Assembly (NCBI RefSeq): GCF_019059575.1
Contig: NW_024881613.1
Location: forward strand, 620,001-684,000
DNA length: 64,000 nt
Direction of reading: 5' to 3'
Source: Amphibalanus amphitrite
Taxonomy: Eukaryota; Arthropoda; Thecostraca; Balanomorpha; Balanidae
Part shown: piece after piece, positions 1 to 64,000 of the stretch
Position numbering within the stretch: the first letter of the stretch is position 1
Layout of the letters: each line of letters starts with the position of its first letter
Translations under genes and position numbers: made by a program
The notes under the pieces: model-generated
The model's input: only the letters and a program-made list of their open reading frames with translations
Databases searched by the model: none
Told to the model about the DNA's origin: nothing

Positions 1-54
1 CGCAAAAAAAAAACGATGTGGTGGCACCCACCCTCCCACTCGGCCGGCCAGGGT
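1..54. mobile_element. Family F MITE end (fragment)
   Basis: A C-rich tract followed by ACTCGGCCGGC and AGGGT matches the right end of the family F element near 56340-56418. The element is cut by the window edge and its last bases are degenerate. Confidence 0.45.
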
Positions 55-61
55 CCTTCTA

Positions 62-452
62 ACCAGGGATGCGGAGCCGTGGAAATTCCAGACGTCTCCG
101 GCTCCAGCTCTGGAGAAAAAATCGGATTCGGCTCCGGCTCCGGCTCCGAGTAAAATGGTCCGGCTCCGGCGGCTCCGGCTCCAATACTCAGTACATCCTC
201 TATACAATTAAATACGGGTGGAAGAGAAAAGATGAAGGATTGGTTCACGTTGCTTCTGTATTTGCATAACAAGGCTATTTTGAATACCACATGTTTTACT
301 GCCTTGTACTGTCAAACCGAACTATGTAGGTCAATAATTTTTTCCTCTTCAAAAAAGCAGCCGGAGTCGCCGCCTTTTTGGACGGCTCCGGCTCCGGGCA
401 AAATATGCCGGCTCCGGCGGCTCCGGCTCCAGCTCCGGCTCCACCCCCCTGC
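62..452. repeat. GGCTCC hexanucleotide-rich low-complexity sequence
   Basis: Two blocks (about 95-185 and 360-452) are built of degenerate GGCTCC/CCGGCT hexamers. They are separated by about 170 bp of ordinary AT-richer DNA. Open frames across them are low-complexity and unsupported. Confidence 0.6.
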
Positions 453-692
453 TTCTAACTCGGCTTCTGAGCCACGTACCAGCACGCCAAAGGCAGCGTT
501 CGAAAGGACGCAAACAATAATGACGAAATTACTCTGGTCACTTTTTAGATCAGGTCAAAGGTCAGTTCACATAGGTCATCCAAGGCTAAATTTCGCCAAT
601 TTTCTGGTCCAATTTCGACAATTTTCAACAAACCACCGCATCACTTGGAAATGAATGCCGTGCCGGGGAAAAGCGTAGTTAATAGCTCTTTT
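452..692 (+). mobile_element. Family D MITE, left part of an interrupted copy (D0)
   Basis: The sequence parallels positions 760-990 of the next element: the ACTCGGCT..GAGCCACGTA block, AGGTCA repeats, and the stretch up to the AATAGCTCTTTT motif. It stops at CTCTTTT (686-692) and resumes at CTCTTTTGACAC (2194), so two later insertions interrupt it. Confidence 0.55.
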
Positions 693-1865
693 AACCTGCG
701 CCGGGCCCGTGCTCTGAGATTCCGCGCCGGGCCGGAAGGGGGGTGTGTCTGAACACCCCCTTCTAACTCGGCTCCTGGGCCACGTAGCGACACGCGAAAA
801 GCGGCAATCGAAAGAACGTCCAAAATAAGGACAAAAACACTAAGGTCATTTTTTAAGGCAGGTCAAAGGTCAGGTCACCAGGGGTCACCAAAGGTAAAAT
901 GTTGACTATTTCAACATTTTGGAAACTGCCAACGACTATCTCGGGAACCGATAGAGCTACAGCGCCAGAGAAAAGGGCGTTCAATAGCCCTTTTACAGAC
1001 CTTTCTGAGCAATGTTCTCAGATTTGACCTCAGGTCAACGGTTTAGCCTCCAGAGGGCAAAAACTCCAAAAATAGCCGTTTTTACGAAAAGCGTTTTTTC
1101 GGCAATAACTTTTGACTCAAAAAAGTCATGACATTAATTTTGCCAGCATCGTGTTCCTCTCGTCGAGATGCGTCGAATGAACTATAATTGGACCTTGAAA
1201 GGTCAACTTGAAAATTTGACCTCAGGTCAAGGTCATGACCTGACCGGAAAGGGTCATGTTGCATATCAGTCGATCCGCAACGTCGAGTCGAACACATCTA
1301 AGGCGTTTTCAGCGCTCTAGCACGCCTCTATCAGAAGTTATTGGCGAAAAACTGTTAGATTCTGTTCGTGACCTGAGATGACCTCGGGGACATAACGAGG
1401 GGTCACAGTTGCCATTTTCCGATTCAGTGTGCCAATTTTACTTACATCTCGATGTTAGAGAGTGTCTAGAATAGCGTTCGTGCAAAAAAGACGTTTTTCA
1501 ATTTTCTCCCATTGACGGATAGGTAATGGAGAGGCCGCGATATTGACCTGACCTTAAGTCACCGATATCAAAATTCCGAGATAAACATTTTATAGATAAT
1601 GTTGCTCTTATCAATCGCTGAAAGTTTCAAGGCAATCGATCAATCGGTGTAGCTATGACGAGCACTCTTATTTTTTATGAGGTGAGGTCACTTGGCGTGA
1701 CCTGGTGACCTGACCTAAGGCGACCTGGGTCTGAAATTTTCACATGTGCGGAAAAGATGCACAAACAGGTGTGCTAAAAACGGCGGCGCTCCGCGCTGCC
1801 GTTTTTAAGATATCTGAGAAAAACCGCAGGGTGTGTTCAAACACCCCCGGCCCGGCGCGGGTTAA
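691..1865 (+). mobile_element. Family D TTAA MITE, full-length copy D1
   Basis: The element is bounded by TTAA at 691-694 and 1862-1865. Its ends read CCTGCGCCGGG and, inverted, CGGCGCGGG. A subterminal GTGTTCAAACAC-type hairpin lies between C- and G-rich arms near the right end. The interior carries many AGGTCA/TGACCT half-sites, including an AGGTCATGACCT palindrome near 1230. There is no coding capacity. TTAA flanks and CCC-type termini are characteristic of piggyBac-type non-autonomous elements; the superfamily assignment is inference. Confidence 0.7.
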
Positions 1866-2193
1866 CACCCGTTTCGCCGTTTCCATACTCAGGACATTCA
1901 AATCCTTCTCCTCCATGCCGCAACCCATGATCCAGGCTGGACCTGGACGGGCAACTTTATACCATGCGGGCGGCTCCCATTGGAGCGCACTGCAGCTCCT
2001 AAGGAAGCACACTCGTAACCGGGTGCAGTGAGCACTTGGGGGGCTGGTCGGCCTGTCCTGTTGGACAGGCTCAGCCCCGGTGACTCACCAAGGTGCCCGC
2101 CCAGACGAATGTCTCCCTCAATTCCTATCACCCTTCCGGCCCTGAAATGGTCTGGTCAGACCGAAAGGGTATAGCCCAACAAAACAAACAAAA
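1866..2193 (+). mobile_element. Short retroposon fragment with CAAAA-type tail
   Basis: This unique block ends in an A-rich tail (about 2177-2193). It is followed by CTCTTTT (2194-2200), the same 7-mer that precedes D1 at 686-692. That fits a target-site duplication of a retroposon inserted in D0. It contains a small hairpin around CCTGTCC/GGACAGG (about 2055-2075). I do not recognise a family. Confidence 0.5.
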
Positions 2194-2590
2194 CTCTTTT
2201 GACACTCTTTCTGTAATTTGTGCTCAGATTTGACCTAGGGTCAACGCTCCAGCCTGAGCCCAACCCAAGGCGGGGCTTAACTGTGCTCAGATTTGACCTA
2301 GGCCTGTTAATTGTACACCTTTTATCTCGGAACATTTTTATGTTTCTACAGCTCTGTAGGGCTGACAGCTCTTCCTGCGAAACCTTTTTTGGGTCGAAAA
2401 TGGCAGAACATGACGTCATTTGCGGCCAACCTATCATAGCCTCTGGAAAAAATTGGTCACAATGTGTAAAATGGATGCCCGTAGAGGTCCTGAAAGTTTT
2501 GTGGGGATATCTGCAGTCATTTAGGAGATAGCTACGGAAGAGGACAGGGGGCCGTTTCGCCCCCCCCCCCCACGGGACGCGGGTTGAACG
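2194..2590 (+). mobile_element. Continuation of D0 joined to a family E MITE end
   Basis: 2194-2310 resumes family D (GCTCAGATTTGACCT block). About 2340-2588 is the reverse complement of the left part of the family E element at 46990-47240, including a TGACGTCA. It ends with a long C-run and a degenerate GGGTTGA terminus. Confidence 0.5.
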
Positions 2591-2626
2591 CCCTTTCAAC
2601 TCAGGCTACAAGGGCCCTTTTGCCAC

Positions 2627-3536
2627 TTAACCCTCGCCCGCACATGCCATTTTCCCATCCTAGAACGCACATGGGGGGGGGGGTGGTTGCCACCCCCCCC
2701 CCCGCGCCATTTCGTTCCTGTTGGAGATAGAGCTTAGCGGTAAAGACCAAAAAGATTCTTTGGGAAGAGACGAATCCAATGATACCCAGTTTTACCTTCT
2801 CAGGTCAGTCATTGACCTTCCAGGTCAGGTCAAACTAAAAAATGTTGCTGTTTTGGGTCACCGTTGGATATCAAGTGCGCTGCTTATCAAATACCGATGA
2901 CGATGCTGTTTTCTGGTGCCAAGCCAGCTAGAACCTCTTTGTCACACTACCCGACCAGAATTTTGCTGCTGAGGTCATTTCAGGTCAGGTTAGGTCAAGG
3001 TCAATTATATGTGTTTGTATGTCTGTGTGTGTCTGTGTGTATACTGATGTGTGCACCGATTGTTTTTGGGTCCATATTACATGAAATCATGATCTGAGAA
3101 GCTTTTACCAAAAATGCAGTCAAAAAACTTCACAAAAAGTAAATTCAGCTTGCCTAAAACGCAATTATCCTAGATGACCTAGGTTGACCTTGACCCTGAC
3201 CTTGACCCCTGTACATCGTCGAACAACATGTTCCATGATAGGTGGGAGGTAAGACTGGCAAAAAAGGCCGAAATCAGGGTGTCAAAAGCTCACAAGGCCC
3301 ATGGCAAACGCAAGATGTTGAGAATTGGCCATTTGGGTCATGACATGACCTGAAAAACAAGGTCATATCTCCGAAACCAAAAATCACAGAAACTTGAAAT
3401 TTTCAATGGACATCAAGAAAGGATAGAGGAGCAGCTATACAAAAAATCAGCCTTCTAGCTTTAAAAATGTTGAGTGCAGAGCAGAAAGACTACCTGGGGG
3501 GGTGGCAACCACCCCCCATGTGCGGGCGAGGGTTAA
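2627..3536 (-). mobile_element. Family A TTAA MITE, copy A1
   Basis: TTAA lies at 2627-2630 and 3533-3536. The terminal inverted repeats read CCCTCGCCCGCACATG. Both ends carry G-run/C-run hairpins with a TGGTTGCCA-type centre. The interior has AGGTCA repeats, a TGTG-rich microsatellite near 3010-3045, and no intact long ORF. Two further copies (4135-5041 and 9056-9963) are in the opposite orientation. The shadow ORFs of about 77 aa shared by the copies are not supported as genes. Confidence 0.75.
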
Positions 3537-3622
3537 GGGCCCTTTGAACCCAGTCAGTCAAGGGCCCTTTTGACTGCGGACCCCCCCCCCCCCCCCTGAG
3601 AGAAATCCTAGATACGCCACTG
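3537..3622 (-). mobile_element. hAT-like terminus
   Basis: Read on the minus strand from 3622, the sequence begins CAGTGGCGTATCTAGG, typical of a hAT-type terminal inverted repeat, and runs into a G-run. No matching opposite end is seen, so this is a fragment. Confidence 0.4.
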
Positions 3623-4134
3623 CCGCACACTCAACTGTTTCGTTGGCATAGCAGGCATGACGGGGAGTGATTGTGGATGGATATGTTGACTTGATCGCTG
3701 CGACAGCTTTGCAGTGTGCGCTGGTCACTTTCAGGGGGATATGCCCCTGCACTACGGTCACTACGGTCGCAGGTTTGGGGGCATGCCCAACTCTAAAACC
3801 TGCCTTTATACATTAGGCTGCATTACGAAAGTCAAATTATTGGGGTCCGGACCCACGTGACCCCAACGGTAGCGGAGCCCCTGCTTGCACTTTCATTGTA
3901 ATAAGCAAGGCAATGAGGAATGTTAGCCTGTACGCTTGTATTGTGGGGATACGGAACGTGCAGCTGCAATAGCCAATGCATGCATTTTTAATGAATATGA
4001 CTGACTCCAGCTAATAAAGCCACCGCTTAATAAATCCAAAATACCTTGTCACCAAGGTGGATTTATTAAGCGGATTCCACTGTACTTGAAAAAATGTGAC
4101 ATATGTAAAAAATCATAATGCAAAAACGTGGTCT
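3623..4134. other. Intergenic, with a small inverted repeat
   Basis: No gene is seen. An inverted repeat, CCGCTTAATAAATCC (4023-4037) against GGATTTATTAAGCGG (4059-4073), surrounds an inner CCTTG/CAAGG stem. The adjacent minus-strand start TACAGTGGAATCC (near 4084) resembles a pogo/Tc1-type terminus. Confidence 0.4.
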
Positions 4135-5041
4135 TTAACCCTCGCCCGCACATTGGGGGGGGGGGGTTGCCACCCCCCAGGTAGTCTTTCTGCTCTGCAC
4201 TCAACATTTTTAGAGCTAGAAGGCTGATTTTTTGTATAGCTGCTTCTCTATCCTTTCTTGATGTCCACTGAAAATTTCAAGTTTCTGTGATTTTTGGTTT
4301 CGGAGATATGACCTTTTTTCAGGTCATGTCATGACCCAAATGGCCAATTCTCAACATCTTGCGTTTGCCAAGGGCCTTGTGAGCTTTTGACACCTTGATT
4401 TCGGCCTTTTTTGCCAGTCTTACCTCCCACCTATCATGGAACATGTTGTTCGACGATGTACAGGTGTCAAGATCAGGGTCAAGGTCAACCTAGGTCATCT
4501 AAGATAATTGCGTTTTAGGCAAGCTGAATTTACTTTTTGTGAATTTTTTTTTACTGCATTTTTGGTAAAAGCTTCTCAGATCATGATTTCATGTAATATG
4601 GACACAAAAACAATCGGTGCACACATCAATATACACACAGACACACACAGACATACAAACACATATAATTGACCTTGACCTAACTTGACCTGAAATGACC
4701 TCAGCAGCAAAAATCTGGTCGGGTAGTGCGACAAAGAGGTTCTAGCTGGCTTGGCACCAGAAAACAGCATCGTCATCGGTATATGATAAGCAGCGCACTT
4801 GATATCCAACGGTGACCCAAAACAGCAACATTTTTTAGTTTGACCTGACCTGGAAGGTCAATGACTGACCTGAAAAGGTAAAACTGGGTATCATTGGATT
4901 TGTCTTTTCCCAAAGAATCTTTTTGGTCTTTACCGCTAAGCTCTATCTCCAACAGGAACGAAACGGCGCGGGGGGTGGCAACCCCCCCCCCCCCCATGTG
5001 TGCTCTAGGATGGGAAAATGGCATGTGCGGGCGAGGGTTAA
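4135..5041 (+). mobile_element. Family A TTAA MITE, copy A2
   Basis: TTAA lies at 4135-4138 and 5038-5041, with the same CCCTCGCCCGCACA termini as A1 but the opposite orientation. It is nearly collinear with A1 and A3, differing mainly in G/C-run lengths and point changes. Confidence 0.75.
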
Positions 5042-5944
5042 ACTTTTTTCCATTGAAAACAACGTGATTTCAATTGCCTCAATAAATGGCTGAGGATTTT
5101 AAGAAACTGAAAATTTGATACTTTTACCATTCTTGAGCATTACAATACGCATTCTAGAGTGTGCATCGTGGGTGTATTGCTAGGATGACCGCTGCACTGC
5201 CTGCCGGTCAGCGGCTGATCTGGTACAGGGTCAAGAGCCTGCGATAACCGGGGTCGCTGACCGGGCAACTACTAAGGGAACGCACGGCGGAGCGATCGTG
5301 CCGGTGCCTGGTGCACGTGAGCTGAGGCTTCATCAGTTTTGTCGATGCAACTTCTATAAATGTCTGCAATCAGCAGCATGGGTTTTCCGAGTCAGTTTTG
5401 AGGATCGATAGCATCGACGAGAGAAATAATCCGTTTTAATTATGCTTCGTCATCGGCGTATTGAACAAGAACCGTTGCATTATTTCTTTCCCTGTGTTTA
5501 TCTTGATATCACTCATAAGTTGTCAAAAGATGTGTGTGATCAGACGGCAGACGCTCAGCATGTGTTCGAGCATACAAGGGCGTCATCGATTGCATGCACT
5601 CGTTACTCCCGTGGAAAAGGTTACTGAATGGAGTGGAGGAAATTCGATAAAGCCTAAATATTCAGGTTAAATAACTAATTTAGAACAGTGTGGCCCGAAA
5701 CAAACAAAAGGAACAATTATTTCGCTTGAGGAAGATTTACTTTCATAATGTTCGTAAGCAAAATGCCACTATAATTAGGTTATTCAGACTAGGCAGGCGC
5801 CATAAACAGCTCTCATTGCCAGGGCATGTGTGATATGACGTGCAATATTCATTCGAAATACTTAACCGATTCATTTGAACTACACCAAGGACTGCTGCGA
5901 CCAATCTAGGAGTTATCTATGTGCAAAACAAGGGGCAATGCACG
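5042..5944. other. Intergenic sequence with no recognisable gene
   Basis: This is ordinary-composition DNA with a GC-richer patch (5160-5330). The longest open frames are about 60-70 codons and lack recognisable motifs. Confidence 0.4.
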
Positions 5945-5956
5945 CTGTGAGGATTC

Positions 5957-5992
<36 letters not shown>

Positions 5993-6360
5993 CAGTTAGT
6001 TAGTTAGTTAGTTTATTGACACATGATAAAAAACTAAATGACATATATGTACGACTATATGTACTAAAAGGTTGCTTAGAACATAACATAACAACACGTC
6101 ATCGATCAAAGCACTCGAAGCGATCTAAAACCATGTGACAAAACCCTGCTAAGTATAAAAGGTTTCCCTCCATTAGCGCTTCTAAATCCCTAAAATTCAG
6201 ATTGGGGAACCTGTCCCTAAAAAGCTCTGTTTCTGGACAAAACAATAGCACATCATTTGCTGTCTCATTTGCTGTGACTCCTGCCATGGCTTTCCAGAGC
6301 AGATGTAAACTATTAGTGTAACTATAAATAAATAACATGATGCAGCATAACATAATATCG
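5945..6360 (-). mobile_element. 5'-truncated LINE, 3' end with TAAC repeat tail
   Basis: A minus-strand frame ending at 6099 has the look of the C-terminus of a non-LTR retrotransposon ORF2: a DVLLFCPE..LFRDRFP..L block followed by LLYLAGFCHMVL. Past the stop comes an AT-rich 3' UTR, an AATAAA-like signal, and a tail of TAAC repeats (TTAG on the plus strand, about 5957-6012). A microsatellite tail is usual for CR1/L2/RTE-like elements. The rest of the element is missing. Confidence 0.5.
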
Positions 6361-6534
6361 TTCCAAAAAACGTCGGTGACTTAGAAATTCCTGGTTACCG
6401 ACGCTATCAGGGCTCCGTGTATCCTGCTTTCGGACACTATCGTAACTACCTAAACATCGAGTCGAGTTTCAGAGCTCATTAGTGGCTGGTTTGCCCCAGA
6501 GAACATAAACAGCTCCCTGCCAGCCTCTGAACAC

Positions 6535-6570
6535 ATATATACAGCCGCTGTCTGCGGCCTAACAGACAGT
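6535..6570 (+). promoter_or_regulatory. Core promoter of the fibrinogen-related gene
   Basis: A TATA-like ATATATAC lies at 6535-6542. A CAGT initiator-like motif lies at 6567-6570, about 30 bp downstream. The block is conserved in inverted form at the paralogue (21257-21264), which supports function. Confidence 0.6.
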
Positions 6571-6613
6571 ATCCGTCTCCCCAACGGGGCTAGCACATCT
6601 CCGGCTGCTCGTC

Positions 6614-7954
6614 ATGGCCTCGCACGCCGGCGCTCCCCCTCGGTGGCCGCTGGTGCTGCTGCTGGTGCTGCTGCTGCTGACCTGTCTGACGGGGCTGGAC
6701 GGAGGTGCCGTCTCGGCTCATCAGCCGGCCGAGCCGGCCGCCGGCGAGGCCTGTCTGGCCAGCACGCTGGACCTGCTCTGGTCAACCGTCGGCAGGATCG
6801 TCCGCTCGGCCGTGGAGCCTGAGGTCGCCGAGCTGGACGGCCGGCTGGCCGGACTGCAGACTCAACTGACTGAACTGGCCGTGAGACTGGACAGGATTCA
6901 GGGAGGACAGGAGGCACAAAATTCCACAGTCCAGATCCATCTGCAAGAGATCAAGGCAGGTCTGAAGAAAGGCCACCTTGATTTCACCTCGAAGGTTGAT
7001 GGAGTGCAGTCTCAGGTGACGGAGCTGATGGCAAAAATCGACGACATTCAAGGAGGACAGCAGTCTCAAAATGTCTCACTTCAGCGCCAACTTCAAGGCT
7101 TGGAAGAGGGACTTGGAAAACTGACCGCTGATCTAAAGTCTACACTAGATGGAATTCAGGCCCAGACAGAAGCACGACTAGGAACTGTTCACGCCGAGTT
7201 AGAGTCAAAACTGGACCGCGTTCAGTCCCAGATCGACACGCGGCTCGGCCAAGTCCAGTCTCAGCTGGAGTCCAGACTGGCGGACGTCCAGTCCAGTCCA
7301 GTCCGGGACTGTAGTGACCTGCCTGCCGGTGCCCGGAGCGGCGTCCACCTGCTGCGGCCGGGCCTGAGGCAGCCGGTGCCGGCCCTCTGCGACCAGGACA
7401 CCGACGGCGGCGGCTGGACCGTGTTCCAGCGCAGGGCAGATGTCCAGCCGCGACAGGACTTCTTCCTCGGCTGGGAGGCGTACAAGTGGGGCTTCGGCGC
7501 GCTGGACGGGGAAATCTGGTGGGGGTTGGAGCACCTGTTTCACACCACATCGCTTCTGGACCGGCGCTACGAGCTGCGCATCGACATGGAAGACTTTGAC
7601 GGTGGGAAAAGGTTCGCGCTGTATCAGGACTTCAAGATATCGTCAGAGGCAGACGGCTACCGTCTGCATGCCGCCAACTACTCAGGTACTGCCGGGGATA
7701 GCCTGAAATCTCACAATGGCATGCGTTTCTCCACCAAAGACAGAGACCAAGATGATCATCCACCAGGTAGTTGCGCCGTTTCTTACAAGGGAGGCTGGTG
7801 GTACGAGAAGTGCCACTCCTCGAATCTCAATGGCCTCTACCTCGGCGGAGAACACTCCAGCTACGCAGATGGCATCAATTGGTATGCATGGAGGCAGCAT
7901 AATTATTCGCTAAAATCAGTTCAAATGAAGATCAGGGCATCTAAGAAGCTATGA
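6614..7954 (+). CDS. Secreted fibrinogen-related (FReD) coiled-coil protein
   Basis: This is an intronless 446-residue frame. Residues about 11-27 form a leucine-rich signal peptide. Residues about 60-225 are heptad-like with repeated D-x-IQGGQ and VQSQ segments, predicting a coiled coil for oligomerisation. From about residue 228 a C-terminal fibrinogen-related domain begins at VRDCSDL and includes CDQDTDGGGWTVFQRR, the calcium-loop-like DRDQD and CAVSYKGGWWYEKCH. The four cysteines expected for the two domain disulfides are present, as are N-x-S/T sites (NST, NVS, NYS twice). The family includes ficolins, tachylectins and FREPs, which bind acetylated or other carbohydrate ligands outside the cell; a pattern-recognition role is inferred. 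The start at 6614 is chosen because it gives the signal peptide and is conserved in the paralogue. Confidence 0.88.
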   Translation: MASHAGAPPRWPLVLLLVLLLLTCLTGLDGGAVSAHQPAEPAAGEACLASTLDLLWSTVGRIVRSAVEPEVAELDGRLAGLQTQLTELAVRLDRIQGGQEAQNSTVQIHLQEIKAGLKKGHLDFTSKVDGVQSQVTELMAKIDDIQGGQQSQNVSLQRQLQGLEEGLGKLTADLKSTLDGIQAQTEARLGTVHAELESKLDRVQSQIDTRLGQVQSQLESRLADVQSSPVRDCSDLPAGARSGVHLLRPGLRQPVPALCDQDTDGGGWTVFQRRADVQPRQDFFLGWEAYKWGFGALDGEIWWGLEHLFHTTSLLDRRYELRIDMEDFDGGKRFALYQDFKISSEADGYRLHAANYSGTAGDSLKSHNGMRFSTKDRDQDDHPPGSCAVSYKGGWWYEKCHSSNLNGLYLGGEHSSYADGINWYAWRQHNYSLKSVQMKIRASKKL

Positions 7955-8483
7955 AAAACAACGCCATTTCATACAAATGATAATGGACACACGAAGCTTA
8001 GCCGCGTCAGGGAGTCGGATTGCCTACCAAGCATTGGATTGTAATTAGAAGAGCTCTGATGGAAAATGTGAAGCCCAAGAATGAAAAAAATGCAAATTTG
8101 AAAAGCATCGCACCAAGAATTGAGGTAATGCAACGTCTGAAAATTAGCTGTATTTAAATACACATGTCCTGTCCACACGTGCTGTCCCTAGCCGTTATTA
8201 TTTTTTGCTGGTTTAGTTAAAATTATTTTCTTTATTTGCTCTGAAAGTGATTCATTTTACATTATATGTACAAACATTTTTTTACATTATATGTATCAAG
8301 CAAAGCCAAATGTTCCTTCACGCATGTTCTCTGTGGACCTTCGTCGTTGCAAATAAACAGCCGGGGAAAATGGAGGCGTATGAATTCACGATGTTACAGG
8401 ATGAAGTCAAAGGATGGAATAAATAGAGAGAAATAACAAACTCATGAAACGGAGAGAAGGACACGTTGAAAAGGGTGCTTGCG
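7955..8483 (+). other. 3' flank of the FReD gene, probable 3' UTR
   Basis: AT-rich sequence follows the stop codon. AATAAA at 8352-8357 is a candidate polyadenylation signal. No other gene is seen. Confidence 0.4.
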
Positions 8484-9055
8484 TTATTCCTCGCCTGCAC
8501 AGGGGGTGGGGGGTTGATGTACCCTCCTAAGGTTTTTCGCGACTAACTCGCGTAAAAAGCGGCTGATTTGCAACGGAACTTTCAGTATCCTCGTATTGAT
8601 CAATTTTACACAAACCCTGAAAATCTCATGACCCTGACCCAAATGACCTTCGACCTGTGACCTCTTTTCCGAGACCATGTTTGGCCGGAATCGCGATTCG
8701 GCGTATGTCGGCTCGCATTAGCCGCGCGTTTGCAAGCTTTTCGTGGTTTCAAACGTTCAAACATGTGATTTGATGTTGCTCGCATGCATTAGGGTGGGTG
8801 TCAAGGTCACTTGAAGGTCAGGTCAGGTCATTGACCTTTGGTGACCTCGGTTCACTTTTTCGAGTTTTACATGTTTCTAGGCTAGTTTTCGGAGCTGATT
8901 TCGAATTTAGCAACCATTTGAACATTTACGAAGTAGTTTTGGTGCCTTCGTAACATGTTACGAAGCTGTCAGATGCGGTTGACACGTACTACGAATACCC
9001 GTCACGACCCCTGCCGGTTGCCCTGACCTGACCTGACCCGACCTGGTCTAAATGC
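8484..9055. mobile_element. TTAA-type MITE fragment (family G)
   Basis: It starts with CCTCGCCTGCACAGGG and a G-run hairpin, followed by AGGTCA-rich sequence up to a TGACCTGACCTGACC stretch (about 9023-9045). It abuts element A3. The right end and target duplication are not clear. Confidence 0.45.
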
Positions 9056-9963
9056 TTAACCCTCGCCCGCACATGGGGGGTGGTTGCCACCCCCCCCCCC
9101 CCAGGTAGTCTTTCTGCTCTGCACTCAACATTGTTATAGCTAGAAGGCTGATTTTTCGTATAGCTGCTCCTCTATCCTTTCTTGATGTCCACTGAAAATT
9201 TCAAGTTTCTTTGGTTTTTGGTTTCGGAGATATGACCTTGTTTTTCAGGTCATGTCATGACCCAAATGGCCAATTCTCAACATTTTGCGTTGGCTATGGG
9301 CCTTGTGAGCTTTTGACACCTTGATTTCGGCCTTTTTTGCCAGTCTCACCTCCCACCTATCATGGAACATGTTGTTCGACGATATACAGATATCAAGGTC
9401 AAGGTCAAGGTCAACCTAGGTCATCTAAGATAATTGCGTTTTAGGGAAGCGGAATTTACTTTTTGTGAAGTTTTTGACTACATTTTTGGTAAAAGCTTCT
9501 CAGATCATGATTTCATGTAATATGGACACATAAACGATCGGTGCACACATCAGTATACACACAGACACACACAGACATACAAACACACATAATTGACCTT
9601 GACCTAACTTGACCTGAAATGGCCTTAGCAGCAAAAACCTGGTCGGGTAGTGTGACAAAGAGGTTCTAGCTGGCTTGGCACCAGAAAACGGCATCGTCAT
9701 CGGTATATGATAAGCAGCGCACTTGATATCCAACGGTGACCCAAAACAGCAACATTTTTTAGTTTGAACTGACCTGGAAGGTCAATGACTGACCTGAGAA
9801 GGTAAAACTGGGTATCATTGGATTTGTCTCTTCCCAAAGAATGTTTTTGGTCTTTACCGCTAAGCTCTATCTCTAACAGGAACGAAATGGCGCGGGGGGG
9901 TGGCAGCCCCCCCCCCCATGTGCGTTCTAGGATGGGAAAATAGCATGTGCGGGCGAGGGTTAA
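9056..9963 (+). mobile_element. Family A TTAA MITE, copy A3
   Basis: TTAA lies at 9056-9059 and 9960-9963. The termini, hairpins and interior match A2. Confidence 0.75.
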
Positions 9964-10117
9964 AGACATCATCTGTGATCAAAACTAACACGATATTCGT
10001 GATCAGCACCCCGGAAACCCCATAGCAGCCACACTTTACGACTTTCTAACAGGTCCCGATTTTCCCGATTTTCGGGTCATTGATCTGACCTGGAAGGTCA
10101 CCCGATGACCTAGGACC

Positions 10118-10975
10118 TTAACCCGCGCCCCACTGGGGTCTGCGTATAACACGCCCTACTGGGGGGGGGGGCTATTCATAGCCCCCCTCCTAACTCCGAA
10201 ACTACTGGGCCGATCGTCAAAATTCAAACGGCGTCTGATAGCCCCGGAAAAACTGTCGAAGCGATACCTAATTTCATTGACCTCGAGGTCACCGATGACA
10301 TCACAGGTCAGGTCAAAGTAAAAATTATTAGCATTTTGGCTTGTTCACGTCACGTTCACGTTTTGGGCTCTGGCCGCCGTCTTACAAATCAGATCAGGCT
10401 CATTTTTGGTTCACACACTCGTGAACAGATGCTCTAGATACCCTGAGGGTACCAAACTTGTACTTTGATTTTCAGGTCAAGGTCAGGTCATCATAGGTCA
10501 CGAAAATATTATTTATAGTCACCGTGGAAAATATTATATCATGCGTCGGTCACGTGACACATGTTTTATGGTCCACTTATGCCAAAGATTTCGAATTTGA
10601 TGTCGTCTGTGTCATTCGAGGTCATTTTGAGTCGAATTTAGCTTAGGTCAGGTCACTTTCAGGTCAAAAAGGGTCAAATTTTGAAGTTAAAATTTTTCAA
10701 CAAACAAGGTGTCTAATGGATGCAGTTTGAGCTCAGAAACACGATTGTGCTATTTATATTGGCGTACGATGTAAAATACGTGCTGAAAAATTGATTTGAA
10801 AAATTAATAATTGTGAATTTTTTTGCAATAATGCGTATCACTTGGCCATTTTTGAAGATATTTAGGTAAAACTTGCTAGAGTTATAAAAAAGTCCATTTT
10901 TTTCAAAAGGCTCATGGCCCGAAGTATTATTTTGGAGTTGGCACGTGCGAGACGCTAGAAAATAACGCAAGCTGA
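10118..10975 (-). mobile_element. Family B TTAA MITE, partial copy B2
   Basis: From TTAA at 10118-10121 the sequence is the inverse of the right part of B1 (14679 back to about 13950). It includes the CTATTCATAG-centred G/C-run hairpin. The inner end near 10975 diverges, so the copy is incomplete or belongs to a longer subfamily. Confidence 0.6.
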
Positions 10976-11394
10976 GATTAATTTCTCCAGGGGGGGTCGA
11001 AGTCTAGTTCATACTAGACTGGCAACCCCACGGCTGACGTCACGATCCCCAGCGTGACGTCACAGCCCCAGGGCATTGACCCCTTGAAGCTTGCAATATT
11101 TGATGGTGCTTACAGACAAACTGAACAAAGCTTGTACGTAACAAAAGAGTCATGCTTCTACGCTCGATGTGTTTATTGTGTTTTTAGCAGATAAAGCAGA
11201 CAAAATTGTTCAAAGGCAGAAACAGCGAGGTGTACGCCAGTCGCCACGCATCGATCTCATCGCATATGGTGCCCCAAGAGGCGCAGCATTGCACCCGTGA
11301 CCCCTCTTTATGTCCCTAAGGTCATTTCAGGTCAAGAATGGTCTCCAGCAGTTTTTTGTTTTACCGTAACCTTTGACAGAGATATGATTCTTGA
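10976..11394. other. Intergenic repeat-like sequence with paired CRE-like palindromes
   Basis: TGACGTCA occurs at 11035-11042 and 11055-11062. A small hairpin AGTCTAG/CTAGACT lies at 11001-11020 after a G-run. The sequence looks like the end of another MITE family, but boundaries are not visible. Confidence 0.4.
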
Positions 11395-12572
11395 TTAACC
11401 CGAGCCCTGCTGGGGGGGGGGGGGGGGGGTGTTTCAACACCCCTTGTGGTTTTTCGCGAATATCTCAACGTTTTTGGTACACCTTATCATACATCAATTC
11501 TACACATGTTGTGAAAATTTCAGACCAAAGTCATTCAAGGTCAGGTCACCAGGTCACTTGAAGTGACCTCACCTCATAAAAAGTTTCAATGTCTGTCATA
11601 GCTACACCGAGTGACTGATCGCTTTAAAACTTTTAGCGATTGCTAAGAGCAATAGCATGTACAAAATGCATATCTCAGAATTTTGATATCGATGACCTAT
11701 GGTCAGGTCAATTTTGCGACCTCCCCATTATAAGTCAATGAGAGAAAATTAAAATGCGCCTCTTTTGGACGAAAGACATTATAAACACTCCCAAACACCG
11801 AATTACAAGTGGTTTAGACACACTGAATATGAAAATGGTGTCCGTGACCCTTGTATATGCCCTGAGGTCATCTTAGGTCACGAATTGTATCTAACAGTTT
11901 TTCGCAAATAACTTTTGATAGAGACATGCTAGAGCAATGAAAACGCCTTAGATGTGTTTAGCTAGACGATACGGATCGACTGATATGCAACATGACCCTT
12001 TCCGGTCAGGTCATGACCTTGACCTGAGGTCAAGTTTTCAACTTGACCTTTCAAGGTCAAGTTATAGTTCATTCGATGCGTCTTGACGAGAGGAACACGA
12101 TGCCGATGAAAGTAAGCTCGTACAAGGCTTGGGTCAAAAGTTATTGCAGAAAAACTGTTTCCGAAAAAATCGGCTTTTTTGCAGTTTTTGCCCCCTGCAG
12201 GCAAAACCGTTGACGTTAGGTCAAATCTGATAAAATTCCTCAGAAAGGGCGTTAATAGGGCTATCGAATGCGCTTTTCCGCGGCGCTGTAGCTCTATTGG
12301 TTCCCGAGTTATGCGTCGGCTTCTTGGAAATTGTCGACATTCGACCTGGAAATCGGCGAAATTTTGCCTTCAATGACCTCTGGTGACCTGACCTTTGACC
12401 TGACCAAAAAATTGACCGAAGTGATCTCGTCATTATTTTTGACGCTCTTTCGAACGCCGCCTTCCGCGTATCGCTACGTGGCCCAGGAGCCGAGTTAGAA
12501 GGGGGGTGTTCAAACCCCCCCCCCCCCCAGCAGGGCGTGGAAATCCAGGACCCCCAGCCGGGCGCGGGTTAA
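11395..12572 (-). mobile_element. Family D TTAA MITE, full-length copy D2
   Basis: TTAA lies at 11395-11398 and 12569-12572. It is inverted relative to D1. It has G-run/GTGTTTCAACAC hairpins, the AACTCGGCTCCTGGGCCACGT block near its right end, and dense AGGTCA sites, including AGGTCATGACCT at about 12008. Confidence 0.75.
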
Positions 12573-13495
12573 AGTTTCCAGGCATTCTCTGGTTCTCTGT
12601 CTCTTGATTTCTCAACCTGTCGGCTGTCTCAACCGTTCACGGTTTTCTGAAAGCTTCTGAGTGGCGGCTCTTCCACCAGCTATAAGCTGGTTGTTTCGTG
12701 GTTCTTGACTTATAGCAAAACTTCTGATTCTCAGACAATTTATGATCGATCACACTTAGATCACAAGGATGCTTCTACCGGGATAAAAACAGATATCTCT
12801 GCGTATCATTCACTTTACCACCAGGGACTGGCGACTTGCATTCTGTATAACATAATAAGTCTTTATTCTTATTTCTTTACGCGCTGAAATTAACCACCTG
12901 TGTCTGGAACCATGATATGATAAAGTAAAAATATTATGCCAAAGCTAGATAAATTAGATGAGCCCCGAAATACAGGAAAATATCCAAAGAGCTTGTTTTA
13001 CCCTATTTCATAACAACAAAACTATCTGCAAATACGAGATAGCGTCCTTAGCAACCGCCCATAGCAACGTGTTTGTCTGAACCACGCATCTGGAAAATTA
13101 AGTAGATACTGGATAAGTCGACTAGAGTTTGGTCAAAACTACACTGAATTTGATTTCGAAATGGCTTTTTGTGAATCAAATGTAAAGTGACTTATTATTT
13201 CCTTTTAAATTTTCATACTATTAGAAAACATGCTTGTTTGCTCTATATTTGTAAAGAAACAACTGCAAGGACGAAATATCACGACAAATTCTAGTACCTT
13301 GTTGGTAGGAAACTTCGTCCAACCTTATGTTTTAGGGCCTTGAATTTCTCGGCCATTTTTGAAAGATAAGCACGGTGCAACGGAGCAAGTTGTTCAATTT
13401 AGCTTTTAAAACGTGTCACATTGCAGAATGTTAGTAATTTCATAGATTTGAGCCATTCTGTTGATTTTGCATGCAAATTTAACGTCACTCCTGTA
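12573..13495. other. Intergenic AT-rich sequence, nothing recognised
   Basis: No gene, tRNA or clear repeat is seen. The longest frame is about 60 codons. Confidence 0.4.
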
Positions 13496-14679
13496 TTAAC
13501 CCGCGCCCCACTGGGGGGGGGCTATTTATAGCCCCCCCTCCCGTTTTTCTGCAATAACTTCCAAACCCCTTGACGGATCGACGCCAAACTTTCAGTACCT
13601 TCGGCTGCATCAATTTGACACCTTGTGTCAAAATTTGAACTTCGTAGCTACCATAGGTCGGCCGGAAATGACGTCAGAGTGACGTCATGTTCGTCCGATT
13701 TCGACGCAAAACATTGAACCACGGCAATCGCTCCCAAGAGCTCAGTTTTTAAGCTAGATCCAATTTCTTTGCATGAAAGGACTCAAAATTGACCGCGCTA
13801 TCAAACTGCTATCTCGGATTTTCAAAATTTTGAAAATTTCGAAAATTTAATATAATAATATTCAAAATTTATATTTTTATATTTTTTTCAGAAAGTTTTT
13901 GACTTTTCAAAAAAAACGGAATATATGTGACAGAACGCATGATTATGACTAACTCTAGCAAGTTTTAGCTAAATATCTTCAAAAATGGCCAAGTTATACG
14001 CATTATTGCAAAAAATTCACAATTATCAATTTTTCAAATCAATTTTTCAGCACGTATTTGACATCGTACACCAATATAAATGGCACCATCGTGTTCCTGA
14101 GCTCAAACTGCATCCAATAGACACCTTTTTTGTTGACAAATTTTAACTTCAAAATTTGACCTTTTTTGACCTGAAAGTGACCTGACCTAAGCTAAATTCG
14201 ACTCAAAATGACCTCGAATGGCACAGACGACATCAAATTCGAAATCTATGGCCTAAATGGACCATAAAACATGTGTCACGTGACCGACGCATGATATCAT
14301 ATTTTCGTGACCTGTGATGACCTGACCCTGACCTGAAAATCAAGGTACAAGTTTGGTACCCTGAAGGTATCTAGAGCATCTGTTCACGAGTGTGGAAACC
14401 AAAAATGAGCCTGATCTGACTTGTAAGACGGCGGCCAGAGCCCAAAATGTGAACAAGCCAAAGTGCTAATAATTTTTACTTTGACCTGACCTGTGACGTC
14501 ATCGGTGACCTCGAGGTCAATGAAATTAGGTTTCGCTCGACAGTTTTTCCGGGGCTATCAGACGCCGTTTGAATTTTGACGATCGGCCCAGTAGTTTCGG
14601 AGTTAGGAGGGGGGGCTATGAATAGCCCCCCCCCCCAGTAGGGCGTGTTATACACAGACCCCAGTGGGGCGCGGGTTAA
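13496..14679 (+). mobile_element. Family B TTAA MITE, full-length copy B1
   Basis: TTAA lies at 13496-13499 and 14676-14679, with termini CCCGCGCCCCACTGGGG. Subterminal hairpins are centred on CTATTTATAG (left) and CTATGAATAG (right) between G- and C-runs. A pair of TGACGTCA-like sites occurs near 13668-13690, with AGGTCA half-sites inside. There is no coding capacity. Confidence 0.75.
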
Positions 14680-15235
14680 CCTTGATTCCACAGCTAGCCC
14701 ATCACTTGAGAAATAGCAAGCGGCAACTATTTAAACATTCAAGACAGAATCTGTCGGGGGCCGGAATTCTGAGCGAAAAGCTCATGGAAAACATGTCATT
14801 ATTTGCTGAAGCTGGTGACGTTCCGTATTGTTGTCTTGCATTGTGTTCTCGCATGCTACCTACAAACTTCAGTCGTCTTTTTATAAGTCTTTCCAGATTT
14901 AGTTGGCGCATACCCGACTTCTTCCCAGTGCAGAAATCGATCGATCAGCATTGTAATAGATCGGCAGATATACTGGCTCATGTTTCTTTTTGTACTCAAC
15001 AGAAATAAATCTAAAACAAAATGTCAATCCGTGTGTTACTTTTGTAGGTCTGCAAACAGGTCATCCACGTCATCAGTTTAATCATTTGTTTAGTGCCTAT
15101 GGCTAGACCCCGTGTGGAAGCATTTTCGATTCACAGTTCCTCATTATGAGTCGAATGTCTATACTTTTTTCCAAACTATCGCAAGTCAGAGACCAGCCCA
15201 GACCAGCCGACCGAGCCGGCCAGTGATTTCGAAAC
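14680..15235. other. Intergenic, nothing recognised
   Basis: An open frame of 114 codons exists (14664-15008, +). It starts inside the B1 terminus and shows no recognisable domain, so I do not call it a gene. Confidence 0.35.
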
Positions 15236-15815
15236 GTGCCAAGTGGTGCCAAGCGTGCCAAGCCGGTGTTCGTTGATTTCTGTAAAAACCATCACTTCGC
15301 ACGTGACAATTCTAAAATCGATTTTCGGGCCGTGCGCCTTTTGAAAAAAAAAATGGACTATAGTAATAATAACGCGTTCTATCGCATATATTCCGTTTTT
15401 TTTCGAAAAGTCAAAAACTTTTTGGAAAAAATGTAAAAATGTAAATTTTGAATTTTATTATATAAAATTTTCGAAATTTTCAGAATTTCGAAAATCCGAG
15501 ATAGCAGTTTGATAGCGCAGTCTATTTTGAGTCCTCTCATGCAAAGAAAATGGATCTAGCTTAAAAACTGAGCCCTTGGGAGCGATTGCCGTGGTTCAAT
15601 GTTTTGCGTCGAAATCGGCCGTACATGACGTCACTCTGACGTCATTTCCAGCCGACCTATGGTAGCTAAGAAGTTCAAATTTCGACACAAGGTGTCAAAT
15701 TGATGCAGCCGAAGGTACTGAAAGTTTGGCGTTGATACGTCAAGCGGTTTGGAAGTTATTGCAGAAAAACGGGAGGGGGGCTATGAATAGCCCCCCCCAG
15801 TGGGGCGCGGGTTAA
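15236..15815 (-). mobile_element. Family B TTAA MITE, left-end fragment B3
   Basis: The sequence ending at TTAA 15812-15815 is the inverse of the first part of B1 and runs further inward than B1 does. B1 is therefore probably an internal-deletion form of a longer element. Confidence 0.55.
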
Positions 15816-15972
15816 AATTGGATATTATCGGCTTCCTCTCGTGACGGGCAGCACGCTCGTTTTTTTCCGCGAAGCTCTAGCTCGATCAGGGGCCAAACGC
15901 GAGGGGGGGGTCGTACCAACCAACCCTTGTGCCGTCGAAGGACGGAAAATGGCCTGCGCCGGCGAGGGTTAA
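15816..15972. mobile_element. Family F terminus fragment
   Basis: It contains CGCGAAGCTCTAGCTCGATC and a GGGGGGGTCGTACCAACC hairpin, and ends CGGCGAGGG-TTAA (TTAA 15969-15972). It matches the left end of the family F element near 55080-55180. Confidence 0.5.
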
Positions 15973-16660
15973 AAGCTCCATGTGACATTTTACCGCCCTT
16001 TATTGTCTTTATATGAACAAGCCTAACTGACTCACAGCTACATATCTTAGTGCCTCTTTAGTGACTCTTTAGTGCCCTGCTACATATGTTACCATCACGC
16101 ATATATATGCATGACGCATATGTATTACATATGTAATACATTGTATTACATGTTGATTTCATCACTTTTTGTCACTTATCAAGAGCTCTAGCTCCATGTT
16201 CATATATTCTAAGCATGTATTCTGATCTCTGGATCAAACATGTTAGAAAACATATGTGAAAACACGTCGAATGTGCTCATTTCAAGATTACAGATCAACT
16301 GATAAGCAGCATGGCGCTTTTCGGATGAAAAAAAATGCGTCTCGAATGCGAAGGATGATATGAAAAAATATCAAGGCAGACATGAGCCAACATTTATTTG
16401 CCAACATTTATTAGAGGGAGGGCTGATGGGTGCAAAATGACCTGACCCTGGATCTAACCTACAAAGGACCAAAAACCTTCCTTGATTGTCCGAAAATATC
16501 CAACAGTTGATAGCTCCATGACCCTGGAGCATTGCTATGGGATGCGTGAAAAGACTTTCCTCGTCTCGATCAATTACGACCGGACGATGTCATGGCGCAA
16601 GAAATGTGTTCTTTAGATTAAGCACAACTTAAACAGGGCATTTAAATGCCGCTCTCACCG
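15973..16660. other. AT-rich intergenic, nothing recognised
   Basis: It contains small local repeats of ATATGT/ACATAT near 16080-16150. No gene is evident. Confidence 0.35.
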
Positions 16661-17411
16661 TCAGGGGCGGATCCAGGATTTCTATAGGGTGGGGACAGTC
16701 AGCGCAGGAGCGGCACATTTTCCACCTACAGGGGCGGCATTCATAGGTCCGTTCCAGTCGCTTCCGAAAAAGTGTTCAACATCAAAGGTCAAGGTCAAGG
16801 TCATGCTCAAAATTGACCACAAACTTTGCACTTTTTCGTACATGTTGCGTGCTAACTTCCAATATGTTTTGAAATGTTTTGAGGCTTAGCAGGTCCCTAT
16901 TTGTGGTTCATCTTACGATACAATGCTGTTCAAAGGTCAAGGTCACAGAAGAGTGCCCTTGCTAGAGGTTATTTTACTGATTCAAGTTAGTAATAATAAG
17001 TAAGACAATTCTGCCATCCGGAGGCTCTAAATGAAGGCTTAGAGGAAAATAGATGTCAGATTCGTGATCAGCGGGTACGGATCCATCATAAACGGCCTTT
17101 CATGTGTCAAGGTCAACCAAAGGTATTCGAGGTCACATGAGGTCAACATAAAACTTGACCTTTTTCCAAACAAAAAATATGTCACTCGACGCGGCTTGAC
17201 AAGGCGAATGCGATGGTACCACTGCCGTAGCTCTAGGACCATTTTTTGTGGAAGTTATTTGCGAAAAAAAAACTAAACCCACAGCTCGGGGTCGTGGACC
17301 TGACCTCTGACCTCAGGTCACCAAAACTATTTTTCTATTTTTCTCTAGGTGAAACGCTACACAACCGTGCTCGTGATTTGTATTTATCTCTAAAACTCTA
17401 TTTTTAGCAGC
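16661..17411. mobile_element. hAT-like terminus followed by AGGTCA-rich MITE sequence
   Basis: CAGGGGCGGATCCAGG at about 16664 is a hAT-type terminal sequence like that at 45354, but no partner end is visible. From about 16780 the sequence holds a triple direct repeat AAGGTCAAGGTCAAGGTCA and further AGGTCA sites, as in the TTAA MITE families. Confidence 0.4.
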
Positions 17412-17413
17412 TA

Positions 17414-18004
17414 CAGGGTGACACAAAAAAAACGGTCATCACCAAATTTCGAATAACTTCGGAAGTTTTATTCAGATCATCACCAAACTTCGGCCACTTA
17501 AGGTCACACCTATGTAGCATACATCCATTAAGTTTCAAGTCTTCACTACGAATACTTTTAGTACAGTGTGTGTTTTACTGACGCTCCACAATGTGCTCCA
17601 GGTGAGCGCCACGGCGCTGCAGGGCGTAGGCACACTTGCATCCGGCGGGCAAAGTTGTCGATAACCCGATGGCTGTGCACTTTACAGAGTGCAATGGCCT
17701 CTGGAGACAGTGCTCAGGGGGTGTGCTACCCCTGAAACGTTATTCTTATCGGGTTATCGTCAACTTTGCCCGCCGGAAGCAGGTGTGTCTACGCCCTGCA
17801 GCGCCGGGGCGCTCACCTGGAGCACATTGTGGAGCGTCCGTAAAACACACACTGTACTAAAAGTATTCGTAGTGAAGACTTGAAACTTGGTGGATGTCTG
17901 CTACATAGGTGTGACCTAAAGTGGCCGAAGTTTGGTGATGATCTGAATAAAACTTCCGAAGTTATTCGAATTTTGGTGATGACCGTTTTTTTTGTGTCAC
18001 CCTG
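17414..18004. mobile_element. Foldback MITE with arms from a mariner-type transposase end
   Basis: A 591-bp near-palindrome is flanked by TA (17412-17413 and 18005-18006). Both ends read CAGGGTGACACAAAAAAAAC inward. The arms are about 260-270 bp with a short unpaired centre. The right arm, read on the plus strand, encodes a stretch ending RRGAHLEHIVERP-stop, matching the usual C-terminal GGHxEH-L of IS630/Tc1/mariner transposases. The left arm holds the inverted copy. The element looks like an inverted duplication of a transposon 3' end. Confidence 0.7.
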
Positions 18005-18006
18005 TA

Positions 18007-18320
18007 TTTGAAGTTCGCGTCTGTGACGCCGAAGTTTGCCGTGCAGGGGTCTAGAAAAATTGACCCTTTGACGTCATCAATGGGGCTAGGTCTAAATTTT
18101 TTACTTCAGAAGATGTCAAATTAATGGCAGAAAAGTTACTGTGAGTTTCGCTTTCTTATCCCTAAGCATTCTGGAGCTATCGCAAATATTTTCCAGGGGG
18201 GGGGGGGCGAAAAACGCCCCTCCTGGCCCGCGAGGGTTAATGGGATGGTTACGGCGTAAGTTATTGGCGAAAAAGAGGAGGGATGGGTAAAATCCGCCCC
18301 CTTTCCACTGCGCGAGTTAA
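18007..18320. mobile_element. Family H TTAA MITE ends
   Basis: A G-run/CGAAAAACG/C-run hairpin (about 18197-18222) is followed by CGCGAGGG-TTAA (18237-18240). A second GCGAG-TTAA end lies at about 18312-18320. The sequence before 17412 may be the left part of the same element, split by the foldback insertion. Confidence 0.4.
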
Positions 18321-18929
18321 ATAACCTAATATAACGCAATTGTCAATTATTGACCAGGCCTTATTCGAATATCTGAAAGAAGGTGCCGGTAAATTATGTT
18401 TGCTCTCAACCAAAATCATGACAGGATCCAAGATGTATTTGCGATGGTGCACAATTACGTTTAGCCCTAGGATGCAAAATACCTTTTAAAAATAAAACTT
18501 GGAGCATAATGCAAGAGAATCTCAGACGACACCTATGAGGTCAAATCCCGGATTATCGTCTCATGCATCCGCTTACATCTCTGCTGCAGTCGCAAAACAA
18601 CACAACCAAATAGGGTCCTGATAAACAAATGGCATTGTTTCAACGAAACTATAAAGGAATTAACGTTTCACAGCATCCGAGCACAGCCCACAATCCACTC
18701 TTCCCTCGAACAGCAACCATTCTCTTTCTCTTGGGCCAATGGCTGGTTCTGAAATCATGTCAATATTATGGTAACAGCTTAAAACTTGGTAGTGGTGGTT
18801 GGGTGGTTAGGAATTTTGGTTTCCGCCAGGTCCATAATTATTTGCTTGGTGTTCCAATCCACTCAGAAGTACTTTTTTATGACAGTCTTCGATAAGGTTG
18901 CTCGTTTTCCAAAAAAAAAGTCTCCGGGT
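18321..18929. other. Intergenic, nothing recognised
   Basis: Ordinary composition, with no supported ORF or structural RNA seen. Confidence 0.35.
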
Positions 18930-19800
18930 AAATGTCGTGAACTCGTTACGAGCGAGCGAGCGCAGCGAGCGAAGCGAAGTCTTTTCAATATAACGGAAAA
19001 ATCTCAGTATGAGCGGCCCGGCCCGGCCCGGCCCGGCCCGGCCTGTAACGCTTTTGAGAGGCTTATATCTCAGCAACCGCAGGACCAATTGGCCTGCGGT
19101 CTTTTTTGCTGGGTAGCCCCATCCCTTCTACCCCGTAATTGACTACTTTTGATACATCTCAGTGACCGTCGTGGCACGTGCCACGTGAAAAGTCAAGGGT
19201 GTTCAAGCAGTTTTGCAAAAGTAATGATTTTGAGAGGCCCATATCTCAGTAGCGGCTTGAGCGATTGTCTTGCGGTAATTTTTATAGGGTAGCTGAATCT
19301 CTTCTACCAAAGGTCGGATACTCTTGATCTATGTGAGTGACCCCCACTGCACGTGCAAAATACAAAAAGAAGAGGTGCCAAATTTGTTCCTATTTCAGTA
19401 ACTCGGTAATTACTGGGGCGATTTCGCTGAAACTTGGCATACAGGTAGGCACCCACCAGGCAATGCATTCCCATGTGTTGCGGTTAGGGTGCTACTGCAC
19501 GTGCGCACGTGCAGGGGGCGTTTCCAGATCTCGAGAACGGCTGGACCGATTGCGCTCAAATTTGGTACACGGTTGGGGACCGGTTAGTAGGGTGCCGTGC
19601 AAAAGTCATTTTGGACCCCGTTTGCACGTGCGCACGTGCAGAATACCGCTTCCAGATCTCAGGAACGGCTGGGCCGATTGCGTTCAAATTTGGCACACCG
19701 CTAGCGACCGGTTAGAAGGGTGCTTTGCACAAGCCCGTTGGAAGTACCCTCTCGCCCTTCCGCACGTGCAAGGCTCACAATCTCGCTCGCTCGTTCTTCG
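18930..19800. repeat. Diverged 126-bp-type repeat block with CACGTG palindromes
   Basis: Several modules share a core similar to TATCTCAG-AAC-CTGG-CCGATTGCGCTCAAATTTGG, followed by a GCACGTGCGCACGTGC-like palindrome (clear at about 19497-19515 and 19623-19640). The same module recurs at 23.0-23.5 and 33.1-33.6 kb. The block is bracketed by inverted GAGC repeats (about 18950-18972 and 19780-19795). A GGCCC pentanucleotide repeat lies at about 19014-19043. Confidence 0.6.
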
Positions 19801-19837
19801 CCCAAAAGGCGTTTTACTGGTTTTATCAATTTGATAA

Positions 19838-21183
19838 TCACATTTTAATAAAGGGCCTTATCTTCATTTGAACGGATTTCAGTGAGTACTCGTATCCTCT
19901 CCACTTTTGCCAATTCACACCGTCCGCGTAGCTGGAGTGTTCACCTCCCAGGTAGAGGCCATTGAGGTTCGCCAAATGGCATTTCTCGTACCACCAACCT
20001 CCCTTGTAAGAAATGGCACAGTTTGCGGTCTTGTGCACATCTTGGTCTTTGTCTTTAGTTGTGAATTGCTTCTCAAAGTGGATTTTAAGGCTATCCCCGG
20101 CAGTACCTGAGTAGTTGGCGGCATGTAAACGGTAGCCGTCTGCCTCTGACGATATCTTGAAGTCCTGATACAGCGCGAACCTCTTCTCGCCTTCAAAGTC
20201 TTCCATGTCGATGCGCAGCTCGTAGCGCCGGTCCAGAAGCGATGTGGTGTGGAACAGGTGCTCCAGCCCCCACCAGAACTCCCCATCCAGCGCGCCGAAG
20301 CCCCACTTGTACGCCTCCCAGCCGAGGAAGAAGTCCTGTCGCGGCTGGATATCTGCCCTGCGCTGGAACACGGTCCAGCCGCCGCCGTCGGTGTCCTGGT
20401 CGCAGAGGGCCGGCACCGGCTGCCTCAGGCCCGGCCGCAGCAGGTGGACGCCGCTCCGGGCACCGGCAGGCAGGTCACTACAGTCCCGGACTGGACTGGA
20501 CTGGACGTCCGCCAGCCTGGACTCCAGCTGAGACTGGACTTGGCCGAGCCGCGTGTCGATCTGGGACTGAACGCGGTCCAGTTTGGACTCCAACCGGGCG
20601 TGAACAGTTCCTAGTCGTGCTTCTGTCTGGGCCTGAATTCCATCTAGTGTTGACTTTAGATCAGAGTCCAGTCTTCCAAGTCCCTCCTCCATGCCTTGAA
20701 GTTGGCGCTGAAGTGAGACATTTTGAGACTGTTGTCCTCCTTGAATATCGTCGATTTTTGCCATCAGCTCCGTCACCTGGGACTGCACTCCATCAACCTT
20801 CGATGTGAAATCAAGGTGGCCTTTCTTCAGGCCTACCTCGATCTCTTGCAGATGGATCTGAACTGTGGAATTTTGTGCCTCCTGTCCTCCCTGAATCCTG
20901 TCCAGTCTCACGGCCAGTTCAGTCAGTTGAGTCTGCAGTCCGGCCAGCCGGCCGTCCAGCTCGGCGACCTCAGGCTCCACGGCCGAGCGGACGATCCTGC
21001 CGACGGTTGACCAGAGCAGGTCCAGCGTGCTGGCCAGACAGGCCTCGCCGGCGCGGCGGCCGGGTCGGCCGGCTGATGAGCGGAGACGGCGCCTCCGTCC
21101 AGCCCCGTCAGACAGGTCAGCAGCAGCGGCAGCAGCAGCGGCACCAGCGGCCACCGAGGGGGAGCGCCGGCGTGCGAGGCCAT
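19838..21183 (-). pseudogene. Inverted FReD paralogue, frameshifted after the signal peptide
   Basis: This minus-strand copy is collinear with the gene at 6614-7954. It has the signal-peptide segment from the ATG at 21183, the coiled-coil segment and a full fibrinogen-related domain to the stop at 19838. Relative to the intact gene there are 5 extra bases (CGCGG-type) within about 21050-21057. Translation from 21183 leaves frame there and terminates near 20923, before the lectin domain. The long remaining frame (from 21154) reads the signal-peptide region in the wrong frame as an alanine-rich stretch, so it is unlikely to be secreted. Everything downstream stays open, so inactivation is recent, or the indel is an assembly or sequencing error in a GC-rich spot. 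The last about 90 residues differ strongly from the paralogue while the rest is almost identical. Confidence 0.75.
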
Positions 21184-21229
21184 GACGAGCAGCCGGAGAT
21201 GTGCACTAGCCACGCTGTGTAGACGGATA

Positions 21230-21330
21230 CTGTCTCTTAGGCCGCAGACAGCGGCTGTATATACGTGTTCAGAGGCTGGGCAGGGAGCTGTTTATGTTCT
21301 CTGGGGCAAACCAGCCGCTAGACAGTTCTG
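21230..21330 (-). promoter_or_regulatory. Conserved promoter of the inverted FReD copy
   Basis: GTATATAC at 21257-21264 is the TATA equivalent. The flanking GCCGCTGTCTGCGGCCTAAG and upstream CTGGTTTGCCCCAGAGAACA blocks match positions 6490-6570 of the intact gene. Homology ends close to the TTAA at 21365. Confidence 0.6.
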
Positions 21331-21364
21331 AAACTCGACTTGATGTTTAGGTGTTAGCGGTAGT

Positions 21365-22288
21365 TTAACCCTCGCCCGTTAACGGTATTTTGCCACCTTC
21401 GCCCATGCAGGGGGGGGGGTTGGTGCGACCCCCCCCTGGCGTTTGAAAACGGAGCGTCGTAGAGCTTAGCGGAAAAGACCAACGGATTGCTCTCAACGAG
21501 ATCTCGCGATTGGTGGTATATTTTTTGGTCCTAGGTCAACATTTGACCTACTTATGACCGGTCAAAGGTCAAATTTTCGGAAAAATCGAACTTTTTCAGA
21601 TTTCCGCGCCGATTGCGGCAAAACGGTAAGAGATATCGACTTGAAACCTTCACTATCGTGATCCTTGATCAATTCTCTATCGTTTGGTGTGTATTTCGAT
21701 GTCATAACTCTAAAAATGATGCGTTGGGAGCATCGGAAGTCTGCAAGGTCATTTGTGCATTTTGTCACGTCAGGCGTGTGACGTCACTGACCTGACCCTG
21801 ACCCAAAATGAACTACAAGAAACAACCGACGATGCCTGAAATGGATAGCAAATTCGAATTCAGGGCATCAAAATACCCCGAAAAGGCATACAAGTGCAAG
21901 AAGTCATTACAGGTCAACCGAGGTCACTGACCTGACCTTGACCTTTAGTAACCTTGAAAAGGTCAACGGACATTGTGCCAATGTCAAATCAGCCAGTTAT
22001 GATTCTAAAACAATCCATCAGTGTGTCAGGTCAGTCGGCATTTATACCAATGTGAAGCAATCTCCAATTTAGCGTAAATCTGGCCGGAGGTTGTTCCCTT
22101 TATGACGTCATAACTCCGTGACCTGACATGACCTTGACAAAAAAAACCAAAAGTTGCGCAAAGGATGCCTAATAGGGTACTGAAAATTTGAGCAGGCTAT
22201 CTGAAACGGTTCGGCGTGTAGCTAAGAAAAACCTCAGGGGGGGGGGGGTTGCACCAACCCCCCCCCCCCCTACATGGGCGAGGGTTAA
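21365..22288. mobile_element. Family C TTAA MITE, copy C1
   Basis: TTAA lies at 21365-21368 and 22285-22288, with termini CCCTCGCCC. Both ends have G-run hairpins with a GGTTGGTGCGACC or GGTTGCACCAACC centre. AGGTCA half-sites cluster at about 21530-21570 and 21905-21965. The element sits just upstream of the FReD2 promoter. Confidence 0.75.
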
Positions 22289-22779
22289 TTTATAACCAGC
22301 TTGCAAAACATCTGTATACCTACCTCCAGCCATCTGTCTGTAGGAATGACAGACAATAAACACTTGGAAGCCTAGTACCCTCTATAATATTTATGTAAAC
22401 CATGTGGACATCAGCAGAGTACTCGTACCTACATTTATATTAGTGACTGCTCCCCCTCCCCCCGGTGAACAGAGGTCTCTTGCACCAAACTACCTAGCTA
22501 GGTAAAATCGAAAAACCGGTTTCAGAATAAGCTAATCTAACGATGGTAAATTTGTTTGCAATAGCCCAATACATAATCCTACATGTGCTTGCTAAATTTT
22601 GCACGTAAATTGTTACATTTGAGACTTGGACTGGGTATACGATGCAAAATAATCCAAGCATTGGTGCAAGAGGATTTTGGTACAAGAGGCGTCTTGTTTT
22701 AAAACACTACAAAATGCACCTACTGATGAAAAAGGCACTTAGCTAGTTAACGTCAAAATAACCTGATGATCATAGAGAG
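22289..22779. other. Intergenic, nothing recognised
   Basis: No gene or clear repeat is seen. Confidence 0.35.
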
Positions 22780-25025
22780 CATATGATAATATATATCATA
22801 GACCTCTGTACACCTGGACTGAGCGCAGAAATTTCGGCCATGACCATAGTGGCCCTAACTTTCAGATGTTATATCTCGAGATCAGTAACACCGAGATAGG
22901 TCCGGTCTTCACTGTTTGATGGCCCCGTGCATTAAAAATTGAATGCAATGTCTCCGGGAGATATCGGCTGGCACAGAGGAGGGTCTGCGCGTGGCGCGTG
23001 AGGGGTGTTTACAAAGTTGGTCTAATGATATCTCCAAAACCGCGTCACTGATTGAGCTCAAATTTGGTATGTGACCAGATACAATACATCCGACACTATC
23101 ACATTTGTCAAATAGGGGTTGCTGGTGCACGTGCGCACGTGCGCACCCCTTCTTTATATCTCAGTAACCACTGGCCCGATTGAGCTCAAATTTGGTATGT
23201 GGCCAGATGACATACATTAGCCACTATTGCATTTCTGAAACAGGGGGTGCTGGTGCACGTGCGCACGTGCGCACCCCTTCTTTATATCTCAGTAACCACT
23301 GGCCCGATTGAGCTCAAATTTAGTATGTGGACAGATGACATCAATTAGCCACTAGTGCATTTCTGAAACAGGGGGTGCTGGTGCACGTGCGCACGTGCAC
23401 ACCCCTTCTTTATATCTCAGTAACCACTGGCCCGAGCAAGCTCAAATTCGGTGTGTTGTCAGATGTCATAGATCTACCACAATCCCATGTTTCGAAGAGG
23501 GGTGTTGCTGCACGTAAGCGCGTGCACAGTGCACACCCCTTCTTTATATCTCCGGAAGTACAGGGTGTCTCATAAGTTCGTTCTCACATTATATTTGCAT
23601 GTGAAACAGAGTACATTGCGTCTTGATATATTTGTGACCCCTCAATGTGCTCCCCATTTAATAGGCAAACACATGAACACATGCTGCGGCATGCCAACCA
23701 GCATGTTTGGCTGCATAGCAAGCTTAAAGTTAATCCAGACTGACTTGACATGCGTCGTGAGCTCCTCGAGGCTGGAACAGCGCTACGCTTCGACGAGCCT
23801 AATTTTCAGCATAACCAACAAATTTTTATGAAATTTTGATCCGATGAGGTGCCTGGCATGTGGTCTTGCCACAAACGCCTGTCACAGTCTCCTTGCACCG
23901 CTTTTAAGCTTTGCTTGACCTGTGCACTGATGCACTGTCTTGCCTGAAGATGGGCCTACGACCTCTCGGATGCCATTTTCTCCTCTATAAATGTGTTCAT
24001 ACTCGCGGTTCGAGTTCAGCTTGAGGGTTGAAACTCCTCCCAGATGTTCTTGGAAAAGCATTATGCTTCCCAAAGCTGTTTCTGGGACACCAATCGCAAC
24101 CTGGTCAGCGTCTGGACGCCTATAACCCCACAATACCGTGACCTTGGCCTTTCGCATAGGAACATAACGGGACGAAACGGAGGCCTCCTCCTTCGCCCTT
24201 ATGGGGTTGTTTTCGGGTTTGGACGGGTGTTTCATCTCGAACGTGGACTATTTAGTCCAGATGACCTGGTTGATGTCCTCAGCCCTTTAGTTTTTTTAGC
24301 CTCAGGCATAACGAAACTCATGTTTGGCCATTTTAAGACGTTTTTGACTGTTTTGAGCCCTCCGGTAAGCAAAGCTTAAGTAACCTTGATTTATGTACCC
24401 CGAAATAACACTCTTAGACAGCTGGTAATCCATCCTGAAAAGTCTGCTTACCAACTTTCTAACCCTTTGACCTTTTTGATGGCCACTTTGGCGCCACACA
24501 GTTTTGGCCACATGGCTCACTCCTGAGAGCTGACAAAAAAAGAGGATAAACTTGCAATGATTGACTCCCGACAAATCATCGGTGTCACTTGCTGACTGTG
24601 CTTCCAGTTAGCGATGGACATTGTCTACAGACTGGTAGGCCTCAATCACCCTCAATCGTCGCGAATGGTCACGTGCTGACTAAATACCGAGACGTACCCG
24701 TATTGGAGACCTCTGTGTTGCGGCGTTAGCCGTCTGTGTAGAAAACGGGCTCTCCAGCAAAAACTATTTTGTCTACAGAAATTAGTTACTGTGGAGCATA
24801 TTTCTACCAGCCATGGCAACCACGTAAGCCCAGTAACGAACCAATTTCAGCGTGCCTTTAAGCAAGAGAGCCTAAAAACGTAAAATTTAGGTGAGAACGA
24901 ACTTATGGGACACCCTGTACAGGCCTGATTTAATTCGAATTTGGTATATCGCCAGACGTCATATATTTACCACTCTCACATTTACAGAGCGGAGGAGGGC
25001 TCGGATGCACGTGCATTACACGCGC
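22780..25025 (+). repeat. Satellite block of about 126-bp units with palindromes, interrupted by mariner
   Basis: Units repeat with a period of about 126 bp (palindromes near 23125, 23251, 23381 and 23507). Each contains TATCTCAGTAACCACTGGCC, GAGCTCAAATTTGGTATGTG, a GGGGGTGCTG spacer and the palindrome GTGCACGTGCGCACGTGCAC or a near relative. A mariner element splits the last unit. The satellite sequence resumes at 24920 (AATTCGAATTTGGTATATCG) and fades by about 25025. An inverted copy of the block lies at 33080-33840. Confidence 0.75.
23561..24917 (-). mobile_element. Degenerate mariner/Tc1-type transposon
   Basis: A 1357-bp element flanked by TA (23559-23560 and 24918-24919), with inverted ends CAGGGTGTCTCATAAGTTCG and CAGGGTGTCCCATAAGTTCG. 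The length is that of an autonomous mariner. The minus strand carries transposase remnants in several frames: a helix-turn-helix-like segment (within 24302-24574), a catalytic-core segment near 24240, and a C-terminal part with CSSLEEL and GEHIEG motifs. The first catalytic position and its neighbour are lost (a stop codon lies in the motif) and frames are broken, so the element is inactive. Confidence 0.75.
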
Positions 25026-26228
25026 CTTTACCTACTTTAATAGTTCTAGGCCTCCGGATATCTGTGTTTCCGATTGTATGTTAATTAGTTCAAGTAAGGT
25101 GGTAGACGTGGCTGATTATCTGTGCGATACCTTACCGGGGCTGCATTTCATTCCGCACCATTTTTTTCTTATAATTGTGAATGAGCGACTCCCGGTAATA
25201 GCAATAAATTGACATGGAAAATGGTATGAAGATCGGCTATGTTAATAAAGATATAGGAAGCAATAAACGAAGCAACGATTTTATTTAGAAAAAAACTTAG
25301 TGCTAATTTTTTGTACGTGACGTCTGTTTTAAATAAATTTCCACATCAACAAATGGTACACCATCTTGAAGAAACTCCAAAAAGCGCTAAATGCAATCCG
25401 CGCATCAGACGGTTCTATCGAAATCTCGTGACATTGCGAGAAAAATCATAAAAATGTACATTGAAAACGAGTATTCGCGATACACATCAAAGATTAAGAA
25501 AGTGTAGCCTTGATTTATTTTTATTGTTTTTATGAAGTTGTGCGTGATTTAAATACTATAGAATATTTAGATGTTTTAGTCATTGGTTCGAAAGGTTTAT
25601 GTTGTTACAGACCATTGCTTGACATTGTTGGTATGCCACATTTCAACTACGTTCCGAGTTTTTGAAGAAGGTTCATGCCAGTTCATGCATTGACGAATCC
25701 CAGAGAATGATCTAATGCGGCGACAAGGCACCACACCAGCTGCCTTCAGGCTTCAGGTCAAGTTTTAGGTGAGTGGTGTCATCGGTGGTCGCCGTAAAAC
25801 TACTGTATACCAATGATCGATTCATCACTTGAAAACGATGGCTTTCTACATCGCCGAAAACAGTAATGCTATTTTACTTTTTTTTCTTTTGGCCATCCAT
25901 GACTGAGTACCAAAGTAGCCTTATGCTCTTATCTTAATCGTAGTTTTCATGGTTTGAATCCCCAACAATGCTGTTTATGTTTAATGCCAGTACTGAATTA
26001 CAATTAATGTTTCTTTTCATACAGACGCTTTTGAGACAGAAGTCACGGTAGCAGTACTTAGATATTGAAGAGTCAAAAACTGCATTGTTTCATTATGCAA
26101 GAGGTTCTTCTTAGATTCAGATAATTTGTCACCGACCGTCCACCTACCTATAATGGTACCTACATCGATATGCGGCCTGGTCACCTCGTGGTGTGCAGAG
26201 GACAGAACTGCCTAATTCAGTAGGTATG
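25026..26228. other. AT-rich intergenic, nothing recognised
   Basis: About 1.2 kb without a supported ORF or clear repeat. Confidence 0.35.
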
Positions 26229-26232
26229 TACC

Positions 26233-29200
26233 TGTAGCAAGGGAAATTAGAAAAAAATAAAAAAAGAAACACGGGGATAAGTACTGCATCTTGCGGTTAT
26301 TTGTAGCAAGGGAAATTAGAAAAGGTAAGAATAAGAATAAAGAGCTGCATCTTTTCGGTTCCTCAAACACCGCGGTCCACTGTCGTTCGGCTGGTTGTAG
26401 CAGAAGAGAGAGAGAGAGCAAATTGCTGCTGGGAGATCCTCGATAGTAAAGCTGGTAGAACAGGGGAGCTTGAGAGTCTTGGAAAAGATCCCGAGAGAGA
26501 TCTAGATATCCTGAGATGGAGATTAGATCCTGAGATGGAGATTTAGATACAGATCCACCCTGCATACAAATACATCTGATGGAAGATGCTTTTTAATTTA
26601 GAGGCTTGATGATTCTGTTCATTGTATAGACCATGATGCACGAGATGCTTCTTCACTGCTCGGATTAGGGATAGAGGGATCCGATCAGCTGAGTTTGCGG
26701 CACAGTTGGGCAGGTGAAGGACAGGGCATTCGAGGTCCCGATGACCACTGCCAAACTTATGGGTGGTAATTACATTGATTAATTGAATGTGATCATTCGT
26801 CCAGTCACCCATTCCTATATCACTGGCCTTCTCATTACGAAAATTGCCCACGTAATTCGTATTAGCGTTGCTATTTTAAGTTGCCCTCGAGATTAAATTA
26901 GTTTGACTGTCCTAACTGAGCTTCGCTAAACTCCCATCGGCCTTATCCTAAGATTCATCCTTTACCATTTTCACTCTCATCCTCTCTCAACATTCGTTCG
27001 TCATATATTCACCCAAATTTATGTAGCGCCCCTCAAATTCCCTCCGATGATGTTAGGTGCCTGACTAAAAGCGATCTCCCCGGCGAGATAAATGTCTCTT
27101 TCCGAAATCCATATGCATGCCCCGCTAACCGGCGACAAAGATACTTATCGCAGGGCCGTCCAGAATAATTGCACAAATATCCACCCTACTAATTTATGGG
27201 ATTCACTACACGTCCGATAGACTTATGGTACACACATACACGATTTATATCCGACTTATCTCTCTACCGGGAGAGATTACCTATGCCCTCTTCCGGTCCG
27301 CGTGTAACATTCCCGTTCACGACCCAGGGACCACAGTTCATATCCTGGAACTATCCTTAAACCATGGGATTTACTCTTCAAGGCCTTACGTGTCCTGGAG
27401 TACATTCTTCCCTCCCCTGAGGCTGTCCAGTACCGATTAGAGTACCTTTACGAAATAAGTATGAGGACTTACCCGGGACACTACGGCTCGCCTTATCCGC
27501 CCTTTGGGTGACTCACCCCTGACCATCGGCCTCTTGCCTTTGGCATAACTTACTCTCCACTGTACTGTGCCAATCTTCCCCGTTCCCCCCTGCCGTAGAA
27601 ACCTCTCACTGCCTTCTCACCCAGTGTTACCTAAGCGGGAAAATTAACAGTGGCCGGTACCACTCGCGGAAAACGTGCATATGCCCTGCGTACGTGACGG
27701 TGTGTCCCTCTTAACATTCCGGTCTGGACGTGGGTTTAGAGAAGTGCATCTGTGTCTCATACAGTCATGCTGGTAAACGTTACGCCATAGGAGACGGGCG
27801 AACAAGCCGTCTGTGCTTCACAATGCCCTGTGCCAATATTGGTGGAATAATTATTGGCGCTAACTCGCAAGAACACGAATAACAGAAACGCATTATTTAT
27901 CCAAACCAAATCGTAATCTCAAGACATAAATTCTGCTGCACACGTGAATCCAATCATCAGTTCTCGTATACAATCCTAGTAGACCTTGAACCGCTCTTGA
28001 TTTAATCAGATGATCTAGAACCAATTAGTACACACCGATCTGCCGTCTGGTTGTGATCCACCGTATCATAGTGAATTACTGAATGCTCAAACGGAAATGA
28101 CTCCTTGAAACTCGTTCGATAGCTTCTGATGGGCTACTAGTTACCTATACAAATTATCTTTATAGAGTGCCAGAATATTGTCATAGGGGTCCCTAGCCTT
28201 TCATAGAAAATCTAATTTAAATCATCCTATTAGCAGTAACCAATGCACATCAAATGAACTGCAGTCCTAGATATCATAAAGCATGTCATATTTAAAATTA
28301 TGCATTAACTGTTTACGTTCTTATCCCGTTGCAACTTTCTACAACTAACCATGTTTCTATACGATGACCTTCACCTACCGCACGCGCCCCAATTACGGCT
28401 AACCCACTGCCCCTGTTGTGGCTGCTCCTCGCGCCCTCTGGCGGCTCAACGCCCGCGTCGGGGACGACGAATACCACGGCCGCCGGCCGGCGCCGCGTCG
28501 ACACCGTCAGTCACCGTCACGCCGTTATGGGCGCGTCAACACTCGCGGTACAGTGCTCGTGCGTGTTGTCTCTTCTGGCCGGGTAGATTCACCGGATGTG
28601 TCAATGAGTGTAAATCTGGTAAAATATCGCTGCAATATCTCCCTGTTCGACATCTCATCAGCTCCATTCCACGTAAGTTTTTTTTAAAAATTAAATTCCT
28701 GTCCCATTTAATCGTTTCCTAACAAAGATGGTCTTTGCTAATATTTATTCTACAGAAGCACAACGATCGGTACCTATATTAGTCGCATATTAGTTCTAAC
28801 CACAAACAATTCTACAGCTACCTATTACTCGACATTTCGCAATTTCAATGACGCAAAGTACAAGGACCATCTAAAGTCGCAAAGTGTCAAAACCGTCGAC
28901 CTCATACCACTACTCTCAACTCTGCACCTATGTAACAGAAGAAATTCCGCCGTAAGCTCAAGCATTCGTATCTGTCGAAAATCATAACTCATAGCCATAT
29001 TCATAGATCGATTGCATGAATCAGTCGTCACCTTAAAACATTACATTCCTTTTCAACCGTATTTACCTGTTCTATAATTGATTTCGACTTCGCAATTAAT
29101 TCCTACAGCAATATTACCAATGATTTCGCAATGCAACTTTTAGTGAGTACAGCACGAATCTAAACCCTTAATTTCACAAACGTTCCAATCTCAAATCGTA

Positions 29201-30985
29201 CCTGACCACCGCCGACAATAAATCGAACGAACCAGTTTGACCAAAGACAAAGACATATTAAATGCTGTCACGTATCCTGTCATCAATCTCAACGTTCGTG
29301 ACAATGAGCTGCTTATTCAAATTTTAGCCTCTCGCTCTCGGCCTAATCGTGAACCCCAACAGACAATAACGGTTTGTTGGCGACTCTGACATGACCTCAC
29401 AATTCAGATCCTAATATGCTACTAGGGTGTCTGGACCAATAAGTTCAAAGTAATTTAAGTTTTCCAATTCCAATTGAGAGTGCATTTTATGGCAACCGAA
29501 AATGTTTGGCAGTCGTCACGGCACGGAAGGGGCAGAGGGGGGGGGGGGTCAAGGATTCGGATTGAGCAGACTTTTCAACAACACTCACATTCTGGAGTTT
29601 CTCTGCGCTTCCGCTTCTCAGTGTGGTCACAAGCGTCGGCGGTTGTCCTCCGGCTCTGGTCGGTCGAACTGAAGAGGCTTCTCGCGGGTGACCCCGGACT
29701 GACGGCGGCTCCCAGATGGCGTCTCCGGCTCCAGCTGTGGACTGTGACTCTCGGCTGCTCGACTGCGACTCTCGGCTGCTCGACTGTGACTGACCCCCTG
29801 GTTGGATGGTGCACACTTTTATAGTTGGGGGGAGGGGTGACTGCCACGCCCTTGCGCCGTCATCTTCCTCTGCCTTCTTCTGGTGGGTGGGTCCGTAAGA
29901 TGGCGCCCTCTGTCCTGTTTAGTCACCTTGTTCCTCTGTGCCTGCAATTTTTAGCCGTCGAATCGTCTTCGTGTTGAGTGCTTTATCATTTAAGTAATCG
30001 CTGGCATAAAACAATCCCTGAGATGTTTGTTATCTTCGAGTTTTAATTTTGATTCTTCAATTTCATTTTATTCAAACTTTTGTTTCCTTCCGTTTCGTCT
30101 GCCGCCAACGCCCCTGTGACGTCACTCTTGCTCCGCCCACCGTACCGGGGCGTGGCCGTAACGCAGCGCCTTCTTCCTCTGCGGAGATCTCTGGAACTAC
30201 AGGTCATTGCTTGCGGCTGTTGTGGAGGTCACCTTGAAGTCGTTCTGCCGGGTCGCTCACCCTGGGTTGCTGTACACCGACAAAGGAGGCTATGTGCTCC
30301 AGCCGGCCTCCATCCTTGACACTGCTCCATGATCTGTTGACATATCTTGCTGATGCAGCGTTATTTGAGGAGGTTCTAATCGCTCATCCTGCGGTAGCTG
30401 TCTCCATAGGCGGGCGTCGTAATGAGAGTTTAACGGTTGCCCATTGCGAAGACCTCTGGAACCTGCGTTTTTGCTTGCCATAGGATCTTCCTGGTTGTGC
30501 CATTCCCACCATGTGACTCAGCGCGGCGCAGCTGTTGTGGTACCTGACAGAGTACGTGACAAGTGACAGAGTACCTTAACGTGCTCGCTCGCCGCCGCCG
30601 CCGGCCGCGGTCCTGACGTAGCTTGTTGACTCAGCTGTGCCTCGACGGTTCGTACTGATGTAGGCGGCATCGTCTTCTCGCAGTTGTGTCTACTGCGGGC
30701 TATTCCCACGGACAGTGCTCGTTGCGGGAGTTGGAGAAAAGTGATGTGTGGGGATGGCGGGCTTGGTGACTGGGGGGTGTGTGAATAATGAGAGGGGAGG
30801 GGAGCGCAGCAGCAGCGCTCCGCTCAGCTGTGCGTCACCCGGTGGCAGCGATGCGTGTGTGAATGGAGGGCTAGGCCTGTGACCGGACTGCGAGGGGGGG
30901 GGGACTGCCGGACCGAGCCGTGCCGAAAAGATACTACGTTAAATGTTCAAGATGTAGCGTGCTACTCAAGATGTAGCGTGCTACA
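26233..30985 (-). mobile_element. Solo LTR (4.75 kb) of the giant-LTR retrotransposon
   Basis: On the minus strand it begins TGTAGCACGCTACATC at 30985 and ends CCCTTGCTACA at 26233. These are the same TGTAGC...GCTACA ends as the LTRs at 35029 and 41251. It is flanked by a 4-bp duplication TACC (26229-26232 and 30986-30989). A TATA box (CTTTTATA on plus, 29816-29823) lies at the position equivalent to the complete element. It differs from those LTRs by many substitutions and small indels and has short tandem duplications at both ends, so it is an older insertion reduced to a solo LTR by recombination. Confidence 0.85.
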
Positions 30986-30989
30986 TACC

Positions 30990-32575
30990 CACTGCAGCCT
31001 ACCAGTAACTGTACGGAAGAATAGCAAAATAGCGAACAGAAAAAGAAGTCGTGGTGAATACCCATCAACAAACAACGGCCAGCCGCTGGAGCAAGTCGGC
31101 CCAGTGAGCAGGTGAACCGCACCGACCGAAGCCCGGCCACCAGGTCCCTCTCTGGAGAGGGCAGCAGCGGCCGCCTGGCTGCCAGCGACGGACAAAACGT
31201 GGAGGTGCTGGAGCGTGAGATGCACGCCGCGGCTTGGATCATTACCGGCTGCATCGGATCGGCCCCCACCATGGGGTCATGGCTAGCTGAGGCTGTCGTG
31301 GTACCGGTCGCGGCGTGCCGCACGGCGCTGGCAGCGCGGATCCCGACCAGGGAAGCATCCCTGCCCACCGAGGACCCTCTGCAGCAGCTGGCCGCCGCGG
31401 ACCCACTGAATCCTTCTTTTCTGAATCCTCAAGTCCGCCCCAGCGCCCCCCCCCCCTCCACCCCACCCTGGCTGCCGACTTGTGCAATTACCTTCAAGCT
31501 GGAGATAGGAGCGGAGGGAGCTGCCGCCTCCTCGAAGAGGGACACCGCGCTCCATCACCTGACATCACTGAACTAGTGCGGGACCTGGGTATGGACTGAT
31601 GGGCCGGCGAGGGGTGGGGTCCTCCGTGGCGGAGCCGGCGCGCTGACCATCTACGCTGACGACGATCGCGTCGAGCTGAAGAGACCCGCCGGAGTGCTCA
31701 GTTCTAGTTTCAGAGCGACCACGCAGTCACTGGCAGACCCGCATACCCGTACCCGACGCGCAGAGCGGCTACCGGCTGGTATATACCGCGAGCTGATGGG
31801 TGCGCGTGTCCCAGCTGTTGAAGTGCACCAGATCCCGCCGCACCCGGCCGATGGAGTACCTGCATTCAATTGGCCGGAGCCCGACAGCCGCCTGCACCCA
31901 GTGCCGGGACCTCCAGTACGAGGCCGCGCAAGGCCCGCAATGCAGAGAGGAGGCGGACCCCCCCCCCCCCACCGGCACGTCCTGATCACGTGCCCGGGCC
32001 TGAAGGGCGTCCGCCTCAGAATCCCGGCCTCTGGGAATATACTCCCGACACGAGACGGCCGACACCCGAGGAAGCCTGGCGCAGCGACGTGGTGGCGGCC
32101 CTGGTGGCCGCCTTAAGGGCCCTCCAGAGCCTCTAGGCTACGCCGCGGGACGCCAGCGGCCGGAGGGACCAACAACAACAACCGCCGCCCGACGGAAAAC
32201 TGCCTGAGCCTGAGCTGTGACAAGTTCTGTCCAGCCGAAGCTACCCGTGTGCTACCTCATTTTGTGCTACGTGGAGGACATTACGCAGCACTACTTAAGC
32301 CTATATAGTGCTCCTCGTGCCTCAGTAGGTAAACCGTATCGACCGTCACGCGACGGAGGACTGCCTGGGCTGTGAGAATATCGACTGTTCAGACGGAGCT
32401 ACCCGTGTGCTATCTCCTTATGTGCCAGGTGGAGGACAACCCGTAGCACTGCTCAAGTGCCTAAGTGTTGTTTCGTTTCGCATCCGTGTGATATGTTATG
32501 ACTTCTGTGGAGTTGGTTATTCATTCGTGTAGGTATGAAGAATAAAAAAGTTCAGTAAAATAAAATAGTTTTGCA
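30990..32575 (+). mobile_element. Decayed LINE 3' part (RT end, RNase H, CCHC) and 3' UTR
   Basis: In changing plus-strand frames I see a WIITGCIGSAP...LAEA segment like the end of a non-LTR reverse transcriptase (about 31235-31390). An RNase H-like TDG...GGAGAL...SSSFRA segment follows (about 31595-31720). A C-terminal CTQC...CREEAD...HVLITCPGL zinc-knuckle type segment lies at about 31890-32000, ending ALVAALRALQSL-stop at about 32136. The usual acidic residue after FRA is replaced by T. The order fits I/R1/Jockey-like LINEs. Frameshifts make it non-functional. A 3' UTR of about 400 bp ends near AATAAA-rich sequence at 32542-32570. Confidence 0.65.
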
Positions 32576-32660
32576 ATGCATTATTTATACATCGTTTACA
32601 GATCTATTGTTCAAAGTGGAAAAAAGTCAAATAAAACCATTCGAAAGAGATATTCTCTTG

Positions 32661-32814
32661 CATAGGCGGCTGAACGGGGAGGGCACCGGGGCACCGTGGC
32701 CCCCTTTGATTTTGGCATTTTGACCATAGTCCTATGGGCGTTGCATGGAAAGAATGGGACCAAAAGTCGGCAGTGCCTCCCCCCTCCTTAATTGAAGGTG
32801 TTCCGCCGCTACTG
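32661..32814. mobile_element. 154-bp hAT MITE
   Basis: Ends CATAGGCGGCTGAAC and, inverted, CAGTAGCGGCGGAAC are flanked by a perfect 8-bp duplication TTCTCTTG (32653-32660 and 32815-32822). That duplication length and terminus type are diagnostic of hAT elements. It is too short to encode anything. Confidence 0.75.
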
Positions 32815-32979
32815 TTCTCTTGACGTAAACTTAGAACAGAATCCCCTGTTCGAGGGTTGCCTCTGACGGAGATGCATGATATGATACTGCACTCCGAACT
32901 TGAGAGCAATGGTACGCGCCGATTAGTTTCCATAAAAAGGGAAGTGCACTGTCAGCGCCGGTTCCAGAATGCGCCCATA

Positions 32980-33842
32980 CAGTTTCAGAAACGCGTTAGC
33001 GGCAGTTGCTTGATGTTTGGCCCCACATTTGAGCTCAATCGGGCCCAAGAATCGGGTCAGCAGTTCCGGACATATAAGAAAGTGTATGCACGTGCACACG
33101 TGCGGCAGCACCCACAGCAGCACCCTCTGTTTCAGAAATGCAAAAGTGGCTAATGATATGTCATCTAGCCACATCACCAAATTTGAGCTCAATCGGGCCA
33201 GTGGTTACTGAGATATAAGGAAGGGGTGCGCACGTGCGCACGTGCACCAGCCAGCACCCCCTGTTTCAGAAATGCGCTAGTGGCTAATTGATGTCATCTG
33301 TCCACATACTAAATTTGAGCTCAATTGGGCCAGTGGTTACTGAGATATAAAGAAGGGGTGTGCACGTGCGCACGTGCACCAGCACCCCCTGTTTCAGAAA
33401 TGCAATAGTGGCTAATGTATGTCATCTGGCCACATACCAAATTTGAGCTCAATCGGGCCAGTGGTTACTGAGATATAAAGAAGGGGTGCGCACGTGCGCA
33501 CGTGCACCAGCAATCCCTATTTGACAAATGTGATAGTGTCGGATGTATTGTATCTGGTCACATACCAAATTTGAGCTCAATCAGTGACGCGGTTCTGGAG
33601 ATATCATTAGACCAACTTTGTAAACACCCCTCACGCGCCACGCGCAGACCCTCCTCCGTGCCAGCCGATATCTCCCGGAGACATTGCATTCAATTTTTAA
33701 TGCACGGGGTCATCAAACAGTGAAGACCGGACCTATGTGGGTGTTACTGATCTCGAGATATAAAATCTGAAAGTTAGGGCCACTATGGTCATGGCCGAAA
33801 TTTCTGCGCTCAGTCCAGGTGTACAGAGGTCTATGTATATAT
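32980..33842 (-). repeat. Inverted copy of the 126-bp satellite block
   Basis: Reverse complement of 22800-23540. Units with CACGTGCGCACGTG palindromes lie at about 33085, 33230, 33360 and 33490, followed by the same flank (GAAGACCGGACC..., CTCAGTCCAGGTGTACAGAG) up to a short TA run. No mariner has been inserted here. Confidence 0.75.
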
Positions 33843-33861
33843 ATGTTACGGGTCATATGCT

Positions 33862-34022
33862 AACTTGGGCAGTATGCAAACTACCCGGGCAGTATGCAAA
33901 CTACCCAACAGCCCGGGCAGTATGCATACCGCCCGGGTAGTATGCATACTACCCGACCCCTTAGGCAGTATGCATACCGCCCGGGCAGTTTGCATACTGC
34001 CCGGGTAGTATGCATACTACCC
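33862..34022. repeat. Array of 20-bp palindromes centred on TATGCATA
   Basis: Seven tandem or near-tandem units follow the pattern GGGYAGTWTGCAWACYRCCC, for example perfect palindromes GGGTAGTATGCATACTACCC. The related array at 46653-46780 is in reverse orientation with the same order of variant units. A looser unit (CGGGCAATATGC) occurs near 34053. The function is not known. Confidence 0.8.
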
Positions 34023-34127
34023 ACCTTTTCTCTCACGGGCAAGATGTTTACTCGGGCAATATGCTGACCGTGGCCCGTGAGACTAGTTCATGCAATAGCT
34101 CACATATACGTGTCAATGACAGACGCT

Positions 34128-35010
34128 TTAACCCGCGCCGGGGCGGTGCTCGGCGCCAGTCGTGCCGGGCTGGGGAGCGGGTTGAACACCCCTGCTCGAC
34201 TCCCGTGCCACTTAGCGGAACAGAAGTAAGCGGCATGTAAGATGCGGTAACCGGCATTCGAAATAGCGTCAAAGATCATGACGAAAGTGTCCTAGTCATT
34301 TTTAAGGTCAGGTCAAAGAATAGGGCAACAGAGGTTATCAAAGATCAAATTTCGTCTTTTTCATTTTTTTTTATAAATTCGCCCATAACTCGGAAGATAG
34401 GAGAGCTACAGCGCCGCAGAAAAACGCATTCGATAGCTCTGTTAGCGCTTTCTGGAATAAGTACTCAAAGTTGATCTAAGTTCCAAATTTGACCAGAGGT
34501 CAAGGTCATGACCTGACATGAAAAGGTCATGTTGTTTATCAGCCGCTCCTTATCGTCGAACTGAGCACATCTATGTAAGGTTGTTTACATGACCATCGCT
34601 CCAACACGTCTCCATAAAAAAAATAATGGTCAAAGAACTGCTGGAGGCCTTTTATGACCTGATATGACCTCATGGTCATAAAAAGGGGTCACAAGTGCAA
34701 TTTTTTCGATTCAGTGCGTCATGTTTACCTGTATGTAACCCGATGTTTGAGAGTGTTTAGAATAACGTTCAGCAAAAATGGCGTCCTTCAACTTTCTCCT
34801 GTCAACTTTTTAGGGAGACTGTGCAATATTGACTTGACCTAAAAGTCATCGGTATGATATCAAAATTCAAATACATGCCTTTTGACCCTAATGTTACTCT
34901 TATTAGTCGCTTAAAGTTTCAAAGCGATCGTTAGGTCGGTGTAGCTATGGCGAGCATTCCAACTTTTTCTGGGGTAAGGTCACTTGACCTGACCTGGTAA
35001 CCCGACCATA
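34128..35010 (+). mobile_element. Family D TTAA MITE, truncated copy D3
   Basis: From TTAA at 34128-34131 the sequence is collinear with D1 (hairpin region, ACTTAGCGGAAC block, AGGTCAAGGTCATGACCT near 34498) to about 35008. The right end is not seen. The giant-LTR element begins 20 bp further on. Confidence 0.65.
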
Positions 35011-35028
35011 ACAACTTGTAACGTCTTA

Positions 35029-38000
35029 TGTAGCACGCTACATCTTGACCATCTAACGTAGTATCTTTTCGGCACGGTCGGCCCGGTGACGCGCAGCTGA
35101 GCAGAGCGCTGCCGCACGCTTCCCTCCCTTGTCATTATTCCCTTCCTCCTCCCACCCGTCCCCAGGTCCACCCTCCCCAATCATTTCTCACTGTCCGCAC
35201 AGAATGGGCCGCCATTAAACTCCAATTAAGACAAGCACCTCTGAAGACAGTCACATCAGGATGAGTCATTGGTAGTCATTACAAAGCAGCTGAAGCTACA
35301 AGCAAACGTCGGCACACTGTGAGACCACGCGCAGGCTTAAGGCACGTAGCACATTGGGTCTCACGTAGCCATGGTAGCACAACAGTGCGTCTCACTGCAA
35401 CGGAATCTGCTAAACTTAGCAAACAGCCTCCGAAACAGACGTAGTTCAGGACGTCTCCACTGCGGACAGAAAGCGCTGTTGTCCGAAACAAACGTAGTTC
35501 AGGACGTCCCCACCGCGGACAGAAGGCGCTGTTCTACAGACCCTCCCAACCAAGATGACGTCAGTGGGTGGAGCAAGAGTGACGTCACAAGGGGCGTTGC
35601 CGGCAGACGAAACGGAAGGAAACAAAAGTTTGAATAAAGTGAAATTGAAGAATCAAAATTAAAACTCGAAAATCACCAACCTTTCGGGGATTGGTTTATG
35701 CCAGCGACTACTAAGATGATAAAGCACTCAACACGAAGACGATTCGACGGCCAAAAATTGCAGACACAGAGGAGCAAGGTGACTAAACAGGACAGAGGGC
35801 GCCATCTTACGGGCCCACCCACAAGAGGAAGGCAGAGGAAGAGGACGGCGCAAGGGCGTGGTAGTCACCCCCTCCCCCCAAGCTATAAAAGGGTGCACCA
35901 CCCAACCAGAGAGGTAGATACAGTCGAGCAGCCGAGAGTCACAGTCTGCAGCCGGAGCCGGAGACGCCATCTGGGAGCCGCCGTCAGTCCGGGGTCACCC
36001 GCGAGAAGTCTCTTCAGTTCGAGCGCAGAGGAACTCCAGAATGTGAGTGCTGTTGAAAAGTCTGCTCTATCCCTGATCCTTGCCCCCCCCCCTCTGCCCA
36101 GCTTGCCGTGCCCGTGACGACCGCCAAACATTTTTGGTTGCCATAAAATGCACTCTCAATTGGAATTGGAAAATTTAAATTACTTTGAACTTATTGGTCC
36201 AGACACCCTAGTAGCACATTAGGATCTGAATTTCGAAGTCATGTCAGAGCCGCCAGTAAATACGTTATTGTCAGTTGGAGTGCGGGATACATCGCGATTA
36301 GGTCGAGAACGGGATGCTAAAATTTGAATAAGCAGCTCAGTGTCACGAACGCTGAAATCGATGACCGGATGCGTAACAGCGTTGAAACGTCTTTGTCTTT
36401 GGTCAAACTGGTTCGTTTGATTTATTATCGGCGGTGGCCAGGCGCAATTTGAGGTTGGAACGTTTGTGAAATTAAGGGTTTAGATTCGTGCTGTACTCAC
36501 TAAAAGTTGCATTGCGAAATCATTGGTAATATGACTGTAGGAATTAATTGCGAAGTCGAAATCAATTGTAGAACAGGTAAATACGGTTGAAAAGGAATGT
36601 ACTATTTTAAGGTGGCGACTGATTCATGCAATCGATCTATGAATATGGCTATGAGTTATGATTTTCGACAGATACGAATGCTTGAGCTTACGGCGGAATT
36701 TCTTCTGTTACTTAGGTGCAGAGTTGAGAGTAGTGGTTTGAGGTCGACGGTCTGACGCTTTGCGACTTTAGATGGTCCTTGTACTGCGTCATTGAAATTG
36801 CGAAATGTCGAGTAATAGGTAGATGTAGAATGGTTTGTGGTTAGAACTAATATGCGACTTATATGATACCGATCGTTGTGCTTTTGTAGAATAAATACTA
36901 GAAAAGACCATCTTTGTTGGGGAACGATTAAATGGGACAGGAATTTAATTTAAAAAAAAAACTTACGTGGAATGGAGCTGATGAGATGTCGAACAGGGAG
37001 ATATTGCAGCGATATTTTACCAGATTCACACTCACTGACACATTCGTTGAATCTACCCGGCCCGGAGAGACCGCACACACCAGTACTGCACCGCAAGTGA
37101 TGACGCGCCCATAACGGCGCGGCCTTGACAACTGTCGACTGTCGACGCGGCGCCGGCCGGCGCCGCGGTAATCATCGTTCGCGACGCGGGACCGTGCGCC
37201 GCTAGATGGCACACGAGGGCAGCGTCGGGAGTGGAGCAGCGGCCACAGTAGGGCAGTGGGCTAACCGTAATTGGGCGCGTGCGGTAGGTGAAGGTCATCG
37301 TAGGTATAGGAACATGGTTAGTTGTGGAAGTTGCCACGGGATAAGAACGTAAACAGTTACTGCATAATTATAAATACGACATGCTATGTAATATCTAGAC
37401 TGCAGTTCGTTTAATGTGCATTGTTTACTGTTGATAGGATGATTTAAATTAGATTTCCTCTGAAAAGCTAGCGATCCGTATCCGTATGACAATATTCTGG
37501 CATTCTATAAAGATAAATTGTATAGGTAACTAGTAGTCCATCAGAAACTGCCACCAGAAACTATCGAGCGAGTTTCAAGGACTCATTTCCGTTTGAGCAC
37601 TCAGTAATTTACTATGATACGGCGGTCACAACCAGACGACAGATCCGTGCGTACTAATTGGTTCTAGATCATCTGATTAAATCAAGAGCGGTTCAAGGTC
37701 TGCTAGGGTTGTATACGAGAACTGATGATTAGGTTCACGCGTACAGCAGCAATTAGGACTTGAGATTACGATTTGGTTTGGATAAATAATGCGTTTTTGT
37801 TCTTCGCGTTCTTGCGAGTTAGCGCCAATGATTACTCCACCAATATTGGCACAGGGCATTGTGAGGCACAGACGGCTTGTTTGCCCGTCTCCTATGGCGT
37901 AACGTTTACCAGCATGACTGTATGAGACACAGATGCACTTCTCTAAACCCACGTCCAGACCGGAATAATAAGAGGGACACACCGTCACGTACGCAGGGCA

Positions 38001-39448
38001 TATGCACGTTTTCCGCCAGTGGTACCGGCCACTGTTAATTTCCCGCTTAGGTAATACTGGGTAACGAGGCAGTGAGAGGTTTCTATGGCAGAGGAAAGGA
38101 GAAGACTGGTACAGTGCAGTCGGAGAGTAAGTTGGAGCTATGCCAAAGGCAAGAAGCCGAAGGTCAGGGGTGAGTCACCCAAAGGGCGGATAAGGCATGC
38201 TGTAGTGTCCCGAATAAGTCCTCATACTTATTTTGTAAGGGTACCTTAATCGGTACTGGACAGCCTCAGGGGAGGTAACGATGTACTCCAGGACACGTAA
38301 GGCCTTGAAAGTAAATCCCAGGGTTTAAGGAGAGTTCCTGAGGAGAGTTCCAGGATATGAACGGTGGTCCCTGGGTCGTGAACGGAGGTGTTACACGCGG
38401 ACCGGAAGAGGGCATAGGTAATCTCTCCCGGATAGAGAGATAAGTCGGATGTAAATCGCGTATGTGTGTACCATAAGTCTATCGGACGTGTAGTGAATCC
38501 CATAAAATGGCAGGGTGGATATTTGTGCATAATTATTCTGGACGGCCCTGCGATAAGTTTGTCGCCGGTTAGCGGAGCATGCAAATGGATTTCGGAAAGA
38601 GACATTTATCTCGCCGGGGAGATCGTCGTCAGCCAGACACCTAACACTATCGGAGGGAATTTCGGGGGCTGCTAAATCGATTGGGGTGAGTGAATGGAGG
38701 GCAAATGCTTTGTGTGGATGAGCGTAGGAATGATGAAGGATAAATCTTAGGATAAGGCCGATAGGAGTTAAGCAGAACTCAGGTTGGGCAGTCCAGCTAA
38801 TGATTCTCGAGGGTAACTAAACTAGCAACGCTAATACGAACTAAGTGGGCAGTTTTCGTAATGGGGAGGCCAGTGATATAGGAATGGGTGACTGGACGAA
38901 TGATCACATTCAATTAATCAATGTAATTACCACCCATAAGTTTGGCAGTGGTCATCGGGACTTCGAATGCCCTGTCCTTCACCTGCCTAACTGTGCCGCA
39001 ACCCCAGCTGATCGGATTCCTCTATCCCTAATCCGAGCAGTGAAGAAGCATCTCGTGCATCATGGTCTATACAATGAACAGAATCATCAAGCCTCTAAAT
39101 CAAAAAGCATCTTCCATCAGATGTATTTGTATGCAGGGTAGATCTCTAACTGGATGCCCACATCTCTATCAGGTGGATCTCATCACTATCAAGATCCCTT
39201 TCTAAATCTATCTCATCTAGATCAGGATCTCATCACTATCTGGATCCCTCCCTATAGCTATCTCAGGATCTCTTCAACGACTCTCAGGTTCCCCTGTATC
39301 ACCAGCTCTACTATCGAGTTCATTACAGCAGCAAATAGTTATCTGTCTTCTACAATCAGCCGCAATGAACCAGTAGGGACCGCTGTTTGATGAACCGCAA
39401 GATGCAGTTCATCCTTATTTTCTTTCTTTTCTTCATTCCCTTGCTACA
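35029..39448 (+). repeat. 5' LTR (4420 bp)
   Basis: It starts with a palindromic TGTAGCACGCTACA and ends CCCTTGCTACA. A U3 of about 0.9 kb carries two CRE-like TGACGTCA sites (35556-35563 and 35580-35587) and a TATA box. R plus U5 would then be about 3.5 kb, which is exceptionally long. ORFs inside are short; one plus-strand frame near 38845-39141 is discussed under findings. Confidence 0.85.
35884..35926 (+). promoter_or_regulatory. LTR core promoter
   Basis: TATAAAAG lies at 35884-35891, with a CAGTCG initiator-like site at 35921-35926, about 30-37 bp downstream. The same TATA is at 42106-42113 in the 3' LTR and 29816-29823 (minus) in the solo LTR. It defines the likely U3/R border. Confidence 0.6.
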
Positions 39449-39450
39449 AA

Positions 39451-39470
39451 TGGCGCCCATAACGTGGGGC
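39451..39470 (+). other. Primer binding site
   Basis: TGGCGCCCATAACGTGGGGC begins two bases after the 5' LTR. TGGCGCC is a classic start of a sequence complementary to a tRNA 3' end. Its position confirms the element's orientation. Confidence 0.7.
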
Positions 39471-41250
39471 TTTGATAATTCTCAAATTGTGAAGCTGGTA
39501 GACTGGCACAAGCCGCCGAACCCGAAGTTGATGAATTGAAAGTCAACCGTATGGAGAAGAGGAAGAAGTTGAAGAATAGAGCAGGTGTTCGAAAATACTG
39601 GCAGCAGTGGAAATGAGCGTGCTGCAGGGGTCGACGTGAAGAAAGAGGATGAGCTAAAGAAAGCTGTGTGAAGATGATGAAGCTTATGATGGTGGCTGAT
39701 GACAGGGAAATTGAAGAATTGAGCAGGTGTTCGAAATACTGACAGTAGTGGAAATGAACGTGCTGCAGGGGTCGACGTGAAGGAAGAGGATGAGCTAAAG
39801 AAAGCTGTGTGAAGATGATGAAGCTTATGATGGTGGCTGATGAGAGGAAGCGGTCTTACGAATACTGAAAAGGACATAGAAGAAGTTGTTGAAGATAAGA
39901 TAAGGAAATGAAGCTGTCTCATGAAACAAAGAATCAGACCAATACAGAAGTCAGGCCGAAAATGAAACTTGACAATTGTTCGCAGCAGCTTATCAATTCT
40001 TCTACGTTCTGCTGTATAACAAGTACAAGTCAAGGTCAGCTGCTGTATTGCAAAGGGAGCTCGAACTTTCTAGAGTATTGATGATAAGAGGACAGCAATA
40101 TCAAAAGCAGCAGAGGAAGAAGAACAGGCGGAATGCTCGTGTTGTACTGAATCAAAATCAAGCACGGCCGTCTTCACAACACAGCCAAGGCGATGATCAA
40201 GTTGGTGAACGAGGAGAGGGTGCCAGGGTGCTGCAAGACCAACTGCCAAACGATCCATTCAGATGGGCTGCTGCATAGATCACCCACCTGGGCTGCTGCA
40301 AAAGCTGTCACCTGGTCCGCCGAAAGGTCGCTACCTGAGCTGCCACGGAAGATGCACTAACCACCCGTGCTACCACGAAGGTCTCTACCCGGGCTGCCGC
40401 GGAGGTCACCCAATCGGACTGCCACAGAGGATACATTGTCCTCCCGTGCTGCCTCGGGGGTCACCCACCTGAGCTGCCGCGGAAGTCGCATACCTGAGCT
40501 GCCACGGAGGTCACCTGTGCTGCCATGAAGGATGCATTGCCTCGCGGGCTGCCTCGGGGGTCACTCACCTGAGCTGCCGCGGGAGTCGTCTACCTGAGCT
40601 ACCACAGAGGCTGTCACCGGGTCTGCCACGAAGTTCACCTACCTGGGCTGCCATGGAGGTCGCCCACCTGAGCTGCCATGGAGCCTGCCACCCGGGCGGC
40701 CACGGAAGTCGCGGCAGGGCCGGCCATGGAGGTCGCCTATCCGGACTGCCACGGAGGTCACCCACCTGGGCTGCCACGTAGGCTGCCCATACGGGCCGCC
40801 GTGCAAGCTGCCCACCCGGGCTGCCATGGAGCCCGCCGTCCGGGCTGCTGTGGAATCTTCCCACCCTGGCTGCCGTGGAGGCAGCCCCACCCAGGCTGCC
40901 ATGGCAGGCTGCCACCCGGGCTGCCGTGAAGGCTGTCACCCGAACTGCTGTGGAGGCCGCCCACCTGGGCTGCTATAGAGGTCTTCACCCTCCTGAGAAG
41001 CCGCTTACCGGACGGCGACCGACGACATCGGGCTAACCAAAGTGGTTGGTGCCCGTGACCTGGATCTGGTGAACGACAAACTGAGGTGGGGACGAGGAAC
41101 AACAGGTGCGTGTGTGTACTGTACTAGGTATACGATGTCATTTTGTAGGCGTTGCGGAACTTAACATGATTGTGTAGATTTAGATGAGTAAGGGAGGTGA
41201 CTTTTTTGTAGGAGTTGCGAGGACGCAACTAGGGTTGTTTGGACTGAAGA
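39471..41250 (+). other. Internal region of the LTR element, without gag-pol
   Basis: It begins with an A/G-rich stretch containing a direct duplication of about 130 bp (about 39561-39690 and 39711-39840). An open frame (39976-40278) has no ATG before position 40080. It encodes a short basic stretch (QQRKKNRRNAR) with no recognisable domain; a nucleocapsid remnant is possible but unsupported. A minisatellite occupies 40276-40990. No convincing polypurine tract lies directly before 41251. Confidence 0.55.
40276..40990 (+). repeat. GC-rich minisatellite in the LTR element interior
   Basis: About 20 degenerate copies of a unit like GCTGCCACGGAGGTCACCCACCTGG (period roughly 24-40 bp). Several frames stay open across it, giving low-complexity peptides that are shadows, not genes. 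Confidence 0.7.
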
Positions 41251-44200
41251 TGTAGCACGCTACATCTTGACCATCTAACGTAGTATCTTTTCGGCACGGT
41301 CGGCCCGGTGACGCGCAGCTGAGCAGAGCGCTGCCGCACGCTTCCCTCCCTTGTCATTATTCCCTTCCTCCTCCCACCCGTCCCCAGGTCCACCCTCCCC
41401 AATCATTTCTCACTGTCCGCACAGAATGGGCCGCCATTAAACTCCAATTAAGACAAGCACCTCTGAAGACAGTCACATCAGGATGAGTCATTGGTAGTCA
41501 TTACAAAGCAGCTGAAGCTACAAGCAAACGTCGGCACACTGTGAGACCACGCGCAGGCTTAAGGCACGTAGCACATTGGGTCTCACGTAGCCATGGTAGC
41601 ACAACAGTGCGTCTCACTGCAACGGAATCTGCTAAACTTAGCAAACAGCCTCCGAAACAGACGTAGTTCAGGACGTCTCCACTGCGGACAGAAAGCGCTG
41701 TTGTCCGAAACAAACGTAGTTCAGGACGTCCCCACCGCGGACAGAAGGCGCTGTTCTACAGACCCTCCCAACCAAGATGACGTCAGTGGGTGGAGCAAGA
41801 GTGACGTCACAAGGGGCGTTGCCGGCAGACGAAACGGAAGGAAACAAAAGTTTGAATAAAGTGAAATTGAAGAATCAAAATTAAAACTCGAAAATCACCA
41901 ACCTTTCGGGGATTGGTTTATGCCAGCGACTACTAAGATGATAAAGCACTCAACACGAAGACGATTCGACGGCCAAAAATTGCAGACACAGAGGAGCAAG
42001 GTGACTAAACAGGACAGAGGGCGCCATCTTACGGGCCCACCCACAAGAGGAAGGCAGAGGAAGAGGACGGCGCAAGGGCGTGGTAGTCACCCCCTCCCCC
42101 CAAGCTATAAAAGGGTGCACCACCCAACCAGAGAGGTAGATACAGTCGAGCAGCCGAGAGTCACAGTCTGCAGCCGGAGCCGGAGACGCCATCTGGGAGC
42201 CGCCGTCAGTCCGGGGTCACCCGCGAGAAGTCTCTTCAGTTCGAGCGCAGAGGAACTCCAGAATGTGAGTGCTGTTGAAAAGTCTGCTCTATCCCTGATC
42301 CTTGCCCCCCCCCCCCTCTGCCCAGCTTGCCGTGCCCGTGACGACCGCCAAACATTTTTGGTTGCCATAAAATGCACTCTCAATTGGAATTGGAAAATTT
42401 AAATTACTTTGAACTTATTGGTCCAGACACCCTAGTAGCACATTAGGATCTGAATTTCGAAGTCATGTCAGAGCCGCCAGTAAATACGTTATTGTCAGTT
42501 GGAGTGCGGGATACATCGCGATTAGGTCGAGAACGGGATGCTAAAATTTGAATAAGCAGCTCAGTGTCACGAACGCTGAAATCGATGACCGGATGCGTAA
42601 CAGCGTTGAAACGTCTTTGTCTTTGGTCAAACTGGTTCGTTTGATTTATTATCGGCGGTGGCCAGGCGCAATTTGAGGTTGGAACGTTTGTGAAATTAAG
42701 GGTTTAGATTCGTGCTGTACTCACTAAAAGTTGCATTGCGAAATCATTGGTAATATGACTGTAGGAATTAATTGCGAAGTCGAAATCAATTGTAGAACAG
42801 GTAAATACGGTTGAAAAGGAATGTACTATTTTAAGGTGGCGACTGATTCATGCAATCGATCTATGAATATGGCTATGAGTTATGATTTTCGACAGATACG
42901 AATGCTTGAGCTTACGGCGGAATTTCTTCTGTTACTTAGGTGCAGAGTTGAGAGTAGTGGTTTGAGGTCGACGGTCTGACGCTTTGCGACTTTAGATGGT
43001 CCTTGTACTTTGCGTCATTGAAATTGCGAAATGTCGAGTAATAGGTAGATGTAGAATGGTTTGTGGTTAGAACTAATATGCGACTAATATGATACCGATC
43101 GTTGTGCTTTTGTAGAATAAATACTAGAAAAGACCATCTTTGTTGGGGAACGATTAAATGGGACAGGAATTTAATTTTAAAAAAAACTTACGTGGAATGG
43201 AGCTGATGAGATGTCGAACAGGGAGATATTGCAGCGATATTTTACCAGATTCACACTCACTGACACATTCGTTGAATCTACCCGGCCCGGAGAGACCGCA
43301 CACACCAGTACTGCACCGCGAGTGATGACGCGCCCATCGCGGCGCGGCCTTGACAACTGTCGACTGTCGACGCGGCGCCGGCCGGCGCCGCGGTAATCAT
43401 CGTTCGCGACGCGGGACCGTGCGCCGCTAGATGGCACACGAGGGCAGCGTCGGGAGTGGAGCAGCGGCCACAGTAGGGCAGTGGGCTAACCGTAATTGGG
43501 CGCGTGCGGTAGGTGAAGGTCATCGTAGGTATAGGAACATGGTTAGTTGTGGAAGTTGCCACGGGATAAGAACGTAAACAGTTACTGCATAATTATAAAT
43601 ACGACATGCTATGTAATATCTAGACTGCAGTTCGTTTTAATGTGCATTGTTTACTGTTGATAGCATGATTTAAATTAGATTTCCTCTGAAAAGCTAGCGA
43701 TCCGTATCCGTATGACAATATTCTGGCATTCTATAAAGATAAATTGTATAGGTAACTAGTAGTCCATCAGAAACTGCCACCAGAAACTATCGAGCGAGTT
43801 TCAAGGACTCATTTCCGTTTGAGCACTCAGTAATTTACTATGATACGGCGGTCACAACCAGACGACAGATCCGTGCGTACTAATTGGTTCTAGATCATCT
43901 GATTAAATCAAGAGCGGTTCAAGGTCTGCTAGGGTTGTATACGAGAACTGATGATTAGGTTCACGCGTACAGCAGCAATTAGGACTTGAGATTACGATTT
44001 GGTTTGGATAAATAATGCGTTTTTGTTCTTCGCGTTCTTGCGAGTTAGCGCCAATGATTACTCCACCAATATTGGCACAGGGCATTGTGAGGCACAGACG
44101 GCTTGTTTGCCCGTCTCCTATGGCGTAACGTTTACCAGCATGACTGTATGAGACACAGATGCACTTCTCTAAACCCACGTCCAGACCGGAATAATAAGAG

Positions 44201-45962
44201 GGACACACCGTCACGTACGCAGGGCATATGCACGTTTTCCGCCAGTGGTACCGGCCACTGTTAATTTCCCGCTTAGGTAATACTGGGTAACGAGGCAGTG
44301 AGAGGTTTCTATGGCAGAGGAAAGGAGAAGACTGGTACAGTGCAGTCGGAGAGTAAGTTGGAGCTATGCCAAAGGCAAGAAGCCGAAGGTCAGGGGTGAG
44401 TCACCCAAAGGGCGGATAAGGCATGCTGTAGTGTCCCGAATAAGTCCTCATACTTATTTTGTAAGGGTACCTTAATCGGTACTGGACAGCCTCAGGGGAG
44501 GTAACGATGTACTCCAGGACACGTAAGGCCTTGAAAGTAAATCCCAGGGTTTAAGGAGAGTTCCTGAGGAGAGTTCCAGGATATGAACGGTGGTCCCTGG
44601 GTCGTGAACGGAGGTGTTACACGCGGACCGGAAGAGGGCATAGGTAATCTCTCCCGGATAGAGAGATAAGTCGGATGTAAATCGCGTATGTGTGTACCAT
44701 AAGTCTATCGGACGTGTAGTGAATCCCATAAAATGGCAGGGTGGATATTTGTGCATAATTATTCTGGACGGCCCTGCGATAAGTTTGTCGCCGGTTAGCG
44801 GAGCATGCAAATGGATTTCGGAAAGAGACATTTATCTCGCCGGGGAGATCGTCGTCAGCCAGACACCTAACACTATCGGAGGGAATTTCGGGGGCTGCTA
44901 AATCGATTGGGGTGAGTGAATGGAGGGCAAATGCTTTGTGTGGATGAGCGTAGGAATGATGAAGGATAAATCTTAGGATAAGGCCGATAGGAGTTAAGCA
45001 GAACTCAGGTTGGGCAGTCCAGCTAATGATTCTCGAGGGTAACTAAACTAGCAACGCTAATACGAACTAAGTGGGCAGTTTTCGTAATGGGGAGGCCAGT
45101 GATATAGGAATGGGTGACTGGACGAATGATCACATTCAATTAATCAATGTAATTACCACCCATAAGTTTGGCAGTGGTCATCGGGACTTCGAATGCCCTG
45201 TCCTTCACCTGCCTAACTGTGCCGCAACCCCAGCTGATCGGATTCCTCTATCCCTAATCCGAGCAGTGAAGAAGCATCTCGTGCATCATGGTCTATACAA
45301 TGAACAGAATCATCAAGCCTCTAAATCAAAAAGCATCTTCCATCAGATGTATTCAGGGGCGGATCCAGAAAATCTCCAAGGGAGGGGCCATTAGAAACCA
45401 GGAGGCCCCCATATGTTGGAGGCCCCATCTTCCCACTTGTTGGGCCCCCCCCCCAAAAAAAAACTGCGTCTATTGAGCTTATCTAGCTGTTCAGGCAACA
45501 TCTCAACATGAATAGCCACTTTATTTTCAGGAGGCCCCCTTTTCAGCTTTTTAACTTTTTATTTTATTTTTGAAAAAAATCGGCCAAGGGGGGGGCCATG
45601 GCCCCCATGGCCCCCCCCTTGTATCCGCGCCTGGATGTATTTGTATGCAGGGTAGATCTCTATCTGGATGCCCACATCTCTATCAGGTGGATCTCATCAC
45701 TATCAAGATCCCTTTCTAAATCTATCTCATCTAGATCAGGATCTCATCACTATCTGGATCCCTCCCTATAGCTATCTCAGGATCTCTTCAACGACTCTCA
45801 GGTTCCCCTGTATCACCAGCTCTACTATCGAGTTCATTACAGCAGCAAATAGTTATCTGTCTTCTACAATCAGCCGCAATGAACCAGTAGGGACCGCTGT
45901 TTGATGAACCGCAAGATGCAGTTCATCCTTATTTTCTTTCTTTTCTTCATTCCCTTGCTACA
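41251..45962 (+). repeat. 3' LTR (4712 bp) with a hAT insertion
   Basis: Nearly identical to the 5' LTR. Differences noted by eye include a C-run length near 42306, two extra T bases near 43006, and single changes near 43085, 43318, 43338 and 43660. The extra length is explained by the 280-bp hAT MITE and its 8-bp duplication. Confidence 0.85.
45354..45633. mobile_element. 280-bp hAT MITE inside the 3' LTR
   Basis: Ends CAGGGGCGGATCCAG and, inverted, CAGGCGCGGATACAAG are flanked by the 8-bp duplication GATGTATT (45346-45353 and 45634-45641). The empty site is preserved in the 5' LTR at about 39119-39126. There is no coding capacity. Confidence 0.85.
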
Positions 45963-46244
45963 CTTACATGTAAATGGTTTCAGGTAACATTAGCTATTGA
46001 AACTATGATAACCCCCTCTACAGGTCCAAGTGCCAAACCAAAGCCAGCGAGTGATGGCACTATAGATATGTCGTCATTTCAGATGAAAATGACTTGTTGA
46101 CCGCTGGCAATGAAATTCAATGAAATTCTGGGGAAATATTTTAAGTCTTTATATTCTAAACATTATTTCACTCTTCGATCGATAAATCACGTTTGACGGC
46201 GAAAAAGACTTCGCGATTGAACTACGCTACTTTTTTTAAATTTA

Positions 46245-46583
46245 GTCCGAACCTTTTGAATAGAAGGATTCACAGGGACAGAGCCCCCGCTAAGCGAAGC
46301 TTGTTGCGGTAACCCTGTCCTCTACCCTCCGATCGCGCAATGCCGGTTCTATGGCAGAATTTGGAGTCCAAAGTTTAAAGTGCGCACAGAGCCGCGCACG
46401 GCCGGTCCTCTCACTGACTTCGCTTGGCTACGGGCTACGGCCTGCCACAAACCGCAATCATATCTGTAAGGAGGCTCATTAAACGTCAATCGCCCGTCGC
46501 GCTTCGAACCCGGACTGTTATAACCGGAAACGCGTGTTCTCACCACGCGGAGTCCAACGCTCTACCGACTGAGCTACGGGACC
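46245..46583 (-). mobile_element. tRNA-derived SINE-like element
   Basis: On the minus strand the head at 46583 reads GGTCCCGTAGCTCAGTCGG, an excellent A box, followed by GGGTTCGAAGC, a B box, about 55 bp later. The anticodon, T and acceptor stems pair poorly, so it is not a working tRNA gene. A non-tRNA body of about 250 bp follows, ending in A-rich sequence near 46230-46245. Target duplications are not certain. Confidence 0.5.
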
Positions 46584-46652
46584 GGCCAATACTTATAGAG
46601 CCATTAATACTTTTTAAAATGGACATGGAATACACAACTTCAAGACAAGAAG

Positions 46653-46780
46653 CGGGCAGTATGCAAACTGCCCAAGTTTTTGGGCGGTATGCATACTGCC
46701 CAAGGGGTCGGGTAGTATGCATACTACCCGGGCGGTATGCATACTGCCCGGGCTGTTGGGTAGTTTGCATACTACCCAAG
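46653..46780. repeat. Second array of TATGCATA-centred palindromes
   Basis: Reverse-oriented homologue of 33862-34022, with five units plus the flank GTTAGCATATGACCCGTAAC shared with 33844-33863. Confidence 0.8.
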
Positions 46781-46796
46781 TTAGCATATGACCCGT

Positions 46797-46867
<71 letters not shown>
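46797..46867. repeat. TA dinucleotide microsatellite
   Basis: About 34 uninterrupted AT/TA repeats directly abut the palindrome array. Confidence 0.95.
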
Positions 46868-46872
<5 letters not shown>

Positions 46873-46953
46873 TTTATGGTGACAATTCAGGGTTGGTTTT
46901 CATCAAGAGAGCACAATTCTAACAAATAGCATGGGCAATGTAAAATGACGATA

Positions 46954-47967
46954 TTAACCTGCGCCCTGGTGGAGGGGGGGGGCTATTTTTGCTCCCCTTC
47001 AGACTTTTGGATATACCTCCAGAACCGCTGCGCCAATCGTCACCAAACATTCAGTACCCTTCCGGGCATCAATTTTACACATTGTGACCAAAATTTTTCC
47101 AAAGATTATGATAGGTTGGCCGTGAATGACGTCAGAGTGACGTCATGTTCTTCCGTTTTCGACCCGAAAAAGGGTTTGCGGGAAGAGCTATCAGGCCTAC
47201 AGCTTTGAAGATACAGAAAAACGTTTAATACATAAAAGGTGTAGAATTACCAGGGCTACAAAACTATTATTTCAAAGTTTTCAAATTGTTGGATTTTGTA
47301 GATCACGTAGCGCAAAACAAAGACCACCATTAGATTAGCCGTGACGAGTTGCATCGAATCAATACCCATTTTATGCAAAAATATCAACTTTGAAATTTGA
47401 CTTTTTTACCTGACATTGACCTGACCTCAACCACGAAGTGACCTAAACCGTTCCTGATGGTCTTATACCCAACACCATTGAGTTGGAAATGAGAAATTGG
47501 CCATAAAACAAGCATCGCAAAGCCCTAGTAAAATTGGGTTCATGTGCTGACCCTTGGTGACCTGACCTGTGACCTGACCTGGTATTATCAGTGACCTCTA
47601 GGCCAAAAGAGGCATTTCAAGTTTATCCCATTGACTTATAATGGAGAGGTCACAAAATAAACCTGGCCTTATATCGCTGATATCAGAATTCCGAGATAAC
47701 GTTTTATACATGTTGTTACTCTTAAAGTTTCAAAACGATCGTTCTGTTAGTTCAGCTATGGCAAGCATCGGAACTTGTTCTTAGTCAAGGTCACTTGACG
47801 TGACCTGGTGACCTGACTTGGAACTGAAATTTTCACATCATGTGCAGATGCCTGATAAGATGTAAAAAAAAACAATTTAAAAAGAAACGAAAAACGGCGC
47901 CGCCGTTTTTTATATTCGCGACAAACCTGAGGGCCGGGGGCATAAAACGCCCCCTCCAGAACGGGTT
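46954..47967 (+). mobile_element. Family E TTAA-type MITE
   Basis: TTAA at 46954-46957 is followed by CCTGCGCCCTGG and a G-run hairpin. A TGACGTCAGAGTGACGTCA pair lies at about 47128-47147, then AGGTCA-rich sequence, and a right end with GGGGGCATAAAACGCCCCC (about 47936-47954). The terminal GGGTTG at about 47962-47967 is degenerate. Confidence 0.6.
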
Positions 47968-48185
47968 GTTTTGAGTGTCTCGTCAGCATGGCATGGCGCC
48001 TGTAATACTGCCGATTTGACTCTATGTAATTGTGCAACCTACGTCCTACAGTAAACTACAAGCCTGCACGTCCTTCATGATATAGTTGAGTCCCAACCGG
48101 TCTATACATACAATCCTTCCTACAATCCTTCCCCATCGTGCTTATATGCTACATCATGATATACGCGCAACCAGACTTGTGCCTC
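47968..48185. other. Intergenic, nothing recognised
   Basis: No gene is seen. Confidence 0.35.
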
Positions 48186-48450
48186 GACCAAAAATCAAGA
48201 TCCAAGATCCGCAAGAACCCACACAATTTCAAAATTTCAGGATCCAAGATCCCCAAGATCCAACGCAAAATCAAATTGCAAGATCCAGGATCCCCAGGAT
48301 CCCACACAAAATCAAAATTCCAGGGTCCAAGATCCACAAGATCCCACGCAAGATCAGACTTCCAGGATCCAAGATCCCCAAGATCCCACGCAATATCAAA
48401 ATTGTAGGATCCAAGATCCCCAAGATCCAACGCACAATCATAACTTTAGG
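48186..48450. repeat. GATCC minisatellite 1
   Basis: About six copies of a 41-43 bp unit containing GGATCCAAGATCCCCAAGAT then CCACGCAAAATCAAAATTCC. Frames open on both strands are repeat artefacts. Confidence 0.8.
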
Positions 48451-48970
48451 ATGATTTATCGGTTATTTGCAACTACAGACTGCAACTGACTCAGTTCTAG
48501 CCCTGGAGAAGCACTAAATGGAGACATGTATGTACATAATTGTACATGATAGTGATGTAAATATTAGATTTTGTATGTACATGTTTGTGATGTAAATTTA
48601 AGAAATTTTCGAAACCAATGCGAAACTGATACCGACCAAACTTTATATCTATCATTGATATATTACATACAAGCTCTGCTAGCGCCACCATACGACGCCA
48701 GCTGGCAAATACTCCAGTTAATAAATAGTACGGCCCACAAAGTCTAAGATGTGTTTATCCTGATATATACTTTGAAACCTTGAGCACCTTAGTTAGTAGA
48801 GTATGTCTTCCTTCCAGTATAAAGTGAGTTTAACAGTTGTACATGCTAATGTTTTGCACATTGGTTTTCCTGGCTAGATATTCATCCTCAGGAGACTTGA
48901 ATTTGCTAGCAATGAATAGGTTTGGTAGGCATTTAATCATGGTATACTGATGTGTAAAATATTCCTGTTA
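48451..48970. other. AT-rich intergenic between two related minisatellites
   Basis: No gene is recognised. Local repeats of TGTACAT occur near 48525-48595. Confidence 0.35.
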
Positions 48971-49220
48971 AAAACCAGGATCCATGATCCCCAGGATCCC
49001 TCGACAAATCCAAAACCAGGATCCAAGATCCACAAGGTCCCTCGACAAAATCAAAAGCCAGGATCCGAGATCCTCAGCATCCCTCGACAAAATGATGACC
49101 AGAGTCCTGGATCCTCAGGATCCTTGGGCAAAACCTGAAGTGCTGGATCCAAGATCCCTAAAGATCCCGAATCTTGGATCTTGCAGATCCTGGATCTCGG
49201 ATCTTTTTGGGATCTTGGCA
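48971..49220. repeat. GATCC minisatellite 2
   Basis: Units of about 42 bp like CCAGGATCCAAGATCC plus CCTCGACAAAATC, degenerate towards the right, where the unit order inverts (CTTGGATCTTGCAGATCC). Confidence 0.75.
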
Positions 49221-49801
49221 CAAGTCTGCGCGCAACGGAAGAGAGTCGAAATGTCCCCTAAGTAACGCGTGTCCTTCGTCCCCGTGGCCTGTTCGAAGTC
49301 GGTTGAAATAAACCCTTAGTGGGTATAAGTAACTGGAGTACCAATCATGTAGTAGCCTGCCCGTCCAGTTATGACGTGCAAGGGTATGACGTCGAGCCTC
49401 CGTTTTTTTACGGGGGGGGGGGGGGGCTCTACGGTCCGGAAAAGAGGTTGTTTCTATAAAAGCCAGTCATGACATCAACTATAGGTACTTACATCGTCGT
49501 TGTGCAAACGACGCGTACCTACTTGCTCGTCACTTCAGCATAAACGAAGAGATGACTGGGTGATGACTGATGATATTGAAAACGAAGTTGTTTTTTATGT
49601 TTATTTGAGTTAACTAGGTAGGCATTGTTTGATCGCTTTGATAGCCACCCAACCAACGTCCCCAAACAACTTTCCAATGCTACGCTCAGCGCCACCTAGG
49701 GAACTTTGCCAGCCCCTAGTTCTCGTACTTGACGCTAGGCGCAGTTACGGCGCTGTGCTCGACACTCGACAGCAACCGCCGACTGCACCGTCACCGTAAA
49801 C
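49221..49801. other. Intergenic with a G-run hairpin
   Basis: CCGTTTTTTTACGG then a G-run and CTCTACGGTCCGG lie near 49400-49440, resembling a MITE end. No gene is supported. Confidence 0.35.
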
Positions 49802-49846
49802 CACGGAATATATAGTCTACGACTATCGTAGACTATATATTCCGTG
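49802..49846. repeat. Perfect 21-bp hairpin with 3-nt loop
   Basis: Arms 49802-49822 and 49826-49846 (CACGGAATATATAGTC... and its exact complement) surround CTA. The flanking CCGTAAACCA is repeated on both sides (about 49794-49803 and 49847-49857). Confidence 0.9.
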
Positions 49847-49919
49847 CCGTAAACCATCCATCACGGGGTCTGACAGTTGCAAAGTATGCGGCCGTTACAA
49901 CAATTTTTATAATATCATT

Positions 49920-50129
49920 GGCTACGTTTCCATGGCACAAGCTAAGCCGATTTTGAAAAATGGATTTGCTCCATCATAGCATTTAGGCATAATTTAAAAA
50001 TGTAAAGATAGGATTAGGTGCTACCTAACACCATATATACGCTCATTTTTTGCATAAGGTAAATAGTTTCCGAGAAAAACGCACGTGAAATTTCGCTTAA
50101 TCGATTTAGACGTGTCATGGAAGCGTAGT
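49920..50129. mobile_element. 210-bp MITE
   Basis: Inverted ends of about 35 bp begin GGCTACGTTTCCATGGCAC and CACTACGCTTCCATGACAC. The element is flanked by ATT on both sides (49917-49919 and 50130-50132). The 3-bp duplication could indicate a PIF/Harbinger-like element, but the family is not recognised. Confidence 0.6.
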
Positions 50130-50573
50130 GATTAATTGATCTGTGCCTGAATGGACGTATCAGCCAGCTTCGCCATGGTGCAGAAAGGCTGTAAAGACAC
50201 TCGTATCTCCGGAACAAATTGTGGAATCGGAAAAACAAATTCAAACGGCATTTGAGAGCGCTCATCGAGATGAACAAAATATGATATCGTTGACCTCGAC
50301 ATTTTTACCTGTGATGTCTCAAGGAGGTTCAAACAAGGTAACATTTGTCCAATTTACAGTGACGAGAATCGGTCATAAAAATGTATATTTCTAAAATATA
50401 TGATGTATTCATAGAGTTGACCAGTGGATAGTCATCTGAATGGATGATGTCCTGTGACGTCACAAGAGAGGCCAGCCTCGCCCTCGACCAATCAGAAGAC
50501 ACTTGCATGAATCGTATGGAACGGCATGCTGAATTGTGAATATTCGAGTCTTTATGAAACCACGTCATATATA
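50130..50573. other. Intergenic, nothing recognised
   Basis: An inexact match of about 40 bp (TCAGCCAGCTTCGCCATGGT against the region near 50995) hints at diverged repeats. No gene is supported. Confidence 0.35.
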
Positions 50574-50960
50574 CAGGGTGTTCCAAAAAAGTGAGCCCCC
50601 CAACTAAGATCACCTGTATCTCTGCAACCGTGCATCCTACACTCTACAGCTTTGGGAAGCCGCTCATTAGAAAGAGCAATCAAATTCCATCCAGATATGC
50701 CGTAATTCCCTTACCTACATATCTTGCACAACACGACCAGCATTTTGAAAAGCACAATTCAATACCATTTTTTTTGGTAAAACATTTAGCTGCATTAGAT
50801 ATGGTCAAAATTTCTTCACATCTGACTGCATATTTTCGTTCACGTGCGTTCTTTTTTCTTCGCCGTGTTTCACCGCCGATCTCGCAACACATTTTGTTTT
50901 GGTCGTTCTCGATGTATGTAATAGGTACGTATACATACATTCAGAGTCACACTTTTTTAG
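50574..50960 (+). mobile_element. Mariner-type terminus, truncated
   Basis: TA-CAGGGTGTTCCAAAAAAGTGAG is a typical IS630/Tc1/mariner left end. No matching right end is found, and the following 160-codon frame has no transposase motif. Confidence 0.4.
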
Positions 50961-50974
50961 TAGGTAGCTTATCC

Positions 50975-52298
50975 CGCGTCCCAGTGGCGGTCTCAGCCAA
51001 CTTCGCCATAGTGGGGAGGCATATGTTACCACCCACCTCTAACTCAAAAACTAAGAGGGCTAGAAAGACGCGGTAAAAAGTAGTCGATAGGTCTCAATGC
51101 GTACGTTTGAAAGTATTTCAGTCATTTTTCATCTTAGAGTAATATTGGGGTCACCAGAGGTCATCAAATGTCAAAATTTGCCAAATGTCACTATTCTTAG
51201 GTGTTGTTTCTATCCGCTGGGTATAATATTGGGATGAGTAATATTGTGTATAATACTGGGATGAGTAATATTGGGGTCACCAGAGGTCATCAAATGTCAA
51301 AATTTGCCAAATGTCACTATTCTTAGGTGTTGTTTCTATCCGCTCACAAATGTCACTAAATTTTTCAGAAAACATGCCGTTATCTCAGGAACTATGATAG
51401 CTATAAAACACATGGAAAAGCAATCGATAGCTTTTGAACTCTTCTTTTGATAAGGTCATCATCAAAATTGACGTCAGGTCAACGGTTAAGCCTCCATAGG
51501 TCTTGTTTGTTTATTAGGGTTTACGGGCGCGTCGACTGCGGTGGTCATTTTGCGCCAGCCTCCATAGGTCAAACATTGTGAAAAAACTGTTTTTGGATAA
51601 AACTGTTTCACAACTAACTTTTAATCCAGCAAAGAAAAAGAATCGGCAATGGCACTATCCTGTTTCTCTCCTTCAGTCGCTTCGAAAAATATATTTTTTA
51701 CCTGGAAAAGTCAAGATCAAACTTTGACCTCAGGTCAAGGTTACGTGGTGACCCCAATAGACCATGTTGCATATCAGTCGATGTGTCTCGACAAGACAAA
51801 CACAATGAAGCAATCCCCAGAGTTCTATCTCTTTCCGATCGAGAGTTATTGGCGAAAAGCTGTTTGTAGCCTCAGCCCTCAAATGACCTCTGATGACCTT
51901 TCTTGAGGCTATCAGCAACTAAGACACCTTGGTCGTCGGTGGTCCAAATCATTGTGATTGTGAAATATTTGGACTCTTCCTATGCGTACACACGGATCTA
52001 GAGGCATTTTCATTTTTCTCTATTGACTTATAATGGAAAGGTCACGCCACTGGCCTGACCTTAGCTCAAAGATATAACAAATCCGAGATATCAAAATTAT
52101 AGGTGCCCGTAACATCATGCAATCCACCAAGTTTAAAACCTCTCCGACAAACACTGCAGGCTGGACATGATTGCAAACTTTTTTAGGCTTGGTCAGTTAA
52201 CTTGACCTGGTGACCTGACCTGACATGACCTGGGGTCAAAAATTTCACACATTGTCCGAAATTGATGGACCAAAAGCTACCCCACCGACACCGACTGG
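50975..52298 (+). mobile_element. Diverged family D-like MITE sequence
   Basis: It contains a CCCGCG-type start, AGGTCA sites, and the GACCATGTTGCATATCAGTCGAT block that matches D1 near 1255-1275. An 81-bp direct duplication lies at 51138-51218 and 51264-51344 (period 126 bp). Its right end is ill-defined and runs into D5. Confidence 0.5.
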
Positions 52299-53639
52299 CC
52301 GATCGCCTTGAAACTTTCAGCGATTGATAAGAGCAACAGTATGCACAAAATAAACCCTCGCCCATGTAGGGGGGGGGTTGGTGCAACCCCCCCCCCCTGA
52401 GGCTTTTCGGAAATAGTGCAAAAACGGCGGCGCGCAGCGCCGCCAAATTTTGGGTACCTTATGGGGCAAACCTTGCGCATCTTTTGATAAAAAAATTTGA
52501 CCGGGTCATGTCAGGTCACGGAGTTATGACGTCACAAAGGGAACAGCCTCCGGCCGGATTTTCACAAACTGAGTGCCAACGCCCGAGGTTTCCTGCCGGT
52601 GGTACGGACATCGGTTGATGGATCGTGATGAAACTTCCCATGCATGTTGGGGCAAGTATTGGCTATCATATGGTATAAGAAACTTGACCGGGTCAGGTCA
52701 GGTCACGGAGATATGACGTCACAAGAGGAACAGCGTCCGGTACTATTTTTGAAAAGCGCCCGAACCACTATTTTGCTAATTCTTGTCACCTCAATGGGAA
52801 TATGCAGCAATATTAGCTTCTATAGGGAGCAAATGGACCTCCCAAATCCAAAAAATACAATCAGATTTCAAAAATTTAAATTTTGATTTTTCAAATTTCT
52901 GCCGCCGACTGTGACCTTGCCGACTTCCGGCGCTCCCAACGCGCCATTTTTAGAGCTAGGGAAACGAAATACATACCAAACGATAGAGAATTGATCAAGG
53001 AACACGATAGTGAAGATTTCAAGTCGATATCTCCCACCGTTTTGCCGCAATCGCCGCGGAAAGTTGAAAAACAGTCTATTTTTCCGAAAATTTGACCTTT
53101 GACCGGTCAAAAGTAGGTCAAATGTTGACCTAGGACCAAAAAATATACCACCAATCGCGAGATCTCGGCGAGAGCAATCCGTTGGTCTTTTCCGCTAATC
53201 TCTACGACGCTTCGTTTTCAAACGCCAAGGGGGGGGGTCGCACCAACCCCCCCCCTGCATGGGCGAAGGTGGCAGATCGCCGTTTACGGGCGAGGGTAAA
53301 TATATCGGAATTTTGATATCGGTGACCTAAGCTCAGGTTAATTTTGCGACCTCTCCATATGTACGGATAGGTACCTATTAGTTCCCGAGTTAGCCGTTGG
53401 CAGTTTCCAAAATTGTTGAAATGGACTACATTTGACCCTTGATAACCTCTGGCGACCTGACCTTTGACCTGACCCAAAAAATGACTGAATAATTCCGTCA
53501 TTATTTTTGACGCTCTTTCGAATGCCGCTTACCGCGTGTCGCTACGTGGCTCAGGAGCCGAGTTAGACGGGGGGGGGGGGGTGTTCAGACACTCTCCCCT
53601 CGGCCCGGCCCGGAAGTCGCGGAGCACCTTCCGGGTTAA
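52299..53639 (-). mobile_element. Family D MITE fragment D5, interrupted by C2
   Basis: 52299-52350 and 53301-53639 together align with D2 from about 11610 to 12572: GCGATTGATAAGAGCAACA, then TATATCGGAATTTTGATATC, through GCTACGTGGCTCAGGAGCCG to TTAA at 53636-53639. The gap is exactly filled by element C2. Confidence 0.7.
52355..53296. mobile_element. Family C MITE, copy C2, with TAAA target duplication
   Basis: A 942-bp inverted relative of C1 with CCCTCGCCC/GGGCGAGGG termini and GGTTGGTGCAACC-type hairpins. It is flanked by TAAA on both sides (52351-52354 and 53297-53300), not TTAA. Confidence 0.8.
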
Positions 53640-54400
53640 CTTGTTTAGCGGCGGTAAGAGCCCAAAGTGTGAACATGCCGAAATATTGATAATATCTACT
53701 TTGATATGAAAAGTGACTCCTAAATGGCGTCATAGGAACTGTGGGGGCCCCAAAAAGTAGCCAAAAGTAAAAGTCAAATATCTCAAAAACCGGTAAATAT
53801 TTTTTGGTGAAATATGGTGTATATGGTACATCACTTTTATGCCAATTCATTGACTTTTTTGAAGGTGGGAGGGTCCCTCTTCTCGCCAATTTTTGCACTA
53901 TGTTGCCGCCTATGCTTTCGCTTTTTCAAATATTTTCCTTTTCTATATTTTGTCTTTTCGATAGTCTGCGTTTGATATTTTGTCTTTTCGATATAATGCC
54001 TTCGATACTTTGTCTTTTCGATATTCTGCTTTCGATATTTTCTCCTTTCGATATCATGCATTCGATATTTTACCTTTTGATATTCTGCTTTCGATAGTTG
54101 GCTTTCCGTTCCTTTCTATATCCATTCTGTTTTTTTTTTTATAGGTACTTTGTCTGTTCGATAATTAGCGTGACGTAATGCTTGACTTGACATGAACTAG
54201 CCTGTATAAAAATTGTACACACTGTCCTCCCGTAACCCATGCCGTTTAGGCGTTTACCGCTTGCCGCTAGCTTCTTCGTTTTCCAGATTTTAGGGGCATG
54301 TACCCATCCCCCATCCCCCGCAGGTGCGACATTGGGCCGGACTCCCAAAGACGTGCAAGTTGAAGATCACATGCAGTGTATCAATCGACCTGTATTGTTC
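53640..54400. repeat. Intergenic with degenerate TTCGATATTTTGTC repeat
   Basis: About 53935-54110 contains eight or so degenerate copies of TTTCGATATTTTGTCTT (period about 30 bp). The rest shows nothing recognisable. Confidence 0.55.
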
Positions 54401-55075
54401 ACCTGAAAACATTTCAGATGCTTCATTGCTCTATCAAGGCTCTAACGTGAGTTATTGTCGAAGACCCTTAGAAGACCTTTTATGACCCAACATTACTTTT
54501 TGAGTGACCTGTGGTCATCTACTGCAGCCTGTCTATATGGGTAGAGATGTCATGTTTCTGATAATGTCTTGTTGATTTGACGTGTTTCTTCAAATTTTGT
54601 GTAGGCATTTGCACTTTTCCCAAAAGCTTTATCATGGTGAGGCCCCAAATCTGATCTAACCTCAGGTCACACATATAAAAATCCAATATGATAAATGATG
54701 TTGCTGATGCTTTCATGCAATACGCCACTGTTTCAAACTTCTTAGTGATGGGCTGTAGAAATCTCAGAAATAGTTATTTTTTAAGAGGTGCTTATATACA
54801 TAACTTGACCTGTGACATGGCCTCAAGTGACCTGTGGTTAAAAAAATTAAACACACTATGCAAATTTGATGTTTGATAAGCTTTACTAATTTCCGCGGTA
54901 AAGCGATTCGCAGTTTTCTTTACACCCGCAAACAAAGTCGAGTTTCAGCAGCCCCCCTCTTAACTCGCCAGAGTAAAGAGGGGGGCTGCAAACAAAGTCG
55001 AGTTTCAGCAGCCCCCTCTTAAACTCGCCAGAGTGAAGGTTAAGATCAACTTGGCGCCTGGGGAGAAAACGGTAA
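54401..55075. other. Intergenic with TGACCT-type sites and a tandem duplication
   Basis: Scattered TGACCT half-sites are present. A block GCAAACAAAGTCGAGTTTCAG...CTCGCCAGAGT is duplicated in tandem at about 54927-54974 and 54987-55034. No gene is seen. Confidence 0.45.
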
Positions 55076-56418
55076 CCCTTGCCGGACCTATCGGTTTTCT
55101 ACCTACGCGCCGGCCGAGGGGGGTTAGTACGACCCGCTCGCCGTTTCGTCTCTGATCGAGCTAGAGCTTCGCAAAAAACAGCGTATGGGCCTTACGAGAC
55201 GCAGCGACTGGCACCCTACTTTAAGGTCTCAGGTCAACAGGTGACCTCTGAGCCCTGAGGTCAGGTCCAGTGGCCCAGGACACAGGCTCAATTTTTGATA
55301 AATAACTTCGCAAAAAAATGGTTGCGCCGCCGCGGTTTTGCCATCATCGTGTTTGTCTCCTTCAGACGCGTCAAATAGTATAATTTTCGTTCGGATGATG
55401 TCAACCTGAGGTGAAATCTCGGGTCGGGTCTATGTAGGTTAGGTCAGAGCCTCCCAGGTCACGAAGCTGGTCGAAGGAGCTCATAATGCATATCATTCGA
55501 TTCGACAGGTCTTCCTGAGTCCATTGCTGGCTTTTCCGACCCGCTAGCTCAATTTTATCGGGAGTTATTAGCGAAAAACTCCTATGTCCCTAGTGACTAT
55601 ATGAATGCGTCATGAATGACGTCACGCAAGGTCAATAATGCAAAAGTAAGCATCAGGCCTTCCAAGGAATGCATGAAATCACTATTACGTGTCTCAGAGA
55701 TAATTTGAGATCGTTCCCGGTGCCAAAATAGCAGTTTTTCATTTTTCCCATTGACATTTTTCCCAATGGTGATGTCACGTAACCGACCTAACCTCATTTT
55801 TCCATTCCATTCCATTCCAGAATGTTTATTGCATATCGACAACCTAGTAAAATGATCGGAAAATGAACATGAATAACAGAGATAAAGCAAAATAATACAA
55901 GAATGGTGCAAAAACACATTGTGCTTGACTCTAGGCACCACCTCTTGTAACATAATCAGATAGATACCATAAACATAAATTAACATGAACATAGCCTTCA
56001 GATCAACGTCGAATGAAGCGGCGCAGGCTGGTTGACGTAAACATACAACGTAATGAAGGTAACGTAGCGTAATGAAACAAAACTACCATGTGACTTTGAC
56101 CTCACCTCATGTGGCCTTTAGGAAACAATCCGAGATATACGAGCTGTGAGACCTCTGGAGGATACTTCGTCTCGTAAGTTTCACCTCCCTGTAAAAGTTC
56201 CTCTGGCACTGAGGGCGTTGCGAAGTTGGGACATCTGAGGACCGTGCAGAGGTTCACTGACGTAAAATGCGGTTTTGTCGCAAGATTTGGCTTGAATCAA
56301 AGGTCAGGTATCCAAGTTTCAGCTCTCTATCGCCGGCGTTTTCGGAGCTATTGCGAAAAAGCCTATGGGGGGACGGCACCCGCTGCCCCCCCCCCCCCAC
56401 TCGGCCGGCGAGGGTTAA
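55076..56418. mobile_element. Family F TTAA-type MITE
   Basis: It starts CCCTTGCCGGACC after GTAA and ends CCGGCGAGGG before TTAA (56415-56418). It has a G-run hairpin near the left end and a GGGGGACGGCACCCGCTGCC-type hairpin at the right. AGGTCA sites lie inside. An ATTCCATTCCATTCC stretch (about 55803-55817) may begin a small insertion. Confidence 0.6.
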
Positions 56419-57239
56419 AACTTATGCTTTTCGGAAGAACTACTGCGCATTATTTTTTTCCTATCCAAATCTTGTATTTTTTCAATTTTGCGAGCGTCTG
56501 CATGTCTTCAAGTAGAGCCCAATGAACAATACTTATACGCACAGCTGTTGGGATGGTTTGGTTTTCGTTTTTTTTTGCAATGTTTTTTTGCAGATGTTCA
56601 GAAGCGGTGGTGGGGTGGTAAGGACTTTTTTGTGTCATGAGGTGCTTTTGACACATATCTGTGGTACGTGCTGGGAAAAGACCCAGATCCTTCTAGGTCA
56701 GACCATTAGGATCAAAAATGAGCTGGCTCGGACAAAGTACCGGTAATGGCCAGATGCGTTAGTCTACCTAAATTAACCTTCGTCCAACGTTTTTCAGGAA
56801 TGTCGCTACTCAAGTCAACTGAGTGGAGAATTTTTTGCATATTTTTTCATCGTTTCATCTCTGCAAAAGGAATGAAATATCACTGGCCTAAGGCCAGCGA
56901 CAAAAATAGACTTGGTGGTACCCTATGGTGATCAAAGCTGTGAATTGAAAGGTGAGCGTTTCAAACCCACCCCCAGTCAGAAAGTAGCAGTCCGCACTAC
57001 TATTGGTTTAGTTGAAAATAATTGTACATTACTGCATATTCTATACCACGAAATGTGGTGATTTCATTTGCTGACCCCACTCGATGAAAGCGCCGGGTGA
57101 GTGTCAGAAGCTGCCCCCATTCCACCGGCCCCCACTTACATCGAGCGAGATAAACCGGCGGTATGTCAGTGGCCGGCTACGCACAACGGCGCGCGGCAAT
57201 TTCCCACAGCAGTAATTAATCACAGACAGCAGCGCGATC
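56419..57239. other. Intergenic, transition to GC-rich DNA
   Basis: No recognisable repeat or gene. GC and CpG content rise from about 57.06 kb. Confidence 0.35.
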
Positions 57240-57655
57240 GTTAGGCTCCTTTATGCCGGTGCCTGAGGAGGCTCCCGCGCGCCGGCTCCCTGCTCTGGCT
57301 CCCGCGCCGGTTCCTGCGCTGGCCTCTCGGGTCGCTCCTCTGCTCCCCGACCCGTCTCGCCCAGCCCCTGTTTACCTCGTTTCGCCACCATACAGTAGCG
57401 GCCGGACGGACAAAAGAGCAGGACGGCTCGCGCGGGCGCTGTTTTGCATAACTGAGCGCCGGCCCGACGCGGCTGATTATTCCACAACCCTTGCCTTTTT
57501 GCGGGCGGGCCGGCGCGGTCGGCAGAGGGCGCCCGCGGTGGTGCCCGCGGCGGCGGCGGCGCGGCGGCGCGGCGGCGGCGGTGCGCCGCGCCGGCCGCCG
57601 CCAGACGTGAGCGGAGCGGCGCGAGGGACGAGTGATGCCTGTGCACGCAGCAGCC
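57240..57655 (+). promoter_or_regulatory. CpG-rich promoter region of the right-hand gene
   Basis: Strongly GC- and CpG-rich sequence lies immediately upstream of exon 1, without a TATA box. Long open frames on both strands here (up to 200 codons) are composition artefacts. Confidence 0.5.
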
Positions 57656-57769
57656 ATGTGGAGCTCGGCGGTCCTGGCAGTGTGCGCGGCGGGCCTGGCG
57701 GCGGCCACCTCGGCCACTGAGGACAGGGCGGCTCTCTCGGCACAGTGCAGGGCCATGTGTCTGGACGAG
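57656..57769 (+). CDS. Exon 1 of a secreted cysteine-rich protein (possibly anosmin-like)
   Basis: The frame from ATG 57656 (an upstream in-frame ATG is at 57635) gives a clear signal peptide, MWSSAVLAVCAAGLAAATSA, then a short polar segment with C-x3-C (CRAMC). It ends in GAG directly before a strong donor GTGAGT at 57770, phase 0. Joined to the exon at 62368, the frame stays open and the cysteine spacing (C-x3-C ... C-x5-C) resembles the N-terminal cysteine box of anosmin-1/Kal1 proteins, which are extracellular matrix and FGF-pathway modulators. This family call is an inference from a short stretch. Other small cysteine-rich secreted proteins are possible. The downstream exons, including the WAP and fibronectin domains expected of anosmin, lie beyond what I can see. 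Confidence 0.55.
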
Positions 57770-60700
57770 GTGAGTGGAGGACGGGAGGTCGCTGGCCTGC
57801 GAAGTGGTGTCTTGTTTACTACGATTGCCTTTTTCAGTTAGATTTGCATGCATTGCTATGATTTTTAACGCTCTTTCACATTGACTTTCCCAACGTAATG
57901 CGATTATTATAATACCTAATATTATTTCAGTAAGTGCGCTGACTCACCTGACACCAATTGTTTCACACTCAACGCTATTCATGAAGTTCGCGCTTTCCGG
58001 CCATCTGTTCCTTGCTGTTCATTATATGTTGGAAAATGGTGTTATTTCTTCTCATAAGATGTCACGCAATATCCTAAGCTGAAGGCTGACAATACATAGA
58101 TTCTGCTTCGCTAAGATGCCTACGCGTCATCCCAATAACTGCATGCTTTTGTCATGGTAAATCATTGGTGTCACAGAGGAGGACAGACCATTCCATCATG
58201 CTCCAGCATCTGACAAATCCCGTCATTTTGCCCTCGTTAACCATCAGACGTGCCATCAAAGGCGCTCGATCGTCACCTCCTCTCCTTGTCATCGTCATGA
58301 AATATCAGGGCTCTGTCCATTTTTACAATGTTACGCTCACGAGAACAGCATTATGATTTATCTTTTGTCTCTGAACGGAGGGCTTATCAAACTGTCTGCC
58401 ACCGTGTTGGTCACGATTTCTTCCTAGCTGTCCTGCTGTAATCTGACGAGCACGTTTCATGTGATAGGTGCCGATGGCACAAACGTCCCTCGCTTGCCGT
58501 AACTTCAATGCAGACGACATTATCCATAGCACATCGAGTCTGGTTTCTCAATGTCGGTATTGTCAGATGCAGTTGTCCTGGTCTGTTCTCATCGGAGATA
58601 GAGTGCCTTTGAACAATGCGTACTAACCAGCCATGCATTTAACTTGCATTGGCAGGGCCGTCATTGAGCGCTTGCTTCGGTACTAGCACATCTCTTTTCT
58701 ACGTCACGGTGTACGAGGATTATGCTGATTGGACATGGCTTTTCGATCTCAACCATTAGGAAATATTGACGTTGCTTGTAAAGTAATCCTCAGAAATATT
58801 CAAGAATATTGTTCAGCCAGTCAATGTCTGGAAACAAACCAGCAGAAACTGCACATCACAAGTTTGGATCCGTCATTTTCCGACGAAACTGCCGCTGCGC
58901 TGCGTCGTGACTGAGATTTACGGCCTTGCGCAATCGGCCCCGCCGCTCTGTGGACGCTAATGCTAAACCACAACACTGCAGCTTGCGACAGCGTCCTCAG
59001 GTCACCGGATCTGCCCATATTGTGACCACATTGTGCGTTTTTAGTTCGGGAGCTCTAAAACATTTGTTTCTAATGTTGTCAAAAATGTAGCTGTCTGGTA
59101 AGAATTTTTTTGTATGCATTCAAGAAAATTCGCTAATGAAAAAGTAAGTCATGGCTACCCACTAACAAATTATACATTTTCATATTCACTCGGTACTTCA
59201 GTCAGGCTCCATTCATCGCCCGTCAAAATTGCAGCGTACTAACGTGCCAAATGGCTTTGAGATCACAAGTCATGAGGGGGGGGGGGGGGGTCAGCTCAGC
59301 TTTGTTACCATTCATAGCTCGCTACACAGAGCAGCACAGACTAAAACCAGACGCAGACCATTCCCTTTTCAGATCAGAAGCACCCAACTTTCCTTCTTAC
59401 ACCGTCCGCTCCGAGCCCTACGGTCCGCAGTCCGCACCGCGGTGCTAATAGAGGGGTGGACCAAAATGGCGCCCGCCCGGCCGGTCGCGCCGGACCGAGC
59501 CCGTGCTGTCAGTGGGCGGACAGGACAGCGCGCTCGCTGCACGCTCATGGCACGGACAATGGGGACGCATTGGCGGCAGACGAGCCGGGAGACGGCACAC
59601 CGCCTCTAGTGCAGTCACTGAGACACCTGAGAATAGGTAGTGTTTGAAAGTACCGATGTTTGTTTCTGGGTAGTATGCATGATTTGCGTCAGGTTTCTCA
59701 GATACACTTATCTGGTTTTGTTTTCTGTAAGTTATGCGGTCTTGATGGGTAATCTCACTCAGATGAATGCATGTTCTTACGGTGCAGTAGAGCTTATCCC
59801 ACGGTCCGACGGAGTCGCCAGCGGTGACGTGGTGACGGCGACTGATGTGTATCAGTTCTGACGTCTTCCCGGTGTGCCGAGCGGTGCTTCAAACGACACT
59901 ATCCCCCCCAGACCCCCTCTCTGAGCCCGGAGTCCAGACATATCTCGGGTGACCTCGGTGCGTTTCCTGTGCGTGGTCGGGTCGGCGCGGCGGGCGGTCT
60001 CCCGCCGGCGGCTTACTGCAAACAGCTCAGCCGCCGCCACCACCGATCAATTAACGTGTCATTTCCGGTGGTGGACCGGCCGGCCGTCAGCGAGGGCCCC
60101 GCGCGACAGGGAGCCGGCCGCTCTGGGTCCGCCGTTGGGCCCCCGCCGGCGGCGAGTTTCTCACATCCACCAGCGCGACCCAGTCGGTCCGACTGGGCCG
60201 GCCGGCCGGAGCTCACAAAGGCCGGCCGGTCGTCTCCGCGCCCGGCGGACAATATCAATGGTGCCGGGCCCAAAGGCCGCTTAGAATCGCGTCTCCATTC
60301 AGCCGCCAGCCGAGGGCGCATATTTTCGCGGCCGGCACAGCGACGGCGGCGGGGGGCATTCACCAGAAGCGCTATCAGTGCGGCCCGCTTTCACGCGGTC
60401 ACAATCGACGTCGTCTAATGCGACGGCGAGCTGTCGCGGCATTCATAGCTCACACGGTCCCGGCTGACAAATAGAAATAAGGTGTAACCAATGGCGCTAA
60501 GCGGCAGCCGACCTTTCACGCGGCGACAGGAGCGGCGCAAAATAGCCGGGTCGAGGACAATCCGGCGCGCCTGACAACAGGTACCCTTCCGCCAGCCGCG
60601 GCCGAGACGGCCATTGAAGGGTTCGCCCGGGTGGCTTTCTTCGATCTGGCCCGATTGTGTAAGCTTCTTACCGTGTAAAATTGGCTCCCGGCTTCCTTTC

Positions 60701-62367
60701 CGGCGCCCAGTTGAAGGAGTACTTTTCTTACCAGTCTCTGTCAAAAATTGGTTGACGTTTTGGTAATACGCTGGGCTGATAAATAGCGTCAGTTACCTTT
60801 GCAAAGCCAAGTTCTGACTTTTACAAAGCCTAATGAAGCAGCAGTGAATAGCGAAAAAAACTGCGGTTAGATACTTTTCCAAGCCAGCTCGTCTAACAAT
60901 CAAGTCTGGAGCTGACCAGTGCCGGAATAGCGATACCATCAGTCCATGTGCGCGCGAGCCTGGCCTGACGTGCCGTCGCTCAGAACCAGCCTGTCGGTTT
61001 TTTCCTCGGCGACAGCGTCACCTCCTGCGGACAGGCTGCACGTTTCACGGTGTTAGGGCGCGCGTGTTCTCCTCTGGGCGACGTGATTCCCCGCGACGGA
61101 GAGCGGCCATCGCGGCGCAGACTCATTGCGGAGCGGTGCGACAGATTCCTCTCCTTTGTGCGTCAGATTGGCTCACTTCCTGGCGCTGGCAGGCAGAAAT
61201 ACTCCGTCATTATGGCGTAATTGAAAATCCGGGAGCGCGGCGCGGGCGCCGGAGGTGAAGAAGCACCCGAGTGGCGCTGCCGAAATCGCCCCAGCCGTCA
61301 CGCACATCCTGTGGACGGCAGTGGCGTCGCAGACAGCGACTCGAGATAAAGGAGACGGGAGACTGCAACGCAGCAGTGTCAGCGCCACCTACTACCGCGG
61401 TGACTGCAATACAGCAGCAGCAGTAGCACCAGTAGCGGCGGAGACTGCAACACAGCAGTAGCAGTAGCACTAGCGGCGGCAGAGACTGCGCTGCGGCATA
61501 GAACAACAACCCGTCGGCCGGGTGGCGGCCCTCGCGGCGCAGGCTCGCATGATGCGCGATGAAAGGCGCGATAGCCGCGGAAACAGGGCGCTGTCCGACC
61601 CGGCTGGGACGGGTGGGCGTGTTTTTGAGCAAACACGACCGGCAGCGGCGCGGGGGGCGCCACCGCGCGCCGGGAGCCGCACTGCGCGCCGCTACTGCGC
61701 CGGCCGGACAGAGACGTAAGCGGCGCAGTGGGGCGCGCCGGTTAGTGCGGCGCCTCGCTGCGCCATTGTGCGTGGCCGCCCGCCGGCCGGCCTCGGCGGC
61801 AATTTGTCGACGGGCGGCCGCCATTGGGTGCGAGGTTGCGCGGCGGGGTCGGTGCCGGCCCACTATAGACGCTCCCGCGTGGAGCACCTGACCTTGTGAG
61901 CCGGGTAGGACCGGGCCGACAGCCGCGCCGCCGACCGGCGCGCTGTTCGGACGGTCGTTAATTTTCAGAGGAATTCGTTGATAACTTTTTGTCTTTTGTT
62001 TGAGTGCCCCGTAATGGAAATAATTTTGTGGAAGGGGTTCAGCACGCTGTTCTGATTTATAGCGGCACAAATCCGATGAGGAGTGGGTCGGGCGCCGGGC
62101 ACAGATTGAGAGCGCGGGCTACCCGAGATTAGGCCCGGTGGACACCATGAGTTATGAGAACACCCGATGATATCACCGCAGCGATATATCGAAACAGACC
62201 GACTCGGCCATAGCTCTCCCCAGACCGACAATTTTCCAGCCAATTACCAGCCGTAAACCTGAGCCGGCCGCACTCTTATCCCTTCTAATGTCCGAGCCAG
62301 ACCACTGAGCACTCCATGGCGCGTTTGTGGGACTGTGTGCATTGTCTGACCAGTCTTTTTGTTTCAG
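57770..62367 (+). other. Intron 1 (4.6 kb) with internal CpG-rich islands
   Basis: It runs from donor GTGAGT at 57770 to acceptor TTTTTGTTTCAG ending at 62367. GC- and CpG-rich blocks lie at about 59.4-60.7 and 60.9-62.0 kb. A run of 12-13 G lies near 59276-59290. None of the long GC-driven frames inside has a recognisable domain. Confidence 0.5.
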
Positions 62368-62427
62368 TACGATGTCGGGAAGACCGCCTCTCACACCAAG
62401 TGTCTTCAGAACCAGTTTTGCTTTATG
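62368..62427 (+). CDS. Exon 2 of the same secreted cysteine-rich protein
   Basis: A 60-bp exon lies between a polypyrimidine/CAG acceptor and donor GTAAGT at 62428, phase 0 at both ends. It encodes YDVGKTASHTKC then LQNQFCFM, giving C-x5-C. The matching phase and the absence of stops support it. The next exon is not identified and may be outside the window. Confidence 0.55.
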
Positions 62428-64000
62428 GTAAGTGCAGAGTGGCGGGCAGGACAAAAACTTTATAACCATGGCACGTACAAAACAATGGCTTTGATGGTAC
62501 CGATGGTCTACTTTTTGTGATTCATTAGAGGGCAGATAGATGTCACTTAGCGGATAATTTCATATGACTGCTAAAAACGGTTGCTCTGATTTCCCTTCTC
62601 TTTGTGTTAGGAGAGAATCGTGTATTTGTTGTAGAAGTAATCCAGGTGCGGGTTCGATTACGTGAATATGATTTTATCAATCGTGAATTTATTTTGCATT
62701 ATATAGTATTTTACTTTGTAGTACTTGACAATGCTTACAATGGTACGATGACTAAGCCACCGCAGCCGAAGAGTGCCATGCCGCATTTTTGTCGTTTATT
62801 GCATTGACATTTCTGCTTCTTTTGATGACGTGGGATTAAACTCCCCGATCGGCAGTAATGCCACAGACAATTGACGGATGCCAGTCGAATCGTGGCGACT
62901 TTTTGCGGCCGCTCAGTAACGAGCTGGGCCTGCCAGCTGAGCAGTAGTGCGGTTCACTTGTGGTCCCATGTGTTGATGCACTTGTGGCCCGGTCTGTCTG
63001 CGCACCAGTCTGATATCGTGTCCCGGGGCCGCTCTCCTGCTCTCCTCTGCTCTTGCGCGGCCGTCGTCCTGCGTTCCTCTGATCTGGCGCGGCCGTCGTC
63101 CTGCTCTCCTCTGATCTGGCGCGGCCGCGGCCACGAGTCTGGCGTGCGGCCGCTGCGGGCCGGCAGGCAATGAACGACCGGCAAACGGCGCCCACCAGCT
63201 GCCCACTTTGGGCGACGCACGGCAACGGCCATTTATAGGGTACTAAACCGCAGCATTCAGAATAACCCGATCTGTTTGCATGCAATGGTGGCTCTCGAAG
63301 CGCCCGCGGCGGCGCGCCGGTGTGCAGTAGTGCTCCGGAGGGCTGTCCGCCGGCCATCCCTGTCTTCTGGCCGCGTGTCAGCGCCGCTCAAATGGCCGCA
63401 GCCGGCCCTCAGACGCGACAGCCTTCTGCGAAGCCGAGCCGCTGGAGGAGCGGTGGCGAGCCGGACTCAGCGCGGCGCGTCCAATGGCGCCGCCGGCTGA
63501 AAGCGCGCGCCGTCCGCTGGCATCACCATCCGAATGCATTCCAGGCGCGCGCGGGGGCTTTATTCGTGGTCGCCCGCCCGTAGTAAAGCCGGGCGGATCC
63601 CTGGCGGAGCTCGCTCGGACACGGGCGCGGCTCGCGCTCTGAGAGCTCTGATGGTGAAGGGTGGGTGAGCTCCGGTAGGTCACAGCGCCGCGGCCGGGCC
63701 GGTGTGTGACCCTCCCCGGGCGGCGCGGAGGTCCGCTCGTGACCCGCCGTGTGACCCTCGGCGGCGCGGCTTCCTGCGCAGCCGGTAGCGCGGCGGTTCG
63801 CTCCGTCGCTAATCAAAGCGCTGGCATCAACAACAGCCGGGCGGCGCGGCGGCGGCGCCGGGCCCCGAGGCCGGTCCGTCAGCTGGCGCGCCACTGCCCA
63901 GTAATTGTCCGCGGCTCGCCCGCGGCACCCGCCCGCCATAAGGACGAGAATCCCGGCCGCGCCGGGCGGCGAACACCCTTACGGCCACGCACCGGCGGCC
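62428..64000 (+). other. Intron 2 (partial) with CpG-rich sequence
   Basis: AT-rich to about 62.85 kb, then strongly CpG-rich to the window end. A 33-bp tandem repeat (GCGCGGCCGTCGTCCTGC plus TCTCCTCTGATCTG) occurs about three times at 63045-63130. No exon is called. Confidence 0.4.

Follow-up and report, generated by a model that had tools for sequence, protein, structure and literature searches.

The feature at 35029-45962 of the window, the 64,000-nt stretch of DNA that was analysed, is a true LTR element of 10,934 bp and of LARD-like build, with LTRs on the kilobase scale (4,420 bp) around an interior without recognisable coding. It is best explained, at a probability of about 0.6, as a non-autonomous LTR retrotransposon with 4.4-kb LTRs that was inserted recently, the coding helper of which would most likely be a Ty3/gypsy element of the Osvaldo type. 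Although its proportions are unusual, with LTRs occupying 9,132 of the 10,934 bp (83.5%), they are close to kinds that have already been described, and the element belongs to a known kind, within which its LTRs are large. The original prediction of a LARD-like animal retrotransposon, with giant LTRs making up more than 80% of the element and a non-coding interior, agrees with these values. The features are listed in Table 1.

Table 1. Features of the element and of the related solo LTR (positions in the window)
Feature	Position	Strand	Basis or remark
Target-site duplication CTTA, left	35025..35028	.	Bases beside LTR
5' LTR, 4,420 bp, TGTAGC...GCTACA	35029..39448	+	LTR-LTR alignment
Indel-rich stretch near LTR start, likely U3	35087..35560	+	83.3% identity, 44 indel events versus solo LTR
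TATA-like hexamer, prediction only	35884..35889	+	Also at matching solo-LTR place (29823)
AATAAA, candidate poly(A) signal, prediction only	36890..36895	+	Also at matching solo-LTR place (28749)
Most conserved of nine LTR segments compared	38821..39148	+	95.7% identity, no indels versus solo LTR; substitutions not protein-like
Interior, 1,802 bp, without recognisable coding	39449..41250	+	LTR-LTR alignment, ORF scans, stop counts
Primer-site-like stretch TGGCGCCCATAACGTGGGGC	39451..39470	+	Starts two bases after 5' LTR
141-bp tandem duplication in interior	39565..39847	+	
Diverged tandem array, 25-bp unit, in interior	40265..40984	+	
Purine-rich run, 11/12 purines, doubtful polypurine tract	41186..41197	+	Ends 53 bases upstream of 3' LTR
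3' LTR, 4,712 bp including 288-bp insertion	41251..45962	+	LTR-LTR alignment
Later MITE-like insertion in 3' LTR	45346..45633	+	Counted with one of two 8-bp duplications GATGTATT
Target-site duplication CTTA, right	45963..45966	.	Bases beside LTR
Second family insertion: solo LTR, 4,753 bp	26233..30985	-	3,789/4,148 aligned bases identical to 5' LTR

The LTR boundaries and the CTTA duplication, which had been described as readable, were recovered at the same coordinates, with CTTA on both flanks. Both direct repeats have the ends TGTAGC...GCTACA (TG...CA), and the solo LTR has the same ends and a duplication of its own, GGTA, at 26229-26232 and 30986-30989. Since the same ends occur in a second, independent insertion in the window, and each insertion has its own 4-bp duplication, the repeats are true LTRs. 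Two segmental duplications, the counter-case named in the original prediction should consistent ends and target duplications be missing, would fit long direct repeats taken alone; however, the TG...CA ends, the primer site, CTTA and the independent solo copy with GGTA make this reading extremely improbable. An alternative end of the solo LTR, at an end-like motif at 26302-26328, was considered and rejected: it would shorten the copy by 69 bp and leave AATA as the next four bases against GGTA at the other flank, and position 26233 was preferred.

A primer site and a TATA box had also been reported as readable. The first corresponds to the primer-site-like stretch at 39451-39470, whereas the TATA match is no commoner than chance, as TATAWA occurs three times in the 5' LTR against 2.9 occurrences expected from the base composition. 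Past its opening bases, the primer-site-like stretch presumably matches tRNA-Lys. Its first nine bases are those of the gypsy tRNA-Lys site (PMC6541305), and two extra bases follow them. The best purine run falls 53 bases short of the 3' LTR, the last 12 bases of the interior being TTGGACTGAAGA. The gypsy-like type of the primer site and its position, which is the correct one, favour the preferred explanation. The two extra bases in the primer site and the lack of an evident polypurine tract beside the 3' LTR count against it.

The two LTRs, aligned over 4,419 bases, differ by seven substitutions and four indels of 1-2 nt, which indicates that the copy is probably young and was inserted recently. 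In addition, the 3' LTR alone carries an extra 288 bp. As this segment has an 8-bp duplication and related inverted ends, with agreement at 12 of the first 18 positions, it is interpreted as a later MITE-like insertion, before which both LTRs measured approximately 4.42 kb; its features suggest the hAT type. Six of the seven substitutions are clustered within 579 bp (36860-37438), with P = 0.001, or P = 0.007 when an adjacent pair is counted as one event, both values having been chosen post hoc with the data already seen. This cluster may hint at assembly mixing or gene conversion, and the youth of the copy may be overstated.

As had been claimed, no gag-pol was found: none of the 62 stop-to-stop ORFs (minimum length, 50 aa) overlapping 35020-41250 contained a gag-pol domain in Pfam scans carried out in two sets (46 and 16 ORFs) up to an E value of 0.1. 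Weak matches to Bag6_BAGS (0.0055), Duc1_FFAT_like (0.024), SH3_retrovirus (0.024) and RDR6_2nd (0.092), in one piece each, were not convincing over 62 pieces. The three forward frames of the interior contain 23, 24 and 33 stops, against a shuffled mean of 26.5 (sd 4.6), and the frames of the minus strand 12, 23 and 15; taken with the ORF scans, these counts make the interior look non-coding. Given the near-identity of the LTRs, point mutation since the insertion is unlikely to account for this number of stops. A protein encoded in the LTR was also considered and rejected after comparison of the 5' LTR with the solo LTR: of its 58 stop-to-stop ORFs with a length of 40 aa or more, 50 have indels. 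Three ORFs on the minus strand lean towards third-position changes, as would favour coding (36222-36479, 15/30; 38249-38605, 9/16; 37298-37504, 11/21), but all three have indels of lengths not divisible by three. In an indel-free ORF of 98 aa at 38845-39138, the changed codons were two synonymous versus seven non-synonymous. The LTR is thus read, from these substitution patterns, as holding no conserved protein.

From the near-identical LTRs and the non-coding interior, we infer that the element probably had no coding capacity when it moved and relied in trans on the proteins of another element. Transcription would be driven by the element's own LTR. Reverse transcription would start just inside the 5' LTR from a cellular tRNA primer, for which tRNA-Lys is the likeliest candidate. 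A related coding element located elsewhere in the genome, most likely an Osvaldo-type member of Ty3/gypsy with long LTRs, would contribute gag, reverse transcriptase and integrase. Against this explanation, a single full-length copy is visible within the 64,000-nt window, the interior of which may not be shared by other copies, and the element contains no pol sequence by which its lineage could be placed.

The assignment to Osvaldo, an arthropod lineage, draws on the elements tabulated for Culex, in which a tRNA-Lys site is given for 11 of 11 Osvaldo families, 4-bp duplications for 17 of the 20 listed copies, and LTRs of 1.0-2.1 kb once two fragments are set aside; in the four remaining lineages of the table, the LTRs are shorter than 0.5 kb and the primers differ (PMC3286476). 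The present element and Culex Osvaldo thus have in common a tRNA-Lys-type site, (mostly) 4-bp duplications and kilobase LTRs, which are shared features and not proof of descent. They differ in that the Culex LTRs are 1.0-2.1 kb rather than 4.4 kb and the full copies are coding, while the present element has no reverse transcriptase to compare (PMC3286476). A non-autonomous element of the same kind with a helper outside Osvaldo (another Ty3/gypsy lineage, BEL or an endogenous retrovirus) is a somewhat unlikely reading that overlaps the preferred one: tRNA-Lys is also the primer of Drosophila gypsy (PMC6541305) and there is no pol to decide, but in the Culex table, which covers one species, no lineage other than Osvaldo combines long LTRs, a tRNA-Lys site and 4-bp duplications (PMC3286476).

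Culex Osvaldo also includes an LTR-dominated, shortened copy with proportions like those of the present element: cqgypsy_2.2 is 5,491 bp long, with LTRs of 2,054 and 2,057 bp around approximately 1.4 kb and its coding marked 'frag', and a member of the same family measures 12,138 bp (PMC3286476). Such derivatives therefore arise inside coding families, which lends some weight to a possible, if not probable, alternative in which a coding long-LTR element was inserted and a single internal deletion then removed gag-pol, leaving the leader and the 3' untranslated part. The near-identical LTRs are compatible with a recent insertion under this alternative too, and the interior tandem repeats suit the untranslated parts of coding elements, where such repeats usually lie (PMC3286476). 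The deletion would have to postdate a recent insertion, and no piece of gag or pol was recognised, although neither is a strong point against it.

The original interpretation, in which giant-LTR non-autonomous elements are best known from plants, is tempered by Culex Osvaldo, by existing annotations of LARDs in bees and by a Drosophila family that bears the name LARD. The LARDs of barley and related grasses (e.g. Sukkula) likewise have LTRs of approximately 4.4 kb, a non-coding interior and an assumed dependence on a helper, whereas their interiors are approximately 3.5 kb, against 1.8 kb here (sizes as quoted in PMC3532108). The cqUNK elements of Culex quinquefasciatus are also animal and non-coding, with internal tandem repeats and no known master copy, but they have LTRs of 125-931 bp, no listed tRNA-Lys site and duplications of mostly 5 bp (PMC3286476, Table 2). 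Ogre and Burro giant LTR elements are also very long, with LTRs of 1.9-6.5 kb in Ogre, but have large coding interiors (PMC6431247). Troyka was rejected as a relative, having CG...CG termini, 3-bp duplications and LTRs of 100-400 bp, as opposed to TG...CA, 4 bp and 4.4 kb here. A 20-mer from the LTR start had no exact match in collections of viral and prokaryotic contigs, and a 23-mer across the LTR end and primer site had none in the viral contigs, results which say little about animals.

The indel-rich stretch near the LTR start, which is likely U3, includes two 53-bp tandem copies at 35429-35533. The R-U5 part of 3.5 kb, which had been called extraordinary, depends on the TATA match discussed above and, as with the whole U3-R-U5 layout, stands only as a prediction. 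Packaging or replication signals had been suggested for R-U5. In RNA folding of local 150-nt windows of single sequences, the LTRs were not unusually structured, with z below -2 in 1 of 57 windows of the 5' LTR, 2 of 62 of the solo LTR and none of 23 of the interior, compared with 5 of 59 in a control region (50001-54500). Well-conserved RNA structure has been reported for LARDs and TRIMs, whereas none was seen here in such windows. It is unlikely that the element belongs to an animal LARD family proper, with many copies sharing the 1.8-kb non-coding interior, conserved non-coding R-U5 blocks (e.g. 38821-39148) acting as packaging or replication signals and an LTR whose expansion past 4 kb was driven by selection for the capture of helper proteins.

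Should further copies share this interior, the element would give animals a clearly delimited equivalent of the plant LARDs that includes a very young copy, and would open both the capture of a helper and the requirement for giant LTRs to testing in an animal. Taken alone, it chiefly extends the long-LTR elements with a tRNA-Lys-type site by a 4.4-kb example, and it raises the possibility that shortened Osvaldo-type copies are among the elements that have been labelled LARD.

The window contained no tRNA genes and no matches to known RNA families at gathering thresholds. Outside the element, no Pfam family was found at an E value of 0.01 in 82 ORFs of at least 90 aa (the window holds 148 ORFs of this size). 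Ten ORFs of the window, scanned separately, gave matches only in two fibrinogen-domain genes.

A giant-LTR retrotransposon without recognizable coding capacity is present at 35029–45962, together with a second member of its family in the same window. Its boundaries and the CTTA that immediately flanks it on the left and right are as originally predicted, its LTRs have TGTAGC...GCTACA ends, and the LTRs, expected to exceed 80% of the element, account for 83.5% of its present length. Over 4,419 aligned bases the two LTRs show seven substitutions; they also differ by four indels of 1–2 nt each and by one 288-bp block that occurs in the 3' LTR only. An 8-bp duplication (GATGTATT) and inverted ends that are related to each other, agreeing at 12 of 18 bases, mark this block as a later MITE-type insertion, which from its features we take to be probably of the hAT type; before it inserted, both LTRs were therefore about 4.42 kb long. 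The junction of the interior and the 3' LTR (41247–41268) is palindromic, AAGATGTAGC-AC-GCTACATCTT.

Features of the LTR retrotransposon and positions in the window
Feature	Position	Details
5' LTR	35029–39448	4,420 bp; starts TGTAGC, ends GCTACA
TATA-like hexamer	35884	matching place in solo LTR
AATAAA hexamer	36890	matching place in solo LTR
Interior	39449–41250	1,802 bp
Tandem duplication	39565–39847	141 bp; interior
Diverged array	40265–40984	25-bp unit; interior
3' LTR	41251–45962	4,712 bp; starts TGTAGC, ends GCTACA

Both LTRs of one insertion are copied from a single template, and since those of this element are near-identical, the insertion is recent and the element probably young. Six of the seven substitutions fall inside 579 bp (36860–37438 and 43086–43664; P = 0.001, or 0.007 if an adjacent pair is scored once, in a test chosen post hoc), a cluster for which gene conversion or mixing during assembly may be responsible.

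The second insertion lies on the minus strand from 30985 to 26233 (4,753 bp) and is regarded as a solo LTR because it has no interior. Aligned with the 5' LTR over 4,148 bases, it is identical at 3,789 and differs at 359, and the six terminal bases at each end are the same as in the element. Consistent ends and target duplications at another locus, to which the original prediction had looked in order to separate an LTR element from segmental duplications, are thus found within the window itself: the element and the solo LTR carry different 4-bp duplications (CTTA and GGTA, respectively), which strongly disfavours a reading of the repeats as segmental duplications. An alternative end of the solo LTR at 26302, 69 bp inward, was rejected as the duplication would not match. 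At the very start of the solo LTR, the LTR-start motif is duplicated in tandem (19 bp).

Conservation between the 5' LTR and the solo LTR is uneven in segments picked after the alignment had been inspected. The stretch 35087–35560 shows 83.3% identity with 44 indel events, as would be expected of U3, and 38821–39148 shows 95.7% identity with zero indels. Codon-position counts in 58 ORFs compared between these LTRs gave no convincing sign of a conserved LTR protein; three of them skew towards third-position changes, yet hold frame-shifting indels. RNA folding in 150-nt windows gave no structure in excess of a control stretch. Non-coding signals may reside in the conserved blocks, which are defined here from two copies.

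The primer binding site of the original prediction was recovered as TGGCGCCCATAACGTGGGGC, starting two bases past the 5' LTR; its remainder beyond the first nine bases presumably fits tRNA-Lys, with two extra bases permitted. The gypsy primer site TGGCGCCCAAC, which is primed by tRNA-Lys (PMC6541305), opens with those nine bases. No clear polypurine tract adjoins the 3' LTR. The predicted TATA box has a counterpart in a TATA-like hexamer placed alike in the solo LTR. However, TATAWA (three found, 2.9 expected) and AATAAA (two found, 1.8 expected) are about as frequent as base composition predicts, so that the layout of a U3 of ∼0.9 kb and an R-U5 of ∼3.5 kb stays a prediction.

The claim of a non-coding interior without gag-pol was borne out, as no gag-pol domain was recognized in any of 62 stop-to-stop ORFs (50 amino acids or longer) that overlap 35020–41250. 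Four weak single-piece matches were obtained at E ≤ 0.1: Bag6_BAGS (0.0055), SH3_retrovirus (0.024), Duc1_FFAT_like (0.024) and RDR6_2nd (0.092). Stops in the three plus frames of the interior number 23, 24 and 33 (shuffled mean 26.5, s.d. 4.6) and those in the minus frames 12, 23 and 15, two of which are below the shuffles; the longest ORF (195 amino acids, minus strand) is inside the shuffled range (95th percentile 209). No other copy of the interior was detected in the window at E 0.001. Loss of coding by point mutation since insertion is unlikely. We prefer, at a probability of roughly 0.6, that the element would already have been non-coding when it moved and would have been mobilized in trans by a helper, a coding relative presumed to supply gag, reverse transcriptase and integrase. 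Removal of gag-pol by a single deletion after insertion ranks below this and is rather unlikely. A helper of a different lineage overlaps with the preferred reading of mobilization in trans.

The build of the element is LARD-like. Its kind is already known, and LTR length is its most unusual trait; Woot of Tribolium also has LTRs of several kilobases. In the texts available, plant LARDs have LTRs of ∼4.4 kb and interiors of ∼3.5 kb (PMC3532108), and LARDs are annotated in honey bee (repeat-table value 3.10, read here as a genome percentage; PMC4028053) and, with TRIMs, in bumblebees (PMC4414376); a Drosophila family is listed under the name LARD (PMC9005704). The available part of a Culex study (PMC3286476) mentions one LARD-like element and describes non-coding LTR elements with tandem repeats inside and without a master copy. 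There, long LTRs are said to be typical of the Ty3/gypsy lineage Osvaldo, with a tRNA-Lys primer site in 11 of 11 families and 4-bp duplications in 17 of the 20 copies listed, whereas the four other lineages tabled have LTRs below 0.5 kb and other primers. The Osvaldo copy cqgypsy_2.2 (5,491 bp, LTRs 2,054/2,057 bp, hence an interior of ∼1.4 kb) is likewise LTR-dominated but half the size of the element. Plant Ogre elements have LTRs of 1.9–6.5 kb but differ in that their interiors are coding, as far as the portion available describes them (PMC6431247). The simplest reading is that the element is non-autonomous and related to Ty3/gypsy elements that have long LTRs and are primed by tRNA-Lys.

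Inverted copies of ∼170 bp composed of the palindromic motif GGGCAGTATGCATACTACCC (33832–34003 and 46653–46812) flank the element, which may have inserted within another element ending in such repeats. An inverted pair (22789–23470/33157–33844, 96% identical) encloses the solo LTR and overlaps 128-bp tandem repeats on opposite strands (23050–23552 and 33092–33604). A ∼0.9-kb repeat occurs in three copies of 93–96% identity (2627–3536, 4135–5041 and 9055–9963), with no Pfam match among the ORFs scanned. Two related genes (ORFs 6563–7951 and 19841–21205) encode fibrinogen-C-domain proteins, indicative of animal DNA, the assignment of the former being also backed by PDB matches. They form an inverted pair of 92% identity (6436–7936, plus; 19856–21364, minus). 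In both, a long ORF terminates in a Fibrinogen_C domain, and the N-terminal ends of the open frames differ.
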